Assembly (NCBI GenBank): GCA_016934955.1
Contig: JAFGRY010000007.1
Coordinates: forward strand, 1-48,180
Direction: 5' to 3'
From: a bacterium
GTDB taxonomy: Bacteria; Zhuqueibacterota; QNDG01; JAGLOF01
Length of the DNA: 48,180 nucleotides
Shown here: one piece after another, positions 1 through 48,180 of the stretch
Layout of the letters: every line of letters starts with the position of its first letter
Numbering within the stretch: the first letter of the stretch is position 1
Position numbers and translations under genes: made by a program
The notes under the pieces: model-generated
Told to the model about the DNA's origin: nothing
Database searches by the model: none
Seen by the model: the letters and a program-made list of their open reading frames with translations, nothing else

Positions 1-4
1 AATT

Positions 5-165
5 CAACGCAGAGCACGCCGAGGGCCGCGGAGCACGCAGGAAGATAGAATCAGGGAGGTGTGGTTTTTAAATCCGTATTCAGTTTTTCCTGCGCTCTCT
101 GCGTTGTCTCTGCGACCTCTGCGTTTTCTCTTCCCGCGCCCTCTGCCTCCTTCGCGCTCTCACTG
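5..165. repeat. Periodic CGCAGAG-type inverted repeat
   Basis: The left arm (about 5-43) is a run of degenerate 9-12 base units such as ACGCAGAGC. The right arm (about 88-165) is the pyrimidine-rich complement, built from units such as CTCTGCGNN. An A/T-richer spacer separates them, so a transcript could fold back on itself. The element is of the same kind as the one at 9134-9298. Frames open through it, but they have no ribosome-binding site and follow the repeat unit, so I do not call a gene. The window starts inside or at the edge of the element, so its left arm may be incomplete. Confidence 0.75.
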
Positions 166-303
166 TCCGGATTTGTAAACAACTTTCTCTTTCTTTTCGC
201 CCCGCTGTATTGTATGTTATGGAATATGTCCGGATGACCGCAGTGGCCGGGAAATGGCCGGAGAATCGTCAGTTCTGTCAGAATCAGACCGGATGTCTGT
301 TCT

Positions 304-335
304 TTGACAATTATGTTACCAAAGGAAAATATAAA
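304..335 (+). promoter_or_regulatory. Possible promoter for the FnIII/sorting-domain gene
   Basis: TTGACA (304-309) is followed after 20 bases by TATAAA (330-335). The -35 box is perfect, but the spacing is longer than the usual 17, so this is only a candidate. The rest of 166-448 shows no gene or other structure that I recognise. Confidence 0.3.
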
Positions 336-448
336 GAAAATTCTTTGAAAATACCGGGTTAGCCGATGGACAAAATCCGGCCGCTGTTGTGGCATGCCGA
401 TTGCGCTACAGATATGCTAACAGAAAATGGATCCATGCGGTGAGGAAT

Positions 449-1051
449 ATGGCACCAATGCCCCGGTTGACCCTGATTTCATACATGTTCGTATGCTTTT
501 TCATGCTGCAAGGCATACCATCCGCGGCCGCCCAGACCGTGTCCATTGCCTGGGACGCCAGCCCGGAACCGGATGTGACCGGTTACAAACTCTATTACGG
601 GAACTCCTCGCGCAGCTACCATTCAATCATCACCATCGGCAACCGCACCGAGTACACATTCGGCGATCTTACCGGGATGGAGATTGTCTACGTTGCCGTT
701 ACCGCTGTTGATATGGCGGGCAACGAGAGCGATTACTCCGAGGAACTGGCCCTGGAGATGAAAAAAGTCGCGGCCCTATTCCGGCTGGGAGACGCGTATC
801 CCAATCCGTTCAATCCCGATACGAGAATCCCCTATTACCTTCCTTCCGACATGCAAATCGATCTGCGGGTGTATGATCTGCTCGGGAGGCAGGTGGCCGT
901 GCTCGAGAAAGGGCCGCGCCCGGCGGGAGCGTATGTCTCGGTATGGGACGGGAAAGACGGTGCCGGCAGACCCGTCGCCAACGGACCCTACTTCATCAGG
1001 CTGCGGGTCGGCGATTTCAGCATGGGAAAGCGGGTTCTTCTGCTAAAATAA
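449..1051 (+). CDS. Small secreted fibronectin III protein with C-terminal sorting domain
   Basis: The 200-residue product has an N-terminal signal peptide (hydrophobic segment ISYMFVCFFML, then an Ala-rich cleavage region SAAAQ). Next comes one fibronectin type III-like domain (core VSIAWDASPEPDVTGYKLYY). The last 80 or so residues form a FlgD-like/type IX-type sorting domain that begins YPNPFNPDT and ends in a basic-hydrophobic KRVLLLK tail. The domain normally directs proteins across the outer membrane to the cell surface. No catalytic domain is present, so the protein may be a surface adaptor or a shortened relative of a larger protein. The start is uncertain: ATG 449 is only two bases from GAGGA, and ATG 458 has 11 bases. 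Both give a signal peptide, and an upstream in-frame extension to 389 lacks any RBS. No sorting-system machinery genes are in the window. Confidence 0.8.
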   Translation: MAPMPRLTLISYMFVCFFMLQGIPSAAAQTVSIAWDASPEPDVTGYKLYYGNSSRSYHSIITIGNRTEYTFGDLTGMEIVYVAVTAVDMAGNESDYSEELALEMKKVAALFRLGDAYPNPFNPDTRIPYYLPSDMQIDLRVYDLLGRQVAVLEKGPRPAGAYVSVWDGKDGAGRPVANGPYFIRLRVGDFSMGKRVLLLK

Positions 1052-1263
1052 AAAACACTTGCCTCTTATTAATCAATATAATTATATTACTAAACCAGCG
1101 CATAACGAATTCCGCCCCGGGGACCGTACCACCTTATCCGTAATATACCTGAAGGCGGACGCAGCGCGTGCCCGGCGACGCGTAAACGGTATGCCGCCGC
1201 CATAATATATACATCAGTACAGTATACGATCAAACCACCCTGTCATTAGCCTGAGAGACTGCC

Positions 1264-2526
1264 ATGAACAGATTTCACGCACTATTTCTCGCCGCCTATA
1301 AATATATCATTATCATGGCGGTTCTGGTGCTTGTCTTTTTCGTCATCAGACGACTGAACTCCAGTGAGGAAGAGCAGAAAATTGAATTCACGACCGAGCA
1401 GTCGGAAGAGAGCCGCCCCATCAGCGTGGGAGGCGAACGAGCGTTTGTCGGCGATCTGGTGATCCGGGTCTCGGCAACGGGAATCGCCGGCGCCGCCGGC
1501 GTAGTCGATATTACCCCTGAGGTGAGCGGCCGCATCCTGGAGGTGACGGCCCGAGAGGGTGATTATGTGAAGAAAGGCGATCCCATCTTCACGATCGACG
1601 ACACCCGCTACTGGCTCTCCTACGAGGATGCCCGGGACAACGTTCGCTCCGCCCAGGCCGTGTTCGTCGATCAGCTCTTTACCAAATACGGATCGGGTGA
1701 GAACGGCGCCTCCCGGGAACAGGGGACAAAACTCTGGTACGAAACCCAGAACGAAGCCGATTTCAAAGAGGCCGAGCGCAGGTTACGCGAGGGAAAGATC
1801 AGTGAAGAGGAATTCGCGGAGGCCCGGCTGTTCTATGAAACGGCAAAAGAGTTCGCGGGTCAGAACCGGGAAGACCGGGTGATGGTGCGCAGCGGCCTGG
1901 CAAAAGCCCTGATCGCCGAGAAACGGGCCCGCATCGATCTCGATGCCACTGTTGTCCGGGCGCCGTTCAGCGGCATACTCGGAGATCAGGAGATCTGCGC
2001 CGGGCAGTACATTGCGGCAGGAACCCCCTGCTTCAAGCTTGTCGACCTTTCCGTCATGCACGTGGAGGCCGGCTGCCTGGAAAGCGAGATCAAGGATATT
2101 CAGGCGGGCAGAACGGCGGAGGTGAGCTTCTCGGGATTTCCCGGGGAATCATTCACCGGGACCGTCATGTCGATAAACCCCCTCGTCGATCCCGAATCCA
2201 AAACCTGCCGGGTAACGGTCGCGGTTGCCAATCCCGGCAACAGAATCAAGGCGGGAATGTTCGCGTTCGTAAAACTCGAGGCGACCATTCTCAAGGACCG
2301 GCTGCTGGTGCCGCGGGAGGCGATCCTGGTGCGCAATGAACGGGACCTGCTGTTCATCGCCAGGAACGGCAAGGCGGTCTGGGATTATGTCGACCTGGGC
2401 CGCAGCAATGAGACCTACTATGAAATACTCGGCGATCAGTACCAGCTGGCGGCCGGCGACACGGTGCTCACCGAAAATCATTACACCATGTATCACGACG
2501 CGCTGATCACGGTGGTCGATCAGTAA
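1264..2526 (+). CDS. RND efflux periplasmic adaptor (membrane fusion protein)
   Basis: The 420-residue product is an HlyD/AcrA-type adaptor that links an inner-membrane RND pump to an outer-membrane channel. It begins with one membrane anchor (about residues 12-27, IIIMAVLVLVFFVI). A lipoyl-like barrel-sandwich half follows (VSGRILEVTAREGDYVKKGD). A charged alpha-hairpin region (about 120-225) comes next, then the second lipoyl half (ATVVRAPFSGILG) and a beta-barrel (PGESFTGTVMSINPLVDPES). The hairpin is helical and rich in Glu, Arg and Lys. It is the first gene of a three-gene operon; the RND permease starts 81 bases downstream. No TolC-like gene is present in the window, so the outer-membrane partner must be encoded elsewhere. 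The substrate cannot be inferred. Confidence 0.93.
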   Translation: MNRFHALFLAAYKYIIIMAVLVLVFFVIRRLNSSEEEQKIEFTTEQSEESRPISVGGERAFVGDLVIRVSATGIAGAAGVVDITPEVSGRILEVTAREGDYVKKGDPIFTIDDTRYWLSYEDARDNVRSAQAVFVDQLFTKYGSGENGASREQGTKLWYETQNEADFKEAERRLREGKISEEEFAEARLFYETAKEFAGQNREDRVMVRSGLAKALIAEKRARIDLDATVVRAPFSGILGDQEICAGQYIAAGTPCFKLVDLSVMHVEAGCLESEIKDIQAGRTAEVSFSGFPGESFTGTVMSINPLVDPESKTCRVTVAVANPGNRIKAGMFAFVKLEATILKDRLLVPREAILVRNERDLLFIARNGKAVWDYVDLGRSNETYYEILGDQYQLAAGDTVLTENHYTMYHDALITVVDQ

Positions 2527-2607
2527 CTTCCTCACGGTTTCCGCATTCCTTCCCGGCCGAACGCGTGCGGGGAGGACGTGCTACTAGCATAAGGAACCCA
2601 TCCATTC

Positions 2608-5600
2608 ATGCAGCTGGTAAAACTCGTTGTCAAACGTCCGGTGGCGGTGGTGATGTTCTATCTGGGAATTCTGCTGCTGGGATTCGTATCGCTGAGCCGT
2701 CTTTCCGTTGACCTGCTGCCCGATCTCAGCTACCCGAAACTGACGGTTCGCACCATCTACCGTGACGCCGTGCCCGAAGAAGTGGAACGGATCATCACCG
2801 AGCCGGTGGAACAGGCGGTGGCCACCGTTCCCGGTATTCGTACCATCCGTTCCATCTCCAAAGAGGGGCTCTCCATTGTCATCATCGAGTTCGCCTGGGG
2901 GCGGGACATGGATTTCGCGGCCCTGCATGTGCGGGAAAAACTGGACGCCATCGGTCGCAGCCTTCCCGATGACGCCGACCGCCCGGCGATCATCAGGCTC
3001 GATCCTTCCTCGCGCCCGGTGATGGCGGTTTCGGCTTCGGGCAGAGAACTGGCGGCGCTGAAAGAGCTCTGCCGGAATGTGTTCAAGCGGCGGCTGGAAC
3101 AGATCGACGGTATCGCCCAGGCAATGGTGGTGGGCGGACGGGAGCGGGAGATCGAAGTGACCGTAGACCGGTCGCGGCTGGAAACCCTGGGGGTGACCAT
3201 CGCGCAGATGTCCCAGGCGATCGGCGCCGCCAATGTGGACATGCCCGGCGGGACGATTCTCAAGGGGAGGTTCCGTTTTTCACTGCGCACCCTGGGCGCT
3301 TTTCAGAGCCTTCAGGACATCGAGAATGTGGTCATCAGCAGAAAGCCCTCCGGGGCGGTCGTCTTTCTCAAGGATGTGGCGAGTGTCTCGATGGGGTTCG
3401 AGGACCGGGAGAACATTACCCGCTACAACGGCGAAGAGAGCATCGGACTGCTGCTGCGCAAGGAGTCCGGGACCAATACAGTGCGGGTTTCCCGGGCCGT
3501 GCGGGAAGTGCTGGACGAGCTGCGCTATCAGTATCCCACGGTCTCCATCGTGCTCGCCTACGACCAGGCGGAGTTCATCTCCCAGGCGATCAGCAACGTC
3601 ATACAGGCGATCGCCCTGGGGGGCGTGCTCGCGTTCCTCGTGCTGTTTCTTTTTCTGCATGAGATGCGCAATCCCCTGAGTATCTCGGTGGCGATCCCCA
3701 TTTCGATAATCGCCACCTTCATCCTCATGCATTTTTCGGGCGTGACCCTGAACCTCATGTCCCTGGGCGGACTCGCACTGGGGGTGGGTATGCTGGTGGA
3801 CTGCTCCATTGTCGTGCTCGAGAATATTTTCCGGCACCGGGAGGAAGGGTCATCGATCACCGACGCGGCCGTAACCGGCACCAGCGAGGTCGCCATGGCC
3901 GTCACCGCTTCCACCTTCACGACCATTGCCGTCTTTCTGCCGGTACTCTACGTGAAAGGCGTGGCGGGCCAGCTGTTTCGGGATCAGGCACTTACCGTGA
4001 CGTTCGCCCTTACCGCGTCCCTGATCACATCGCTGACTCTGCTGCCGATACTGGCCTCGAAATTCAAGGGTCACGGGTACCATATCCATCCGGATGAATC
4101 GTTCGATCCCCCGGGCCGGGGAGTGCCGTTCTACGCGAAAAAACCGCTTGTCTGGCTGCTGCTCCCCTTCCGGCTGCTGCTCGGGTATCTCTGGAAAGGA
4201 TTGGCGTTCATCGGCTCCGTGTTCGCCTCGGAGGCCGTGAAGCTGTATAGAGCGGTTTCAGAACTCGGCAGGCGGCTGCTGCGGCCCGTCTTTGAACGGG
4301 TCGACGCGGCGCTTGAAAAACTGATGCAGCGGTATGAAGGGCTGCTGGCCGCGGCGCTGGATAACCGCAGGGGGGCCCTGGGCATTATCGTGCTGCTGGC
4401 GCTGGTCACCGCGGGGGCGTTTCTGCTGCTGCCGCGGGAACTGATGCCCCGGGTGGATCAGGGGGAATTTTCCATTCATCTGCAGCTGCCGCCAGAAACA
4501 TCCCTGGAAGGGACATCTGCGGCGGTTACCGTTATCGAGAAGGCGGCGCTGGCCCGCGGCGATGTGCTCGATGTATTTGCGAATATCGGCCTTCTGAGCA
4601 GCAGCGTCGCGGGTGAATCCGATGATTCGGGGCTGAACACGGCCGACATCAGGGTGAGAATGAGGCCCGGTGCGTCCACGGCGGCAACGGTGCGGGCGCT
4701 GCGGCGGCAGCTGGGGTCCAGTTTGGCGGCGGGGCTGACGTTCAGTTCAGGAGAGACCGTGCTCAGCCAGTTTCTCGGCAGCGGCGAGGGCGATGTGGTG
4801 GTGAGGATCATCGGCGCGAACAGCCGGGCGGTGCCCGGGCTGATCGATTCGGTGGAAACAGCCTGCCGGGAGGCGGGACTGACCGATATCATCTGTGATC
4901 TGAGGCTGGGACGGCCCGAGTACCGTCTGGTCATCGACCGGCAGCGCGCGGGCAGATACGGCCTGAGCGTCAACACGGTTGCCGTCTTTCTCGAGGACAA
5001 CCTGCGGGGACGGCTGGCGAGCCAGTTCAAGGAGTTCGACCAGAAGATCGGGATCAGGGTCCGTCCCGCCGCCGGTGACAGGGATTCGCTTCAGAAGCTT
5101 CTGGATATGCTCATCCGGACCGAGGCGGGAGGCGTGCCGGTGCGGGAAATGGTCAGCGTGTACGAATCCCGGGGGGCGACATCGGTCTACCGGGAGAATC
5201 AGGCGCGCACGGTGAGTGTCTATGGAAACATGCCCGATCAGTCGCTGGGGAAAACGGTGAAAGGCCTGCGGCACAGACTCAACCGCCTGCACCTCGATTC
5301 AAATGTGAGACTGGCCGTGGGCGGTGCCAGCGAGGAGATGACCGCTTCCTACACCAGCCTGATCATGGCGGTGATCCTGGCCGTATCACTGGTGTTCATG
5401 ATCATGGCCGCCCAGTTCGAATCGCTTGTACAGCCGCTGGTGATCATTCTCGCGGTGCCGATGGCGGTGGTCGGAACCGTCTGGCTGCTGCTGCTCACCG
5501 GCAGTTCCATAAACGTCATCGCACTTATAGGCGTGGTGGTGCTGGTGGGAATCGCGGTGAACGATGCCATCGTCAAGATCGATTTCATCAATCAGTCGAG

Positions 5601-5847
5601 GCGGAAGGGCATGTCGCTGCGGGAGGCGCTGATGGAAGCGGGCCGGAAACGGTTTCGCCCGATCATCATGACGTCGGTCACCACCATTCTCGGCCTGCTT
5701 CCCCTGGCCATCGGCCTGGGTGAGGGCGCGGAACTGCAGCGCCCCCTGGCGCTGGCGATTATCGGCGGTCTCACCTCATCGACACTGCTGACCCTGATCT
5801 ATATTCCCGTTATCTACAGTCTCGTGGTGAGGGAGAAACTGCAATGA
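2608..5847 (+). CDS. RND-family efflux permease, HAE1-like (first of a pair)
   Basis: At 1079 residues this is a full-length RND permease. It has the usual 12-TM plan, with two large periplasmic porter/docking regions after TM1 and TM7. The TM4 proton-relay motif reads GMLVDCSIVVLENI: Asp398 is kept, but the second acidic or Asn position is Cys399. The second-half motif GIAVNDAIVKIDFI and the RFRPIIMT loop are typical. The cytoplasmic linker between the halves (about 484-575) is roughly 90 residues and contains extra hydrophobic and amphipathic stretches (PLVWLLLPFRLLLGYLW). The sister permease has a much shorter linker. The stop overlaps the next start by 4 bases (ATGA), so the two permeases are probably translated together and may form a mixed trimer as MdtB and MdtC do. 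AAGGA precedes the ATG. Confidence 0.95.
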   Translation: MQLVKLVVKRPVAVVMFYLGILLLGFVSLSRLSVDLLPDLSYPKLTVRTIYRDAVPEEVERIITEPVEQAVATVPGIRTIRSISKEGLSIVIIEFAWGRDMDFAALHVREKLDAIGRSLPDDADRPAIIRLDPSSRPVMAVSASGRELAALKELCRNVFKRRLEQIDGIAQAMVVGGREREIEVTVDRSRLETLGVTIAQMSQAIGAANVDMPGGTILKGRFRFSLRTLGAFQSLQDIENVVISRKPSGAVVFLKDVASVSMGFEDRENITRYNGEESIGLLLRKESGTNTVRVSRAVREVLDELRYQYPTVSIVLAYDQAEFISQAISNVIQAIALGGVLAFLVLFLFLHEMRNPLSISVAIPISIIATFILMHFSGVTLNLMSLGGLALGVGMLVDCSIVVLENIFRHREEGSSITDAAVTGTSEVAMAVTASTFTTIAVFLPVLYVKGVAGQLFRDQALTVTFALTASLITSLTLLPILASKFKGHGYHIHPDESFDPPGRGVPFYAKKPLVWLLLPFRLLLGYLWKGLAFIGSVFASEAVKLYRAVSELGRRLLRPVFERVDAALEKLMQRYEGLLAAALDNRRGALGIIVLLALVTAGAFLLLPRELMPRVDQGEFSIHLQLPPETSLEGTSAAVTVIEKAALARGDVLDVFANIGLLSSSVAGESDDSGLNTADIRVRMRPGASTAATVRALRRQLGSSLAAGLTFSSGETVLSQFLGSGEGDVVVRIIGANSRAVPGLIDSVETACREAGLTDIICDLRLGRPEYRLVIDRQRAGRYGLSVNTVAVFLEDNLRGRLASQFKEFDQKIGIRVRPAAGDRDSLQKLLDMLIRTEAGGVPVREMVSVYESRGATSVYRENQARTVSVYGNMPDQSLGKTVKGLRHRLNRLHLDSNVRLAVGGASEEMTASYTSLIMAVILAVSLVFMIMAAQFESLVQPLVIILAVPMAVVGTVWLLLLTGSSINVIALIGVVVLVGIAVNDAIVKIDFINQSRRKGMSLREALMEAGRKRFRPIIMTSVTTILGLLPLAIGLGEGAELQRPLALAIIGGLTSSTLLTLIYIPVIYSLVVREKLQ

Positions 5848-8800
5848 TCATCAGCCACGCGGTGCGGCGGCCGGTGGCTGTCGCCATGCTCAGCCTGGTG
5901 ATCCTGGCGACCGGGCTGGTGTCACTGGTGAGGCTGCCCCTGGAAATTTCACCGAATGTGGAGTTCCCGAAGCTGACCGTCAGCACCTCGTGGGGGGATA
6001 CGTCGCCGGAGATTGTGGAAGCGTTCATCACGGCTCCCGTCGAAGGCGCGGCCAGTACGGCGGCGAACGTGAAAGATGTCTCTTCGGTCACCACGGAAGG
6101 CATGTCACAGGTGACGGTGGAGTATGTGCGCGGCACCGATATGGACTTCGCCGCCATGGACATGAATGAAAAACTCAGCCAGATCCGCAGAGAGCTTCCC
6201 GCCGGGGCGAACGAACCCCGCATTATCAAATATGTGCCCCGGGATTTTCAGCGGGACAACGCGTTTTTTTCCATCCGGATCAGCGGTCCCTACAGTGTTC
6301 AGGTGCTGCGCAAACTGGGACTGGAGCGGATCAAACCGGTGCTGCTGGGTGTTGACGGCATCGCCGACGTGTCGGTTATCGGCGGCCGGGACCGAACGAT
6401 CCAGGTGACGCTGAACAAGGGTGCCCTGCGCGCCTACGGCATCGAAAGTGCCGCTGTGAGCGCGGCCATAGGGTCACTGGGGGACCGGAAAAGCATCGGC
6501 GCCGTATACGAAGGCGAGCGCCGCATGACACTCTTCGTCGATGCTCCGGTTGAGAATGTCGGCGTGATAGAGGATGTCATTCTCAAACAGAGGGCGGGCG
6601 GATTGATCAGGCTCAGGGATGTGGCGAAAGTGGAAGACAGCTTCGGCGAACCGATGAGCATTTCCCGGATCAACGGGGAGCCGGCGGTGGTGGTGAATGT
6701 CGCCAAAGAAGCGGGGCGGAACTCGATCAAGGTAGCTGACCGTATTCTCGAGCGGCTGCAGGAACTCACGGACGGGCTGCCCCAGGGGCTGACCCTGACC
6801 GTCATCAGTGACCAGAGCCGGGAGATACGAACCCATCTCAGGGGGCTGGGACAGCGGGCCTTTTTTTCCGTACTGGTGATTTTTCTGGTGCTGCTCATGT
6901 TTCTGCATTCGTTCCGGGCGCCGCTGATCATCCTCTCCACCATCTTTTTTTCCGTGCTCTTCACCATGAATCTCTTCATGCTGGCGGGCATGTCACTGAA
7001 CCTGCTGACCCTGGCGGGCCTGGCCCTGGGGTTCGGCATGCTTGTGGACAATGCCATCGTGGTAGTTGAAAACATAAGCCGGCACCGGAAAAGGGGCAGT
7101 CCCATGCAGCAGGCTGCGGTGGAGGCTTCATCGGAGGTGGTGATGCCGATCATCGCCGCCACCATGACCACCATCGCCGCGTTCATCCCCTTTCTCTACC
7201 TCACCGGTGAGCTGCGGCTCTACTATCTGCCGTTCACCTTGGCCGTGGGCATGTCACTGGTGTCGTCACTGCTGGTGGCGTTCACCCTGACCCCCTCGCT
7301 CACCGCAAAACTGTTCGCGGACGCGCCCATGGAGGAGCCGCGTACCGCGGCGTTTGTCCCGCTTTCCCGGTTCCGGCGCGCGCTGCCCTGGATTCTCGGC
7401 CACCGGGGACCGGTGTTTCTGGCCACATCGCTGATCGTAGGCGTCAGCATCTGGCTGTTTGTAAAGCACGTACCCCAGGGCAGGATCTGGCATTTCGGCG
7501 GCGGCCGGGAGCAGCTGCGGGCCTATTTTTATCTGCCCCGGGGCAGCCGTCTGGAACTGGCCGACGAACTGATCAGGCGTTTCGAGGAAAAGGCGCTGGG
7601 GCTTCCCTATGTGGAAACCGTCAACACCTCGGTCTCTCCTGAATACAGTTCCATGACCGTTTCGTTTCCCAAAGATGTGATCAATTCCATCTACCCCTAC
7701 ATCCTGAAAGAAGCGCTGGGAACCGTTGTGACCGAGATGAACGGGATCAGCGTGGGAGTGACCGGGTTCGGCGACCCGATCTACGTGCCGGGGGGCGGTA
7801 TGATGGGCAGCTCCTACGGCAACAGGCTGCAGATCCTCGGATACAACTACAACAAGGTCAAGGAGATCGCCGAGAATGTCGCCCGCAGGCTGAGACGGCA
7901 CGTGCGGGTGAAGGATGTCAATATCGACGATTCCGGCTACTATGGCAGGGGCGGCGACATGTCCGAGATCGTGCTGCGCCTGGACCGGGAAGAGCTGGCC
8001 CGGTACAGTCTTACCCCCATGGGTCTGCTCTCCCTGATCCAGCAGCATCTGCGGGAAAACCTGGGGGGCAGCAGCATAAAAATCGGTCTCGAGGCCGTGG
8101 AGTACGGCCTGAAATTCGAAGCCCAGAACGATTTTTCCATTGAAGATCTCCGGAACCTTCTCATCCCCCTGCCCGGGGGAGAGAGCCTGCGGCTGCAGGA
8201 CGTCGCCTTCATCGACAAGCAGAAGACCATGGGCAGGATCGAGCGGAAAAATCAGCAGTATCTGCGGGTGCTCTCCTTTGATTTTCGGGGACCCTGGAAG
8301 CTCGCGGACCGGCTCAAGAAAGAGATCATCGAGACCACCCATCTGCCGCCGGGGTATCAGCTGCAGGAACGGGACTACAGCTGGATGACCGGCGAGGAGA
8401 AGAGCCAGATCTACTATGTGCTCGGCATTTCGCTGTTTCTCGTCTTTCTGGTGACCGCCGGACTGTTCGAATCGCTGCTGCATCCGTTCCTGATCCTGCT
8501 CACCGTGCCGCTCTCGCTCAGCGGCGTATTCTACATCTTCTACCTGACCGGCACCAATTTCGATCGTTCCGCCTATATCGGGGTGGTGCTTCTGGGGGGC
8601 ATCGTGGTCAACGACTCCATTCTTCTCGTGGATCACATCAACCTGGAGCGCCGCCGCGGGCTCACCATTCTTGATGCGGTCGTGGCCGGCGTTTCCGACC
8701 GGCTGCGCCCGATTCTCATGACAACGTTCACGACCATCGGCGGGCTGCTGCCGCTGGTGCTGCTCAACACCGGCGAGAATATGTGGTACTCCCTGGCACT

Positions 8801-8912
8801 GGCCACCATCGGCGGGCTGCTGGCGTCGACCACCCTGGTGCTGACCGTGATTCCGGCGCTGTACGTGACGTTCGAGAAGTGGATTTCCCTGGCGAGAAGG
8901 AAAAGGGATTGA
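5844..8912 (+). CDS. RND-family efflux permease, HAE1-like (second of a pair)
   Basis: This is a full-length RND permease of 1022 residues, starting inside the stop codon of the preceding permease. TM4 carries GMLVDNAIVVVENI, with Asp402 and Asn403. The second half has GIVVNDSILLVDHI and the RLRPILMTTFTTIGG loop. It is clearly paralogous to the 2608-5847 product but diverged, and it lacks that protein's long central linker. A single adaptor gene serving two adjacent permeases recalls the MdtABC layout, in which the permeases work as a heterotrimer. That assembly is inferred from gene order. No transcription terminator is evident after the stop, but a fold-back repeat begins about 30 bases downstream and could stop or process the transcript. 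Confidence 0.95.
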   Translation: MIISHAVRRPVAVAMLSLVILATGLVSLVRLPLEISPNVEFPKLTVSTSWGDTSPEIVEAFITAPVEGAASTAANVKDVSSVTTEGMSQVTVEYVRGTDMDFAAMDMNEKLSQIRRELPAGANEPRIIKYVPRDFQRDNAFFSIRISGPYSVQVLRKLGLERIKPVLLGVDGIADVSVIGGRDRTIQVTLNKGALRAYGIESAAVSAAIGSLGDRKSIGAVYEGERRMTLFVDAPVENVGVIEDVILKQRAGGLIRLRDVAKVEDSFGEPMSISRINGEPAVVVNVAKEAGRNSIKVADRILERLQELTDGLPQGLTLTVISDQSREIRTHLRGLGQRAFFSVLVIFLVLLMFLHSFRAPLIILSTIFFSVLFTMNLFMLAGMSLNLLTLAGLALGFGMLVDNAIVVVENISRHRKRGSPMQQAAVEASSEVVMPIIAATMTTIAAFIPFLYLTGELRLYYLPFTLAVGMSLVSSLLVAFTLTPSLTAKLFADAPMEEPRTAAFVPLSRFRRALPWILGHRGPVFLATSLIVGVSIWLFVKHVPQGRIWHFGGGREQLRAYFYLPRGSRLELADELIRRFEEKALGLPYVETVNTSVSPEYSSMTVSFPKDVINSIYPYILKEALGTVVTEMNGISVGVTGFGDPIYVPGGGMMGSSYGNRLQILGYNYNKVKEIAENVARRLRRHVRVKDVNIDDSGYYGRGGDMSEIVLRLDREELARYSLTPMGLLSLIQQHLRENLGGSSIKIGLEAVEYGLKFEAQNDFSIEDLRNLLIPLPGGESLRLQDVAFIDKQKTMGRIERKNQQYLRVLSFDFRGPWKLADRLKKEIIETTHLPPGYQLQERDYSWMTGEEKSQIYYVLGISLFLVFLVTAGLFESLLHPFLILLTVPLSLSGVFYIFYLTGTNFDRSAYIGVVLLGGIVVNDSILLVDHINLERRRGLTILDAVVAGVSDRLRPILMTTFTTIGGLLPLVLLNTGENMWYSLALATIGGLLASTTLVLTVIPALYVTFEKWISLARRKRD

Positions 8913-8940
8913 CCCCGGTGCCTTCCCGCTCCTGAAGTCT

Positions 8941-9012
8941 CCAACGAAAGAAACGAAAATCACGGAAGGAATATATGAATATATATTTCGTGTCTTTCGG
9001 ATTCTTCGTTGG
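8941..9012. repeat. ACGAAA-type inverted repeat, 27-base arms
   Basis: The left arm (8941-8967) begins CCAACGAAAGAAACGAAA. The right arm (8986-9012) ends CTTCGTTGG and is its imperfect reverse complement. The spacer is 18 A/T-rich bases. The copy at 22338-22410 has the same arm length and outer sequence, and a single arm lies at 41249-41275. It sits directly after the RND operon, where it could act as a fold-back structure in mRNA. No function is known to me. Confidence 0.8.
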
Positions 9013-9133
9013 GAATTTTTGGGCGGAGAGGGGGAACACTCCTGACTGAACGATGGTCCTGCATTGTCCGGCACAGAGGCATTCCCTGCCTCCTGTCCTT
9101 CAGTGTCCGCACCCCTTCCTCCCCGAAAAGGAG

Positions 9134-9298
9134 AAACGCAGAGTTCGCAGAGTTACCGCAGAGAACGCAGGGAAAAATAGTAAGAAATATAAAAAGGAGA
9201 TTTTCATAACTATATCCTCCTGCGCACACTGCGTTATCCTCTGCGCCCTCTGCGTTTCCGCTTTGCTCTGCGATCTCCGCCCCCTCTGCGTTCCGCGA
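9134..9298. repeat. Periodic CGCAGAG-type inverted repeat
   Basis: The left arm (about 9134-9175) holds four units such as AACGCAGAGTTCGCAGAG. The right arm (about 9216-9298) is a longer run of CTCTGCG-type units. The spacer of about 40 bases is A/T-rich. The arms differ in length and the units are degenerate, so this is a fold-back of many short repeats and not a clean palindrome. It lies in the 492-base gap between the RND and polysaccharide operons. That gap also holds the ACGAAA element (8941-9012) and the operon promoter (9342-9385), and I see no gene in it. Confidence 0.8.
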
Positions 9299-9341
9299 TT
9301 GAGCACCATGTCACCCCCTTCTCGTCAATAGTCCCTCACCC

Positions 9342-9385
9342 AATTACAATTTGACTTTTTCGGTTCCGGATGTTACATTGTAATT
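9342..9385 (+). promoter_or_regulatory. Polysaccharide operon promoter framed by an inverted repeat
   Basis: TTGACT (9351-9356), 17 bases, then TACATT (9374-9379) form a sigma70-type promoter. The predicted start is about 20 bases before the ATG at 9405. A perfect 9-base inverted repeat, AATTACAAT (9342-9350) and ATTGTAATT (9377-9385), brackets it. One arm abuts the -35 box and the other overlaps the end of the -10 box, which suits an operator. No regulator gene is adjacent, so any binding protein is unknown. Confidence 0.6.
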
Positions 9386-9404
9386 TATTTAATTGGAGGC
9401 ATTT

Positions 9405-9860
9405 ATGATAGAAGGAGTCGTCTGCAAAACGCTTAAAGTCGTTCCGGATGAACGGGGCAGACTGATGGAGATTTTACGGTCCGATGACAAGATATTCGAG
9501 AAATTCGGACAGGTCTATATGACAACGACATATCCGGGCGTGATCAAGGCCTGGCATTTCCATACACAGCAGGACGACAACGTGACCGTAGTGAAGGGCA
9601 TGCTCAAACTGGTCCTCTACGACAACCGGGCGGGGTCTCCCACCAGAGGCGAACTGAATGAATTCTTTCTCGGTGAGCACAATCCGATACTCGTGCACAT
9701 CCCGAAGCTGGTGTTCCATGGCTGGAAATGCATCTCCGAGCAGGAGGCGATTGCCGTCAACACAGTCACCAAACCCTATAATTACAAGGATCCCGATGAA
9801 CAGCGACTGCCGTACGATTCCGATGAGGTGCCGTATGACTGGGCTGTAAAAATGGGCTGA
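9405..9860 (+). CDS. rfbC: dTDP-4-dehydrorhamnose 3,5-epimerase family protein
   Basis: The 151-residue cupin-fold protein matches the short form of the RmlC family, which epimerises dTDP-4-keto-6-deoxy-D-glucose at C3 and C5. Visible motifs are AWHFHTQQDD (the family's first His region), IPKLVFHGW, and the C-terminal YNYKDPDEQRLPYDSDEVPYDW-type segment with its closing Trp (split here from about residue 127). The ATG at 9405 is chosen because GGAGG (9395-9399) lies five bases upstream; an earlier TTG would overlap that site. It is the first gene of the polysaccharide operon, and rfbB follows after 35 bases. Some cupins of this length act as 3,4-ketoisomerases, so the exact stereochemistry is not certain. 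No rmlA or rmlD is present in the window. Confidence 0.85.
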   Translation: MIEGVVCKTLKVVPDERGRLMEILRSDDKIFEKFGQVYMTTTYPGVIKAWHFHTQQDDNVTVVKGMLKLVLYDNRAGSPTRGELNEFFLGEHNPILVHIPKLVFHGWKCISEQEAIAVNTVTKPYNYKDPDEQRLPYDSDEVPYDWAVKMG

Positions 9861-9895
9861 GGCGGCAACGGTACGATATTGCAAAGAAAGGCGGA

Positions 9896-10903
9896 ATGAT
9901 GAGAAAACTTCTGGTTACCGGCGGTGCCGGATTTATCGGCAGTAATTTTATACGCTATATGCTGTCACGGCACAGCGACATCAGAATAACGAATCTTGAT
10001 AAATTGACATATGCCGGCAATCCCGATAATCTTCGCGATATCGAGCAGGACGACCGTTACCGATTCGTCAAGGGTGATATCTGTGACGCCGATACGGTTG
10101 ATCCGCTGGTACGGGATGCGGATGTGGTGCTCAACTTTGCGGCGGAGAGTCATGTGGACCGCTCCATAGGCAAACCCGACGATTTTATCCGCACAGACGT
10201 GTTTGGCACCTTCGTACTCCTGGAGGCGGCGCGAAAACACGGTGTGGAGCGGTTCGTCCAGATCAGCACCGATGAGGTATACGGCAGTATCGAGAGCGGT
10301 CTTTTCAAGGAGACCGATCCCCTGATGCCGTCGAGCCCGTACAGCGCCTCAAAAGCGGGCGCCGACAGACTGGCTTTTTCCTATTATGTCACCTACAAAC
10401 TGCCGGTGGTCATTCCCCGCAGTTCAAACAACTACGGCCCTTACCAGTTTCCTGAAAAATTGATCTCGCTGTTCACGACCAACGCCCTCGACGACAAGCC
10501 GCTGCCGATTTACGGTACCGGTGAAAATGTTCGTGACTGGCTGTTCGTTACCGACAACTGCGAGGGAGTGGAAGCGGTAATGGAACGGGGCACGGACGGT
10601 GAGGTCTACAATCTGGGCGCCGGCAATGAAAAAAACAATCTCGAAATTACCCGCACCATTCTCAGGGAACTGGGCAAGCCCGAATCACTGATGACATTCG
10701 TCAGGGACCGGCAGGGGCACGACCTGCGCTATGCACTGGACACAACGAAGATCCGCAGTCTCGGCTGGGAGCCGCGGCACAGTTTCGAGGATGGCATGAA
10801 AGAGACCGTTTCCTGGTACCGGGACAATCGCCGGTGGTGGGAAAAGCTGAAAAGCGGCGAATACCTGGAATACTATAAATCACACTACAAGCGAGAGCTG
10901 TAG
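9896..10903 (+). CDS. rfbB: dTDP-glucose 4,6-dehydratase
   Basis: This 335-residue enzyme is a short-chain dehydrogenase/reductase of the RmlB type. It converts dTDP-D-glucose to dTDP-4-keto-6-deoxy-D-glucose with bound NAD. The N-terminal Rossmann motif is TGGAGFIGSN. The STDEVYG segment carries the Asp-Glu pair specific to 4,6-dehydratases, and the catalytic Tyr-x3-Lys is in YSASK. Sugar-nucleotide contacts follow in NNYGPYQFPEKLI and GTGENVRDWLFV. Length is as expected for the family. Two in-frame ATGs (9896 and 9899) are possible, both after an AAGAAAGG site. It supplies the substrate of the upstream epimerase. The later steps to rhamnose, or to another 6-deoxy sugar, are not encoded nearby. 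Confidence 0.96.
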   Translation: MMRKLLVTGGAGFIGSNFIRYMLSRHSDIRITNLDKLTYAGNPDNLRDIEQDDRYRFVKGDICDADTVDPLVRDADVVLNFAAESHVDRSIGKPDDFIRTDVFGTFVLLEAARKHGVERFVQISTDEVYGSIESGLFKETDPLMPSSPYSASKAGADRLAFSYYVTYKLPVVIPRSSNNYGPYQFPEKLISLFTTNALDDKPLPIYGTGENVRDWLFVTDNCEGVEAVMERGTDGEVYNLGAGNEKNNLEITRTILRELGKPESLMTFVRDRQGHDLRYALDTTKIRSLGWEPRHSFEDGMKETVSWYRDNRRWWEKLKSGEYLEYYKSHYKREL

Positions 10904-10921
10904 CCGAGCATGGAGGGGATC

Positions 10922-12232
10922 ATGGATCTGAAGCGCCGGATTGAATCCAGGGAAGCGGTGATCGGTGTCATCGGCCTGGGGTATGTCGGGCTGCCGCTTC
11001 TGATGGAATACGTGCACGAGGGGTATCAGTGTATCGGTTTCGATATCGATCAGAGCAAGGTGGACAAGCTGCTGTCGGGCCGTACCTATATAAAGCATAT
11101 TTCAGCTGACAGGATCGGGGAGATGAACAGGAGCGGCAGGTTCGACGCCACCACCGATTTCAGCCGCCTGCAGGAGGCCGACTGCATAATGGTGGCGGTG
11201 CCCACTCCCCTGGACAAGCATCAGCAGCCCGACCTGAGCTACATCGAGAATACCTCGGAAGTGATCTCTAACCATCTCCGCAAGGGCCAGCTGATCGTGC
11301 TGGAAAGCTCGACCTGGCCTGGGACGACCATGGAAGTGATGAAACCGATTCTCGAGCGCTCGGGGCTCTCCTATCCGGATGATTTCATGCTCGCGTTTTC
11401 TCCCGAACGGGAAGATCCCAACAATCCCGATTTCACGACAAAAACGATCCCGAAAGTGGTGGGCGCCAATGACGCGGCAAGCAGAACCTGCGCTGAAGCC
11501 CTCTACTCGGCGGTCATCGTTGAAACGGTGATGGTCTCTTCCACCCAGGCGGCCGAGGCGACGAAACTGCTTGAAAATATTTTCCGCAGCATCAATATCG
11601 CTCTTGTGAACGAAATGAAAATGATTCTTGACCGTATGGATATCGATGTCTGGGAAGTGATCAGGGCGGCGTCGACGAAACCATTCGGATACATGCCCTT
11701 CTATCCAGGGCCCGGACTGGGGGGGCACTGCATTCCCATCGACCCCTTCTATCTCACCTACAAGGCGAAAGAGTACGACATGCCGACCCGCTTTATTGAA
11801 CTCGCCGGTGAGATCAATACCCAGATGCCTTACTGGGTGGTGGAAAAAGTGCTGAAGACACTCAGTGACCGGGGCAAGCCTCTCAGCGGTTCCAGGATCC
11901 TGATTCTGGGGGCGGCCTACAAGAAAAACGTCGATGATATGCGGGAAAGCCCGACGCTGAAGCTGATCAACCTGTTTGAAGAGCGGGGTGCGGTCGTTGA
12001 TTACAATGATCCGCATATTCCGGTGATGCCCAAGGTGCGGAAGTATCATTACGACATGGAAAGCGTCGAGCTGACACCGGAATCGCTGTCATCCTACGAC
12101 CTGGTGTTTATTTCAACCGCTCATGATGCCTATGATTACGATTTCATCGTCGAGCATGCGCAGCTGGTCGTCGATACCAGAAATGCCACCGGCAACGTCA
12201 CCCGCAACCGTGATAAAATAGTCAAGGCGTAG
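10922..12232 (+). CDS. UDP-sugar 6-dehydrogenase (UDP-GlcNAc/UDP-Glc dehydrogenase family)
   Basis: The 436-residue NAD-dependent enzyme oxidises the C6 hydroxyl of a UDP-hexose to a carboxylate in two steps. The N-terminal motif is GVIGLGYVGLPL. VPTPLD and ESSTWPGTT are typical of the WbpA/WecC/TviB subgroup acting on N-acetylated sugars. The catalytic Cys is in GGHCIPIDP. The C-terminal UDP-binding domain has GAAYKKNVDDMRESP. I chose the ATG at 10922 because GGAGGGG lies just upstream of it, within the reading frame opened by an earlier ATG at 10910. The exact substrate (UDP-GlcNAc, UDP-GalNAc or UDP-Glc) cannot be fixed by reading. The product would be a uronic acid donor, so the polysaccharide is probably acidic. 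Confidence 0.92.
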   Translation: MDLKRRIESREAVIGVIGLGYVGLPLLMEYVHEGYQCIGFDIDQSKVDKLLSGRTYIKHISADRIGEMNRSGRFDATTDFSRLQEADCIMVAVPTPLDKHQQPDLSYIENTSEVISNHLRKGQLIVLESSTWPGTTMEVMKPILERSGLSYPDDFMLAFSPEREDPNNPDFTTKTIPKVVGANDAASRTCAEALYSAVIVETVMVSSTQAAEATKLLENIFRSINIALVNEMKMILDRMDIDVWEVIRAASTKPFGYMPFYPGPGLGGHCIPIDPFYLTYKAKEYDMPTRFIELAGEINTQMPYWVVEKVLKTLSDRGKPLSGSRILILGAAYKKNVDDMRESPTLKLINLFEERGAVVDYNDPHIPVMPKVRKYHYDMESVELTPESLSSYDLVFISTAHDAYDYDFIVEHAQLVVDTRNATGNVTRNRDKIVKA

Positions 12233-12256
12233 CATCACTTTATTCAGGAAACAGCC

Positions 12257-13561
12257 ATGAAACGTGTTACCAATCCGCCATTGCTCCTGCTGTTTGTCCT
12301 CCTGCTGAGCGGAGGACAGCGTCTCGGAGCGCAGATCATCGACGACGATCAGGCGCTGCGGAAAAAGCAGAGCTCGATGCCGAAAGCGATCAATTTTTAC
12401 GAGCTGCTCGATGAGAACAGGATCACCCGCGAAGAGTTCGACTACTGGAAGCGGAAACGGATGCAGAAGCTGGAGGAGCGGCTCACCGAGATGGAGGCCC
12501 TGGAAGGCGCCATCGATCCAGACATCTATCTGGTGGGGCCGGGAGATGTTTTCTATTTCAACATCTGGGGCGGCAGCGAGGACCGCTATCCCCTCACCGT
12601 CTCTCCAGAAGGGACGCTTTACATCCCCTCAGCGGGCGAAATTCCAGTCACGGGACTGACGCTCAATGAAGTGAAGCAGCGGGTGCTGAGCGCGGTTGAG
12701 CCGGACTATGAGGGCAGCCGGATCACTCTCTCGCTGGCGGTGGTGCGCATTTTCAGGGTGCATGTGACCGGTGAAGTCAATTTTCCCGCCACCTACACGG
12801 CCAACGCGGTCGACCGGGTTTCCGAGATGATCACGCAAGCGGGCGGTGTGACCGAACGGGCCTGGAAAGGCGGGATCCAGATCAGGCACCGCGACGGCAC
12901 GATGGATCGGTTCGACCTTGCTGCATTTGAGCGGGACGGTCTCCTTGACAATAATATTCATGTGACCGGCGGCGATATCGTTTACGTGCCGTCCGTGGGC
13001 CTGGGTGCGGGATTGATCACGGTCGAAGCCGACCAGGAATTCTCCGGTACCTACAGGATCGCCGGTGGAGAGGACCTGCTGGCTTTTTTGCAGCGGATCA
13101 GGGCGCTGAAACGGAACACCGACCTTTCCAAGCTGGTGGTGGTGCGGGAGGGGGAGACAGGGAAGCTCGAGAATTACAAGCCCTACGCGCCCTCTGAAGC
13201 GGGGAAGGCGGATTTTATCCTCACGTCCGGGGACCGGGTGATCCTGCCCTCCCAGTACGTCTATGTGAAAGGGGCGGTGCGGCAGGCGGGGGCCTACCCG
13301 TACGTCTTCAACCTCACGGCCAAGGAGTATGCCGGCATGGCGGGAGGCGATTACCGCTCGGCCTCGATTACCAGTGTCAGCGTCTATCACGCCCGCACCG
13401 GAATCACCGAAAAAGGGGCCGATGTGCTGGTTGAACCGGGCGATATCGTCCATCTCAACCTGGCCTGGCACCAGCGGGTTGGCGATTATCTCGGCATTCT
13501 TTATACCATGGCCTCACTCTTCCTTGCCGCCAAGGCGGCCGGACTGCTGGGCAAGAACTAG
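12257..13561 (+). CDS. Polysaccharide export protein, Wza-like (PES and SLBB domains)
   Basis: The 434-residue product begins with a signal peptide (LLLLFVLLLSGG, cleavage near GAQ) and has no lipobox Cys, unlike E. coli Wza. A charged, probably helical stretch follows (about 40-85). The polysaccharide export domain comes next (YLVGPGDVFYFNIWGG to LNEVKQRVL). Then come SLBB-type beta-grasp repeats: FRVHVTGEVNFPATY is the clearest, with a second near VYVKGAVRQAGAYPYVF. The C-terminus has one hydrophobic segment (ILYTMASLFLAAKAAGLL) that could be the outer-membrane-spanning helix. It acts with the Wzz-like protein encoded next to carry polysaccharide across the periplasm and outer membrane. AGGAAA precedes the ATG. 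Confidence 0.92.
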   Translation: MKRVTNPPLLLLFVLLLSGGQRLGAQIIDDDQALRKKQSSMPKAINFYELLDENRITREEFDYWKRKRMQKLEERLTEMEALEGAIDPDIYLVGPGDVFYFNIWGGSEDRYPLTVSPEGTLYIPSAGEIPVTGLTLNEVKQRVLSAVEPDYEGSRITLSLAVVRIFRVHVTGEVNFPATYTANAVDRVSEMITQAGGVTERAWKGGIQIRHRDGTMDRFDLAAFERDGLLDNNIHVTGGDIVYVPSVGLGAGLITVEADQEFSGTYRIAGGEDLLAFLQRIRALKRNTDLSKLVVVREGETGKLENYKPYAPSEAGKADFILTSGDRVILPSQYVYVKGAVRQAGAYPYVFNLTAKEYAGMAGGDYRSASITSVSVYHARTGITEKGADVLVEPGDIVHLNLAWHQRVGDYLGILYTMASLFLAAKAAGLLGKN

Positions 13562-13584
13562 TGACGGTAGATCGGGGATCGATT

Positions 13585-14802
13585 ATGAGTGATAAAAACA
13601 GTTTTCTGGATTATCTCTGGATTGTGGCCAGAAAGCGCGGTCTGATCTTCTGGAGCGTTTTCATCGCCGGCATCGCCGCCGCCGGGCTGAGTTTTATGGT
13701 CCCGGTCTGGTACCAGGCCGATACCTCCATCATGCCCCCGGTAGAGAACGATACCGGGTTCGCGTTATCCTCCGTCCTCAGTAATCTGCCGGTCGGAAAT
13801 ATCGACCTGCCCGGCACTGAAGACGGGACCGGCAGATTCATGGCCATTCTCGAGAGCAGGCGGGTGATGCAGCGTATTGCCGTGGCCTACCGGCTGCAGG
13901 AGCGGTACCGGCTTAAAAACATGGAAGAGACGATCGCTTTTCTGCAGGACAACACGAATGCCGAGCTTCAGGAAGACAATACGATCGTTCTCTCGGTAAT
14001 GATGAGAACGGGCTGGCTGCCTGACAAAGCGGCCCGGGATGAGGCGCGCCTGTTCGTGCGTGACATCGCGGACAGTTTCATTAGGGAGCTCGATGCGGTG
14101 AACCGGGACCTGAAAGTGTCGGAGGCCCGGAACACCCGTTTATTCATCGAGGAACGGCACGCAAAAGTACTTTCCGATCTCAGCGCCGCCGAGGAAGCAC
14201 TTCGGGCGTATCAGGAGGAGAACGGTGTCATCGCGCTGCCGGAGCAGGCTGCCGCGGCGATTGCCACGAGTGCGGAGCTGAAGGCGCAAATTATCACCAA
14301 AGAGGTGGAGCTGGAATACCTGAAGCGCAACTTCAGTGAATCGCACAGTGAGTTCGCGCGAAAGAAGCAGGAGCTGGCGGCCCTGAATGCCGCCTACCGG
14401 CGCTACCGTTTCGGGACAGGCTACACATTCGATGCCGGTGCCGAGGATAACCTCTCCATGCACGAGCTGCCGGCCCAGGTGCTGCAGTACGGCCGCCTTT
14501 TCAGGGAGGTTATGCTGCAGGAAAAGATACTTGAATTTATTATTCCCCAGCTCGAACAGGCGAAAATACAGGAGGCCAGGGACTCCCCGACAGTGCAGGT
14601 GCTCGACACAGCGGCTGTCCCTGAAAAGAAAGCGAAGCCGAAGCGGGTCGCGGTGACCGTTCTGGCCATGTTTTTTGCGTTTGTGTTTTGTTATGCGTGG
14701 GCGCTGTTCTCCATCAACCTGGATCGCCATCGTGAGCAGAACACCGCCTCCTGGCGGAAATGGCGTTCGATAACGAATGAACTGAAACATGGCAAGGAAT
14801 AG
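13585..14802 (+). CDS. Polysaccharide chain-length determinant (Wzz family)
   Basis: The 405-residue inner-membrane protein has the Wzz plan: one TM segment near the N-terminus (FWSVFIAGIAAAGLSFMV), a long periplasmic region and a second TM near the C-terminus (VTVLAMFFAFVFCYAWALF). The periplasmic part carries a coiled-coil-prone stretch (about residues 180-280). The Pro-rich motif before TM2 is present in short form (AVPEKKAKPKR). There is no cytoplasmic tyrosine-kinase domain, so it is of the kinase-free type. The ATG at 13585 is preferred over a GTG at 13561 because GGGGA lies upstream at normal distance. It overlaps the flippase gene by 14 bases, which suggests coupled translation. Confidence 0.9.
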   Translation: MSDKNSFLDYLWIVARKRGLIFWSVFIAGIAAAGLSFMVPVWYQADTSIMPPVENDTGFALSSVLSNLPVGNIDLPGTEDGTGRFMAILESRRVMQRIAVAYRLQERYRLKNMEETIAFLQDNTNAELQEDNTIVLSVMMRTGWLPDKAARDEARLFVRDIADSFIRELDAVNRDLKVSEARNTRLFIEERHAKVLSDLSAAEEALRAYQEENGVIALPEQAAAAIATSAELKAQIITKEVELEYLKRNFSESHSEFARKKQELAALNAAYRRYRFGTGYTFDAGAEDNLSMHELPAQVLQYGRLFREVMLQEKILEFIIPQLEQAKIQEARDSPTVQVLDTAAVPEKKAKPKRVAVTVLAMFFAFVFCYAWALFSINLDRHREQNTASWRKWRSITNELKHGKE

Positions 14803-16084
14803 CTTTGTCAGCGATACGGTCTGGATATCCGTATCGCGGGCCGTAACAATCCTTTTCAAGTTCATTCTGGATGTGATCATTGCCAACGAGGCGGGTAAGG
14901 AACTCTACGGCGGTTTTTCATACTATCTTCTGCTCATCCTGACCCTGTCGACATTCCTGTCCTTCGGCATTCAGAGCGCGAATAACTACTTTATCAGTTC
15001 GGGCGCCATCTCCGTGGCCCGGGTGAAGCGGATCAACATCAATTTCATGCTCGGCGTCACCGTGCTCGGCATGGTGATCTTCGCGCTCTTCACGTTTCGC
15101 GTAAACCGGACACTGAGCGAGTATATCAGCGACAACAGACTGTTGATACTCGGGGGCACCGGGTTCGCGCTGCTGGTGCTCAACAATGTGACGGTTTCAC
15201 TGCTCCAGTCGCTGAAAAAGATACGGGCCTATTCGGTGGTGTTTACTCTCAGCGCCGTAGTGCTCTGTGCGGCCTTCGGCACGATCTTCAGGGTCGTGCC
15301 CGTATCGATGCGTTCCTTCATCATCGTCTACGTCGCCGCGCTCTTCGTGGCCGATGCGGCGGGTCTGGCAGTGCTCGGCCGGGTGCTGAAAACACGCTCG
15401 GAACCGAGCCCCGGCAGTGACTACCGCATGTTTTTCCGGTACGGTGTCACCACCTATCTCTGTTCGGTCGCGATTTTCTTTCTGCCGCGGATCGACATGT
15501 TCATCATCAACGCGGTTCTTCCGGTCGAGCATGTGGGATATTATCGCATCGCGCTGAATATTGCGGAAAAGATCATTTTCATCTCCATCGCCGTCGCCGC
15601 GCTGCTGAAGCCGACGCTTCCTTCCATGCGCAAAGAAGAGAGCATTGGATTCATCAAGCGGATTTCGCGGATCAACTTTCTCATGATTGTCCTGATCGTC
15701 AGCGCTGTCTACGCGGGGGCCGGGCTGCTCATGACGGTATTCAGGGCGGAATACGCGCCCGCACTGCAGCCCCTGAGGCTGCTGCTGATCGCGTCTGTGT
15801 TTCTCTCAATGAACACGATTCTGGATGAGTTCTTTCTGGGAAGGAAAAAGCCCGGTCTCAATCTGATTTCCTATGTCTCCGGATTTATCGTCAAGGCCGC
15901 GGTCAGTTACCCCCTCATCAGCCGCTGGGGGATTACCGGTGCGGCTGTTTCGACGATTGCGACCTATATCGTTATTCTCGCAGTCAAACTGCTGCTGCTG
16001 AGAAAGCAGCTGAAACCGGCGGATTTGATTGTTATCACAAAAGAAGATCTGCTCTATGTCCTTAAACAGCTCAGGATTCAGTAA
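14789..16084 (+). CDS. Polysaccharide flippase (Wzx-like, MOP superfamily)
   Basis: The 431-residue polytopic membrane protein has about 12 hydrophobic segments. It fits the oligosaccharide flippase family, which moves undecaprenyl-diphosphate-linked repeat units across the inner membrane. Characteristic stretches are the N-terminal SVSRAVTILFKFILDVIIAN and the later LPVEHVGYYRIALNIAEKI, the usual central 'G.Y..A..i' motif of Wzx proteins. The start overlaps the Wzz gene by 14 bases and the stop overlaps the polymerase gene by 29 bases, so the three genes are probably translated together. Substrate identity cannot be read from sequence, because Wzx proteins diverge with their glycan. Confidence 0.9.
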   Translation: MARNSFVSDTVWISVSRAVTILFKFILDVIIANEAGKELYGGFSYYLLLILTLSTFLSFGIQSANNYFISSGAISVARVKRININFMLGVTVLGMVIFALFTFRVNRTLSEYISDNRLLILGGTGFALLVLNNVTVSLLQSLKKIRAYSVVFTLSAVVLCAAFGTIFRVVPVSMRSFIIVYVAALFVADAAGLAVLGRVLKTRSEPSPGSDYRMFFRYGVTTYLCSVAIFFLPRIDMFIINAVLPVEHVGYYRIALNIAEKIIFISIAVAALLKPTLPSMRKEESIGFIKRISRINFLMIVLIVSAVYAGAGLLMTVFRAEYAPALQPLRLLLIASVFLSMNTILDEFFLGRKKPGLNLISYVSGFIVKAAVSYPLISRWGITGAAVSTIATYIVILAVKLLLLRKQLKPADLIVITKEDLLYVLKQLRIQ

Positions 16085-17501
16085 GGGCAAGGCCGCAGCC
16101 GCGGCCGCTGCTGTCGCCGCCGCCGCATCGGGGGTGCTTTTCGCGTTCTTGTGCGGATCACTCTTCAGCGGTCTCTTCGTCACCCTGCTGGCGGTCTACA
16201 CCGTACTGATTTTCCGGAAAAGCGATGATGATTACGGCGTCATGTCCCCGAGACGGGTATTCCTGCTGCTTTACCTGGGGTACGGCATCGTGCCGTTTTT
16301 TTCCGTGCTGTTTCGCCACAGTGATTTTTACCAGGAGCGCTACGCCCCCCTGCTGAGCATATTCCACCGGTATCTCGACAACCCGCTTCCCGCGCTGCTG
16401 ATGATACTTGCCGGCCTGATTGCCTTTGAGGCCGGATACAGCGTTTCGCTGCGCCCCCGGAAGGTCCCGGCGGACATCGCCGGCACCGGAGCCCTGCTCT
16501 GGACCTCCATCGTGTTCTATGGCGTGACGGCTCTCTTTTTCGGAAAATTGGTTCTCTTCATCATGCAGCGGCTTTCGGTTTTTTCCTTTCTCAATTACAG
16601 CGAGCTCTACGAAATGCTGGGAGCGCCTTCCTATCTTGTCGGGATCGGGCTGGGCTGGTTCAGTGTGGCCATCGTCATTCTGTATGTCGCCTCTCACATC
16701 GGCAATAAAAAAATCCTGCGGATTGTGGCCCTGGCATCGCTGGCGGCGTTTGTCGTGTTCTGTGTACTGATGGGGAAGCGGCGAATCGTCGTCACGACGC
16801 TGCTGGCGCTCGTGCTCTTTCGTCACTATTATATCAAGCGTATTCCCCGCTGGGTGGTGACCGCCATGTTTCTTCTGGGCACCTGGTTCGTCAATCTGGT
16901 GGCCAACCTGCGCATTCTCAACATTGTCAGCCGCCGCTACCTGGAGCTGGTGATGGATGTGGTCCGATCACTCAATCCCCTGGAGGCGCTGATCAACCTG
17001 AGCGTCATCTCCGAGTTTCAGATGCCCTTCGGAACCTTTCTCACGCTGACAAACCGGGTCCCCTCCCGGGAACCCTTCATGGCCGGGGAAAGTTACCTGA
17101 AAGCGCCGCTGGTGATGATCCCGCGCTCTCTCATGGAAAACCGATGGGACGGACTCGGGCCCTGGTTCGTCGACCATTTTTTCCCGCAGTACAAGGGCAC
17201 CGGATTCGCGTTTTTTATTCTCGGAGAGCCCTACCTCAATTTCGGCATCGTCGGCGTCATTCTCTTCATGGTCTTCTTCGGGATGACGATGAAATTGCTT
17301 GCCGGACTGCTGAAGGAAAACAGGGAGCGTCCCTTCGCGGTGCTGCTGATAAGTTATGCGGTCGCGTTTATGTTTTCCTTCATCCGCATGGATATTGTCT
17401 GTCTGAGAGAGCTGATGTATACATTTATTCTCCCGGTGATTCTCGTGCTCGTCATCGCAAACATGCTGGTCAGGCTCAATGAACATATTATTCTTCGCTG
17501 A
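16056..17501 (+). CDS. O-antigen/oligosaccharide repeat-unit polymerase (Wzy-like)
   Basis: The 481-residue membrane protein has about 11-12 hydrophobic segments and a large hydrophilic loop in the second half (about residues 300-385, including FGTFLTLTNRVPSREPFMAG). This is the plan of Wzy-type polymerases, which join repeat units in the periplasm. Primary sequence is weakly conserved in this family, so the call rests on topology and position between flippase and glycosyltransferases. The N-terminus holds an Ala-rich tract (GKAAAAAAAVAAAASG). The start at 16056 lies inside the end of wzx (29-base overlap); a TTG 27 bases earlier is less likely. It overlaps the next gene by 23 bases. Confidence 0.82.
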   Translation: MSLNSSGFSKGKAAAAAAAVAAAASGVLFAFLCGSLFSGLFVTLLAVYTVLIFRKSDDDYGVMSPRRVFLLLYLGYGIVPFFSVLFRHSDFYQERYAPLLSIFHRYLDNPLPALLMILAGLIAFEAGYSVSLRPRKVPADIAGTGALLWTSIVFYGVTALFFGKLVLFIMQRLSVFSFLNYSELYEMLGAPSYLVGIGLGWFSVAIVILYVASHIGNKKILRIVALASLAAFVVFCVLMGKRRIVVTTLLALVLFRHYYIKRIPRWVVTAMFLLGTWFVNLVANLRILNIVSRRYLELVMDVVRSLNPLEALINLSVISEFQMPFGTFLTLTNRVPSREPFMAGESYLKAPLVMIPRSLMENRWDGLGPWFVDHFFPQYKGTGFAFFILGEPYLNFGIVGVILFMVFFGMTMKLLAGLLKENRERPFAVLLISYAVAFMFSFIRMDIVCLRELMYTFILPVILVLVIANMLVRLNEHIILR

Positions 17502-18561
17502 CGCGTCCGACATTCACACCAAACGCTGGGTTTCCTGGTACAGAGACAGGGGCTACCGGGTCGATGTTATCTCCTTTCTGCCCGCGGAGATCGAGGGGGT
17601 GACGGTCCACCATATCAACGCCGGAAAAGTCGAGCCCTACCGGCTCAACTTCAAGTATGTGCTCCATCTCTGGAAGGTCGCCCGTGTCCGTATGCGCATT
17701 CGGGCCGATATCGTGATGGCGCATTATATCGCCAGTTACGGGGTTCTGGCCGCTCTTTTCTGCCGTCATTTTTTTGCGGTTCCCATGGGTACCGATGTCA
17801 AGGTAATCCCGCACCGGCACATGCTGCTGCAGTGGATGACACGGTTTGTTCTTAAACGGGCACAGCTGATATTCTCGACGGCGCAGCATATCACCGCCGA
17901 TCTTACGGGGATGTCCATTCCTTCCGAAAAAATCGTTACCTTGCAGTACGGCATCAACGGCCGCCGCTTCGCCGGCAGCGCGCGGGGCGTCAGGGATACG
18001 GTATGTCTTTCGTCACGGGCTCTGAAAAGAAATTCGAACGTCGATGTGATCATCAGGGCGTGTGCCCTGGCCGCGCAGACGTTTCCGGAGCTGCGTCTCA
18101 TCATCGCGGGTGACGGCCCCGAGCGCGCCGCTCTGCACCGGGAAGCGGCGGCGCTGACGGGCGCGCGCGCGCCGGAATTCCGGGGGATGATGCCCGAGCC
18201 GGACCTGGCTGAGCTGCTGAAAAAAAGCCTCATATTTATTTCTCTCACCAGTTCCGACGGCGCGCCCCTCTCACTGCTGGAAGCGATGTATGCCGGCTGC
18301 ATCTGCATCGCCTCAGATATTCCCGCGCATCGTGAATGGCTGCGTGACGGGGAAAGCGGGTTTCTCTGTCCCGTGGATGCGGTTTCGCTGGCCGGATGCA
18401 TCAGCACCGTTTTCGCGCTCGATGAAGAGAGCCGGACAGCGATGAGACAGGCGGCGGCGGAAACCGTGAACGAACGCGGCCTTTTTATTAACAATATGCG
18501 CTATATGGAAAACCGGATGTGTTCTTTCCTTGACCCGGGAATCAGTGATGAGAGAAACTGA
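17479..18561 (+). CDS. Glycosyltransferase family 4 (GT-B fold)
   Basis: The 360-residue cytoplasmic enzyme has two Rossmann-like domains. The N-terminal domain starts MNILFFADASDIHTKRW, a pattern common in family 4 enzymes. The C-terminal domain has the donor-binding segment LRLIIAGDGPE and a version of the E-x7-E region, SSDGAPLSLLEAMYAGC. It would transfer one nucleotide-activated sugar, with retention, onto the growing lipid-linked repeat unit. Donor and acceptor are unknown. The gene overlaps the polymerase gene by 23 bases and the next glycosyltransferase by 14. With only two glycosyltransferases plus the initiating enzyme in the locus, the repeat unit is likely short. Confidence 0.9.
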   Translation: MNILFFADASDIHTKRWVSWYRDRGYRVDVISFLPAEIEGVTVHHINAGKVEPYRLNFKYVLHLWKVARVRMRIRADIVMAHYIASYGVLAALFCRHFFAVPMGTDVKVIPHRHMLLQWMTRFVLKRAQLIFSTAQHITADLTGMSIPSEKIVTLQYGINGRRFAGSARGVRDTVCLSSRALKRNSNVDVIIRACALAAQTFPELRLIIAGDGPERAALHREAAALTGARAPEFRGMMPEPDLAELLKKSLIFISLTSSDGAPLSLLEAMYAGCICIASDIPAHREWLRDGESGFLCPVDAVSLAGCISTVFALDEESRTAMRQAAAETVNERGLFINNMRYMENRMCSFLDPGISDERN

Positions 18562-19603
18562 GAAGGCACATACCGCACCGACGGGACAGGCCGTGCCGGA
18601 CACGATATCGGTGGTCATTCCCTGCAGAAATGAAGAAGCCCATATCGGCGAGCTGCTGGAATCGCTGCGCCGGCAGACCTGGCGCGGTCCGCTGGAGGTG
18701 ATCGTAGCTGACGGCATGTCAGAGGACCGGACCCGTGAGATTATCGGGGAGCTCGCGGGTGCGTATCCGGAACTGAACTGCCGGATCATCGATAATCCGG
18801 ACGTGAACATACCCGCCGGACTGAACCGGGGCATCGCCGAGGCGCGGGGGAATTTCATTATCCGCATGGATGCGCACGCCGTCCCCGCTTCGGATTACAT
18901 CGAAAGGACCATGGAAACACTGGACAGGAACGCGGATGTGGCGGGCGGTGTCTGTGTCACCAGGCCCGGCAGTGATTCCGTGATCGCCGACATCATCGCC
19001 GAGGCCTTTTCCCATCCCCTCGGCGTCGGCGACTCCATGTTTCGGCTTCCCGACCGGGTCAAAACCGGCAGAGAGATAGACACGGTGCCCTTCGGCAGTT
19101 TTACCAAATCACTCTGGCGTGAGCTGGGGGGATTCAACGAAGCGTATGTGGTGCATCAGGATTATGAATTCAATTACCGCGCCCGTATGGCCGGGAAGCG
19201 TGTCTATCTGAATCCCGCCATTGTCTCCTATTACTATGCCCGCAGCACGCTGGGAGCCGTTCGCAGGCAGCTCGGCCGCTACGGCGGCTGGAAGCTGCGC
19301 ATGCTGCTCAGGCACCCCGATTCCCTGAAGCTGCGCCATACGGCGCCGCTGCTGTTCATACTGTCATTGATCCTGCTGCCCCTGGCGGCCCTCTTCTGGC
19401 TTCCGGCAATTTTTCTATGGGTTGGGGAAATATTGTTGTATATTACAGCAGGGCTTGCGGCCGTTCTCAGTGTCAGCCGCAGGCGGGGATTCTCCCCAAG
19501 ACTGCTCCTGCTGCCGGGTGTCTTTTTCGTGATGCATTCCGCGTACGCACTGGGCATGCTCAGGCAGCTTATCACCGCCGGTGCAGGGAAGCGCGAACCA
19601 TGA
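18548..19603 (+). CDS. Glycosyltransferase family 2, ExoA-like, membrane-associated
   Basis: The 351-residue protein has an N-terminal GT-A domain. It shows TISVVIPCRNEEAHIGELL, the acidic pair in VIVADGMSEDRT, and the metal-binding motif MDAHAVP, in place of the more common DxD. The region FGSFTKSLWRELGGFNE and the later HQDYEFNYRAR segment are typical of ExoA-like inverting glycosyltransferases. Three or so C-terminal hydrophobic segments (LLFILSLILLPLAALFWL onward) anchor it in the inner membrane. The ATG at 18548 is preferred over a TTG at 18530. It overlaps the upstream gene by 14 bases and the downstream gene by 4 (ATGA). Confidence 0.9.
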   Translation: MRETEKAHTAPTGQAVPDTISVVIPCRNEEAHIGELLESLRRQTWRGPLEVIVADGMSEDRTREIIGELAGAYPELNCRIIDNPDVNIPAGLNRGIAEARGNFIIRMDAHAVPASDYIERTMETLDRNADVAGGVCVTRPGSDSVIADIIAEAFSHPLGVGDSMFRLPDRVKTGREIDTVPFGSFTKSLWRELGGFNEAYVVHQDYEFNYRARMAGKRVYLNPAIVSYYYARSTLGAVRRQLGRYGGWKLRMLLRHPDSLKLRHTAPLLFILSLILLPLAALFWLPAIFLWVGEILLYITAGLAAVLSVSRRRGFSPRLLLLPGVFFVMHSAYALGMLRQLITAGAGKREP

Positions 19604-20997
19604 CCAATGTTCATAAAAAAATCTATCTGTTCCTTTCCGATTATCTGGCGGTCACCGGATCGTTTTTTATCTGGAGCAGCCTGAGAATATCCATGGGATT
19701 TTTTTCCGAGGCCGGCTTCTGGCAGCTTTTCAGGCTCTCGCTCTTTGTCTTTATGTTCTGGTTTCTGCTGTTCGCCTTTTTCGGTCATTACCGGACCTGG
19801 TTCACCCGTTCCCGCACTGATGAAATTTTTGCGGTGGCCAAGACAGTATCCATCGGCATTTTTATTATCTTTCTCATGACCATGGATGTCAAATACGACA
19901 TCGAGCATCCCATCACCAGAAGCCGGACCCTGATCCTGAGCTACTGGTTAATGATGATGGTGTCTGTTTCCGCTGGACGTGTGCTGATCATTTCCGTTCG
20001 GAAAAAACTGCTGGAACGGGGTGTGGGGACCAGGGCCGCTCTTATTGTTGGGACCGGGGAAAAGGCGACGGAGCTGAGCCGGCAGATAGCGGAAGCGCCG
20101 GGTATCGGGTATAGGGTGCAGGGATTTGTGGCCCTGAGCCCCCGGGATACTGCGCAAATCGAAGACATGCCGGTCCTGGGAGATCTCGGAGCTCTGCCGC
20201 GTCTGATTCACGAGCGCGAGATCAGGGAAGTGCTGATCGGGGTCGAGGGTCATTCCGAACACGTGCTGGAGTCGATCATCGATGCCTGTGAGGGGACGGA
20301 CGTCGGGCTGAAGATCATTCCCGACCTGTATAATGTGATCATCGGTCAGGTGAAGACCAATCAGCTGTACGGGTTTCCGCTCATCGAGATACTGCCCCAG
20401 CTCATGCAGCCATGGGAATGGACGGTAAAGCGAATCGCCGATATTCTGTTTTCCCTCTTCATACTTGTCTGTTTTCTGCCTCTCTGGCTTGTGACCGCTG
20501 TGGCGATAAAGCTGGATTCGCGAGGGCCGCTGTTGTACAACCAGAAGCGGGTGGGCATGAACGGCAGGGTCTATACGATGTTCAAGTTCCGTTCAATGGT
20601 CGCCGACGCCGAGAAGATGACGGGTCCGGTATGGGCGACGTGGGACGATGACCGGGTCACCCGGTTCGGCCGCTTTATGAGACGGGTGCGGCTGGACGAG
20701 ATTCCCCAGCTGATCAATGTGATCAAGGGGGATATGTCCTGGGTCGGCCCCCGGCCGGAACGGCCGCATTTTGTGGAGAAATTTAAAAAGGAGATACCGC
20801 TGTACGCACGTCGTCTTCGGGTGAGGCCGGGCATCACCGGCTGGGCGCAGATAAAGGGCGTGTATGACCAGAACATCGAGCACGTCAAACAGAAACTCGC
20901 GTACGATCTGTTTTACCTGGAGAACATGTCATTGCGTATGGATTTGAAAATTATCATTTCAACACTGTATATCATGATGCAGTTCAAGGGACATTGA
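19600..20997 (+). CDS. Undecaprenyl-phosphate sugar-1-phosphate transferase (WbaP/WcaJ-type)
   Basis: The 465-residue enzyme starts glycan assembly by moving a sugar-1-phosphate from a nucleotide sugar to undecaprenyl phosphate. Four or so N-terminal TM segments are followed by a Rossmann-like domain (RAALIVGTGEKATEL) and a further hydrophobic segment (ILFSLFILVCFLPLWLVT). The C-terminal catalytic domain has KFRSM, the essential Asp-Glu in RLDEIPQ, and GPRPERP. RPGITGWAQIKG is also present. The true start is ATG 19600, four bases before the end of the preceding gene; the frame is open upstream to 19417, but only inside that gene. It is the last polysaccharide gene in the operon. The sugar transferred (often Glc or Gal) is not determined. 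Confidence 0.93.
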   Translation: MTNVHKKIYLFLSDYLAVTGSFFIWSSLRISMGFFSEAGFWQLFRLSLFVFMFWFLLFAFFGHYRTWFTRSRTDEIFAVAKTVSIGIFIIFLMTMDVKYDIEHPITRSRTLILSYWLMMMVSVSAGRVLIISVRKKLLERGVGTRAALIVGTGEKATELSRQIAEAPGIGYRVQGFVALSPRDTAQIEDMPVLGDLGALPRLIHEREIREVLIGVEGHSEHVLESIIDACEGTDVGLKIIPDLYNVIIGQVKTNQLYGFPLIEILPQLMQPWEWTVKRIADILFSLFILVCFLPLWLVTAVAIKLDSRGPLLYNQKRVGMNGRVYTMFKFRSMVADAEKMTGPVWATWDDDRVTRFGRFMRRVRLDEIPQLINVIKGDMSWVGPRPERPHFVEKFKKEIPLYARRLRVRPGITGWAQIKGVYDQNIEHVKQKLAYDLFYLENMSLRMDLKIIISTLYIMMQFKGH

Positions 20998-21030
20998 GGC
21001 GATCAATAAAAAGAGACGGAGTTGACAAGT

Positions 21031-22299
21031 ATGCTTGACATGAAGTTTATTCGGGAGCATCCCGAGGAAGTGAAAGCGGCGGTGAAAAACAAGGGCGAGA
21101 AAGCGGATGTTGCCCTGATGCTCGACCTGGATGAAGAGCGCCGGCGGCTGATTCAGGAAGCCGATGAGCTGAAAGCGGAGCGCAACACGGTCTCCAGGGA
21201 GATCGGGCAGGCCCGCAAAGAGGGGCGGGATGCGGCGGAGGCCATCGCCCGAATGAAAACTGTTTCTGATACGATCAGCGGCCTGGATGCCCGCCTGAAA
21301 GATGTTGAACAACGTATACATGACATTATGATCAGAATCCCCAATATGCCGCATGAAAGCGTGCCCGTGGGCGGGGAAGCCGAGAATCGGGTGGTGAAAA
21401 CCTGGGGAGATATTCCTGAATTCGATTTCACGGTCGAACCTCACTGGGATATCGGGCCGCGGCTGAACATTCTCGATTTTGACAGAGGCGCCCGTCTGTC
21501 CGGATCCAATTTTGTGACCTTCAGGGGTGCCGGTGCGGCCCTGGAGCGGGCGCTGATCAACCTCATGCTCGACCTGCACTGCCGCGAGCACGGATTCACT
21601 GAAGTCTCGGTACCCTTTATCGTGCGACGTGACATGATGTTCGGCACCGGTCAGCTTCCGAAACTGGAAGAGGATATGTATCACATAGAGGCGGACGACC
21701 TGTTTCTCATTCCCACAGCGGAAGTGCCGGTAACCAATCTGCACCGGGATGAGATGCTGGACGGTGACCGGCTTCCCCTCCGCTATACGGCATATACACC
21801 CTGTTTTCGCAGGGAAGCCGGATCCTACGGCTCCGACACCAGGGGGCTGATGCGGATCCACCAGTTCGATAAGGTGGAAATGGTCAAGATCGTACGTCCC
21901 GAGGACTCCTGGGACGAGCTGGAAACACTCCTGAACAGCGCGGAAAAGGTGCTGCAGCTGCTTGAACTGCCCTATCGGGTGCTGATGCTCGCCACCGGCG
22001 ATCTTTCCTTCGCCGCGGCCAAATGCTATGACATCGAGGTGTGGGCGCCGGGTATAGAGCGCTGGCTGGAGGTGTCATCCTGTTCCAATTTTCTTGATTT
22101 TCAGGCGCGGCGCATGAATCTGCGGTTCAAGCGGGAACGGGGAGCGAAACCGGAATATGTGCACACGCTCAACGGTTCCGGACTCGCTCTGCCGAGAACC
22201 GTCATTGCGATCATCGAGCATTACCAGACCGATGAGGGCACGATCGTTGTACCGGAAGTGCTGCGGAAGTATATGGGGGTGGAGGCTATCAAAGGGTAA
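21031..22299 (+). CDS. serS: Seryl-tRNA synthetase
   Basis: This 422-residue class II aminoacyl-tRNA synthetase charges tRNA-Ser (and tRNA-Sec where present). The N-terminal coiled-coil arm (about residues 30-105) begins after MLDMKFIREHPEEVK. Motif 2 is visible as YTPCFRREAGSYGSDTRG, and motif 3 as NGSGLALPRTVIAIIEHYQ. Length matches bacterial SerRS. The ATG at 21031 has GGAG (21018-21021) nine bases upstream; a TTG at 21022 is too close to that site. Only 33 bases separate it from the last polysaccharide gene, with no visible promoter or terminator, so it may be co-transcribed with that operon. Confidence 0.98.
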   Translation: MLDMKFIREHPEEVKAAVKNKGEKADVALMLDLDEERRRLIQEADELKAERNTVSREIGQARKEGRDAAEAIARMKTVSDTISGLDARLKDVEQRIHDIMIRIPNMPHESVPVGGEAENRVVKTWGDIPEFDFTVEPHWDIGPRLNILDFDRGARLSGSNFVTFRGAGAALERALINLMLDLHCREHGFTEVSVPFIVRRDMMFGTGQLPKLEEDMYHIEADDLFLIPTAEVPVTNLHRDEMLDGDRLPLRYTAYTPCFRREAGSYGSDTRGLMRIHQFDKVEMVKIVRPEDSWDELETLLNSAEKVLQLLELPYRVLMLATGDLSFAAAKCYDIEVWAPGIERWLEVSSCSNFLDFQARRMNLRFKRERGAKPEYVHTLNGSGLALPRTVIAIIEHYQTDEGTIVVPEVLRKYMGVEAIKG

Positions 22300-22337
22300 G
22301 GGAAGATTCGGGTCGAACCCTTTCTCTCCTTACGTAT

Positions 22338-22410
22338 CCAACGAAAGACATGGAAATCACGAAATACTATTATTATATTCTTTTTTCGTGTCCTTCGTGC
22401 CTTTCGCTGG
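22338..22410. repeat. ACGAAA-type inverted repeat, 27-base arms
   Basis: The left arm (22338-22364) begins CCAACGAAAGACATGG and ends CACGAAA. The right arm (22384-22410) begins TTTCGTGTCC and ends TTTCGCTGG. The spacer is 19 A/T-rich bases with a T-run on its right side. It lies between the convergent serS and methyltransferase genes, where it could serve as a shared transcript end. Arm length and outer bases match the element at 8941-9012. Confidence 0.8.
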
Positions 22411-22459
22411 AATAATCCTGTAGTCTTTCGCCACCGGTCTCTACAGGCGGGGTCGTCGC

Positions 22460-23368
22460 TTACCTGCTGATGATACAGAAAAGATTAATCCCGTGGGCTT
22501 CCGCTTCGACTTCGATCTCGCGGAAGGGGATGGCGGCTTTTGTGCAGATGCCGATGAGTTCCTCCGCCGAGCGGTGAATCAGGTTCCACTTGCCGACCAG
22601 CTCCATCCCGTTACGGGTGGGGTTTTTGGGGCTGAAGTTTCCGAAAATTATTTTCCCGTTCGGCTTCAGCAGGCGCCACAATTTTTTCAGCAGCAGCACG
22701 GCGATGCGTTCTTCCAGATAGTCGAACAGCCCCGCGGACCAGATCAGATCGTAGGTGCGGTCGGTTTTTATTCTGAGAACGTTTGAGATATCGATCGTGA
22801 TTCTGTTTTTAAACGGCGTGCCCTCGATCAGGCTCCGGGCGTATTCGATTGCTTCGGGCTCGTTATCGATGCAGTGTACAAAGAGATTCTCACCATTCGA
22901 TGATTCCTGGTAGGTTTCCAGGACATCCCGGCAGGAGCCGCATCCGAGGTCGAGAACATCAAAACGATCACCGGCACAGTGCGCCAGTTCGTCACATTTT
23001 TTCTTGAAGTATTCCTTGCGGTTACGCACTGACTCGGCCGCTTCATACGAGTGGAAGAGCTGGTCAAAAAGCCTGCCGGTCCCGTTATCAGCCGTTTTCT
23101 CTGTGTAGATCCAATCGATGAGCAGGTAATCTCCGGCATACCCCAGCGGTTTGTTCCGTGTGCGTCCGTGCATAATGCTCGTATCGATATCGGAGCAGAG
23201 ACGGAAGAACTCATCCTTCAGTTCGTCTTTCCTGGGTGATGTTCCCAGCGCTGAAGCGATGCGGTCGATCTGGGTAAAGAAGCGCTCTTTGTACTCCTGA
23301 GGATCAGATTCCCTGACCTGATGCAGCAATTCCTGGAACGCCCTGAATTCGGCGTAAATCGGTTCCAT
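22460..23368 (-). CDS. PhcB-like SAM-dependent methyltransferase
   Basis: The 302-residue class I methyltransferase has SAM-binding motif I VLDLGCGSCRD (138-148) and the ribose-contact acidic residue in HCIDNEPEA (Asp168). The N-terminal half has KPLGYAGDYLLIDWIY (73-88), the later GRLFDQLFHSYEAAESVRNR (98-117), and no transmembrane segment. From memory of the family, GYAGDY..., LFG/LFD...AVRNR and this two-part layout mark proteins annotated as PhcB-like. PhcB makes the 3-hydroxypalmitic acid methyl ester signal of Ralstonia. Homology is thus proposed by motif, and the product is unknown. The kinase gene lies 224 bases upstream on the same strand. AGGGGA precedes the ATG, and a palindrome overlapping a TTGACA lies about 40 bases upstream. 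Confidence 0.78.
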   Translation of the reverse strand: MEPIYAEFRAFQELLHQVRESDPQEYKERFFTQIDRIASALGTSPRKDELKDEFFRLCSDIDTSIMHGRTRNKPLGYAGDYLLIDWIYTEKTADNGTGRLFDQLFHSYEAAESVRNRKEYFKKKCDELAHCAGDRFDVLDLGCGSCRDVLETYQESSNGENLFVHCIDNEPEAIEYARSLIEGTPFKNRITIDISNVLRIKTDRTYDLIWSAGLFDYLEERIAVLLLKKLWRLLKPNGKIIFGNFSPKNPTRNGMELVGKWNLIHRSAEELIGICTKAAIPFREIEVEAEAHGINLFCIISR

Positions 23369-23406
23369 TCCATTCCCCTAAGACGTTTATTGCCATCCTG
23401 CAGCAT

Positions 23407-23426
23407 ATATGTCAATAATGACATAT
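23407..23426 (-). promoter_or_regulatory. Palindrome with embedded TTGACA upstream of the methyltransferase gene
   Basis: ATATGTCA (23407-23414), ATAA, TGACATAT (23419-23426) form a perfect 8-base inverted repeat with a 4-base centre. On the minus strand TTGACA lies across one arm, and AATAAA follows at about the right distance, a weak -10. It is the only clear regulatory structure in the 224-base gap between kinase and methyltransferase genes, and may be an operator that lets the methyltransferase be transcribed separately. The binding protein is unknown. Confidence 0.5.
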
Positions 23427-23592
23427 GTAATTGCTTTTAACATACCAGCAAATAACATACCATGCTGAAAGGGGAATTCTGGGATGATTCTAATCTATTG
23501 TAAATATATGATTTATATCCAGTGGCGCTGGGGGTGGAACTGCAGGCGGGGCTCCCGGCGTGTCGTTTTGGCTGAATTCCGGCCAGCAGGGA

Positions 23593-25431
23593 TCAATTGC
23601 CGAAAACCGTTCGCACTTTTGAATTCAATGATTCCATGGTGTACGGCTTCTGCAGGAAATTCGATGTTGTTTTTTCAAGTCCGTGCCGCATGATGATACT
23701 GTCGACATGACCGGACATAAAAAGAATCTTGATATCGGAGCGTATTTTCTTTATGCGTTCGGCGAGCGCCGGTCCGTTCATGCGCGGCATGATGATGTCG
23801 GTGAGCAGCATATCTATCTGACCTTCATAATTTCTGGCCAGTTCCAGGGCCGAAATTCCCTCTTCCGCCTGCAGTACCGTGTAGCCCTGTTTCTCGAGAA
23901 TGCGGGCCGTGAGTCTGCGTACGTGCAGCTCATCTTCAACCAGCAGAATGGTTTCCTTGCCGGTCTTGACCGCACGGTATTTTGGCATTTTCACCGGTTT
24001 TTCCATTTCAGGACAGGCGTCAACCAGGGGAAGGTATACTTTGAACGATGATCCCTTGCCCGGTTCGCTGTAGGCAATGATGTCTCCCTTGCTTTGGCGG
24101 ACGATGCCGTACACGGAGGCAAGCCCGAGCCCGGTTCCTTTGCCTTTGCGTTTCGTCGTAAAGAACGGCTCGAATATTTTCGCTCTGACCTCTTCGGTCA
24201 TGCCCTGGCCCGTATCGATGAAGGTCATACGCACATACCGGCCCGGTTTGAGTGCCAGTTTACCCATCCGGCAGTATGCTTCATCGAGCACCGCGTTGCA
24301 GGTTTGAATGGTCAGCGTACCGCCATCCACCATGGCGTCACGGGCATTGACGGCCAGGTTGAGCAGGATCTGTTCGATCTGGATCGGATCGGCCATCACA
24401 TTACCGATGTTGTCATTGAGCTCCACATTGAGGACAATGTTCTCACCGATGAGCCGCTGCAGCATCTTTCTGATATCTTCTATGACATCGTTGAGATTGA
24501 TAAGGTGCGGCTGCAGCACCTGTTTACGGCTGAAGGCGAGCAGCTGCTTGACAAGGTTAACCGCACGTTCACCTACGTGATAGATCGCGGCGAGATCTTC
24601 GCGCACCGGATGTGTCTTGGGCAGGGAGATCAGCGCGAGCTGGCTCGTTCCGAGAATCGCGGTCAGTATATTGTTGAAATCGTGGGCGATGCCCCCCGCG
24701 AGCTGCCCCACTACGGCAAGCCGTTCGGACTGAATGAGTCGCTGGCTTCTTTCTTTCACCTGCTTTTCAAGATTCTCCGCATGGTGCTGTATCTTTTCGT
24801 TCGCTTTCTTGAGCTCCTGGTTCGCCAGCCAGGCCGAACGCCGGTGATAGAGATGAAACTGGGAACTGGCAAGCGCGATCAGGATCGATGAGAGCATGAA
24901 GAAATTGTTGCTGACGAAAATGGGGATCTGAGCTGGTTCGAGAATAAGCACATTGGGGATGAAATAGCTCATCCAGGCAATGGTGAAGATGATCGCCCCT
25001 TCGAAAATGGTCATGGGCAGCAGCATTCCGAATCCGAGAATAGGCAGATTGATGCCGGCATAGTAGGGATCCGCCGGTCCCTGGTCGAGGCGGCACATAA
25101 TGGCGATGGAACCTGCCACAACCAGTGTCAGCACCGCGCCGAGCGTATAGGAATACCGCCGCCCGAGGGGTTTGCGGGTAAGGGTGAATATCATGACCGC
25201 AAAAAGGGTTGTCGCTATTCTGATGTAGAGAAAGATGAGGAAATGGTCAGGTTTGAAGACGGCATCCAGAATGGAAAAGAACGGTACCAGGCAGGCTGCA
25301 AGCAGGGCGCCGATGGCTGTGGCCCGGTTCAGGTAGGCCTGACGTTCCTGCTCAAAGGCGATTTCGAGATTTCGGTGGACATCGAAATATGAACGCCAGG
25401 CTTTCTTTGTTTTACTGAGAAATGATTTCAT
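23593..25431 (-). CDS. Six-TM hybrid sensor histidine kinase with C-terminal receiver
   Basis: The 612-residue protein has a short N-terminal cytoplasmic part, then six hydrophobic segments with short loops (about residues 38-58, 64-84, 94-113, 126-143, 146-164 and 169-190). A coiled-coil linker (200-232) follows. The dimerisation/phosphoacceptor domain has His250 in GGIAHDFNN. The ATPase domain carries NLAVNARDAM, DTGQGM and GKGTGLGLASVYGIV. A receiver domain (about 492-612) has Asp545 in LLTDIIMP. There is no extracellular sensor domain, so a membrane-soluble or small ligand is likely to be read by the TM bundle, as in PhcS, LqsS and CqsS. Next to a PhcB-like methyltransferase it may be the receptor. 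No separate DNA-binding regulator is nearby, so the output partner is unknown. Confidence 0.9.
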   Translation of the reverse strand: MKSFLSKTKKAWRSYFDVHRNLEIAFEQERQAYLNRATAIGALLAACLVPFFSILDAVFKPDHFLIFLYIRIATTLFAVMIFTLTRKPLGRRYSYTLGAVLTLVVAGSIAIMCRLDQGPADPYYAGINLPILGFGMLLPMTIFEGAIIFTIAWMSYFIPNVLILEPAQIPIFVSNNFFMLSSILIALASSQFHLYHRRSAWLANQELKKANEKIQHHAENLEKQVKERSQRLIQSERLAVVGQLAGGIAHDFNNILTAILGTSQLALISLPKTHPVREDLAAIYHVGERAVNLVKQLLAFSRKQVLQPHLINLNDVIEDIRKMLQRLIGENIVLNVELNDNIGNVMADPIQIEQILLNLAVNARDAMVDGGTLTIQTCNAVLDEAYCRMGKLALKPGRYVRMTFIDTGQGMTEEVRAKIFEPFFTTKRKGKGTGLGLASVYGIVRQSKGDIIAYSEPGKGSSFKVYLPLVDACPEMEKPVKMPKYRAVKTGKETILLVEDELHVRRLTARILEKQGYTVLQAEEGISALELARNYEGQIDMLLTDIIMPRMNGPALAERIKKIRSDIKILFMSGHVDSIIMRHGLEKTTSNFLQKPYTMESLNSKVRTVFGN

Positions 25432-25451
25432 ACAGTTCCGGCGCTGTCCCG

Positions 25452-25748
25452 TCAGGCTGCGAATGCGTCATTTCTGGTGATTTTCAGGCTCATGCCGTCC
25501 ATGTCCACAATTTCACCCAGTCCTTCGCTGATCTCGACTCCCTGCGGACTCTGGGCCATCCGCATCCAGCGGGCGATATCAGAGACGGCATACCGGCAGA
25601 TTACCAGGTTGCTGTTCTCTTCCTGCCAGTATTCCACGGTGTCTGCACCCCATGTCTTCTGAACAGGCCAGGCGTGCTTCATCCATTCGAGGAAATCCTG
25701 CATCTTTTTTCCGGACCGCATTGTGTTTTTGTAGGTAATGGTGTACAT
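25452..25748 (-). CDS. Small hypothetical protein, possibly dimeric alpha-beta barrel fold
   Basis: The product is 98 residues, soluble and without a signal peptide. It starts MYTITYKNTMRSG and continues with a Trp-rich central part (FLEWMKHAW, KTWGADTVEYW) and CRYAVSDIARWM. The pattern of beta-strand, helix, two strands, helix, strand resembles the ferredoxin-like dimeric alpha-beta barrel proteins (NIPSNAP and ABM-type), but I cannot assign a family. The start at 25748 is preferred; the frame runs upstream to 25823 but without a ribosome-binding site. It ends 20 bases before the hybrid kinase gene and is the first gene of the minus-strand set with kinase and methyltransferase, so a role in that signalling module is plausible. 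A small-molecule-binding or processing role would suit the fold. This is inference. Confidence 0.7.
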   Translation of the reverse strand: MYTITYKNTMRSGKKMQDFLEWMKHAWPVQKTWGADTVEYWQEENSNLVICRYAVSDIARWMRMAQSPQGVEISEGLGEIVDMDGMSLKITRNDAFAA

Positions 25749-25942
25749 AGTCCCGCCGCTGGTTTCGGATATCATTTTGCAATTATTGTGTTCAAAATGT
25801 AATATTTTTTCTCTTTCCGTCATACATGCCGAAATCGAAAAAATATCGATAAACGTATATTTCTCATGTATTTATACAAATATTTGCGTCTTCCTTATTT
25901 TGGGTGATGCGTTACGCAGGTGTGTAAAGGCAAAGGCCATAC

Positions 25943-25983
25943 CAAAAAAAACAGAGAGCGGAGGAAGGCTTCCTGCTCTCTGT
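25943..25983 (-). terminator. Intrinsic terminator of the galactoside operon
   Basis: A near-perfect hairpin spans 25951-25983 (outer stem ACAGAGAGC with GCTCTCTGT, then GGAA with TTCC). On the minus strand it is followed by eight T residues (plus-strand A-run 25943-25950). It lies 43 bases past the stop of the MFS gene and separates that operon from the signalling module downstream. Confidence 0.9.
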
Positions 25984-26025
25984 AATACGGCAAGCGTGTC
26001 TTTCGGAGAACGCTGACTGGTACCG

Positions 26026-27315
26026 CTACTTCTCCACTTCTTCGAAATGGCCGGCCTTGCGGGTGTAGAGATTGATGATGACGGTTCCCAGGATGAGACA
26101 GGCGGCGAGCATATACCAGATTGTCTCGGGGTGCTGTCTGTCCAGGAAACATCCATAAAGTGTTGTGAAGATCACACCGCTGAGCGCTCCTCCGATTCCG
26201 ATCGAGAGAAAATTGGTCCCCATGTAGAGTCCCGCCTTTTCTTTCGGCGCCAGCCATGTGATATATTCCTGAATGCGCGGTGAGGATGCCATTTCGCCGA
26301 TTGCGAAGAGAAGAATGCCGAGAAAAACCAGGGCCGGGTGAAACACCACGGCAAAGCCGAGAAAGAGGTAGCCGGCGGCCATGACCAGCAGGCCCGCGGA
26401 AAACGTGGGAATGGCCTTGAAACGTTCGGCGATCCTGGAAACGAACACCTGGAGAATCATGATGATGTATCCGGAATGGGAGATCGCCTCCCCGAGAAGC
26501 CTGCGTGTTCCGTCATCATCGGCCCTGGAGAGAAAATCGGCTACCGGTCTGCCGAACATGGCGCGGATGATGGTGTAGAGCCGGGCTGTGTCGACATTCT
26601 CGTTGACATAGACGGCGGCCAGGTTGAAAAACGCCCAGAAGGGCAGCCAGAAAAAGAGCCCCAGCAGCACGAGAAAAACGGCAAACTTCAGATCGGAGAG
26701 GGCTATGGCCAGGTCCCTGAATTTTTTCTTCAGCGTCAGTCCTTCCATCTCCCGCGGGGGCTCTTTGTAAAAGAAAATGGTGATCAGCAGCATGAGGCCG
26801 ATTGACGCGGCTCCGGCGAGAAAGGCGTTGTTCCAGGAGACGGCCCGCAACCGTCCCATGATCACCGGGCCGAATGAGGCGCCGATGTTGACCATGGCGT
26901 AAAAAATGCCGAATCCCAGCGTTTTATTTGTCTGGTCCGTCACCGCTCTGACCGTACCCGAGATCAGCGGTTTGAAAATGCCGGCAGCCAGTCCGATGCT
27001 GAGCATGGTGAGGGCAATGCCGGAAAATGATTTTGTCAGCATGAGCAGCAGTACGGACGGCAGATAGGCGAGATAGGATACAATCAGCATCTTCTTGAAG
27101 CCGAAGCGGTCGGCGAAGGTCCCGGAAAGCACCGGAATAATGTAGGAGAAGGCGAGAAAGACCGACTGGACGATGCCGAGCTGTCCCTTGCTGAATCCCA
27201 GGTGCTCCATGTAGATGCCGAAGCCGAGGTAGATGCCGTAATAGGCGAAACGTTCCAGGATTTCAACGCTGTTCGCAATCCAGAACACTTTGGGGAAAGG
27301 AGAACGTCGTGTCAT
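26026..27315 (-). CDS. MFS transporter, POT/oligopeptide-like
   Basis: The 429-residue polytopic protein has about 12 hydrophobic segments. The N-terminus, NSVEILERFAYYGIYLGFGIYM, resembles the E-x-x-E-R-F-x-Y-Y-G motif of proton-dependent oligopeptide transporters. The loop 2-3 motif GTFADRFGFKKML is the classical MFS signature. The length is that of a standard 12-TM MFS protein. It is the last gene of the sugar operon, starting 24 bases after the GH2 gene and having GGAAGGAA before its ATG. In that context it may take up or export an oligosaccharide or monosaccharide. The POT-like motif warns against assuming a sugar substrate. Confidence 0.85.
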   Translation of the reverse strand: MTRRSPFPKVFWIANSVEILERFAYYGIYLGFGIYMEHLGFSKGQLGIVQSVFLAFSYIIPVLSGTFADRFGFKKMLIVSYLAYLPSVLLLMLTKSFSGIALTMLSIGLAAGIFKPLISGTVRAVTDQTNKTLGFGIFYAMVNIGASFGPVIMGRLRAVSWNNAFLAGAASIGLMLLITIFFYKEPPREMEGLTLKKKFRDLAIALSDLKFAVFLVLLGLFFWLPFWAFFNLAAVYVNENVDTARLYTIIRAMFGRPVADFLSRADDDGTRRLLGEAISHSGYIIMILQVFVSRIAERFKAIPTFSAGLLVMAAGYLFLGFAVVFHPALVFLGILLFAIGEMASSPRIQEYITWLAPKEKAGLYMGTNFLSIGIGGALSGVIFTTLYGCFLDRQHPETIWYMLAACLILGTVIINLYTRKAGHFEEVEK

Positions 27316-27339
27316 CGGGGTTCCTTCCGGTCAGGTGCG

Positions 27340-30300
27340 CTATTTGATGTTGATCATGCGAATTGTCCGGTGCTCGTTTTCCGAGCTGATCCTGCAGAGA
27401 TATGTGCCGCTCGATGTGTCGTTGCCTTCAGCGTCTTTGCCGTCCCAGAAGAGGGTGTAGCCGCCGGGATCCTGCTCCCGGTCGGAGAGTGTTCTGATGC
27501 GCCTGCCATTGAGGTTGTAGATGGTGACGGTAACCCGGCTTTTTCGAGTGACAAAGTATTCAATGGATGTGCCTGCATTGAAGGGATTCGGATAATTCTG
27601 TGCCAGTATGAAGGTGCCTTCAGTATTGCCGGAGGAAGCGGGAGATGAAAGCACCGGTGGGAAGATGTCATACGATTTACTGCTCAGCGGGCCACCGGCA
27701 TATCCGGCCGTATTGCCGTGTTCGTCGCGGAATGTCACCCGAATAGTATCCGATGGGTGCCATGCGTTGTTGAAACCGGCGCACTGAATGTAAAGTATAG
27801 TATCTTCAGGCGCAGTCCTGTCGAGTCGCCATTCCAGCACCGATGTTGTATCATTGCCGAGCCAGGCAACGGCGGTGATCGTCTCATGGTGTTGGAACAA
27901 TGGTCCGAAGGGCACCACAGCGAGATGAGGCGGTCCGGGCAGCGCAGTACCGGCAGGCTGCAGCGGGGCAAAGGGTAATGGTTTAGCCGTTCCCTCTTCC
28001 GGCCAGGTCGCCGAAGCGCTGACATCAATGAAGTAGGGATGTCCGGGGACGAGTGTGAAGTCGGTGAATGCAAAGCCTGGGATATGCTGTACATAGTTCT
28101 GGGTTACCGCATTCCAGTAGGATACACTTTCACAGTTCGGGATATCGGCCAAAAGCTGGGATGCTTTTGTCAATGCATGTTTGCTGAATGGCAGCGTGAT
28201 AAAGTGGATATTTGTCGTGCCGCTCTGATAGGAGAGCGAATAGGTAAATTCAGTGACCAGGCCGCTGATCGTCCAGGAGGTTTCTCCGGTCATGTTAACC
28301 ATGACGGGCCCGCCCGGATCGAGGGCAAAATTCGAGCCGGCTATTTGCGGCACGTACTGCTGAAACCCCTGGTAGGGCGCCGACCAGGAAGCGACGGAAG
28401 TACAGAGGGCAACAGAGGACCTCAGTGCAGCAGCACTCGTCGCCGCACCGTTGAATGGTACGGCTATAGCATTGAAATCGGTGCCCGCTGTTACCCTGAG
28501 CTGATAGGTGATATACCCGGCAATCTCTGATGCTTCGGATTGGCGGCCATCGCTGTCGATGGCGGTTACCCGGTAAAAATTGCAGAGTTCAGCGGGACCG
28601 GGGATGTCGCTGAATGTCGTATCTGTGACGGTGAACGAATCGGTATCAGCTGGGTTGAACCCGATATCACTGCTGCGGAAGATCCGGTATGATTCGATGG
28701 AGGCCGGCTGGCCATTGGTATCGGCGGTGACGGTATTCCAGGTCAGCCGGGCAGTGCCTGAGGAGAATGCTATTTCCAGCGCTTGCGGCTTTTTCGGTGC
28801 CACCGGCTCCCAGACCCCGTTTTCGAGGCTGGTGAAAGGATAGTCCTCGGAAAATCGCGGTTGACCGTTTTTAAATGTATTCAGTCTCAGATAAAAACGT
28901 TTGTCCTCCGGGACGATTGGTGCTTTGAATGTGATATCAGTTTCGGCCATTCCGCCGGGCGGAAATGAAACAATAAGCGTGTCTGTTTTCAGGACCCGGC
29001 CGTCGAGAACGACGTCCCATGAAACGGTGATAGGTGCATCGACATTTTCGTTATTGAATATATACAGATGCCGGAAGATCTCTTCACTTTCATTAACTCT
29101 CGGTACCGACGGGAAGGCGTCGAACTCATAATAGGCGCTGTCAAAGACAGCCACCGGATTGAATGAGTTTTTAAGAAATTCGATCTCATTTTCTGTCGGG
29201 TGCCACCCGCTGTAATCTGCGGAAAAAAATTCGGGATTGGGGTGCCAGGCCCAGTCCAGCCGGTACGGCCTGATATCGGCCCAGCGCCCTATGCGCATGG
29301 CCCGGGATTTCAGGCACTGGTACCGTATCCGCTCGCTTTCCGGGATAAGGCCCCGGGACCATTCAAATTCTCCGTGGCTGGAGGGGATGTCTTCATAGCG
29401 GTAGGTATTGATATCATAGAGACCTTCAAGTGGAATCCCGCCATTGGGAAATCCGTAGATATAGTGGTATGATCCTATATTTGCGAGTCCTTCTATGTCG
29501 AAGTCCCCTTCAAAGAAAACGGGACGCGTATCGTCCGTTTCGGTAACCGCGGTTCCGAACCGATAAATCTGCTCCGCTGTAAAATGCCTGGAGGGAAAAT
29601 ACATCTCGTTGGAGGCGCTCCAGATGACAATGGAGGGATGGTTGCGATCACGCTTGACCCAGTTGTTTTGCCAGGTGCGTGCATTGATAATGAATTGTTC
29701 CTGCCGGTCCGCTGTCATGGCATATATCGCCGATTCGGCGATAACGAGCATCCCTTTTTCATCGCAGATGTCGAGCATCCAGGGCGCGGGCGGCTCCTGA
29801 TGGAGCCTGATAACGTTGCAGTTCAGCGAAAGCAAGGAGTCCACTACCTGCTCCCAGTTGGTCTGATCAGGGATCAAATACTGCCAGTATCGTTTTTCGC
29901 CATGCAGCACAATATTGTCACCAAGCAGCGTGATCCTGCGGCCGTTGAGGTAGAAATCGGTTCCCTGCTGTTTGAACTGCCGGAACCCGAATCTGGTGGT
30001 TTTACTGTTGATCTCGATACCGTTTCTAAGCAGAGACGCCTTGATTTCATAGAGGCGGGGGTTGCTCGGGGACCAGGGCTGTACATCGGGCCAGCTGTAT
30101 GTAAATGTGAGCCGCGTGAGACTGTCGGGCTGCAGCAGGAATGATTGTGTGCCGATAATACGCACAGGGTCAATGATGCTGAGCCGGCAGGAGCCGGACG
30201 TGATCGACTCTCCGGCATTGTGTACAGTCACCGTCGCGGTGAGAATCATATTGTCGATGGAAGTCTTGATATACATGTCTTCAATGTAAAGGCTGGATCT

Positions 30301-30915
30301 TGACAGCAGAGAGACGTCGCCGGTAATCCCGTTGTTCATACGGTGGCCATAGAATCCAATGGGCCAGAGAGGATACTCTTCCAGCCCCTGGAAAAAGAGA
30401 AGATTGTTGTTGCCGATTATCTCGACAGTGAGCGTATTGTTCGAGGACGGGACCGTGACATGGTCGGTGATATCCACCTCAAAAGGGAGAAAGCCGCCGT
30501 AATGGGTGAGGATTGGTGATCCGTTAACCGACACGATACAGCCGAAGTTCACCGATTCAAAACGGAGATATATCCGTTGACCCGCCATATCGGCTCCGAT
30601 ATTGAACGTGCGCCTGTAAATGGCATGCCTTGTTTCTTCAAATATTCGCCAGATATTGTCTGGACCGTCTCCACTTATGACAAACCGGCCGGTTACCGGG
30701 TGTGTTATGTAAAATCCCGGAACCTTAATGGTCGTTGTGTTGAATCCCTCCGGAGTAATTTCCCAGGTGCCGTTCAGGCTGATAACGGACATGGCGGCGA
30801 TTCGTTCAGCTGCTTTACGGTCATCTGCCGCGGCGGGGCCGGCCATGAATAGTGCGGCGAGGAAAAATCCGCATAATATTCGTCCCATGTGATGCTGTGT
30901 TTGGGGAATTGCCAT
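27340..30915 (-). CDS. Secreted glycoside hydrolase family 2 enzyme with FnIII and sorting domain
   Basis: The 1191-residue protein starts with a signal peptide (ILCGFFLAALFMAGPAAA, ending near residue 30). A GH2 sugar-binding domain (about 45-205) and an immunoglobulin-like domain (about 205-312) follow. The TIM-barrel domain (about 318-600) has the acid/base Glu437 in IWSASNEM; the nucleophile is probably Glu516 in SSHGEFEW. A fibronectin III domain follows (TARLTWNTV region), then two related beta-rich repeats of unknown type. A type IX-like sorting domain closes the protein, from NYPNPFN at residue 1107. Family members are beta-galactosidases, glucuronidases and mannosidases; the adjoining galactokinase favours galactosides. 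ATG 30915 is chosen because GGAGG sits five bases upstream and it overlaps the galK stop (TAATG), implying coupled translation. Confidence 0.9.
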   Translation of the reverse strand: MAIPQTQHHMGRILCGFFLAALFMAGPAAADDRKAAERIAAMSVISLNGTWEITPEGFNTTTIKVPGFYITHPVTGRFVISGDGPDNIWRIFEETRHAIYRRTFNIGADMAGQRIYLRFESVNFGCIVSVNGSPILTHYGGFLPFEVDITDHVTVPSSNNTLTVEIIGNNNLLFFQGLEEYPLWPIGFYGHRMNNGITGDVSLLSRSSLYIEDMYIKTSIDNMILTATVTVHNAGESITSGSCRLSIIDPVRIIGTQSFLLQPDSLTRLTFTYSWPDVQPWSPSNPRLYEIKASLLRNGIEINSKTTRFGFRQFKQQGTDFYLNGRRITLLGDNIVLHGEKRYWQYLIPDQTNWEQVVDSLLSLNCNVIRLHQEPPAPWMLDICDEKGMLVIAESAIYAMTADRQEQFIINARTWQNNWVKRDRNHPSIVIWSASNEMYFPSRHFTAEQIYRFGTAVTETDDTRPVFFEGDFDIEGLANIGSYHYIYGFPNGGIPLEGLYDINTYRYEDIPSSHGEFEWSRGLIPESERIRYQCLKSRAMRIGRWADIRPYRLDWAWHPNPEFFSADYSGWHPTENEIEFLKNSFNPVAVFDSAYYEFDAFPSVPRVNESEEIFRHLYIFNNENVDAPITVSWDVVLDGRVLKTDTLIVSFPPGGMAETDITFKAPIVPEDKRFYLRLNTFKNGQPRFSEDYPFTSLENGVWEPVAPKKPQALEIAFSSGTARLTWNTVTADTNGQPASIESYRIFRSSDIGFNPADTDSFTVTDTTFSDIPGPAELCNFYRVTAIDSDGRQSEASEIAGYITYQLRVTAGTDFNAIAVPFNGAATSAAALRSSVALCTSVASWSAPYQGFQQYVPQIAGSNFALDPGGPVMVNMTGETSWTISGLVTEFTYSLSYQSGTTNIHFITLPFSKHALTKASQLLADIPNCESVSYWNAVTQNYVQHIPGFAFTDFTLVPGHPYFIDVSASATWPEEGTAKPLPFAPLQPAGTALPGPPHLAVVPFGPLFQHHETITAVAWLGNDTTSVLEWRLDRTAPEDTILYIQCAGFNNAWHPSDTIRVTFRDEHGNTAGYAGGPLSSKSYDIFPPVLSSPASSGNTEGTFILAQNYPNPFNAGTSIEYFVTRKSRVTVTIYNLNGRRIRTLSDREQDPGGYTLFWDGKDAEGNDTSSGTYLCRISSENEHRTIRMINIK

Positions 30916-32198
30916 TAATCCTCCACTGTCAGCCGGCATGTCCCTGTGCGCCGAATGGAAAGGTCCAGTACACTGCCGGTACCGAATACCGGCTCCATGA
31001 GATGCCGGTATTCATTGACGGTCTCCCGCGGCAGGAATACCTGGATCGTCCCCGCGAAGCCTCCGCCGTGAACACGGCAGGCTCCTTCTCCGGTATCCCT
31101 GATGAACGATTCGCTCAGGCTCAGGGCGAGGGAGAGCCCCTGCTCCCTGACGTTATGGTTCGAGTAGATATTCTGCAGCATCTTGTACGAGGAGTCCCCC
31201 GATTCGGAGATCAGATCGAGAAACCGGAGAACATCCCCCTTTTCCAGTGCCGTGACCTGTTGCAGGACCCGTTCGTTGTCATCGATGAAATGGAGCGCGC
31301 GCAGCACCGCCCTGTCCCCGCATGCGGCGCGAACAGCCTGTATGTCGTTCAGCACCTGAGACCGGGTCACGCCGCGCAGAGTCTGTTTGCCGAACATGCC
31401 GGCGACAGCCTGCATTTCAGCGGGAATAGAGGCGTAGTCATCGGTGAGGTCGGCGTGGTTGCCGCCGGTATCGACAACCAGCAGACGGTACCCGCTTGCT
31501 GCGAAATCGAAATCGACCCGTTCGACCCGGGGAGCGTCCGGTGTTTCAAAGTCAATGGTGATGATGCCGCCGACGGCACAGGCCGTCTGATCCATGAGGC
31601 CGCAGGGTTTGCCGAAGTAGGCGTTTTCCGCGAACTGGGCAATGCGGGCGACGGTCACCGGATCGATCGTTCCTCCGTTGTAGAACGCGTTCATAACGGT
31701 GGCGATCAGGACCTCTATCGAGGCGGAAGAGCTGAGTCCGGATCCGACGAGGACGTCGCCGGCCATGCAGGCTCGCCAGCCGCCGATACTGAACCCTGCC
31801 CGTTTCATGCCCGCGGCAATGCCGCGAATGAGCGCCGCTGTCGTTCCCTTTTCAGCCCCGTGAACGGCGAGATCGGAGATGTCGACACTGAAGGGTGTCT
31901 CATAGCCTTCGGAATAAAGAGAGACCGACATGTCATCGACAGGGCCGGCGGCTGCCGCTGAATCAAGGTTGATCGATGCGGCCAGAACACGCCCGTGGTT
32001 GTGGTCGGTGTGATTTCCGCCGATCTCGGTTCGTCCCGGTGTGCTGAACAATGCTTTCGGGGCTGTTCCGAACCGCTCCCTGAACTGCCGTGTCAGCCGT
32101 TCATACCTGGCTTTTTGGGCGGAGACCGCTTCCGGGCCGCTGCAGAGCGACGTCAGCGTACTCACCGGTATTCCGGCTCCTGTGCGACTACTGGTCAT
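30915..32198 (-). CDS. galK: Galactokinase (GHMP kinase)
   Basis: The 427-residue GHMP kinase phosphorylates galactose at C1 with ATP, the entry step of the Leloir pathway. The galactokinase signature is present in variant form, GRTEIGGNHTDHNHG (55-69), in place of the usual GRVNLIGEHTDYN. The Glu and Tyr of the classical motif are thus replaced by Asn and His. The ATP-binding loop is VGSGLSSSAS (151-160), and a catalytic Asp lies in CGLMDQTACAVGG. The variant occurs in one branch of proteins called galactokinases, so another hexose is possible. GGGAGA precedes the ATG; the stop overlaps the GH2 start. No galT or galE is encoded in the window. Confidence 0.9.
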   Translation of the reverse strand: MTSSRTGAGIPVSTLTSLCSGPEAVSAQKARYERLTRQFRERFGTAPKALFSTPGRTEIGGNHTDHNHGRVLAASINLDSAAAAGPVDDMSVSLYSEGYETPFSVDISDLAVHGAEKGTTAALIRGIAAGMKRAGFSIGGWRACMAGDVLVGSGLSSSASIEVLIATVMNAFYNGGTIDPVTVARIAQFAENAYFGKPCGLMDQTACAVGGIITIDFETPDAPRVERVDFDFAASGYRLLVVDTGGNHADLTDDYASIPAEMQAVAGMFGKQTLRGVTRSQVLNDIQAVRAACGDRAVLRALHFIDDNERVLQQVTALEKGDVLRFLDLISESGDSSYKMLQNIYSNHNVREQGLSLALSLSESFIRDTGEGACRVHGGGFAGTIQVFLPRETVNEYRHLMEPVFGTGSVLDLSIRRTGTCRLTVED

Positions 32199-32210
32199 AC
32201 TGTCTCCCGG

Positions 32211-34076
32211 CTACCAGAATACCGCGTACAAGACCAGGGTCATGATGATGACAACCAGGCCCAGCGCTTTCGCGGTCTTTGATGCTTCCAGGTCAATGGT
32301 CGATCGCACCCGGATCTTCTTGGGTTCAGCCAGGGGCCTGATGAGCGTAATGACGGTCATGACAAGCAGTACTCCGGCAAAGGAAACAGCCATCCGGTCC
32401 AGAAACGCGAGACCGGGCAGCAGCATTTTAAGCAGTCCGTAGATGAGCGGATTGATGATCAGTCCGACGATGCCGCAGAGAGCCGGCGCCCGCTTGACGA
32501 TAATGCCGAAGAGAAAGACCGCCAGAATGCCCGGAGAGATGAATCCCTGAAATTCCTGAATGTAGGTAAAAATACCGCTGAATTTCGGATCTCCCAGTAA
32601 GGGAGAGATGAAGCAGCCTATGCCCACGAATACACCGACGCAGATGCGGCCGATCAGTACCAGGGCCTTTTCCGAGGCCTCTTTGCTGATGTGTTTCTTG
32701 AATATGTCCATGGTGAAGATCGTCGAGGCGGAGTTGAGCATGGAGGCGAGGGAGCTGATGACCGCGCCCAGAATGGCGGCGAGAATGAATCCCTGAAGGC
32801 CCCTGCCGCCGGGGACGAGTTTGGCGATGAGCAGTCCGAAGGCGGTGTCGTACTTGTAGCCGATAAGTGCTCTGGTAACAGGCGCGACGCCCTTTTCCTC
32901 GGCCGCCTGCCGGGCTGCTTCGTTGTGCAGGGCCAGTTCCACCGCTTTTTCCGGGTGATGGGAGGCCCAGCCGTCGTCGAAGGAGATGACAACCGGCGCC
33001 GATACCTCAGCGGTGCCGCTCTGTATCTCTTCGTACAGGGAGAGCACCTCTTCATTGGCTATAATGGTCGCCGGATCACGGGAGGCTTCGGCGGCCATAT
33101 CACCACTGAAGATGTTGAAGGCCATGATGCCGGGGAAGACGATGATGAAGGGGATGATCAGCTTCAGCGCCGCGGCGAAAACCACCCCTTTTTGCCCCTG
33201 GCTGAGAGACTTCGATCCCAGGGTTCGCTGAGTGATATACTGGTTCAGGCCCCAATAGTAGAAATTCGGAATCCAGAGCCCCACAACCAGGGCGGTCCAG
33301 GGAAGGATCAGATCGGTCTTGGGAAGCACCATATGCAGTTTGTCACTGTTGAGCGCGAAAAAGCGGGTGATACCCCCCGAGGATTCAGTGAGCCCCTCAA
33401 CCGCGGCATTGGTATGGGTGATGTCGGCAAGCGGCATGGCGCCCAGTCTGGTGAAGGCGAGATAGGTGATGACCGCGCCGCCGATAATGAGCGCCGACCC
33501 CTGGAAGAGATCCGCCCAGGCGCATGCTTTGAGCCCGCCGCTGGCGACATAGACCGCGGCCACGATGCCGATGAGCCAGGACGCGGAAGTGACGTTTATC
33601 GGGATGCCCAGGATCGTTTTACCGGCAAAGAGCGTGTGCACGGTCAGCGCGCCCGAGTAGATAACGGCGGCGATGGTGACGCCGACGTAAATGATGATCA
33701 TAAATCCCGCCATGATGCTGCGGGAAGCGGGACTGTAACGGTGTTCCAGGTATTCGGGTATCGTGTAAATACCGGTTCTGAGGAATTTCGGCAGAAAAAC
33801 GAAGGCGACAATCACGAGAGTTATGGCGGCCATCCATTCGTAACTGGCGATGGCCAGGCCGACATAATCCGCGGCCTGACCGGACATGCCGACAAACTGC
33901 TCGGTGGAGATATTGGCCGCGATGAGCGAGAATCCGATCAGCCACCAGCTGAGCCCCCGTCCGGCGAGGAAATAATCTTCACTGGTTTCTTCCCTTTTGC
34001 TTTTGTAGAGGCTGACACTGATCACAACTGCGAAAAACGCGAGAAAAACGGTGATATCGAGCGGTCTCAGGTACAT
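32211..34076 (-). CDS. Sodium:solute symporter (SSS/SGLT-like), probable sugar uptake
   Basis: The 621-residue inner-membrane protein has about 14 hydrophobic segments and the SGLT-type landmarks: EDYFLAGRGLSWWLIGFSL in TM1-2, SGGLKACAWADLFQG, and LNSASTIFTMDIF near the sodium site. The usual QY-containing helix reads GLNQYITQRTLGSKS. Between two helices in the second half there is a hydrophilic insert of about 75 residues (SFDDGWASHHPEKAVELALH region) that short SGLT proteins lack. ATG 34076 is chosen because GAGGA precedes it at normal distance; the frame is open to 34184 but crosses the predicted promoter. It is the first gene of the operon symporter, galK, GH2, MFS. The gap to galK is 12 bases. 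Confidence 0.92.
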   Translation of the reverse strand: MYLRPLDITVFLAFFAVVISVSLYKSKREETSEDYFLAGRGLSWWLIGFSLIAANISTEQFVGMSGQAADYVGLAIASYEWMAAITLVIVAFVFLPKFLRTGIYTIPEYLEHRYSPASRSIMAGFMIIIYVGVTIAAVIYSGALTVHTLFAGKTILGIPINVTSASWLIGIVAAVYVASGGLKACAWADLFQGSALIIGGAVITYLAFTRLGAMPLADITHTNAAVEGLTESSGGITRFFALNSDKLHMVLPKTDLILPWTALVVGLWIPNFYYWGLNQYITQRTLGSKSLSQGQKGVVFAAALKLIIPFIIVFPGIMAFNIFSGDMAAEASRDPATIIANEEVLSLYEEIQSGTAEVSAPVVISFDDGWASHHPEKAVELALHNEAARQAAEEKGVAPVTRALIGYKYDTAFGLLIAKLVPGGRGLQGFILAAILGAVISSLASMLNSASTIFTMDIFKKHISKEASEKALVLIGRICVGVFVGIGCFISPLLGDPKFSGIFTYIQEFQGFISPGILAVFLFGIIVKRAPALCGIVGLIINPLIYGLLKMLLPGLAFLDRMAVSFAGVLLVMTVITLIRPLAEPKKIRVRSTIDLEASKTAKALGLVVIIMTLVLYAVFW

Positions 34077-34155
34077 GGTGGCGTCCTCATCCTTGTTTGG
34101 GGTTGCGCTTCGCCGTACATTCGCTGCAGGTGTCACTGACTGCAGGTAAGTATAA

Positions 34156-34184
34156 AATTTAGCAGAATTAAGGTTTATTGTCAA
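34156..34184 (-). promoter_or_regulatory. Promoter of the galactoside operon
   Basis: On the minus strand TTGACA (34184-34179) is followed after exactly 17 bases by TAAATT (34161-34156), a good sigma70-type promoter. The leader to the ATG at 34076 would be about 70-75 bases. I see no convincing palindromic operator. The region is shared with the divergent gene at 34321, whose own promoter I could not identify. Confidence 0.65.
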
Positions 34185-34320
34185 TAAAAAGATGGAGCGT
34201 CCGCCGTGCCTGGAAAATAAGATTGCAACACGGGGCTTTTCTCTGCGTATTGAATATCAGGCGGGTGTGGGGGGTCGGCGAACGAAGCGGTGATTCAGGG
34301 ACAAATATAAGGAGAACAAA

Positions 34321-35022
34321 ATGAAACCGCGCTCGAATATATTTTTATGGGGAGTGTTTCTGGTATGCCTGGGAGCTCTCTCGCTGCTCAACTCATTCGA
34401 TGTTATTCGTTTCGATGAGGAAGTCGGACCGGCAATGCTCTTTTTTTCCGCCGGGATCGTGCTGATCGTGGGCCATTTTTTCTTCAGCAAGAAGCTCTGG
34501 TCGCTGATTGTCGGCGGTATCTGTATGTTCATCGGTGTCGCGACCTATATCGACGCGACCGGGTTCATCAGGGATGAGTACATCGGCATCGCTCTGTTCG
34601 TCCTCACCGGGCTGATATTCCTGAGCGCGCTGCGGCAGGGGCGGAAAAACTGGTGGGCCATCATTCCCGGCGGGTACAGCCTGAGCATCGCCGCGCATAT
34701 CGCTCTGGATCTTTCCTGGCACGGAAGCGGATTGTGGCACAGCGTTGTCGTGTTCGGCGGCACCGGGCTGATTTTCGGTGCCATATTTCTGCTGAAGAAC
34801 GAAACCTACAATCTCGACTGGGCCAAGTACCCCAGCATCATTGCCTTCGCCATCTGTGCCCTGACGCTGTTCGCCGCCGATTTTGAAGATGTGGTGAGCC
34901 GCTTTTTCTTTCCGGTGCTGCTCATCGGTCTGGGCGCGCTGCTGCTTTTCAGGTCGACCAGAACATTGCAGGAATCCGATGACAAGCCGGCAGGCAAGGC
35001 CGGCAAGAAGAAGGAAGGGTGA
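34321..35022 (+). CDS. Eight-TM integral membrane protein of unknown function
   Basis: The 233-residue protein is almost wholly membrane-embedded, with eight hydrophobic segments in four close pairs and a Lys-rich C-terminal tail (GKAGKKKEG). Segment pairs such as WGVFLVCLGALSLLN and VGPAMLFFSAGIVLIVGHFF resemble the N-terminal membrane part of LiaF-like and DUF5668-type proteins. I cannot name a family with certainty, and no LiaF C-terminal domain is present. AAGGAG precedes the ATG at ideal distance. It stands alone, between the divergent sugar operon and its own strong terminator at 35063-35099. A role in envelope stress is only a guess from the loose resemblance. Confidence 0.85.
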   Translation: MKPRSNIFLWGVFLVCLGALSLLNSFDVIRFDEEVGPAMLFFSAGIVLIVGHFFFSKKLWSLIVGGICMFIGVATYIDATGFIRDEYIGIALFVLTGLIFLSALRQGRKNWWAIIPGGYSLSIAAHIALDLSWHGSGLWHSVVVFGGTGLIFGAIFLLKNETYNLDWAKYPSIIAFAICALTLFAADFEDVVSRFFFPVLLIGLGALLLFRSTRTLQESDDKPAGKAGKKKEG

Positions 35023-35062
35023 GCACCACCCGGTCCCTGACGTTACCTGAAAAAGTTCACGC

Positions 35063-35099
35063 ATGCCCGGCTCTGTTACCAGTGCCGGGCATTTTTTTT
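35063..35099 (+). terminator. Intrinsic terminator
   Basis: A perfect 9-base stem, ATGCCCGGC (35063-35071) with GCCGGGCAT (35084-35092), is followed by eight T residues (35092-35099). It ends the transcript of the membrane-protein gene and lies just before the promoter of the TetR cassette. Confidence 0.93.
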
Positions 35100-35106
35100 A
35101 AAGTGC

Positions 35107-35172
35107 TTGACTTTTATAAACAGGTGTTATATATTTTATACGAAATTCGTCAAATGAAACATTTTTCGTATA
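35107..35172 (+). promoter_or_regulatory. TetR-cassette promoter with downstream operator palindrome
   Basis: TTGACT (35107-35112), 17 bases, TATATT (35130-35135) form a good promoter. Just downstream, TATACGAAA (35137-35145) and TTTCGTATA (35164-35172) are perfect 9-base inverted arms. A smaller palindrome, ACGAA-A-TTCGT (35140-35150), is nested at the left. The site covers the expected transcription start, which suits repression by the TetR protein encoded at 35214. That link is inference from position. Confidence 0.7.
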
Positions 35173-35213
35173 TTTTTACGTATAATGTATAGGTCGTCCA
35201 AGGTAAGGCAGCC

Positions 35214-35837
35214 ATGAAGAAACGTCAGATACTGGAAACAGCCGGTGACCTGTTTACCCGGTTCGGTATCCGCCGGGTGACCATCGAAGAGGTCTGCGCC
35301 AAAGCCAATGTGAGCAAAGGGACATTCTATAAGCATTTCAGCAACAAGAATGATCTGGTGATGGCTCTTTTAAACATGATCATGGAAGGGGCAATGGCGG
35401 AATACCGGAACATTATGGCCGGGACCCTGCCGTTCAAGGATAAAGTGAAACGGATGATCAGGATGAAAATGGAGCGGACGGGGGGGATGAGCCGGGAGTT
35501 TCTTATGGATATCATCGAAAGCGGCCCCCCGGAGGCTGTGGCGTATTATAAAGAACAGGCGGCCGCCACGATCGCCGCCATCACCGGTGATTTTATCGCC
35601 GCGCAGCAGCGGGGTGATATCCGGCGCACCATCAAACCCGAATTCATTCTCTACTTTTTCAATCACATGATCGAGATGGTGCAGGATCCAAAACTTGATG
35701 AACTCTATGCCACACCGGGCGAGATGATCAACGAATTGACCAATTTTTTCTTTTACGGTGTTATGCCGGAAGAGGGGTACAGCAGTGAATTTCAGCACGG
35801 GGATGCCGAAAAGGAGGAGCATGCTGATCATGCTTAG
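35214..35837 (+). CDS. TetR/AcrR-family transcriptional regulator
   Basis: The 207-residue protein has the TetR DNA-binding domain at the N-terminus (about 1-50). It contains ILETAGDLFTRFGIRRVTIE, EEVCAKANVSKGTFYKHF and NKNDLVMALL. The C-terminal ligand-binding region is all-helical and diverged. AAGGTAAGG precedes the ATG. It is the first gene of the cassette with an outer-membrane barrel, an ABC system and a LolA-like protein, so it probably represses that cassette until a ligand or envelope state relieves it. The inverted repeat at 35137-35172 is the likely operator. The end overlaps the barrel gene by 17 bases. Confidence 0.93.
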   Translation: MKKRQILETAGDLFTRFGIRRVTIEEVCAKANVSKGTFYKHFSNKNDLVMALLNMIMEGAMAEYRNIMAGTLPFKDKVKRMIRMKMERTGGMSREFLMDIIESGPPEAVAYYKEQAAATIAAITGDFIAAQQRGDIRRTIKPEFILYFFNHMIEMVQDPKLDELYATPGEMINELTNFFFYGVMPEEGYSSEFQHGDAEKEEHADHA

Positions 35838-36969
35838 GAAAGCATATGTGTGGGTGCTGGCGCTGCTGACGGCAGCGATGCCCGCTGCGGGTCAGCACCT
35901 CGCCTGGAAGGGGCAGCTCTCATCCTGGGGAATTGTCAACTTCGAAGACGCGGCTCATCCCCGTATGGGAATACGCTATCTTCCCGCCCTGAACAGTGTG
36001 CTCGGAACCGCCGGCCCTGCTTCGGTTGATCTGGAAGCATCGGTGAATATCTTCGGATCCGCGATAGCCGGCCGGGGCGGGAACAGCGACGCCACGGCAG
36101 AGCTAAAACCGTACCGTCTCTGGATCAGGTGGGCCACGCCTCAGTTCGAGGCCCGGTTCGGCTTGCAGAAGATCAATTTCGGACCCGCGCGCATGCTGCG
36201 TTCACTCATGTGGTTCGACACCATCGACCCCCGCGACCCCCTGCAGCTGACCGACGGTGTCTGGGGGGGGCTGGCCAGGTACTATTTTCTCAATAACATG
36301 AATCTCTGGGCCTGGGTCCTGGCCGGGAATGGCGATCCCAGGGGGTGGGAACAATTCGGCAGTGACGAAAAGATCCCTGAATACGGGGGACGGATCCAGA
36401 TACCGGTCCCCTCTGGTGAGGCGGGTTTTACCTATCACCACCGCCGGGTTGCGGTCGGCGCACTCTGGCAGAACCTTGCGGGTATTTCCCGGACCAGGTT
36501 CATGGAGGACCGCTACGCGCTGGATGTCCGCTGGGATCTCGCCATCGGGGTCTGGGCCGAGGCGGCGCTGACGCAGCAGGCGCTGTCCGCGCCCTTCCGC
36601 AGCCGGAGAATGGTGACCATCGGCGCCGACTATACCGTCGGCCTGGGCAACGGTATTCTGATCACCGGGGAACATCTGATGCTGCAGGTTTCGGAGTCTC
36701 TCAAAGATACGGGAGAAAAGCTCGAGTTTACCGGCGGTGCGGTCAATTACCCGCTCGGGCTCCTGGACGCGGTGACGGTAATGGTGTACAGGGACTGGAA
36801 GAGTGATACCTGGTACCGGTTCCTCAATCTGCAGAGAACCTATGACCGGTGGCAGCTGTTTCTGATTGCGTTCTGGAACCCTGAACTGTTCGATATATAT
36901 CAGGCCACCGCCGGCGAGAATCTTTTCTCGGGCAGAGGCGTACAGCTGATGGCTGTGTTCAACCATTGA
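35821..36969 (+). CDS. Predicted outer-membrane beta-barrel protein
   Basis: The 382-residue product has a signal peptide (VWVLALLTAAMPAAG) followed by alternating hydrophobic and polar strands rich in aromatic residues. It ends in Phe-Asn-His (LMAVFNH), near the aromatic C-terminus expected of barrels. Strand-like pieces include YRLWIRWATPQFEARFGLQK and ALDVRWDLAIGVWAEAALTQ. I do not recognise the family; the pattern recalls porin-like or DUF1302-type barrels. GGAGG at 35813 is only three bases from ATG 35821, so ATG 35830 (12 bases) is an alternative start; either leaves a signal peptide. It overlaps tetR and precedes the ATPase gene by 34 bases. It may be the outer-membrane end of the transport system. 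Confidence 0.78.
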   Translation: MLIMLRKAYVWVLALLTAAMPAAGQHLAWKGQLSSWGIVNFEDAAHPRMGIRYLPALNSVLGTAGPASVDLEASVNIFGSAIAGRGGNSDATAELKPYRLWIRWATPQFEARFGLQKINFGPARMLRSLMWFDTIDPRDPLQLTDGVWGGLARYYFLNNMNLWAWVLAGNGDPRGWEQFGSDEKIPEYGGRIQIPVPSGEAGFTYHHRRVAVGALWQNLAGISRTRFMEDRYALDVRWDLAIGVWAEAALTQQALSAPFRSRRMVTIGADYTVGLGNGILITGEHLMLQVSESLKDTGEKLEFTGGAVNYPLGLLDAVTVMVYRDWKSDTWYRFLNLQRTYDRWQLFLIAFWNPELFDIYQATAGENLFSGRGVQLMAVFNH

Positions 36970-37003
36970 GACAATTATTCCAACGATAGAGGAGACAGAC
37001 ATC

Positions 37004-37720
37004 ATGGCAGATTCCAGAATTATTACGATTGACGGTCTCGTCAAGAAGTTTCCCATGGGAGGAGGCTGGTTTACCGCGCTGAGTGATATTTCGCTCGAGT
37101 TCGGAACCGGAGAATTCGCGGGGTTTGTGGGCCCCAGCGGATCGGGGAAAACGACAGTGCTCAATATCATCGGTTCCCTCGATTCTCCCAGTGAAGGGGA
37201 GGTGATCGTCATGGACAAGTCCATCGGCGAGCTTTCACACGGGGAAGCCGCGAAGCTGAGAAACCGGCATCTGGGCTTTATATTTCAGACCTACAACCTG
37301 CTTCCTGTGTATACCGTGTATGAAAACGTGGAATTTCCCCTGCTGCTGCTCAATATGTCGCCCCGGGCCCGGAAAAAAGCGGTTCTGGAAGCGCTGGAAT
37401 GGGTGGGGCTGACTGACAAGATCAAGTCCCGGCCCGCTCAGCTTTCCGGCGGACAGTGCCAGCGGGTGGCGATCGCCCGGGCGATGGTAAAGAAACCGGT
37501 GCTGGTGCTGGCAGATGAACCGACCGCGAACCTCGACGCGGACAACTCCCACCATATTCTCGAAACCATGGAGACACTGAACCGGGAACTGAAAACGACG
37601 TTCATTTTCGCCACCCATGATCACAAGGTGATCAGGTATCTCAAGCGGAAAATTTCTCTGGAGGATGGAAGGGTGGTAAAGGATGAGATCGTGAAGGCGA
37701 AAAGAAAAGTGAAAGAATGA
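37004..37720 (+). CDS. ABC transporter ATP-binding protein, LolD/MacB-like
   Basis: The 238-residue ATPase has Walker A GPSGSGKTT, the Q-loop in FIFQTYNLLPVYTVYENVEFPL (the LolD/MacB pattern, from about residue 89), signature LSGGQCQRVAIARA and Walker B VLVLADEPTANLD. The H-loop is in FATHDHKVI. No permease is fused to it. Such ATPases pair with FtsX-type permeases, two of which follow at 37968 and 39151. The 247-base gap before the first permease is unusually long and holds a repeat element, but no terminator or promoter stands out. GAGGAGA precedes the ATG. Confidence 0.95.
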   Translation: MADSRIITIDGLVKKFPMGGGWFTALSDISLEFGTGEFAGFVGPSGSGKTTVLNIIGSLDSPSEGEVIVMDKSIGELSHGEAAKLRNRHLGFIFQTYNLLPVYTVYENVEFPLLLLNMSPRARKKAVLEALEWVGLTDKIKSRPAQLSGGQCQRVAIARAMVKKPVLVLADEPTANLDADNSHHILETMETLNRELKTTFIFATHDHKVIRYLKRKISLEDGRVVKDEIVKAKRKVKE

Positions 37721-37726
37721 TGCTCT

Positions 37727-37946
37727 CAGGAGACAGCAGACAGGAGACCTGAAGGAAAAAGGATAAAGGTAAAAGGCCCTGCCCCTCCCTGTCTTGATCC
37801 GCTGAATTCTCTGAAACTGCTCAAGAGGGATAATTAATTATAATTTTGGCGTATATGATGATATTTCCAAAAATAGAGATGTGTTTTAATGAGGGAACCG
37901 GATTGAAAAGGAGCTGTCGGCCTCCTGCCTCCGGTCTCCTGTCTCC
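37727..37946. repeat. GGAGAC-type inverted repeat pair
   Basis: The left arm (37727-37752) contains CAGGAGACAGCAGACAGGAG. The right arm (37921-37946) contains CCTCCTGCCTCCGGTCTCC and is its imperfect reverse complement, about 170 bases away. A second purine-rich run of AAGGATAAAGG type follows the left arm (37753-37776). The interior is A/T-rich and shows no gene. The right arm is an almost exact inverted copy (24 of 26 bases) of the arm at 41201-41226. Confidence 0.7.
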
Positions 37947-37967
37947 TTTTGAAAGGAGGATCCATTC

Positions 37968-39140
37968 ATGATAGCTTTAAAACTCGCATACAGAAACCTC
38001 AAAGGCGCGGGACTGCGCACGTGGCTGAACGTCATCGTCCTCTCCTTCGCTTACGTGATCATCATTTTCAACCAGGGCTTCCTGGACGGATGGAGCCGGC
38101 AGGCCCGGGAGGATATGATCGACTGGGAGATCGGAGGCGGTGTTTACTGGAACGCGGCCTACGATCCCTATGACATCTTCACGATACAGGACGGTCACGG
38201 GCTGCCGCCGTCGGCTTTGCAGGGTTTGATCGAGGACAATCTGGCGGAACCGGTGCTGGTGGCCCAGGCGGCCATTTATCCCGAGGGGCGGGTTCAGAGC
38301 ATCCTGCTGAACGGTATCGATCCCGGCCAGACGATTCTCAAGCTGCCGACAGCACCGCTCGCCGCCGACATTGACGAGATCCCGGTGCTTATCGGAACGC
38401 GGATGGCGAAGCGCACCGGCCTGCAGGAGGGGGATTTTGTCACCGTCCGCTGGCGGGATGTGAACGACACCTTTGACGCGACCGAGGCGAAAGTGGTGAA
38501 AATCATGAAAACCAATGACGCCAACGTCGACATCGGACAGCTCTGGGTGCCTATGAACCGGCTGCAGACGATGATGTCGGCCAGGGGCGAGGCGACCACC
38601 ATTATTCTTTCTCCGGAGATTACCGATCCTCCGGCGGCCGTGGGCTGGGAGTTCAAGGATTATAATTTTCTGCTCAAAGAGGTCCGGGCGCTGATCAAAA
38701 CGAAATCGATCGGCGGATCTACCATGTTCATCCTGCTGCTCTTCCTGGCGGGACTGGCGATATTCGATTCGCAGATGCTCGCCGTATTCAAGCGCCGCAA
38801 GGAGATCGGTACACTGATCGCCCTGGGAATGACCAGGACCAGAGTCGTGCGTATTTTTACGGTGGAGGGTGCCATGCACGGCATTCTCGCCGCCCTGGTC
38901 GCGGCCGTATACGGTATCCCTCTGCTCGGGATGCTGGCAAAGTCGGGATGGGCCATGCCGGAAGTGGCCGATACAATGGGAATCGTCATCGCGGAAAAGA
39001 TTTTTCCCCTGTTCAGCATCGGGCTGATCGCGGGCACCACTGCAGTGGTCATGATCACGGTCACCATTGTCAGTTATATCCCGGCCCGGAAAATAGCGCA
39101 GCTGAACCCCACCGAGGCGATTAAAGGTAAAATAAGCTGA
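37968..39140 (+). CDS. FtsX-family ABC permease (first of two)
   Basis: The 390-residue inner-membrane protein has the MacB/LolC-type permease plan. One TM is near the N-terminus (VIVLSFAYVIIIFNQGFL), then a periplasmic domain of about 230 residues, then three TM segments (FILLLFLAGLAIFDSQML, MHGILAALVAAVYGIPLL, IGLIAGTTAVVMITVTIV). It ends with the cytoplasmic PARKIAQLNPTEAIKG, a typical FtsX-family tail. The coupling loop is FKRRKEIGTLIALGMTRTRVVRIF. GAAAGGAGG precedes the ATG. Together with the next gene it should form the membrane part of the transporter driven by the 37004 ATPase, in the LolC/LolE manner. Confidence 0.93.
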   Translation: MIALKLAYRNLKGAGLRTWLNVIVLSFAYVIIIFNQGFLDGWSRQAREDMIDWEIGGGVYWNAAYDPYDIFTIQDGHGLPPSALQGLIEDNLAEPVLVAQAAIYPEGRVQSILLNGIDPGQTILKLPTAPLAADIDEIPVLIGTRMAKRTGLQEGDFVTVRWRDVNDTFDATEAKVVKIMKTNDANVDIGQLWVPMNRLQTMMSARGEATTIILSPEITDPPAAVGWEFKDYNFLLKEVRALIKTKSIGGSTMFILLLFLAGLAIFDSQMLAVFKRRKEIGTLIALGMTRTRVVRIFTVEGAMHGILAALVAAVYGIPLLGMLAKSGWAMPEVADTMGIVIAEKIFPLFSIGLIAGTTAVVMITVTIVSYIPARKIAQLNPTEAIKGKIS

Positions 39141-39150
39141 GAGGGTATCC

Positions 39151-40425
39151 ATGATTCGATTTCTCTTTAAAGGATTGATCCGGGACCGGTCGCGCAGCTT
39201 CTTTCCGATTCTCACGGTTACTGCCGGTGTGATGCTCACGGTAGTGTTCCACGCCTGGCTGGGAGGAGTCCTGAGTGACATTGTCCGGACCAGCGCGACC
39301 TTCACCACCGGGCATGTGAAGGTCATGTCCCGGTCCTATGCTGAAGAACAGGCCCAGGTGCCGAACGATCTGGCGCTGCTGGGTGTCGGTCAGCTGATGA
39401 GCGATCTGGAAGAAGCCTTCCCGGATATGATCTGGACAAGCCGGATTACATTCGGAGGCCTGCTGGATATTCCCGATTCTACCGGAGAAACCCGTTCCCA
39501 GGGCCCCGTGATGGGTATGGGAATCAGCCTGCTGGATGCATCGAAAGGCGATGTCGATCGGATGGGAATCAGGGAAGCGGTGACCGCCGGATCAATACCC
39601 GCGCATCCCGGAGAGATTCTCATCAGTGATGAACTCGCCGGGAAACTCAAGGTCGAACCCGGTGAACAGGCGACCTTCATCGGCTCGACCATGTACGGCA
39701 GCATTACCTTCTATAATTTTGTGATTGCCGGCACGGTTCATTTCGGGATCATGGCCATGGACCGGGGCGCCATTATCGCCGATATCGAAGATGTACGTAC
39801 CGCCTTGAATATGGAAGACGGCGCCGGAGAGATTCTCGGTTACTTTAAAAGCGGCGTGTATGATGACAAGGCCGCCCGAGCCGTCGTAAACAGGTTTCAG
39901 GATATCTATGGATCCGCCGGGGGTGATTTCGACCCGGTTATGGCGACGCTCCGGGAGCAGGAGGGCCTGGAACAGTATCTCGCGATGGCCGAAAACATGA
40001 GCGGTGTTCTGGTTACCATGTTTATCGTGGCCATGTCACTGGTGCTCTGGAACGCCGGGCTGATCGGCGGTCTCCGCAGATATGGTGAGATCGGCGTGCG
40101 GCTGGCGATAGGAGAATCGAAATCACATGTCTACCGGACGATGATGCTGGAATCGCTGCTTATCGGCCTCATCGGCTCTTGCATCGGGATCGGCATCGGA
40201 CTCGCCATATCATTTTACCTGCAGACGCATGGGATCAATTTCGGTGCTTTTACGAGAGGCTCCTCGATGATGATCTCGAATTACATATATGCGAGAGTCC
40301 TGCCTGAAACCTATTATATAGGGCTCATTCCCGGGCTGTTTTCCACCCTATTGGGAGCAGGTCTCGCCGGCATCGGCATTTACAAGCGGCAGACCGCTCA
40401 GCTCTTCAAGGAGCTGGAAGTGTAA
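39151..40425 (+). CDS. FtsX-family ABC permease (second of two)
   Basis: The 424-residue permease is related to, but clearly different from, the product of 37968-39140. It starts ten bases after that gene. The N-terminal TM is FPILTVTAGVMLTVVFHAWL. The periplasmic domain is longer, and three C-terminal TMs follow (LVTMFIVAMSLVLWNAGLI, SLLIGLIGSCIGIGIGLAI, YIGLIPGLFSTLLGAGLAGI). The coupling loop is LRRYGEIGVRLAIGESKSHV. Two unequal permeases with one ATPase mirror LolC-LolD-LolE, which extracts lipoproteins from the inner membrane. The substrate here is not known. GAGAGGG lies before the ATG. Confidence 0.93.
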   Translation: MIRFLFKGLIRDRSRSFFPILTVTAGVMLTVVFHAWLGGVLSDIVRTSATFTTGHVKVMSRSYAEEQAQVPNDLALLGVGQLMSDLEEAFPDMIWTSRITFGGLLDIPDSTGETRSQGPVMGMGISLLDASKGDVDRMGIREAVTAGSIPAHPGEILISDELAGKLKVEPGEQATFIGSTMYGSITFYNFVIAGTVHFGIMAMDRGAIIADIEDVRTALNMEDGAGEILGYFKSGVYDDKAARAVVNRFQDIYGSAGGDFDPVMATLREQEGLEQYLAMAENMSGVLVTMFIVAMSLVLWNAGLIGGLRRYGEIGVRLAIGESKSHVYRTMMLESLLIGLIGSCIGIGIGLAISFYLQTHGINFGAFTRGSSMMISNYIYARVLPETYYIGLIPGLFSTLLGAGLAGIGIYKRQTAQLFKELEV

Positions 40426-40460
40426 CGGATGAAGATCATTGAGACAGAGAGGACGAACGT

Positions 40461-41198
40461 ATGAAATGGATACCCTGTATTGTTCTGCTGCTTGCCGGCG
40501 GAGGTCTCTTCGCCCAGCAGCCGACCGCGGACTACATTCTGCAGAAAATCGACGATAATCAGAATGCGGATTCGAGAATTATCAGCTCACGCATGATCAT
40601 TCACGGCCGGCGGGGCAGCCGCACCATTGAATCGAAGAGCTGGATCGAAGGGGATGAAAAATCGTTTACCGAATACCTGGCTCCGGCCAGGGAGAAGGGC
40701 ACGAAAATGCTGAAACTGGGAGATGATCTCTGGACCTATTCGCCTTCTACCGACCGGATCATCAGGATTTCGGGCCACATGCTGCGGCAGTCGGTGATGG
40801 GGTCGGATCTCTCCTATGAAGATATGATGGAGGATCACTCCCTGGTCGAGATGTACAAGGCGACAATTATCGGCAGCGAACGGATCGACGATCGGGACTG
40901 CTGGATTATCGAACTGACGGCGAAGAACGAAGAGGTCGCGTACTATGCCCGCAAAATCTGGGTCGACAGGGAGCGCTATAACATTCTGCGGGAGGACCGG
41001 TTCGGAAAGAGCGGGCGGCTGCTTAAAACGACAACGGTCTCCGATGTCCGCATGCAGGACGGCCGCTGGGTCGCGGGAAGAATCGTGTTCAAGGATGTGC
41101 TGAAGAACGGTGAGGGCACGGAGTTTCTCGTGGACTCGGTTGAGTTCAACAGGGATATTCCGGCGTATCTGTTCAGCAAGGCGGCGTTGAAGAAATAA
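40461..41198 (+). CDS. LolA-like periplasmic outer-membrane lipoprotein-sorting protein
   Basis: The 245-residue product has a signal peptide (IPCIVLLLAGGGLFAQ, cleaved near residue 18). A single domain of the LolA-like, half-barrel type follows. Recognisable parts are ADYILQKIDDNQNADSR near the start, SFTEYLAPAREKGTKML, DDLWTYSPSTDRIIRISG and RYNILREDRFGKSGRLLK. This family is annotated as 'outer membrane lipoprotein-sorting protein' and differs from classical LolA in having a longer N-terminal part and no LolB. It would accept a lipid or lipoprotein from the ABC complex and carry it across the periplasm, perhaps to the barrel encoded at 35821. It closes the cassette; repeats follow. Confidence 0.92.
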   Translation: MKWIPCIVLLLAGGGLFAQQPTADYILQKIDDNQNADSRIISSRMIIHGRRGSRTIESKSWIEGDEKSFTEYLAPAREKGTKMLKLGDDLWTYSPSTDRIIRISGHMLRQSVMGSDLSYEDMMEDHSLVEMYKATIIGSERIDDRDCWIIELTAKNEEVAYYARKIWVDRERYNILREDRFGKSGRLLKTTTVSDVRMQDGRWVAGRIVFKDVLKNGEGTEFLVDSVEFNRDIPAYLFSKAALKK

Positions 41199-41200
41199 AC

Positions 41201-41398
41201 GGAGACGGGAGACCGGAGGCAGGAGACTTTGTCCCGTCCTGAATATCTCCAACGGAAGAAACGAAATTCACGAAAGTGATACAAAGAAGTTAAAAAGCCT
41301 GCAAGCGGCGGTCCCTGACCGCCGTTATTCCCGGCAGCGTTTAGAGGCCTGCTTAATGACTCTTGGGGGAGAGCCCGGGGATAGGGTCTCCTGTCTTT
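41201..41398. repeat. GGAGAC-type inverted pair with a nested ACGAAA half-element
   Basis: The left arm (41201-41227) begins GGAGACGGGAGACCGGAGG. The right arm, shorter, is GGTCTCCTGTCTTT (41385-41398). Between them lies a single 27-base ACGAAA-type arm (41249-41275, beginning CCAACGGAAGAAACG), whose partner arm is missing, and a GC hairpin (41306-41324). This is an assemblage of pieces of several repeat families, in the gap between two convergent genes. Confidence 0.65.
41306..41324 (+). terminator. Possible terminator hairpin after the LolA-like gene
   Basis: A perfect 8-base stem, CGGCGGTC (41306-41313) with GACCGCCG (41317-41324), has a 3-base loop and is followed by TTATT. The T tract is weak and the hairpin is 108 bases past the stop codon, so a terminator role is uncertain. 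Confidence 0.4.
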
Positions 41399-41400
41399 GT

Positions 41401-41440
41401 AAAAAGAAGGCCCCCCGCCGCGAGTACGGCGGGGGGCCTT
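41401..41440 (-). terminator. Intrinsic terminator of the coiled-coil protein gene
   Basis: A perfect 14-base GC-rich stem, AAGGCCCCCCGCCG (41407-41420) with CGGCGGGGGGCCTT (41427-41440), encloses a 6-base loop. On the minus strand it ends in CTTTTT. It lies 22 bases past the stop of the 41463-42173 gene. Confidence 0.92.
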
Positions 41441-41462
41441 CAGTAAATGATACAGAACGTTC

Positions 41463-42173
41463 CTACTTCTGCTTTTTGATAGTGAACTTCTCCTCGTCGA
41501 TGGTTTTCCCGACGGTATCGGCATACAGATCCTTGATCCGGTCGCTGATATCCTTGGACACTTTTTTCCCGTTCACCTCGCAGCTGCCATCCTTGAATTT
41601 GATTTCGAATTCCCCGGTGTCGGAAATAATGTCTTCTTCTGCAAGTCGGTCGAGAAACGCTTCCAGTCGTTCGTAGGTCATCGCCGCTTCGAGATGCCGT
41701 TCCCTGACCTCGGCGAGACGCTCTTCCATGCGAAGCGCTTCTTCCAGGAGCCGGTCGGCGTTTCTCGTCTGGGTTCTCTCGAGACGCGCGCGCAGACTGT
41801 CGAGTTTTCGTTCCGTCATGACCATGCGTTCGATCTCATCCTCCCGCAGATGACGGGTTTTAAGGAGCTGCTGGCGGATCTTTTCGATTTTTGGACGAAG
41901 CTCTTCCACGTTCCGCAGTTCCAGGTAGGACCAGAGGAGTGAGCGGTATTCGTGCCATTTCTCTTCGGGTACCGGTTCCCCTTTATCCATGACCGAAACG
42001 ATGGAATGATCGGAAGATCGGAAGCTGATGACGATCTCTTCATTGTTCATGAAGCCGGATTTCTTGATCGTGATCACATCGATGGAATCTTCATGAACGA
42101 TGCTGTATTCCATTGCCGCGGCGGATCCGGCCATAACCAGGACGATGGCGATAATGACGGGTATGCGTTTCAT
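41463..42173 (-). CDS. Periplasmic coiled-coil protein of unknown function
   Basis: The 236-residue product has a signal peptide (VIIAIVLVMAGSAAA) and no lipobox. Residues about 20-70 are beta-rich. About 80-175 is a highly charged coiled coil (ELRPKIEKIRQQLLKTRHL, RKLDSLRARLERTQTRNADR). The C-terminal part is short and Lys-rich (FKDGSCEVNGKKVSKDISDR). I do not recognise a family. AAGGAGA precedes the ATG. The upstream S41 peptidase gene on the same strand ends 161 bases before it; that gap has a TATTAT box but no good -35, so co-transcription is possible. A strong terminator follows. Confidence 0.8.
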   Translation of the reverse strand: MKRIPVIIAIVLVMAGSAAAMEYSIVHEDSIDVITIKKSGFMNNEEIVISFRSSDHSIVSVMDKGEPVPEEKWHEYRSLLWSYLELRNVEELRPKIEKIRQQLLKTRHLREDEIERMVMTERKLDSLRARLERTQTRNADRLLEEALRMEERLAEVRERHLEAAMTYERLEAFLDRLAEEDIISDTGEFEIKFKDGSCEVNGKKVSKDISDRIKDLYADTVGKTIDEEKFTIKKQK

Positions 42174-42334
42174 TGTCTGTCTCCTTATGTTTCTCCGTTG
42201 TTCTGCTATAATATACGCAGAGAAAAAAAGGAAATTCGCCGAATGTCCGCAAGTATCGCCGCCGTGTCGCCAATGACACCTGACCGGCGCAAGCGTCCGC
42301 CACGGCCGGGAACCAGTCGTGTGTCCGGTAGGCG

Positions 42335-43666
42335 CTATCGAGCCCTGGGCATGGTTCTGGTCTCACCGTTTTCAAGCAGTGCTTTCATGCCGGTAACGGC
42401 TCCTTCCTCGTTGCGCAGGAACTCGCCCCTGATCTTCAGGTTGTCTTCGATAATGAAGCGGGTGTCGCTGAGAAAATGCAGTCGTTTAAATTGTTTGCTG
42501 CCGGGTTCTTTGATATAGCACCCATCCTCACGGGTGGTTACTTTCACCGGACCGTAGCTGCCGGCAACATTCGCGAGTACATCCGAAGCGGGAATGATTG
42601 CATCGAGAAGCGCTTTATGGTACTCCCACTGCCATGTGAGGGCCGCCCGGGTCGATCCCTCCGCTTCCATCCTCAGGCTGTCCAGCGCCATAATATAAGC
42701 GGTGTCGAATGCTGTATCACTATCTGTCTTAATATCGGGTTCGATTCCCACGCCTTCCCAGCCGGTGTTTGTCTTCGGATCATACGAACGGGAATTGGGA
42801 ACACGAAGGCTGAGATAGTATTTGGGGAAATAGAAAAAAGTGATGCCATGTCCGCCGCCGCTGGTGGTCTCTCCGATAATGGTGGCGCGATGCTGGTTTT
42901 TCAGGTCGAAGGCAAACTCTTCCGCCGCGGAAAATGTGTAGTCGTTGCTCGTAAGCACATAGAGGTCGGTACTTGCCATGACCGGGCCCTGCACGGTTGC
43001 GTATGTCCAATACTGTCTGGTGATGTCGCCGTCACGTTTCCAGGTATTCAGATAGTGCACCGGTTCAGCAAAGAAGTAGCTGATCATCAGTTGAACCAGT
43101 TCACCATACCCGCCACCGTTCCAACGGAGATCAATGATCAGTGCATCGCAGTTGGCAAGGAAATTCATCGCAGCTATGGCGGTAGGTGCCGCATAGCGCG
43201 GATCACGAAATGAGTCAAGTCGCAGGTAGCCGATATTCCCGTCCAGGCGCTTGATCTCCTTGAATTCATAATTATTTTTGCGGTCCCCGATAATTTCTTT
43301 GGGAATAATCTCGTCCTTGGGTGGATCGATTACGGGATTGATGCGAATATGCAGGTCTTTGCTTACCGACTGTAAATCATGAGTCAGGGCTTTTCTGAAT
43401 GAAGAAAGCGTTTTTTGGTCTTTGTAGGCTCCACTCTTGGCCTGTGTGTGAAGATAGTTGTTCATGCCGGAGGCTGTTTCCGCATCAATATAGCTCAGTT
43501 CCAGCTTGTCGCATATCCAGCCGATGATTTCATTCTGCATGTCTACAGTGAGCGTCATGGCATTTACCTCAGCCATCGTCGGTTGTGTATCCTGCGCACT
43601 GCCGGGCAGTACCGGGAATATGGACAGCAGGAGAGTGATCGGGACACACAGGGATGTTAATTTCAT
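42335..43666 (-). CDS. S41-family serine peptidase, exported
   Basis: The 443-residue protein has a signal peptide (LCVPITLLLSIFPVLPGSA). An N-terminal helical domain of the IRBP/tricorn-like S41 type (about 35-110, with DLQSVSKDLHIRINP) follows. The catalytic domain has DLRWNGGG (179-186), the probable nucleophile Ser246 in YTFSAAEEFAFDL and GETTSGGGH (265-273). No PDZ domain is visible, which sets it apart from CtpA. The C-terminal 90 residues form an extra beta-rich domain. It is likely to cut peptides in the periplasm or outside the cell. AGGAGG lies before the ATG. It is divergent from the LytS-type kinase operon, with 272 bases between them. Confidence 0.9.
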   Translation of the reverse strand: MKLTSLCVPITLLLSIFPVLPGSAQDTQPTMAEVNAMTLTVDMQNEIIGWICDKLELSYIDAETASGMNNYLHTQAKSGAYKDQKTLSSFRKALTHDLQSVSKDLHIRINPVIDPPKDEIIPKEIIGDRKNNYEFKEIKRLDGNIGYLRLDSFRDPRYAAPTAIAAMNFLANCDALIIDLRWNGGGYGELVQLMISYFFAEPVHYLNTWKRDGDITRQYWTYATVQGPVMASTDLYVLTSNDYTFSAAEEFAFDLKNQHRATIIGETTSGGGHGITFFYFPKYYLSLRVPNSRSYDPKTNTGWEGVGIEPDIKTDSDTAFDTAYIMALDSLRMEAEGSTRAALTWQWEYHKALLDAIIPASDVLANVAGSYGPVKVTTREDGCYIKEPGSKQFKRLHFLSDTRFIIEDNLKIRGEFLRNEEGAVTGMKALLENGETRTMPRAR

Positions 43667-43839
43667 TTCGATTTCCTCCTCTTGGGCTTTTCATGCTTCG
43701 GAAGGGACCCTATTACCGGATACATCAGTGTATACTGCACGAACAGGCGGATCTGACATCTGAACAGGATGGTGCGGTTCACGTCCGTATTCGGCGTGTT
43801 TATGGGTTTTTTCGGGTCTGTTATGCCACCAATGAAACA

Positions 43840-43897
43840 TTGACAGTAATTATAAATATACTTATACTGGTACATGGCCATTTATACTATGTACATG
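43840..43897 (+). promoter_or_regulatory. Consensus promoter overlapped by phased direct repeats (candidate LytTR site)
   Basis: TTGACA (43840-43845), 17 bases, TATACT (43863-43868) form a near-ideal sigma70 promoter. Two direct repeats of TTATACT-N2/3-TACATG lie at 43862-43876 and 43882-43897, offset by 20-21 bases, about two helical turns. LytTR-domain proteins typically bind such paired direct repeats. The first repeat covers the -10 box, so the regulator encoded at 45046 may repress or tune its own operon. The rest of the gap 43667-43839 shows nothing that I can assign. Confidence 0.65.
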
Positions 43898-43938
43898 TCT
43901 CTCAACAGTTTGACGACAACACCGGCAGGATGGTTTAG

Positions 43939-45042
43939 ATGATGGAAATCACAGACACTCGGTATCGTTTTTTCACCTGGCTGGAGAAGGGGCTGATCTG
44001 TCTTGGTTTCACGGTGTTCTTTTTTGCGGTGATCTACCATCCGGAAGATCCGGTGTTCATCGGCGAATTCAATAATGAAGACGGCAGCATCTATGCCTCA
44101 CGGGCGGTGGATGTCCTGGTGAGCCTGGTCATTTTTTTTACCGTTGTGTTCCGCCTGATCCCCCGGCAGCTGCTGCGGGCGCGTTACGCGTCTTTCGCCC
44201 TCGGTTCTCTGCTGCTGGTGGGGAGCGTCTGCGCCGTGGAATATGGTCTCGATCAGGGTATTCTCAGGCTTTTCAACCTGCCCTCCGGTCCCTGGGAGAT
44301 ATCCGACAAGCTGCTGAGCAATCCCCGCAGAAATCTTTACTATTCCACCATTGTCCCCGGCAACACCATGGTGTATCTGCTGGCGCTGCTCTACGGTGTT
44401 GCCAGGGACTGGATCGCCAAGGCGCGGCGGGAAAGCCAGCTGCAGAAGGAGACGATGCGGGCCAGCATCGATTTTCTGCGCTCCCAGATAAATCCCCATT
44501 TTTTCTTCAACGCCCTGAATAACATCTACGCCATTACCCGGCGAAACAAGGATACCGAGGCAGGCGATGCGATTATCAAACTGTCCGCCGTCATGCGGTA
44601 CATGATCTATGACAGTGATGTGGAGACGATCGGCCTGGATAAAGAGATCGCTCATATTCGGGAGTACCTCGATCTGGTGCGGCTGAAATACCGGCCCGAC
44701 GATCCCCTGGACCTGACGATGAACGTGAAAGGAAAGCCGGGCAGGCATCGGATCGCGCCCCTGATTCTGCAGCCCTTCGTGGAAAACGGCTGCAAGCACG
44801 GGCTGACATCCGCGGGAGAGGGATATGTGCATGTCGATTTGTCCGTGGAGGAAAGGGAGATCGTTTTCGTGGTTGAAAATTCCAGAACGGGGAAACAGGA
44901 GGTGCACCGCAAGCATTCCGGCATCGGGCTGGAGAATGTACGGAGACGTCTGGAACTGCTCTATCCGGACCGGCATGACCTTGTCATCACCGAGTCCGAC
45001 GACACATTCACCGTAACCTTGACAATTCGGTTTGAGGAGTGA
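43939..45042 (+). CDS. LytS/YehU-type sensor histidine kinase
   Basis: The 367-residue inner-membrane kinase has four hydrophobic segments in the first 155 residues (ICLGFTVFFFAVIYH, DVLVSLVIFFTVVF, ASFALGSLLLVGSVCAV, TMVYLLALLYGVA). The His_kinase domain has the phosphoacceptor His187 in FLRSQINPHFFFNALNNI. This is followed by RYMIYDSD, IREYLDLVRLKY and the ATPase motifs PFVENGCKHG and GIGLENVRRRLELLY. There is no large extracytoplasmic sensor domain. It is paired with the LytTR regulator that starts three bases after its stop. Two adjacent ATGs (43939, 43942) are possible. It is typical of FCB-group two-component pairs. Confidence 0.95.
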   Translation: MMEITDTRYRFFTWLEKGLICLGFTVFFFAVIYHPEDPVFIGEFNNEDGSIYASRAVDVLVSLVIFFTVVFRLIPRQLLRARYASFALGSLLLVGSVCAVEYGLDQGILRLFNLPSGPWEISDKLLSNPRRNLYYSTIVPGNTMVYLLALLYGVARDWIAKARRESQLQKETMRASIDFLRSQINPHFFFNALNNIYAITRRNKDTEAGDAIIKLSAVMRYMIYDSDVETIGLDKEIAHIREYLDLVRLKYRPDDPLDLTMNVKGKPGRHRIAPLILQPFVENGCKHGLTSAGEGYVHVDLSVEEREIVFVVENSRTGKQEVHRKHSGIGLENVRRRLELLYPDRHDLVITESDDTFTVTLTIRFEE

Positions 45043-45045
45043 TCT

Positions 45046-45750
45046 ATGCTGCGTTGCGTCGTAGTGGATGATGAGCAGGGCGCGGTCGATATTCTTCGTG
45101 ATTATATCGGCCAGACGCCCGACATGGAAATGGGCGCATCCTTTCGGGATCCGGTGGAAGCCCTCAACTATATCACCCGGAATGGTGTCGACCTGGCGTT
45201 TCTCGATATCGACATGCCCAACCTGAGCGGTATGCAGCTGGCGGAACTGCTGAGGGAGCGGAAGGTGATGATCGTTTTTTCCACGGCCTATGCCGAGTTC
45301 GCAGTGGAGAGCTATGAGAAGAACGCGGTTGACTACCTGCTGAAGCCGGTCCCCTACGAGCGGTTCCTGAAGGCGGTTGAGCGGGCACGGAGCGCAGCAC
45401 GGAAAACATCCCCGCCGGCATCCGCGGGCGGGAAAAATATCTTCTTTGTCAAGAGCGGCTCCCGTATCCACCAGCTGGATATGGACTACCTGCTCTTCAT
45501 GAAAACGGACGGGCACTACGTTGAATTCCATTCGGTCCACGGCACGGTGCTTTCCCGCATGACCATGGACGAGCTGCTGGCCGGCCTGCCCGCCGGCTGC
45601 TGCGCCCGGGTGCACAAGTCGTACGTGGCCGTGCTGGACAAGATCGAGACGATCGAGCGCGACCATGTCCTCATCGCCGGCAAGGAGATCCCCATCGGAC
45701 GGAGTTACCGGGAAGAGTTCCTGAAGCAGATCACCTACGCGGGCAATTGA
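45046..45750 (+). CDS. LytTR-family response regulator
   Basis: The 234-residue regulator has an N-terminal receiver domain with the acidic pocket VVVDDE, phosphoacceptor Asp54 in AFLDIDMPNLSG and the conserved Lys in YLLKPV. A linker rich in Ala, Ser and Pro (about 118-128) follows. The C-terminal LytTR DNA-binding domain has DYLLFMKTDGHYVEFHS and FARVHKSY-like CCARVHKSYVAVLDKIE. It should be phosphorylated by the LytS-type kinase encoded three bases upstream and bind direct-repeat sites such as 43862-43897. Targets may include the beta-propeller lipoprotein gene downstream and the divergent S41 peptidase gene; both are guesses from position. Confidence 0.95.
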   Translation: MLRCVVVDDEQGAVDILRDYIGQTPDMEMGASFRDPVEALNYITRNGVDLAFLDIDMPNLSGMQLAELLRERKVMIVFSTAYAEFAVESYEKNAVDYLLKPVPYERFLKAVERARSAARKTSPPASAGGKNIFFVKSGSRIHQLDMDYLLFMKTDGHYVEFHSVHGTVLSRMTMDELLAGLPAGCCARVHKSYVAVLDKIETIERDHVLIAGKEIPIGRSYREEFLKQITYAGN

Positions 45751-45820
45751 GGCAGGGGACAGCTTACCGGGTCCGTAGTATTGTTGTAGAAATCTATCCC
45801 ATATCAAAGAGGTGACCGAA

Positions 45821-46954
45821 ATGGCGGGGACCATACACGGCAGATATGTATATCCGCTGCTGATGGCCGGGCTTTTTTTTGCCTGCGGCAGAGAGAAGGA
45901 ATATCCGATGGTGCGGGAAATGGTTGACGGGATTCAGCATATCACCTGTCCCGATTATCCCCGGGATGGTGTGGTTGAATATGATATGGTTGAGGATCTC
46001 TCCATCGGCGATGAATCCGATGACAATTATATTCTTAATATCCCCTTTCAGCTGATGGTAGACAGCAAGGGCAGCATTTATGTGCTGGACTGGGGCGATG
46101 AGCGCATGCAGGTGTACGACAGTACGGGAACCTGGATACGTACGATCGGCAGATCGGGCCAGGGCCCGGGCGAATTCTATACTCCCGCCTATTTCACCAT
46201 TTCTGCCGTCGACAGCATCTATCTGAACGATGCCAGGAACAAACGGATCAATGTCTATGATGGATCGGGGTCGTTTATCCGAAGCCTCAGGTATGACGGT
46301 TCATATCATAGCGAGATCTATGTGGACGGCGACGGCCTGATCTATATTCAGGAATCTGGCGAACAGGACATGGAAACGCTGAGTGACGTTCTGCAGGTAA
46401 TAGAGGAATCGTTTACGATCGGGCGGCTGGCGATGTCGAACGCAAAGGTTTTTACCTACGGGCCGTTCCGGGGTGACCGCAAGGTCATGAGGCGGCAGGG
46501 GGACGGCGTTATCAGCGGCGGTTCGCCGGACGGACCCAATACGCTGTGGGCGGTATGCAGGGACGGCCGGCTGATCGAAGGGTACAACATGGATTACCGG
46601 CTGAACGTTATCGACGAGAAGGGGAATGCCCTGTTCAATTTCGGGAGACCCTATGACCCGGTTCCCAATCCCTATGCGGGCCGGGGACCACATCTCGAGA
46701 CAAAACCGGCTTTCGGGCGGCGGATCCTCCTGGAAGAGAAGGGGAACATCTGGCTGAAACTGTATACAAAGGATCCGGAAAATGAAAATGAGACGGTTCC
46801 GGTGGTCTATGATGTCTGGTCCCCGGACGGGATATTTATTCGGCAGGTGACCGTGCCCTATACGATAAGCGCGTTCCACGGCGGTAAGGCCTACTGCATT
46901 CGGCGGACCGACGAGGAGGTGACGGTGAAGCGGTTTGTGCTGCGGGAGAAATGA
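45821..46954 (+). CDS. Six-bladed beta-propeller lipoprotein
   Basis: The 377-residue product begins with a lipoprotein-type signal peptide (YVYPLLMAGLFFAC, Cys at about residue 22). NHL-like beta-propeller blades follow: QLMVDSKGSIYVLDWGDERMQ, VYDSTGTWIRTIGRSGQGPG, LNDARNKRINVYDGSGSF and several diverged later copies. GQGPGEF is a hallmark of the '6-bladed beta-propeller' lipoproteins common in Bacteroidetes and relatives. The ATG at 45821 is chosen over a GTG at 45812 because AGAGGTG lies just before it. It follows the two-component genes by 70 bases, with no terminator between, so it may be part of that operon. Its ligand is unknown. Confidence 0.85.
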   Translation: MAGTIHGRYVYPLLMAGLFFACGREKEYPMVREMVDGIQHITCPDYPRDGVVEYDMVEDLSIGDESDDNYILNIPFQLMVDSKGSIYVLDWGDERMQVYDSTGTWIRTIGRSGQGPGEFYTPAYFTISAVDSIYLNDARNKRINVYDGSGSFIRSLRYDGSYHSEIYVDGDGLIYIQESGEQDMETLSDVLQVIEESFTIGRLAMSNAKVFTYGPFRGDRKVMRRQGDGVISGGSPDGPNTLWAVCRDGRLIEGYNMDYRLNVIDEKGNALFNFGRPYDPVPNPYAGRGPHLETKPAFGRRILLEEKGNIWLKLYTKDPENENETVPVVYDVWSPDGIFIRQVTVPYTISAFHGGKAYCIRRTDEEVTVKRFVLREK

Positions 46955-47001
46955 GGAACACTGTTTATGTTGCGTCCGTTGGGTTTTGTTTTAAAAGCGG
47001 T

Positions 47002-47100
47002 AACGCAAAGCACGCAAAGATAACGCAAAGAGCGCAAGAAAAAATGATTAGAGTTAAAAAATCAGATACACCATTGTTTTATGTTCTTGCCTGCCTCGCG
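47002..47100. repeat. CGCAAAG-type periodic repeat with partial fold-back
   Basis: Four units (AACGCAAAG, CACGCAAAG, AACGCAAAG, GCGCAAG) at 47002-47038 form a left arm. The right side is weak: TTCTTGC (47084-47090) matches only the innermost unit. It resembles the CGCAGAG elements in unit spacing but with AAAG replacing AGAG. It lies between the convergent lipoprotein and toxin genes. Confidence 0.6.
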
Positions 47101-47123
47101 ATCTGAATCACCGCGAGGTTTTT
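47094..47123 (+). terminator. Possible terminator overlapping the toxin gene 3' end
   Basis: CCTCGCG (47094-47100) pairs with CGCGAGG (47112-47118) around an 11-base loop and is followed by TTTTT (47119-47123). On the plus strand this would end the lipoprotein transcript. The right half lies within the last codons of the convergent toxin gene. Confidence 0.55.
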
Positions 47124-47506
47124 ACCTGTATCTTGCCTGCCATGGTCTTCATTTTTTCATCCATTGTCAGCAGCAGGGCATTGTTCCTGCGGGCCAGCAC
47201 AAAGTAGAGAGCGTCATAGACTGAGTGGCTTATCCGGCAGCTCAGGCCAAAGGCTTCCCGGAAAAGGGTGTGCGCCGGTTCAAAGTGGTCGATCAGTTCC
47301 AACGCCAGGTCTATGCCTTTTTCCGCTGCCTCTTCGTCCAGTTTGCTGAATTCAGTATATTTCCAGAACGTGTTGGTAATTTCAGCAACATAGAGATCAG
47401 GAGCGATGACCTGTTCGGCGTTCAGGATATGGTCTTCGATTTGGTTTGCATGTTTCCTGTGGAGCACGACTTCAAGGGCGGCGCTTGCATCGAGTACGCA
47501 GATCAT
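47108..47506 (-). CDS. PIN-domain toxin (VapC/FitB-like ribonuclease)
   Basis: The 132-residue PIN-domain protein has the expected acidic residues: Asp6 in VLDASAALE, a Glu in YVAEITN, an Asp in SVYDALYFVLA and an Asp in LLLTMDEKM. These coordinate metal for RNA cleavage. In the VapC family the target is often a tRNA or rRNA loop, but here it is unknown. The start overlaps the antitoxin gene by four bases, the usual arrangement. The last codons share sequence with a possible plus-strand terminator. The PIN assignment is firm, while the toxin role rests on gene pairing. Confidence 0.92.
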   Translation of the reverse strand: MICVLDASAALEVVLHRKHANQIEDHILNAEQVIAPDLYVAEITNTFWKYTEFSKLDEEAAEKGIDLALELIDHFEPAHTLFREAFGLSCRISHSVYDALYFVLARRNNALLLTMDEKMKTMAGKIQVKTSR

Positions 47507-47751
47507 CGCTCCCGGTCCTCCCTGATCATTGCTGCGGGATCCTTCAGCTGGCCAGTGTCAAGATCGGCCTGCCAGCGATGCAGTTCTTCGATGACCGCCT
47601 GGCGCCGGTCCCGGCCCGGGGCGGTCACGTCAAGGGCCCGGGAGAGTTCGGCGATCGCCTGCTGAGCCAGGCTGCGGTGCTCCTTCTTCGCCTGCCGCGC
47701 CAGTTTGTTGTAGAGCACCTGGGGAAGTTCCCGTACCTGCAGTATCGGCAT
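47503..47751 (-). CDS. Antitoxin, FitA-like ribbon-helix-helix protein
   Basis: The 82-residue protein starts with a probable ribbon-helix-helix DNA-binding domain: a short beta-strand (PILQVREL), then two helices (PQVLYNKLARQAKKEHRSL, AQQAIAELSRAL), as in FitA-like antitoxins. The C-terminal part (TGQLKDPAAMIREDRER) is charged and would wrap the PIN toxin. It overlaps the toxin gene by four bases. AAAGGACA precedes the ATG. Autoregulation with the toxin is typical; a candidate operator lies at 47808-47831. Confidence 0.88.
   Translation of the reverse strand: MPILQVRELPQVLYNKLARQAKKEHRSLAQQAIAELSRALDVTAPGRDRRQAVIEELHRWQADLDTGQLKDPAAMIREDRER

Positions 47752-48180
<429 letters not shown>

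What the first reader, a model, noticed from the sequence alone, without database searches (positions are those of the whole stretch)
22460..25748. Candidate PhcB/PhcS-like signalling module: small protein, six-TM hybrid kinase, signal methyltransferase
Three minus-strand genes form a self-contained set: a 98-residue unknown protein, a hybrid histidine kinase whose only sensor is a six-TM bundle, and a methyltransferase with the GYAGDY...ESVRNR pattern that I associate with PhcB-like enzymes. In Ralstonia, PhcB makes a fatty-acid methyl ester signal sensed by the membrane kinase PhcS. Here the receiver domain is fused to the kinase and no DNA-binding regulator is adjacent. Such a system in an FCB-type or candidate-phylum genome would extend known quorum-sensing chemistry. 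What I see is motifs, topology and gene order; the signal role is inference.
Basis: partly seen in the sequence, partly recalled or inferred. Interest (0 to 1): 0.8.

Follow-up and report, generated by a model that had tools for sequence, protein, structure and literature searches.

The report
Lipid-signal synthase paired with its receptor
A bacterium from the same order as one labelled candidate division KSB1 carries a methyltransferase, a membrane sensor kinase and a small protein whose genes stay together in related genomes; the first two are distant relatives of the PhcB/PhcS quorum-sensing pair and would likely make and sense a fatty signal molecule, which suggests that this way of talking reaches far beyond the Betaproteobacteria in which it has been described.

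Summary
The methyltransferase (MTase) is homologous to PhcB-type enzymes but falls outside their clade. The kinase's six-helix sensor is homologous to PhcS-type sensors: hhalign 99.2%, unrelated membrane segments at most 0.6%. The same sensor type lies beside, or fused to, such MTases in five named phyla or candidate divisions. Some relatives without the sensor neighbour fatty-acid desaturases or are fused to patatin, which points to lipid substrates. New here: conserved sigma-54-like sites before both transcription units, a predicted ABM-type fold for the small protein, and exopolysaccharide genes next door. Signal chemistry, export and quorum behaviour remain inference. Verdict: a new variant of Phc-type signalling, well supported as a module, unproven as quorum sensing.

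The parts
22460..23368 (-). PhcB-family class I SAM methyltransferase, 302 aa, short form (motifs GYAGDY, ESVRNR, SAGLFDY, GNF..NPTR, GINLFC)
23593..25431 (-). Hybrid histidine kinase, 612 aa: six-helix PhcS/MASE8-like sensor (about residues 30-200), HisKA (candidate phospho-His 250), HATPase_c, REC (candidate Asp 545)
25452..25748 (-). Small protein, 98 aa, predicted ABM-like fold (alpha/beta barrel half); conserved immediately upstream of the kinase in the order
23447..23462 (-). Candidate sigma-54 promoter TGGTATGTTATTTGCT, 94 bases before the MTase start; 7 of 9 triad loci (window included) have one with at most 1 mismatch and the GG/GC core
25929..25944 (-). Candidate sigma-54 promoter TGGTATGGCCTTTGCC (1 mismatch), 196 bases before the small gene; 8 of 9 triad loci have one
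21022..22299 (+). Gene with a 67-72% identical counterpart (421-422 aa) beside the module in three relatives (named serS from recall); flank, not part of the module
9896..20997 (+). Neighbouring exopolysaccharide gene cluster (sugar-nucleotide enzymes, Poly_export, Wzz, Wzx-like, Wzy, glycosyltransferase, sugar transferase); possible target, inferred only

Best explanation
Three adjacent genes, kept together in 9 of the 12 searched genomes of this order, encode a methyltransferase and a six-helix membrane hybrid kinase that are distant relatives of the PhcB/PhcS pair, and would most likely make and sense a lipid methyl-ester-like signal, while the small protein is predicted to have an ABM-type fold and would likely modify or remove that signal. 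Inferred working: the MTase methylates a fatty-acyl substrate; the product crosses or enters the membrane and is bound by the six-helix sensor; the kinase changes its autophosphorylation at the HisKA histidine and passes phosphate through its own receiver domain to an unidentified partner; the output feeds sigma-54-dependent transcription, including that of the MTase gene and of the small-protein/kinase unit themselves, giving positive feedback; exopolysaccharide synthesis next door is a plausible target. Shown here: homology, gene order, sensor-MTase linkage across phyla, conserved place of promoter-like sites, predicted folds. Inferred: substrate, signal, secretion, phosphoflow, promoter function, feedback, target.
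For: The triad is found in 9 of 12 searched genomes of the order. MTase against a PhcB-type protein: E 6.7e-20, 29% over the MTase domain; 39 residues kept in at least 90% of 10 window-group rows and at least 75% of 12 PhcB-type rows, many of them family-wide; 10 of the 120 listed hits (10 of 18 with a JGI name) are called 'extracellular factor (EF) 3-hydroxypalmitic acid methyl ester biosynthesis protein'. Sensor: the window-group HMM hits an ORF in 17 of 17 PhcB-type loci, E 8.7e-10 to 4.1e-18; hhalign between profiles 99.2%, E 3.3e-19; single PhcS-type sequences 97.7-97.8%, six unrelated membrane segments at most 0.6%. Linkage: all 77 ORF rows with the sensor, among 10,941 ORFs in MTase-centred loci (repeat fetches included), lie within 500 bp of an MTase ORF; 39 of 117 tree rows have it, 11 changes on the tree, at least 6 forced by starred branches. 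Lipid context in relatives: desaturase beside the MTase (L056, L079, L087, L105), KAS III (L087), patatin fusions (L125, L127). Sigma-54-like sites at 7 of 9 MTase genes and 8 of 9 kinase units (450 bases searched) against 98 of 4000 random 400-base stretches; a sigma-54 gene is in the genome.
Against: Most family MTases have no such sensor beside them (78 of 117 tree rows). The lipid neighbours and fusions listed are all at MTases without the sensor, and five of the six queries used to count them were picked because they had been seen there. The sensor also occurs without the MTase: G006, G080, G116, G129, G137, and a second one in the window's own genome. The MTase does not fall in the PhcB-type clade. 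No substrate, signal or export is shown. Even in Cupriavidus metallidurans, with all five phc genes, 3-OH PAME itself could not be extracted (PMC2864759, passage), so the chemistry cannot be read off the genes. The sigma-54 idea came from looking at these gaps; the window holds no more such sites than shuffles (4 seen, 4.45 expected), and they are not seen at other sensor-linked MTases (0 of 18; PhcB-type 1 of 12). The phosphate acceptor after the receiver domain is unknown.
Confidence: 0.55

Rival explanations
1. The MTase modifies an intracellular lipid or quinone and the kinase reads the state of the membrane; nothing is secreted and there is no cell-cell signalling.
For: Desaturase, KAS III and patatin neighbours of relatives fit membrane lipid metabolism; sensors of the same type occur without any MTase.
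Against: The closest system with known function, Phc, uses a diffusible ester and a homologous sensor.
Confidence: 0.2
2. The MTase is a CheR-like adaptation enzyme that methylates the sensor or another protein and so tunes the kinase.
For: One homologue is annotated as CheR; a sensor-PAS-GGDEF-MTase fusion exists in one polypeptide (L104).
Against: The CheR Pfam match is far below its cut-off (14.2 against 27 bits); patatin fusions and desaturase neighbours of relatives point to lipid substrates.
Confidence: 0.08
3. The three genes are neighbours for reasons other than a shared task (for example shared sigma-54 regulation), and the sensor answers to an unrelated cue.
For: In the order one genome has the kinase alone (G006) and one the MTase alone (G008).
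Against: The small gene is missing from the locus in both of those genomes; the sensor-MTase pair recurs in distant clades and once as a fusion.
Confidence: 0.12

Closest known systems
Phc quorum-sensing system (phcBSRQ) of Ralstonia and Cupriavidus
   Same: SAM methyltransferase gene beside a six-helix sensor kinase gene; homologous MTase domain and homologous sensor, tested on PhcB/PhcS-type stand-ins; the response regulators have receiver domains without a DNA-binding site (PMC11960443, passages)
   Different: Receiver fused to the kinase; no separate PhcR/PhcQ beside it; short MTase without the N-terminal region; extra ABM-fold protein; MTase after the kinase with its own sigma-54-like site; other phylum. 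[quoted passage not shown]
LsrG, YgiN, SnoaB and other ABM-fold proteins
   Different: No Pfam match, 21% identity or less to the listed chains, active-site residues not established
CckA-type hybrid kinases (HisKA-HATPase_c-REC)
   Same: Catalytic core scores best against NCBIfam CckA models (413 bits)
   Different: Far below the CckA cut-off (1000 bits); different sensor

Membership tests
Phc system (PhcB) | MTase domain homologous to PhcB | tested here: met
   E 6.7e-20 with the MTase of a phcBSRQ-like operon on a Paraburkholderia graminis plasmid; 39 shared conserved residues.
Phc system (PhcB) | Groups with PhcB in a tree | tested here: not met
   Window clade (10 rows, SH-aLRT 99) and PhcB-type clade (12 rows, 99) are separate; quick tree with open forks
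Phc system (PhcB) | Full-length form of about 470 aa with an N-terminal region of about 200 residues | tested here: not met
   Window protein 302 aa; 16 of 16 PhcB-type hits span nearly the whole 468-aa query; length of Ralstonia PhcB inferred from gene positions in PMC6989110 (passage)
Phc system (PhcS) | Homologous six-helix sensor followed by HisKA and HATPase | tested here: met
   The PhcS-type stand-ins have the phospho-His motif at residues 226-237 in 7 of 7 examined, two exactly at 230 as published for PhcS
Phc system | Separate PhcR and PhcQ response regulators in the operon | tested here: not met
   Neighbouring genes are an MFS transporter and the serS-like gene; receiver is fused to the kinase
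Phc system | LysR-type target PhcA | not tested
   Not searched in this genome
Phc system | Signal is a 3-hydroxy fatty acid methyl ester | not testable with these tools
   Needs chemistry
MASE8 (PF20968) | Match over the curated cut-off | tested here: inconclusive
   Precomputed for the window kinase (P0123) but no match in the held Pfam copy or in the genome search; weak matches below the cut-off in two relatives
ABM-fold proteins | Alpha/beta fold of the ABM kind | tested here: met
CckA | NCBIfam equivalog cut-off | tested here: not met
   413 bits against a cut-off of 1000
LqsS / CqsS sensors | Homologous sensor region | not tested
   No sequences obtained

The most novel reading that the evidence does not exclude
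A phylum-spanning lipid-ester language: one pairing of a PhcB-family synthase with one six-helix receptor type has been kept or acquired again and again across Bacteroidota, Verrucomicrobiota, Deltaproteobacteria, Betaproteobacteria and KSB1-type bacteria, plugged into kinases or diguanylate cyclases; in the KSB1-type order it has become a three-part, sigma-54-driven autoinduction circuit with its own signal-tailoring or signal-removing ABM-fold enzyme, and orphan receptors let non-producers listen in.
Probability: 0.3. Interest if true: 0.85.

Novelty: new variant of a known kind. Interest (0 to 1): 0.63.

Why it matters
Within Proteobacteria the phc cluster is reported with a restricted distribution, in Betaproteobacteria (PMC10653808, passages; that survey did not look outside Proteobacteria). 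If this module works as inferred, cell-cell signalling by lipid methyl esters is a much wider bacterial trait, also in a lineage for which our one search (candidate division KSB1 with quorum sensing; listing only) brought up a single microbial-mat paper. It gives a set of synthase-receptor pairs on which specificity and chemistry could be tested directly, and the ABM-fold partner would be a new kind of component in such a system.

Tried and rejected
A homology search by shared words made the 98-aa protein look like an orphan (2 hits, one of them the window's own); reading the DNA upstream of relatives' kinases showed a diverged but conserved family, so 'orphan' was dropped. A profile of the small proteins found no solved relative by sequence (best E 0.22). 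Aligning its W61 with catalytic residues of ABM oxygenases could not be done and is not claimed. The MASE8 Pfam model did not hit the window's genome. The MTase model's clear best match is an uncharacterised protein (3ocj), so it names no substrate. No Rfam match in the window. A search for a Ralstonia or Cupriavidus PhcB by name failed: the plasmid searches showed none among the organisms named (a few organisms were not named), and a 23S probe pattern hit 0 of 388 genomes; the stand-ins came from the family of Variovorax. Literature, listings only: searches (25 of 313 listed; 25 of 50; 4; 1) showed no Phc-like system outside Proteobacteria; one search listed 15 of 4,538, none with PhcB, and says nothing. 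Most subscription journals are not held. MASE8 as a word found one unrelated paper. No DNA-binding regulator among the 24 window genes scanned with Pfam; other window ORFs were not scanned.

Rows dropped or chosen: L015 was left out after one search failed. The tree holds 117 rows that I chose; held MTase loci left out include L127, L133, L134, L171, L175, L176, L177-L183 and, of the 16 PhcB-type loci, L216, L218, L220, L223 and L225 (three of these gave no picked MTase ORF). Six odd rows (L132, L169, L186, L174, L168, L070) were left out of the residue count. L095 counts as lacking the sensor although its next ORF is cut by the end of the stretch and stands where L090, a near-identical MTase locus, has the sensor kinase. 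In one search the MTase count of sigma-54-like sites is 6 of 9, not 7, because the ORF taken for L038 starts further upstream and hides its site.
Full report
WHAT IS THERE. The window is one whole contig (C26) of a 4.4-Mb genome, 90% complete. On the minus strand lie, in transcription order, a 98-aa gene (25748-25452), a 612-aa hybrid histidine kinase (25431-23593) and a 302-aa class I SAM methyltransferase (23368-22460). Pfam gives HisKA, HATPase_c and REC for the kinase, generic methyltransferase families for the MTase and nothing for the small protein. The kinase has six hydrophobic peaks between residues 37 and 187. Its core scores best against CckA models but far below their cut-off.

THE SET IS CONSERVED. 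Of the 12 genomes of the order in the searched set (own, one of the same family, ten of the same order), 10 have the MTase, 10 have the kinase sensor and 9 have both plus the small gene in the same order. G008 has the MTase alone, G006 the kinase alone, G004 (76% complete) neither; at both the G008 and the G006 locus the small gene is missing. The small protein looked unique in the word-based search but is a family, 28-40% identical to the window's over eight relatives (86% to one database hit), with M1, Y6, D18, W22, W27, G34, A35, C51, W61 and L77 invariant; G007 has a second, more diverged 86-aa copy in tandem.

METHYLTRANSFERASE. 1054 homologues at E up to 1e-3, 120 listed. Ten of the 120 bear the JGI name 'extracellular factor (EF) 3-hydroxypalmitic acid methyl ester biosynthesis protein', which I recall as the KEGG name for PhcB; eight others with a JGI name have general methyltransferase names. 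As stand-ins for PhcB I used a Paraburkholderia graminis plasmid with MTase, sensor kinase, receiver and receiver-plus genes in phcBSRQ order, and 16 of 299 genomes from the family of Variovorax (Burkholderiaceae in GTDB, recalled) with matches of 52-59% over nearly the whole query; 7 of the 299 had other, weak matches. That these are Phc is supported by gene order, by the start-to-start spacing of the first two genes (1408 bases on the plasmid against about 1417 that I infer for Ralstonia from positions in PMC6989110, passage), and by the phospho-His motif at residues 226-237 in 7 of 7 kinases examined, two exactly at 230, the position published for PhcS (PMC11960443, passages). The window MTase matches the plasmid MTase at E 6.7e-20, 29% over the MTase domain. 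39 residues are conserved in both groups; many are family-wide, but T70 is shared by both and kept in only 4% of 89 other rows. In a tree of 117 rows the window clade and the PhcB-type clade are separate and each starred (quick method, open forks, several long branches). So it is homologous to PhcB-type enzymes but not one of them, and it lacks their N-terminal region (PilZ by Pfam in the relative L016; PilZ-like in the PhcB-type proteins only by eye).

SENSOR. A profile built from the window-group sensors hits an ORF in 17 of 17 PhcB-type loci with E 8.7e-10 to 4.1e-18. Profile against profile: 99.2%, E 3.3e-19 over 185 columns. With the window-group profile against single sequences, two PhcS-type sensors gave 97.7-97.8%, other sensor relatives 79.4-98.7%, and six unrelated membrane segments, two of them 7TM kinase sensors, at most 0.6%. 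L55, D56, R71, M112, G126 and Y156 are invariant over 19 sensors. The nearest Pfam family is MASE8, but the held copy does not reach it for the window.

LINKAGE ACROSS PHYLA. With the Paraburkholderia plasmid that makes five named phyla or candidate divisions. Over all loci held, each of the 77 ORF rows with the sensor lies within 500 bp of an MTase ORF; the loci were centred on MTases and repeats are included, so this shows placement within the flank, not genome-wide exclusivity. Genome-wide, 10 of 147 genomes have both genes side by side, while five have a sensor without MTase, the window's own genome has a second sensor, fused to a HisKA_2 kinase, away from any MTase, and G003 has two further partial sensor hits. 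On the tree the linked state needs 11 changes, at least 6 by starred branches; 78 of 117 rows lack the sensor.

LIPID CONTEXT. A fatty-acid desaturase stands beside the MTase in L056, L079, L087 and L105, KAS III in L087, and two genomes have patatin-MTase fusions; a Deinococcus plasmid has a desaturase 1.4 kb away, and one PhcB-type locus (L229) has a patatin-like gene 845 bases off. 120 loci, 1.48 Mb, were looked at with six queries taken from these very loci, so L079, L127 and L229 are the new finds of that count. Apart from L229 these MTases have no sensor beside them; L056 lies in the group that the tree puts next to the window clade. This supports a fatty-acyl substrate for the family by association only.

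PROMOTERS. In the gap between kinase and MTase a motif of the -24/-12 sigma-54 type stands 94 bases before the MTase (no mismatch to TGGYRYRNNNNTTGCW). It was noticed because a 12-mer of this gap recurs in relatives. With the GG/GC core and at most one mismatch it is found at 7 of 9 triad MTases (76-104 bases upstream) and at 8 of 9 small-gene/kinase units (154-444 bases upstream); L119 has two mismatches at both, L037 lacks it at the MTase. It also stands with no mismatch before the lone kinase of G006; the MTases of G008 and G012 lack it. Two of the nine (L122, L123) are of one genus. Random 400-base stretches of the same loci: 98 of 4000 (the sites were sought in 450 bases). The gaps themselves are diverged (sequences). 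Against it: the window holds no more such sites than shuffles do (4 against 4.45; with no mismatch 1 against 0.14), and other sensor-linked MTases do not show them (0 of 18; PhcB-type 1 of 12; no sensor 0 of 75). A sigma-54 DNA-binding domain is encoded in the genome. Reading: both units are probably under sigma-54, which would let the circuit feed back on itself.

SURROUNDINGS. The next plus-strand genes are serS (name recalled) and, before it, a Wzx/Wzy-type exopolysaccharide cluster. Counterparts of serS and of the cluster's sugar transferase also flank the module in G001, G002 and G007, not in G003, so in 4 of the 5 triad genomes with at least 5 kb beyond the MTase; the rest of the cluster was not checked in the relatives. 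In Ralstonia, PhcA activation goes with exopolysaccharide production (PMC2864759 and PMC6989110, passages), so this is a plausible but untested target. No DNA-binding regulator is among the 24 window genes scanned.

VERDICT. A conserved synthase-receptor module of the Phc kind in a KSB1-type order, with a fused receiver, a predicted ABM-fold third part and sigma-54-like sites. Homology and conservation are shown; the signal, its export and its social use are not.

Noticed in passing
G000 contig C2, locus L244:4910-6262 (minus): A second receptor in the window's own genome: the same sensor type fused to a HisKA_2 kinase, with no MTase nearby; it could answer to the same signal.
   Followed up: partly
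L104:5766-8726: One polypeptide with sensor, two PAS, GGDEF and MTase (Syntrophaceae): synthase, receptor and c-di-GMP output would be fused.
   Followed up: partly
L016 (same protein in L128), L173; L032 and L177-L185 N-termini: Long-form MTases carry an N-terminal PilZ domain (Pfam in L016) or a PilZ-like region by eye; PhcB itself may have a cryptic PilZ domain, which would tie signal synthesis to c-di-GMP.
   Followed up: no
L125:6100-7923 (minus) and L127:1-1947 (minus): Patatin-like phospholipase fused to the MTase; L125 is followed by a Pkinase gene.
   Followed up: partly
window 23408-23425: Dyad TATGTCA-TTAT-TGACATA between the sigma-54-like site and the MTase start; could be an operator or leader hairpin.
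   Followed up: no
window 27340-30939 (minus): 1199-aa ORF that reads by eye as a glycoside hydrolase-like protein with a C-terminal sorting-type domain; a FlgD_ig domain also occurs in window 389-1051.
   Followed up: no
L246, L249: The same sensor type fused to a SpoIIE phosphatase (G080) and, by eye, to a nucleotide cyclase (G129); no MTase match in those genomes.
   Followed up: partly
L169, L172: Family MTases directly beside kinases with a different sensor, HisKA_7TM: perhaps another receptor class for related products.
   Followed up: no
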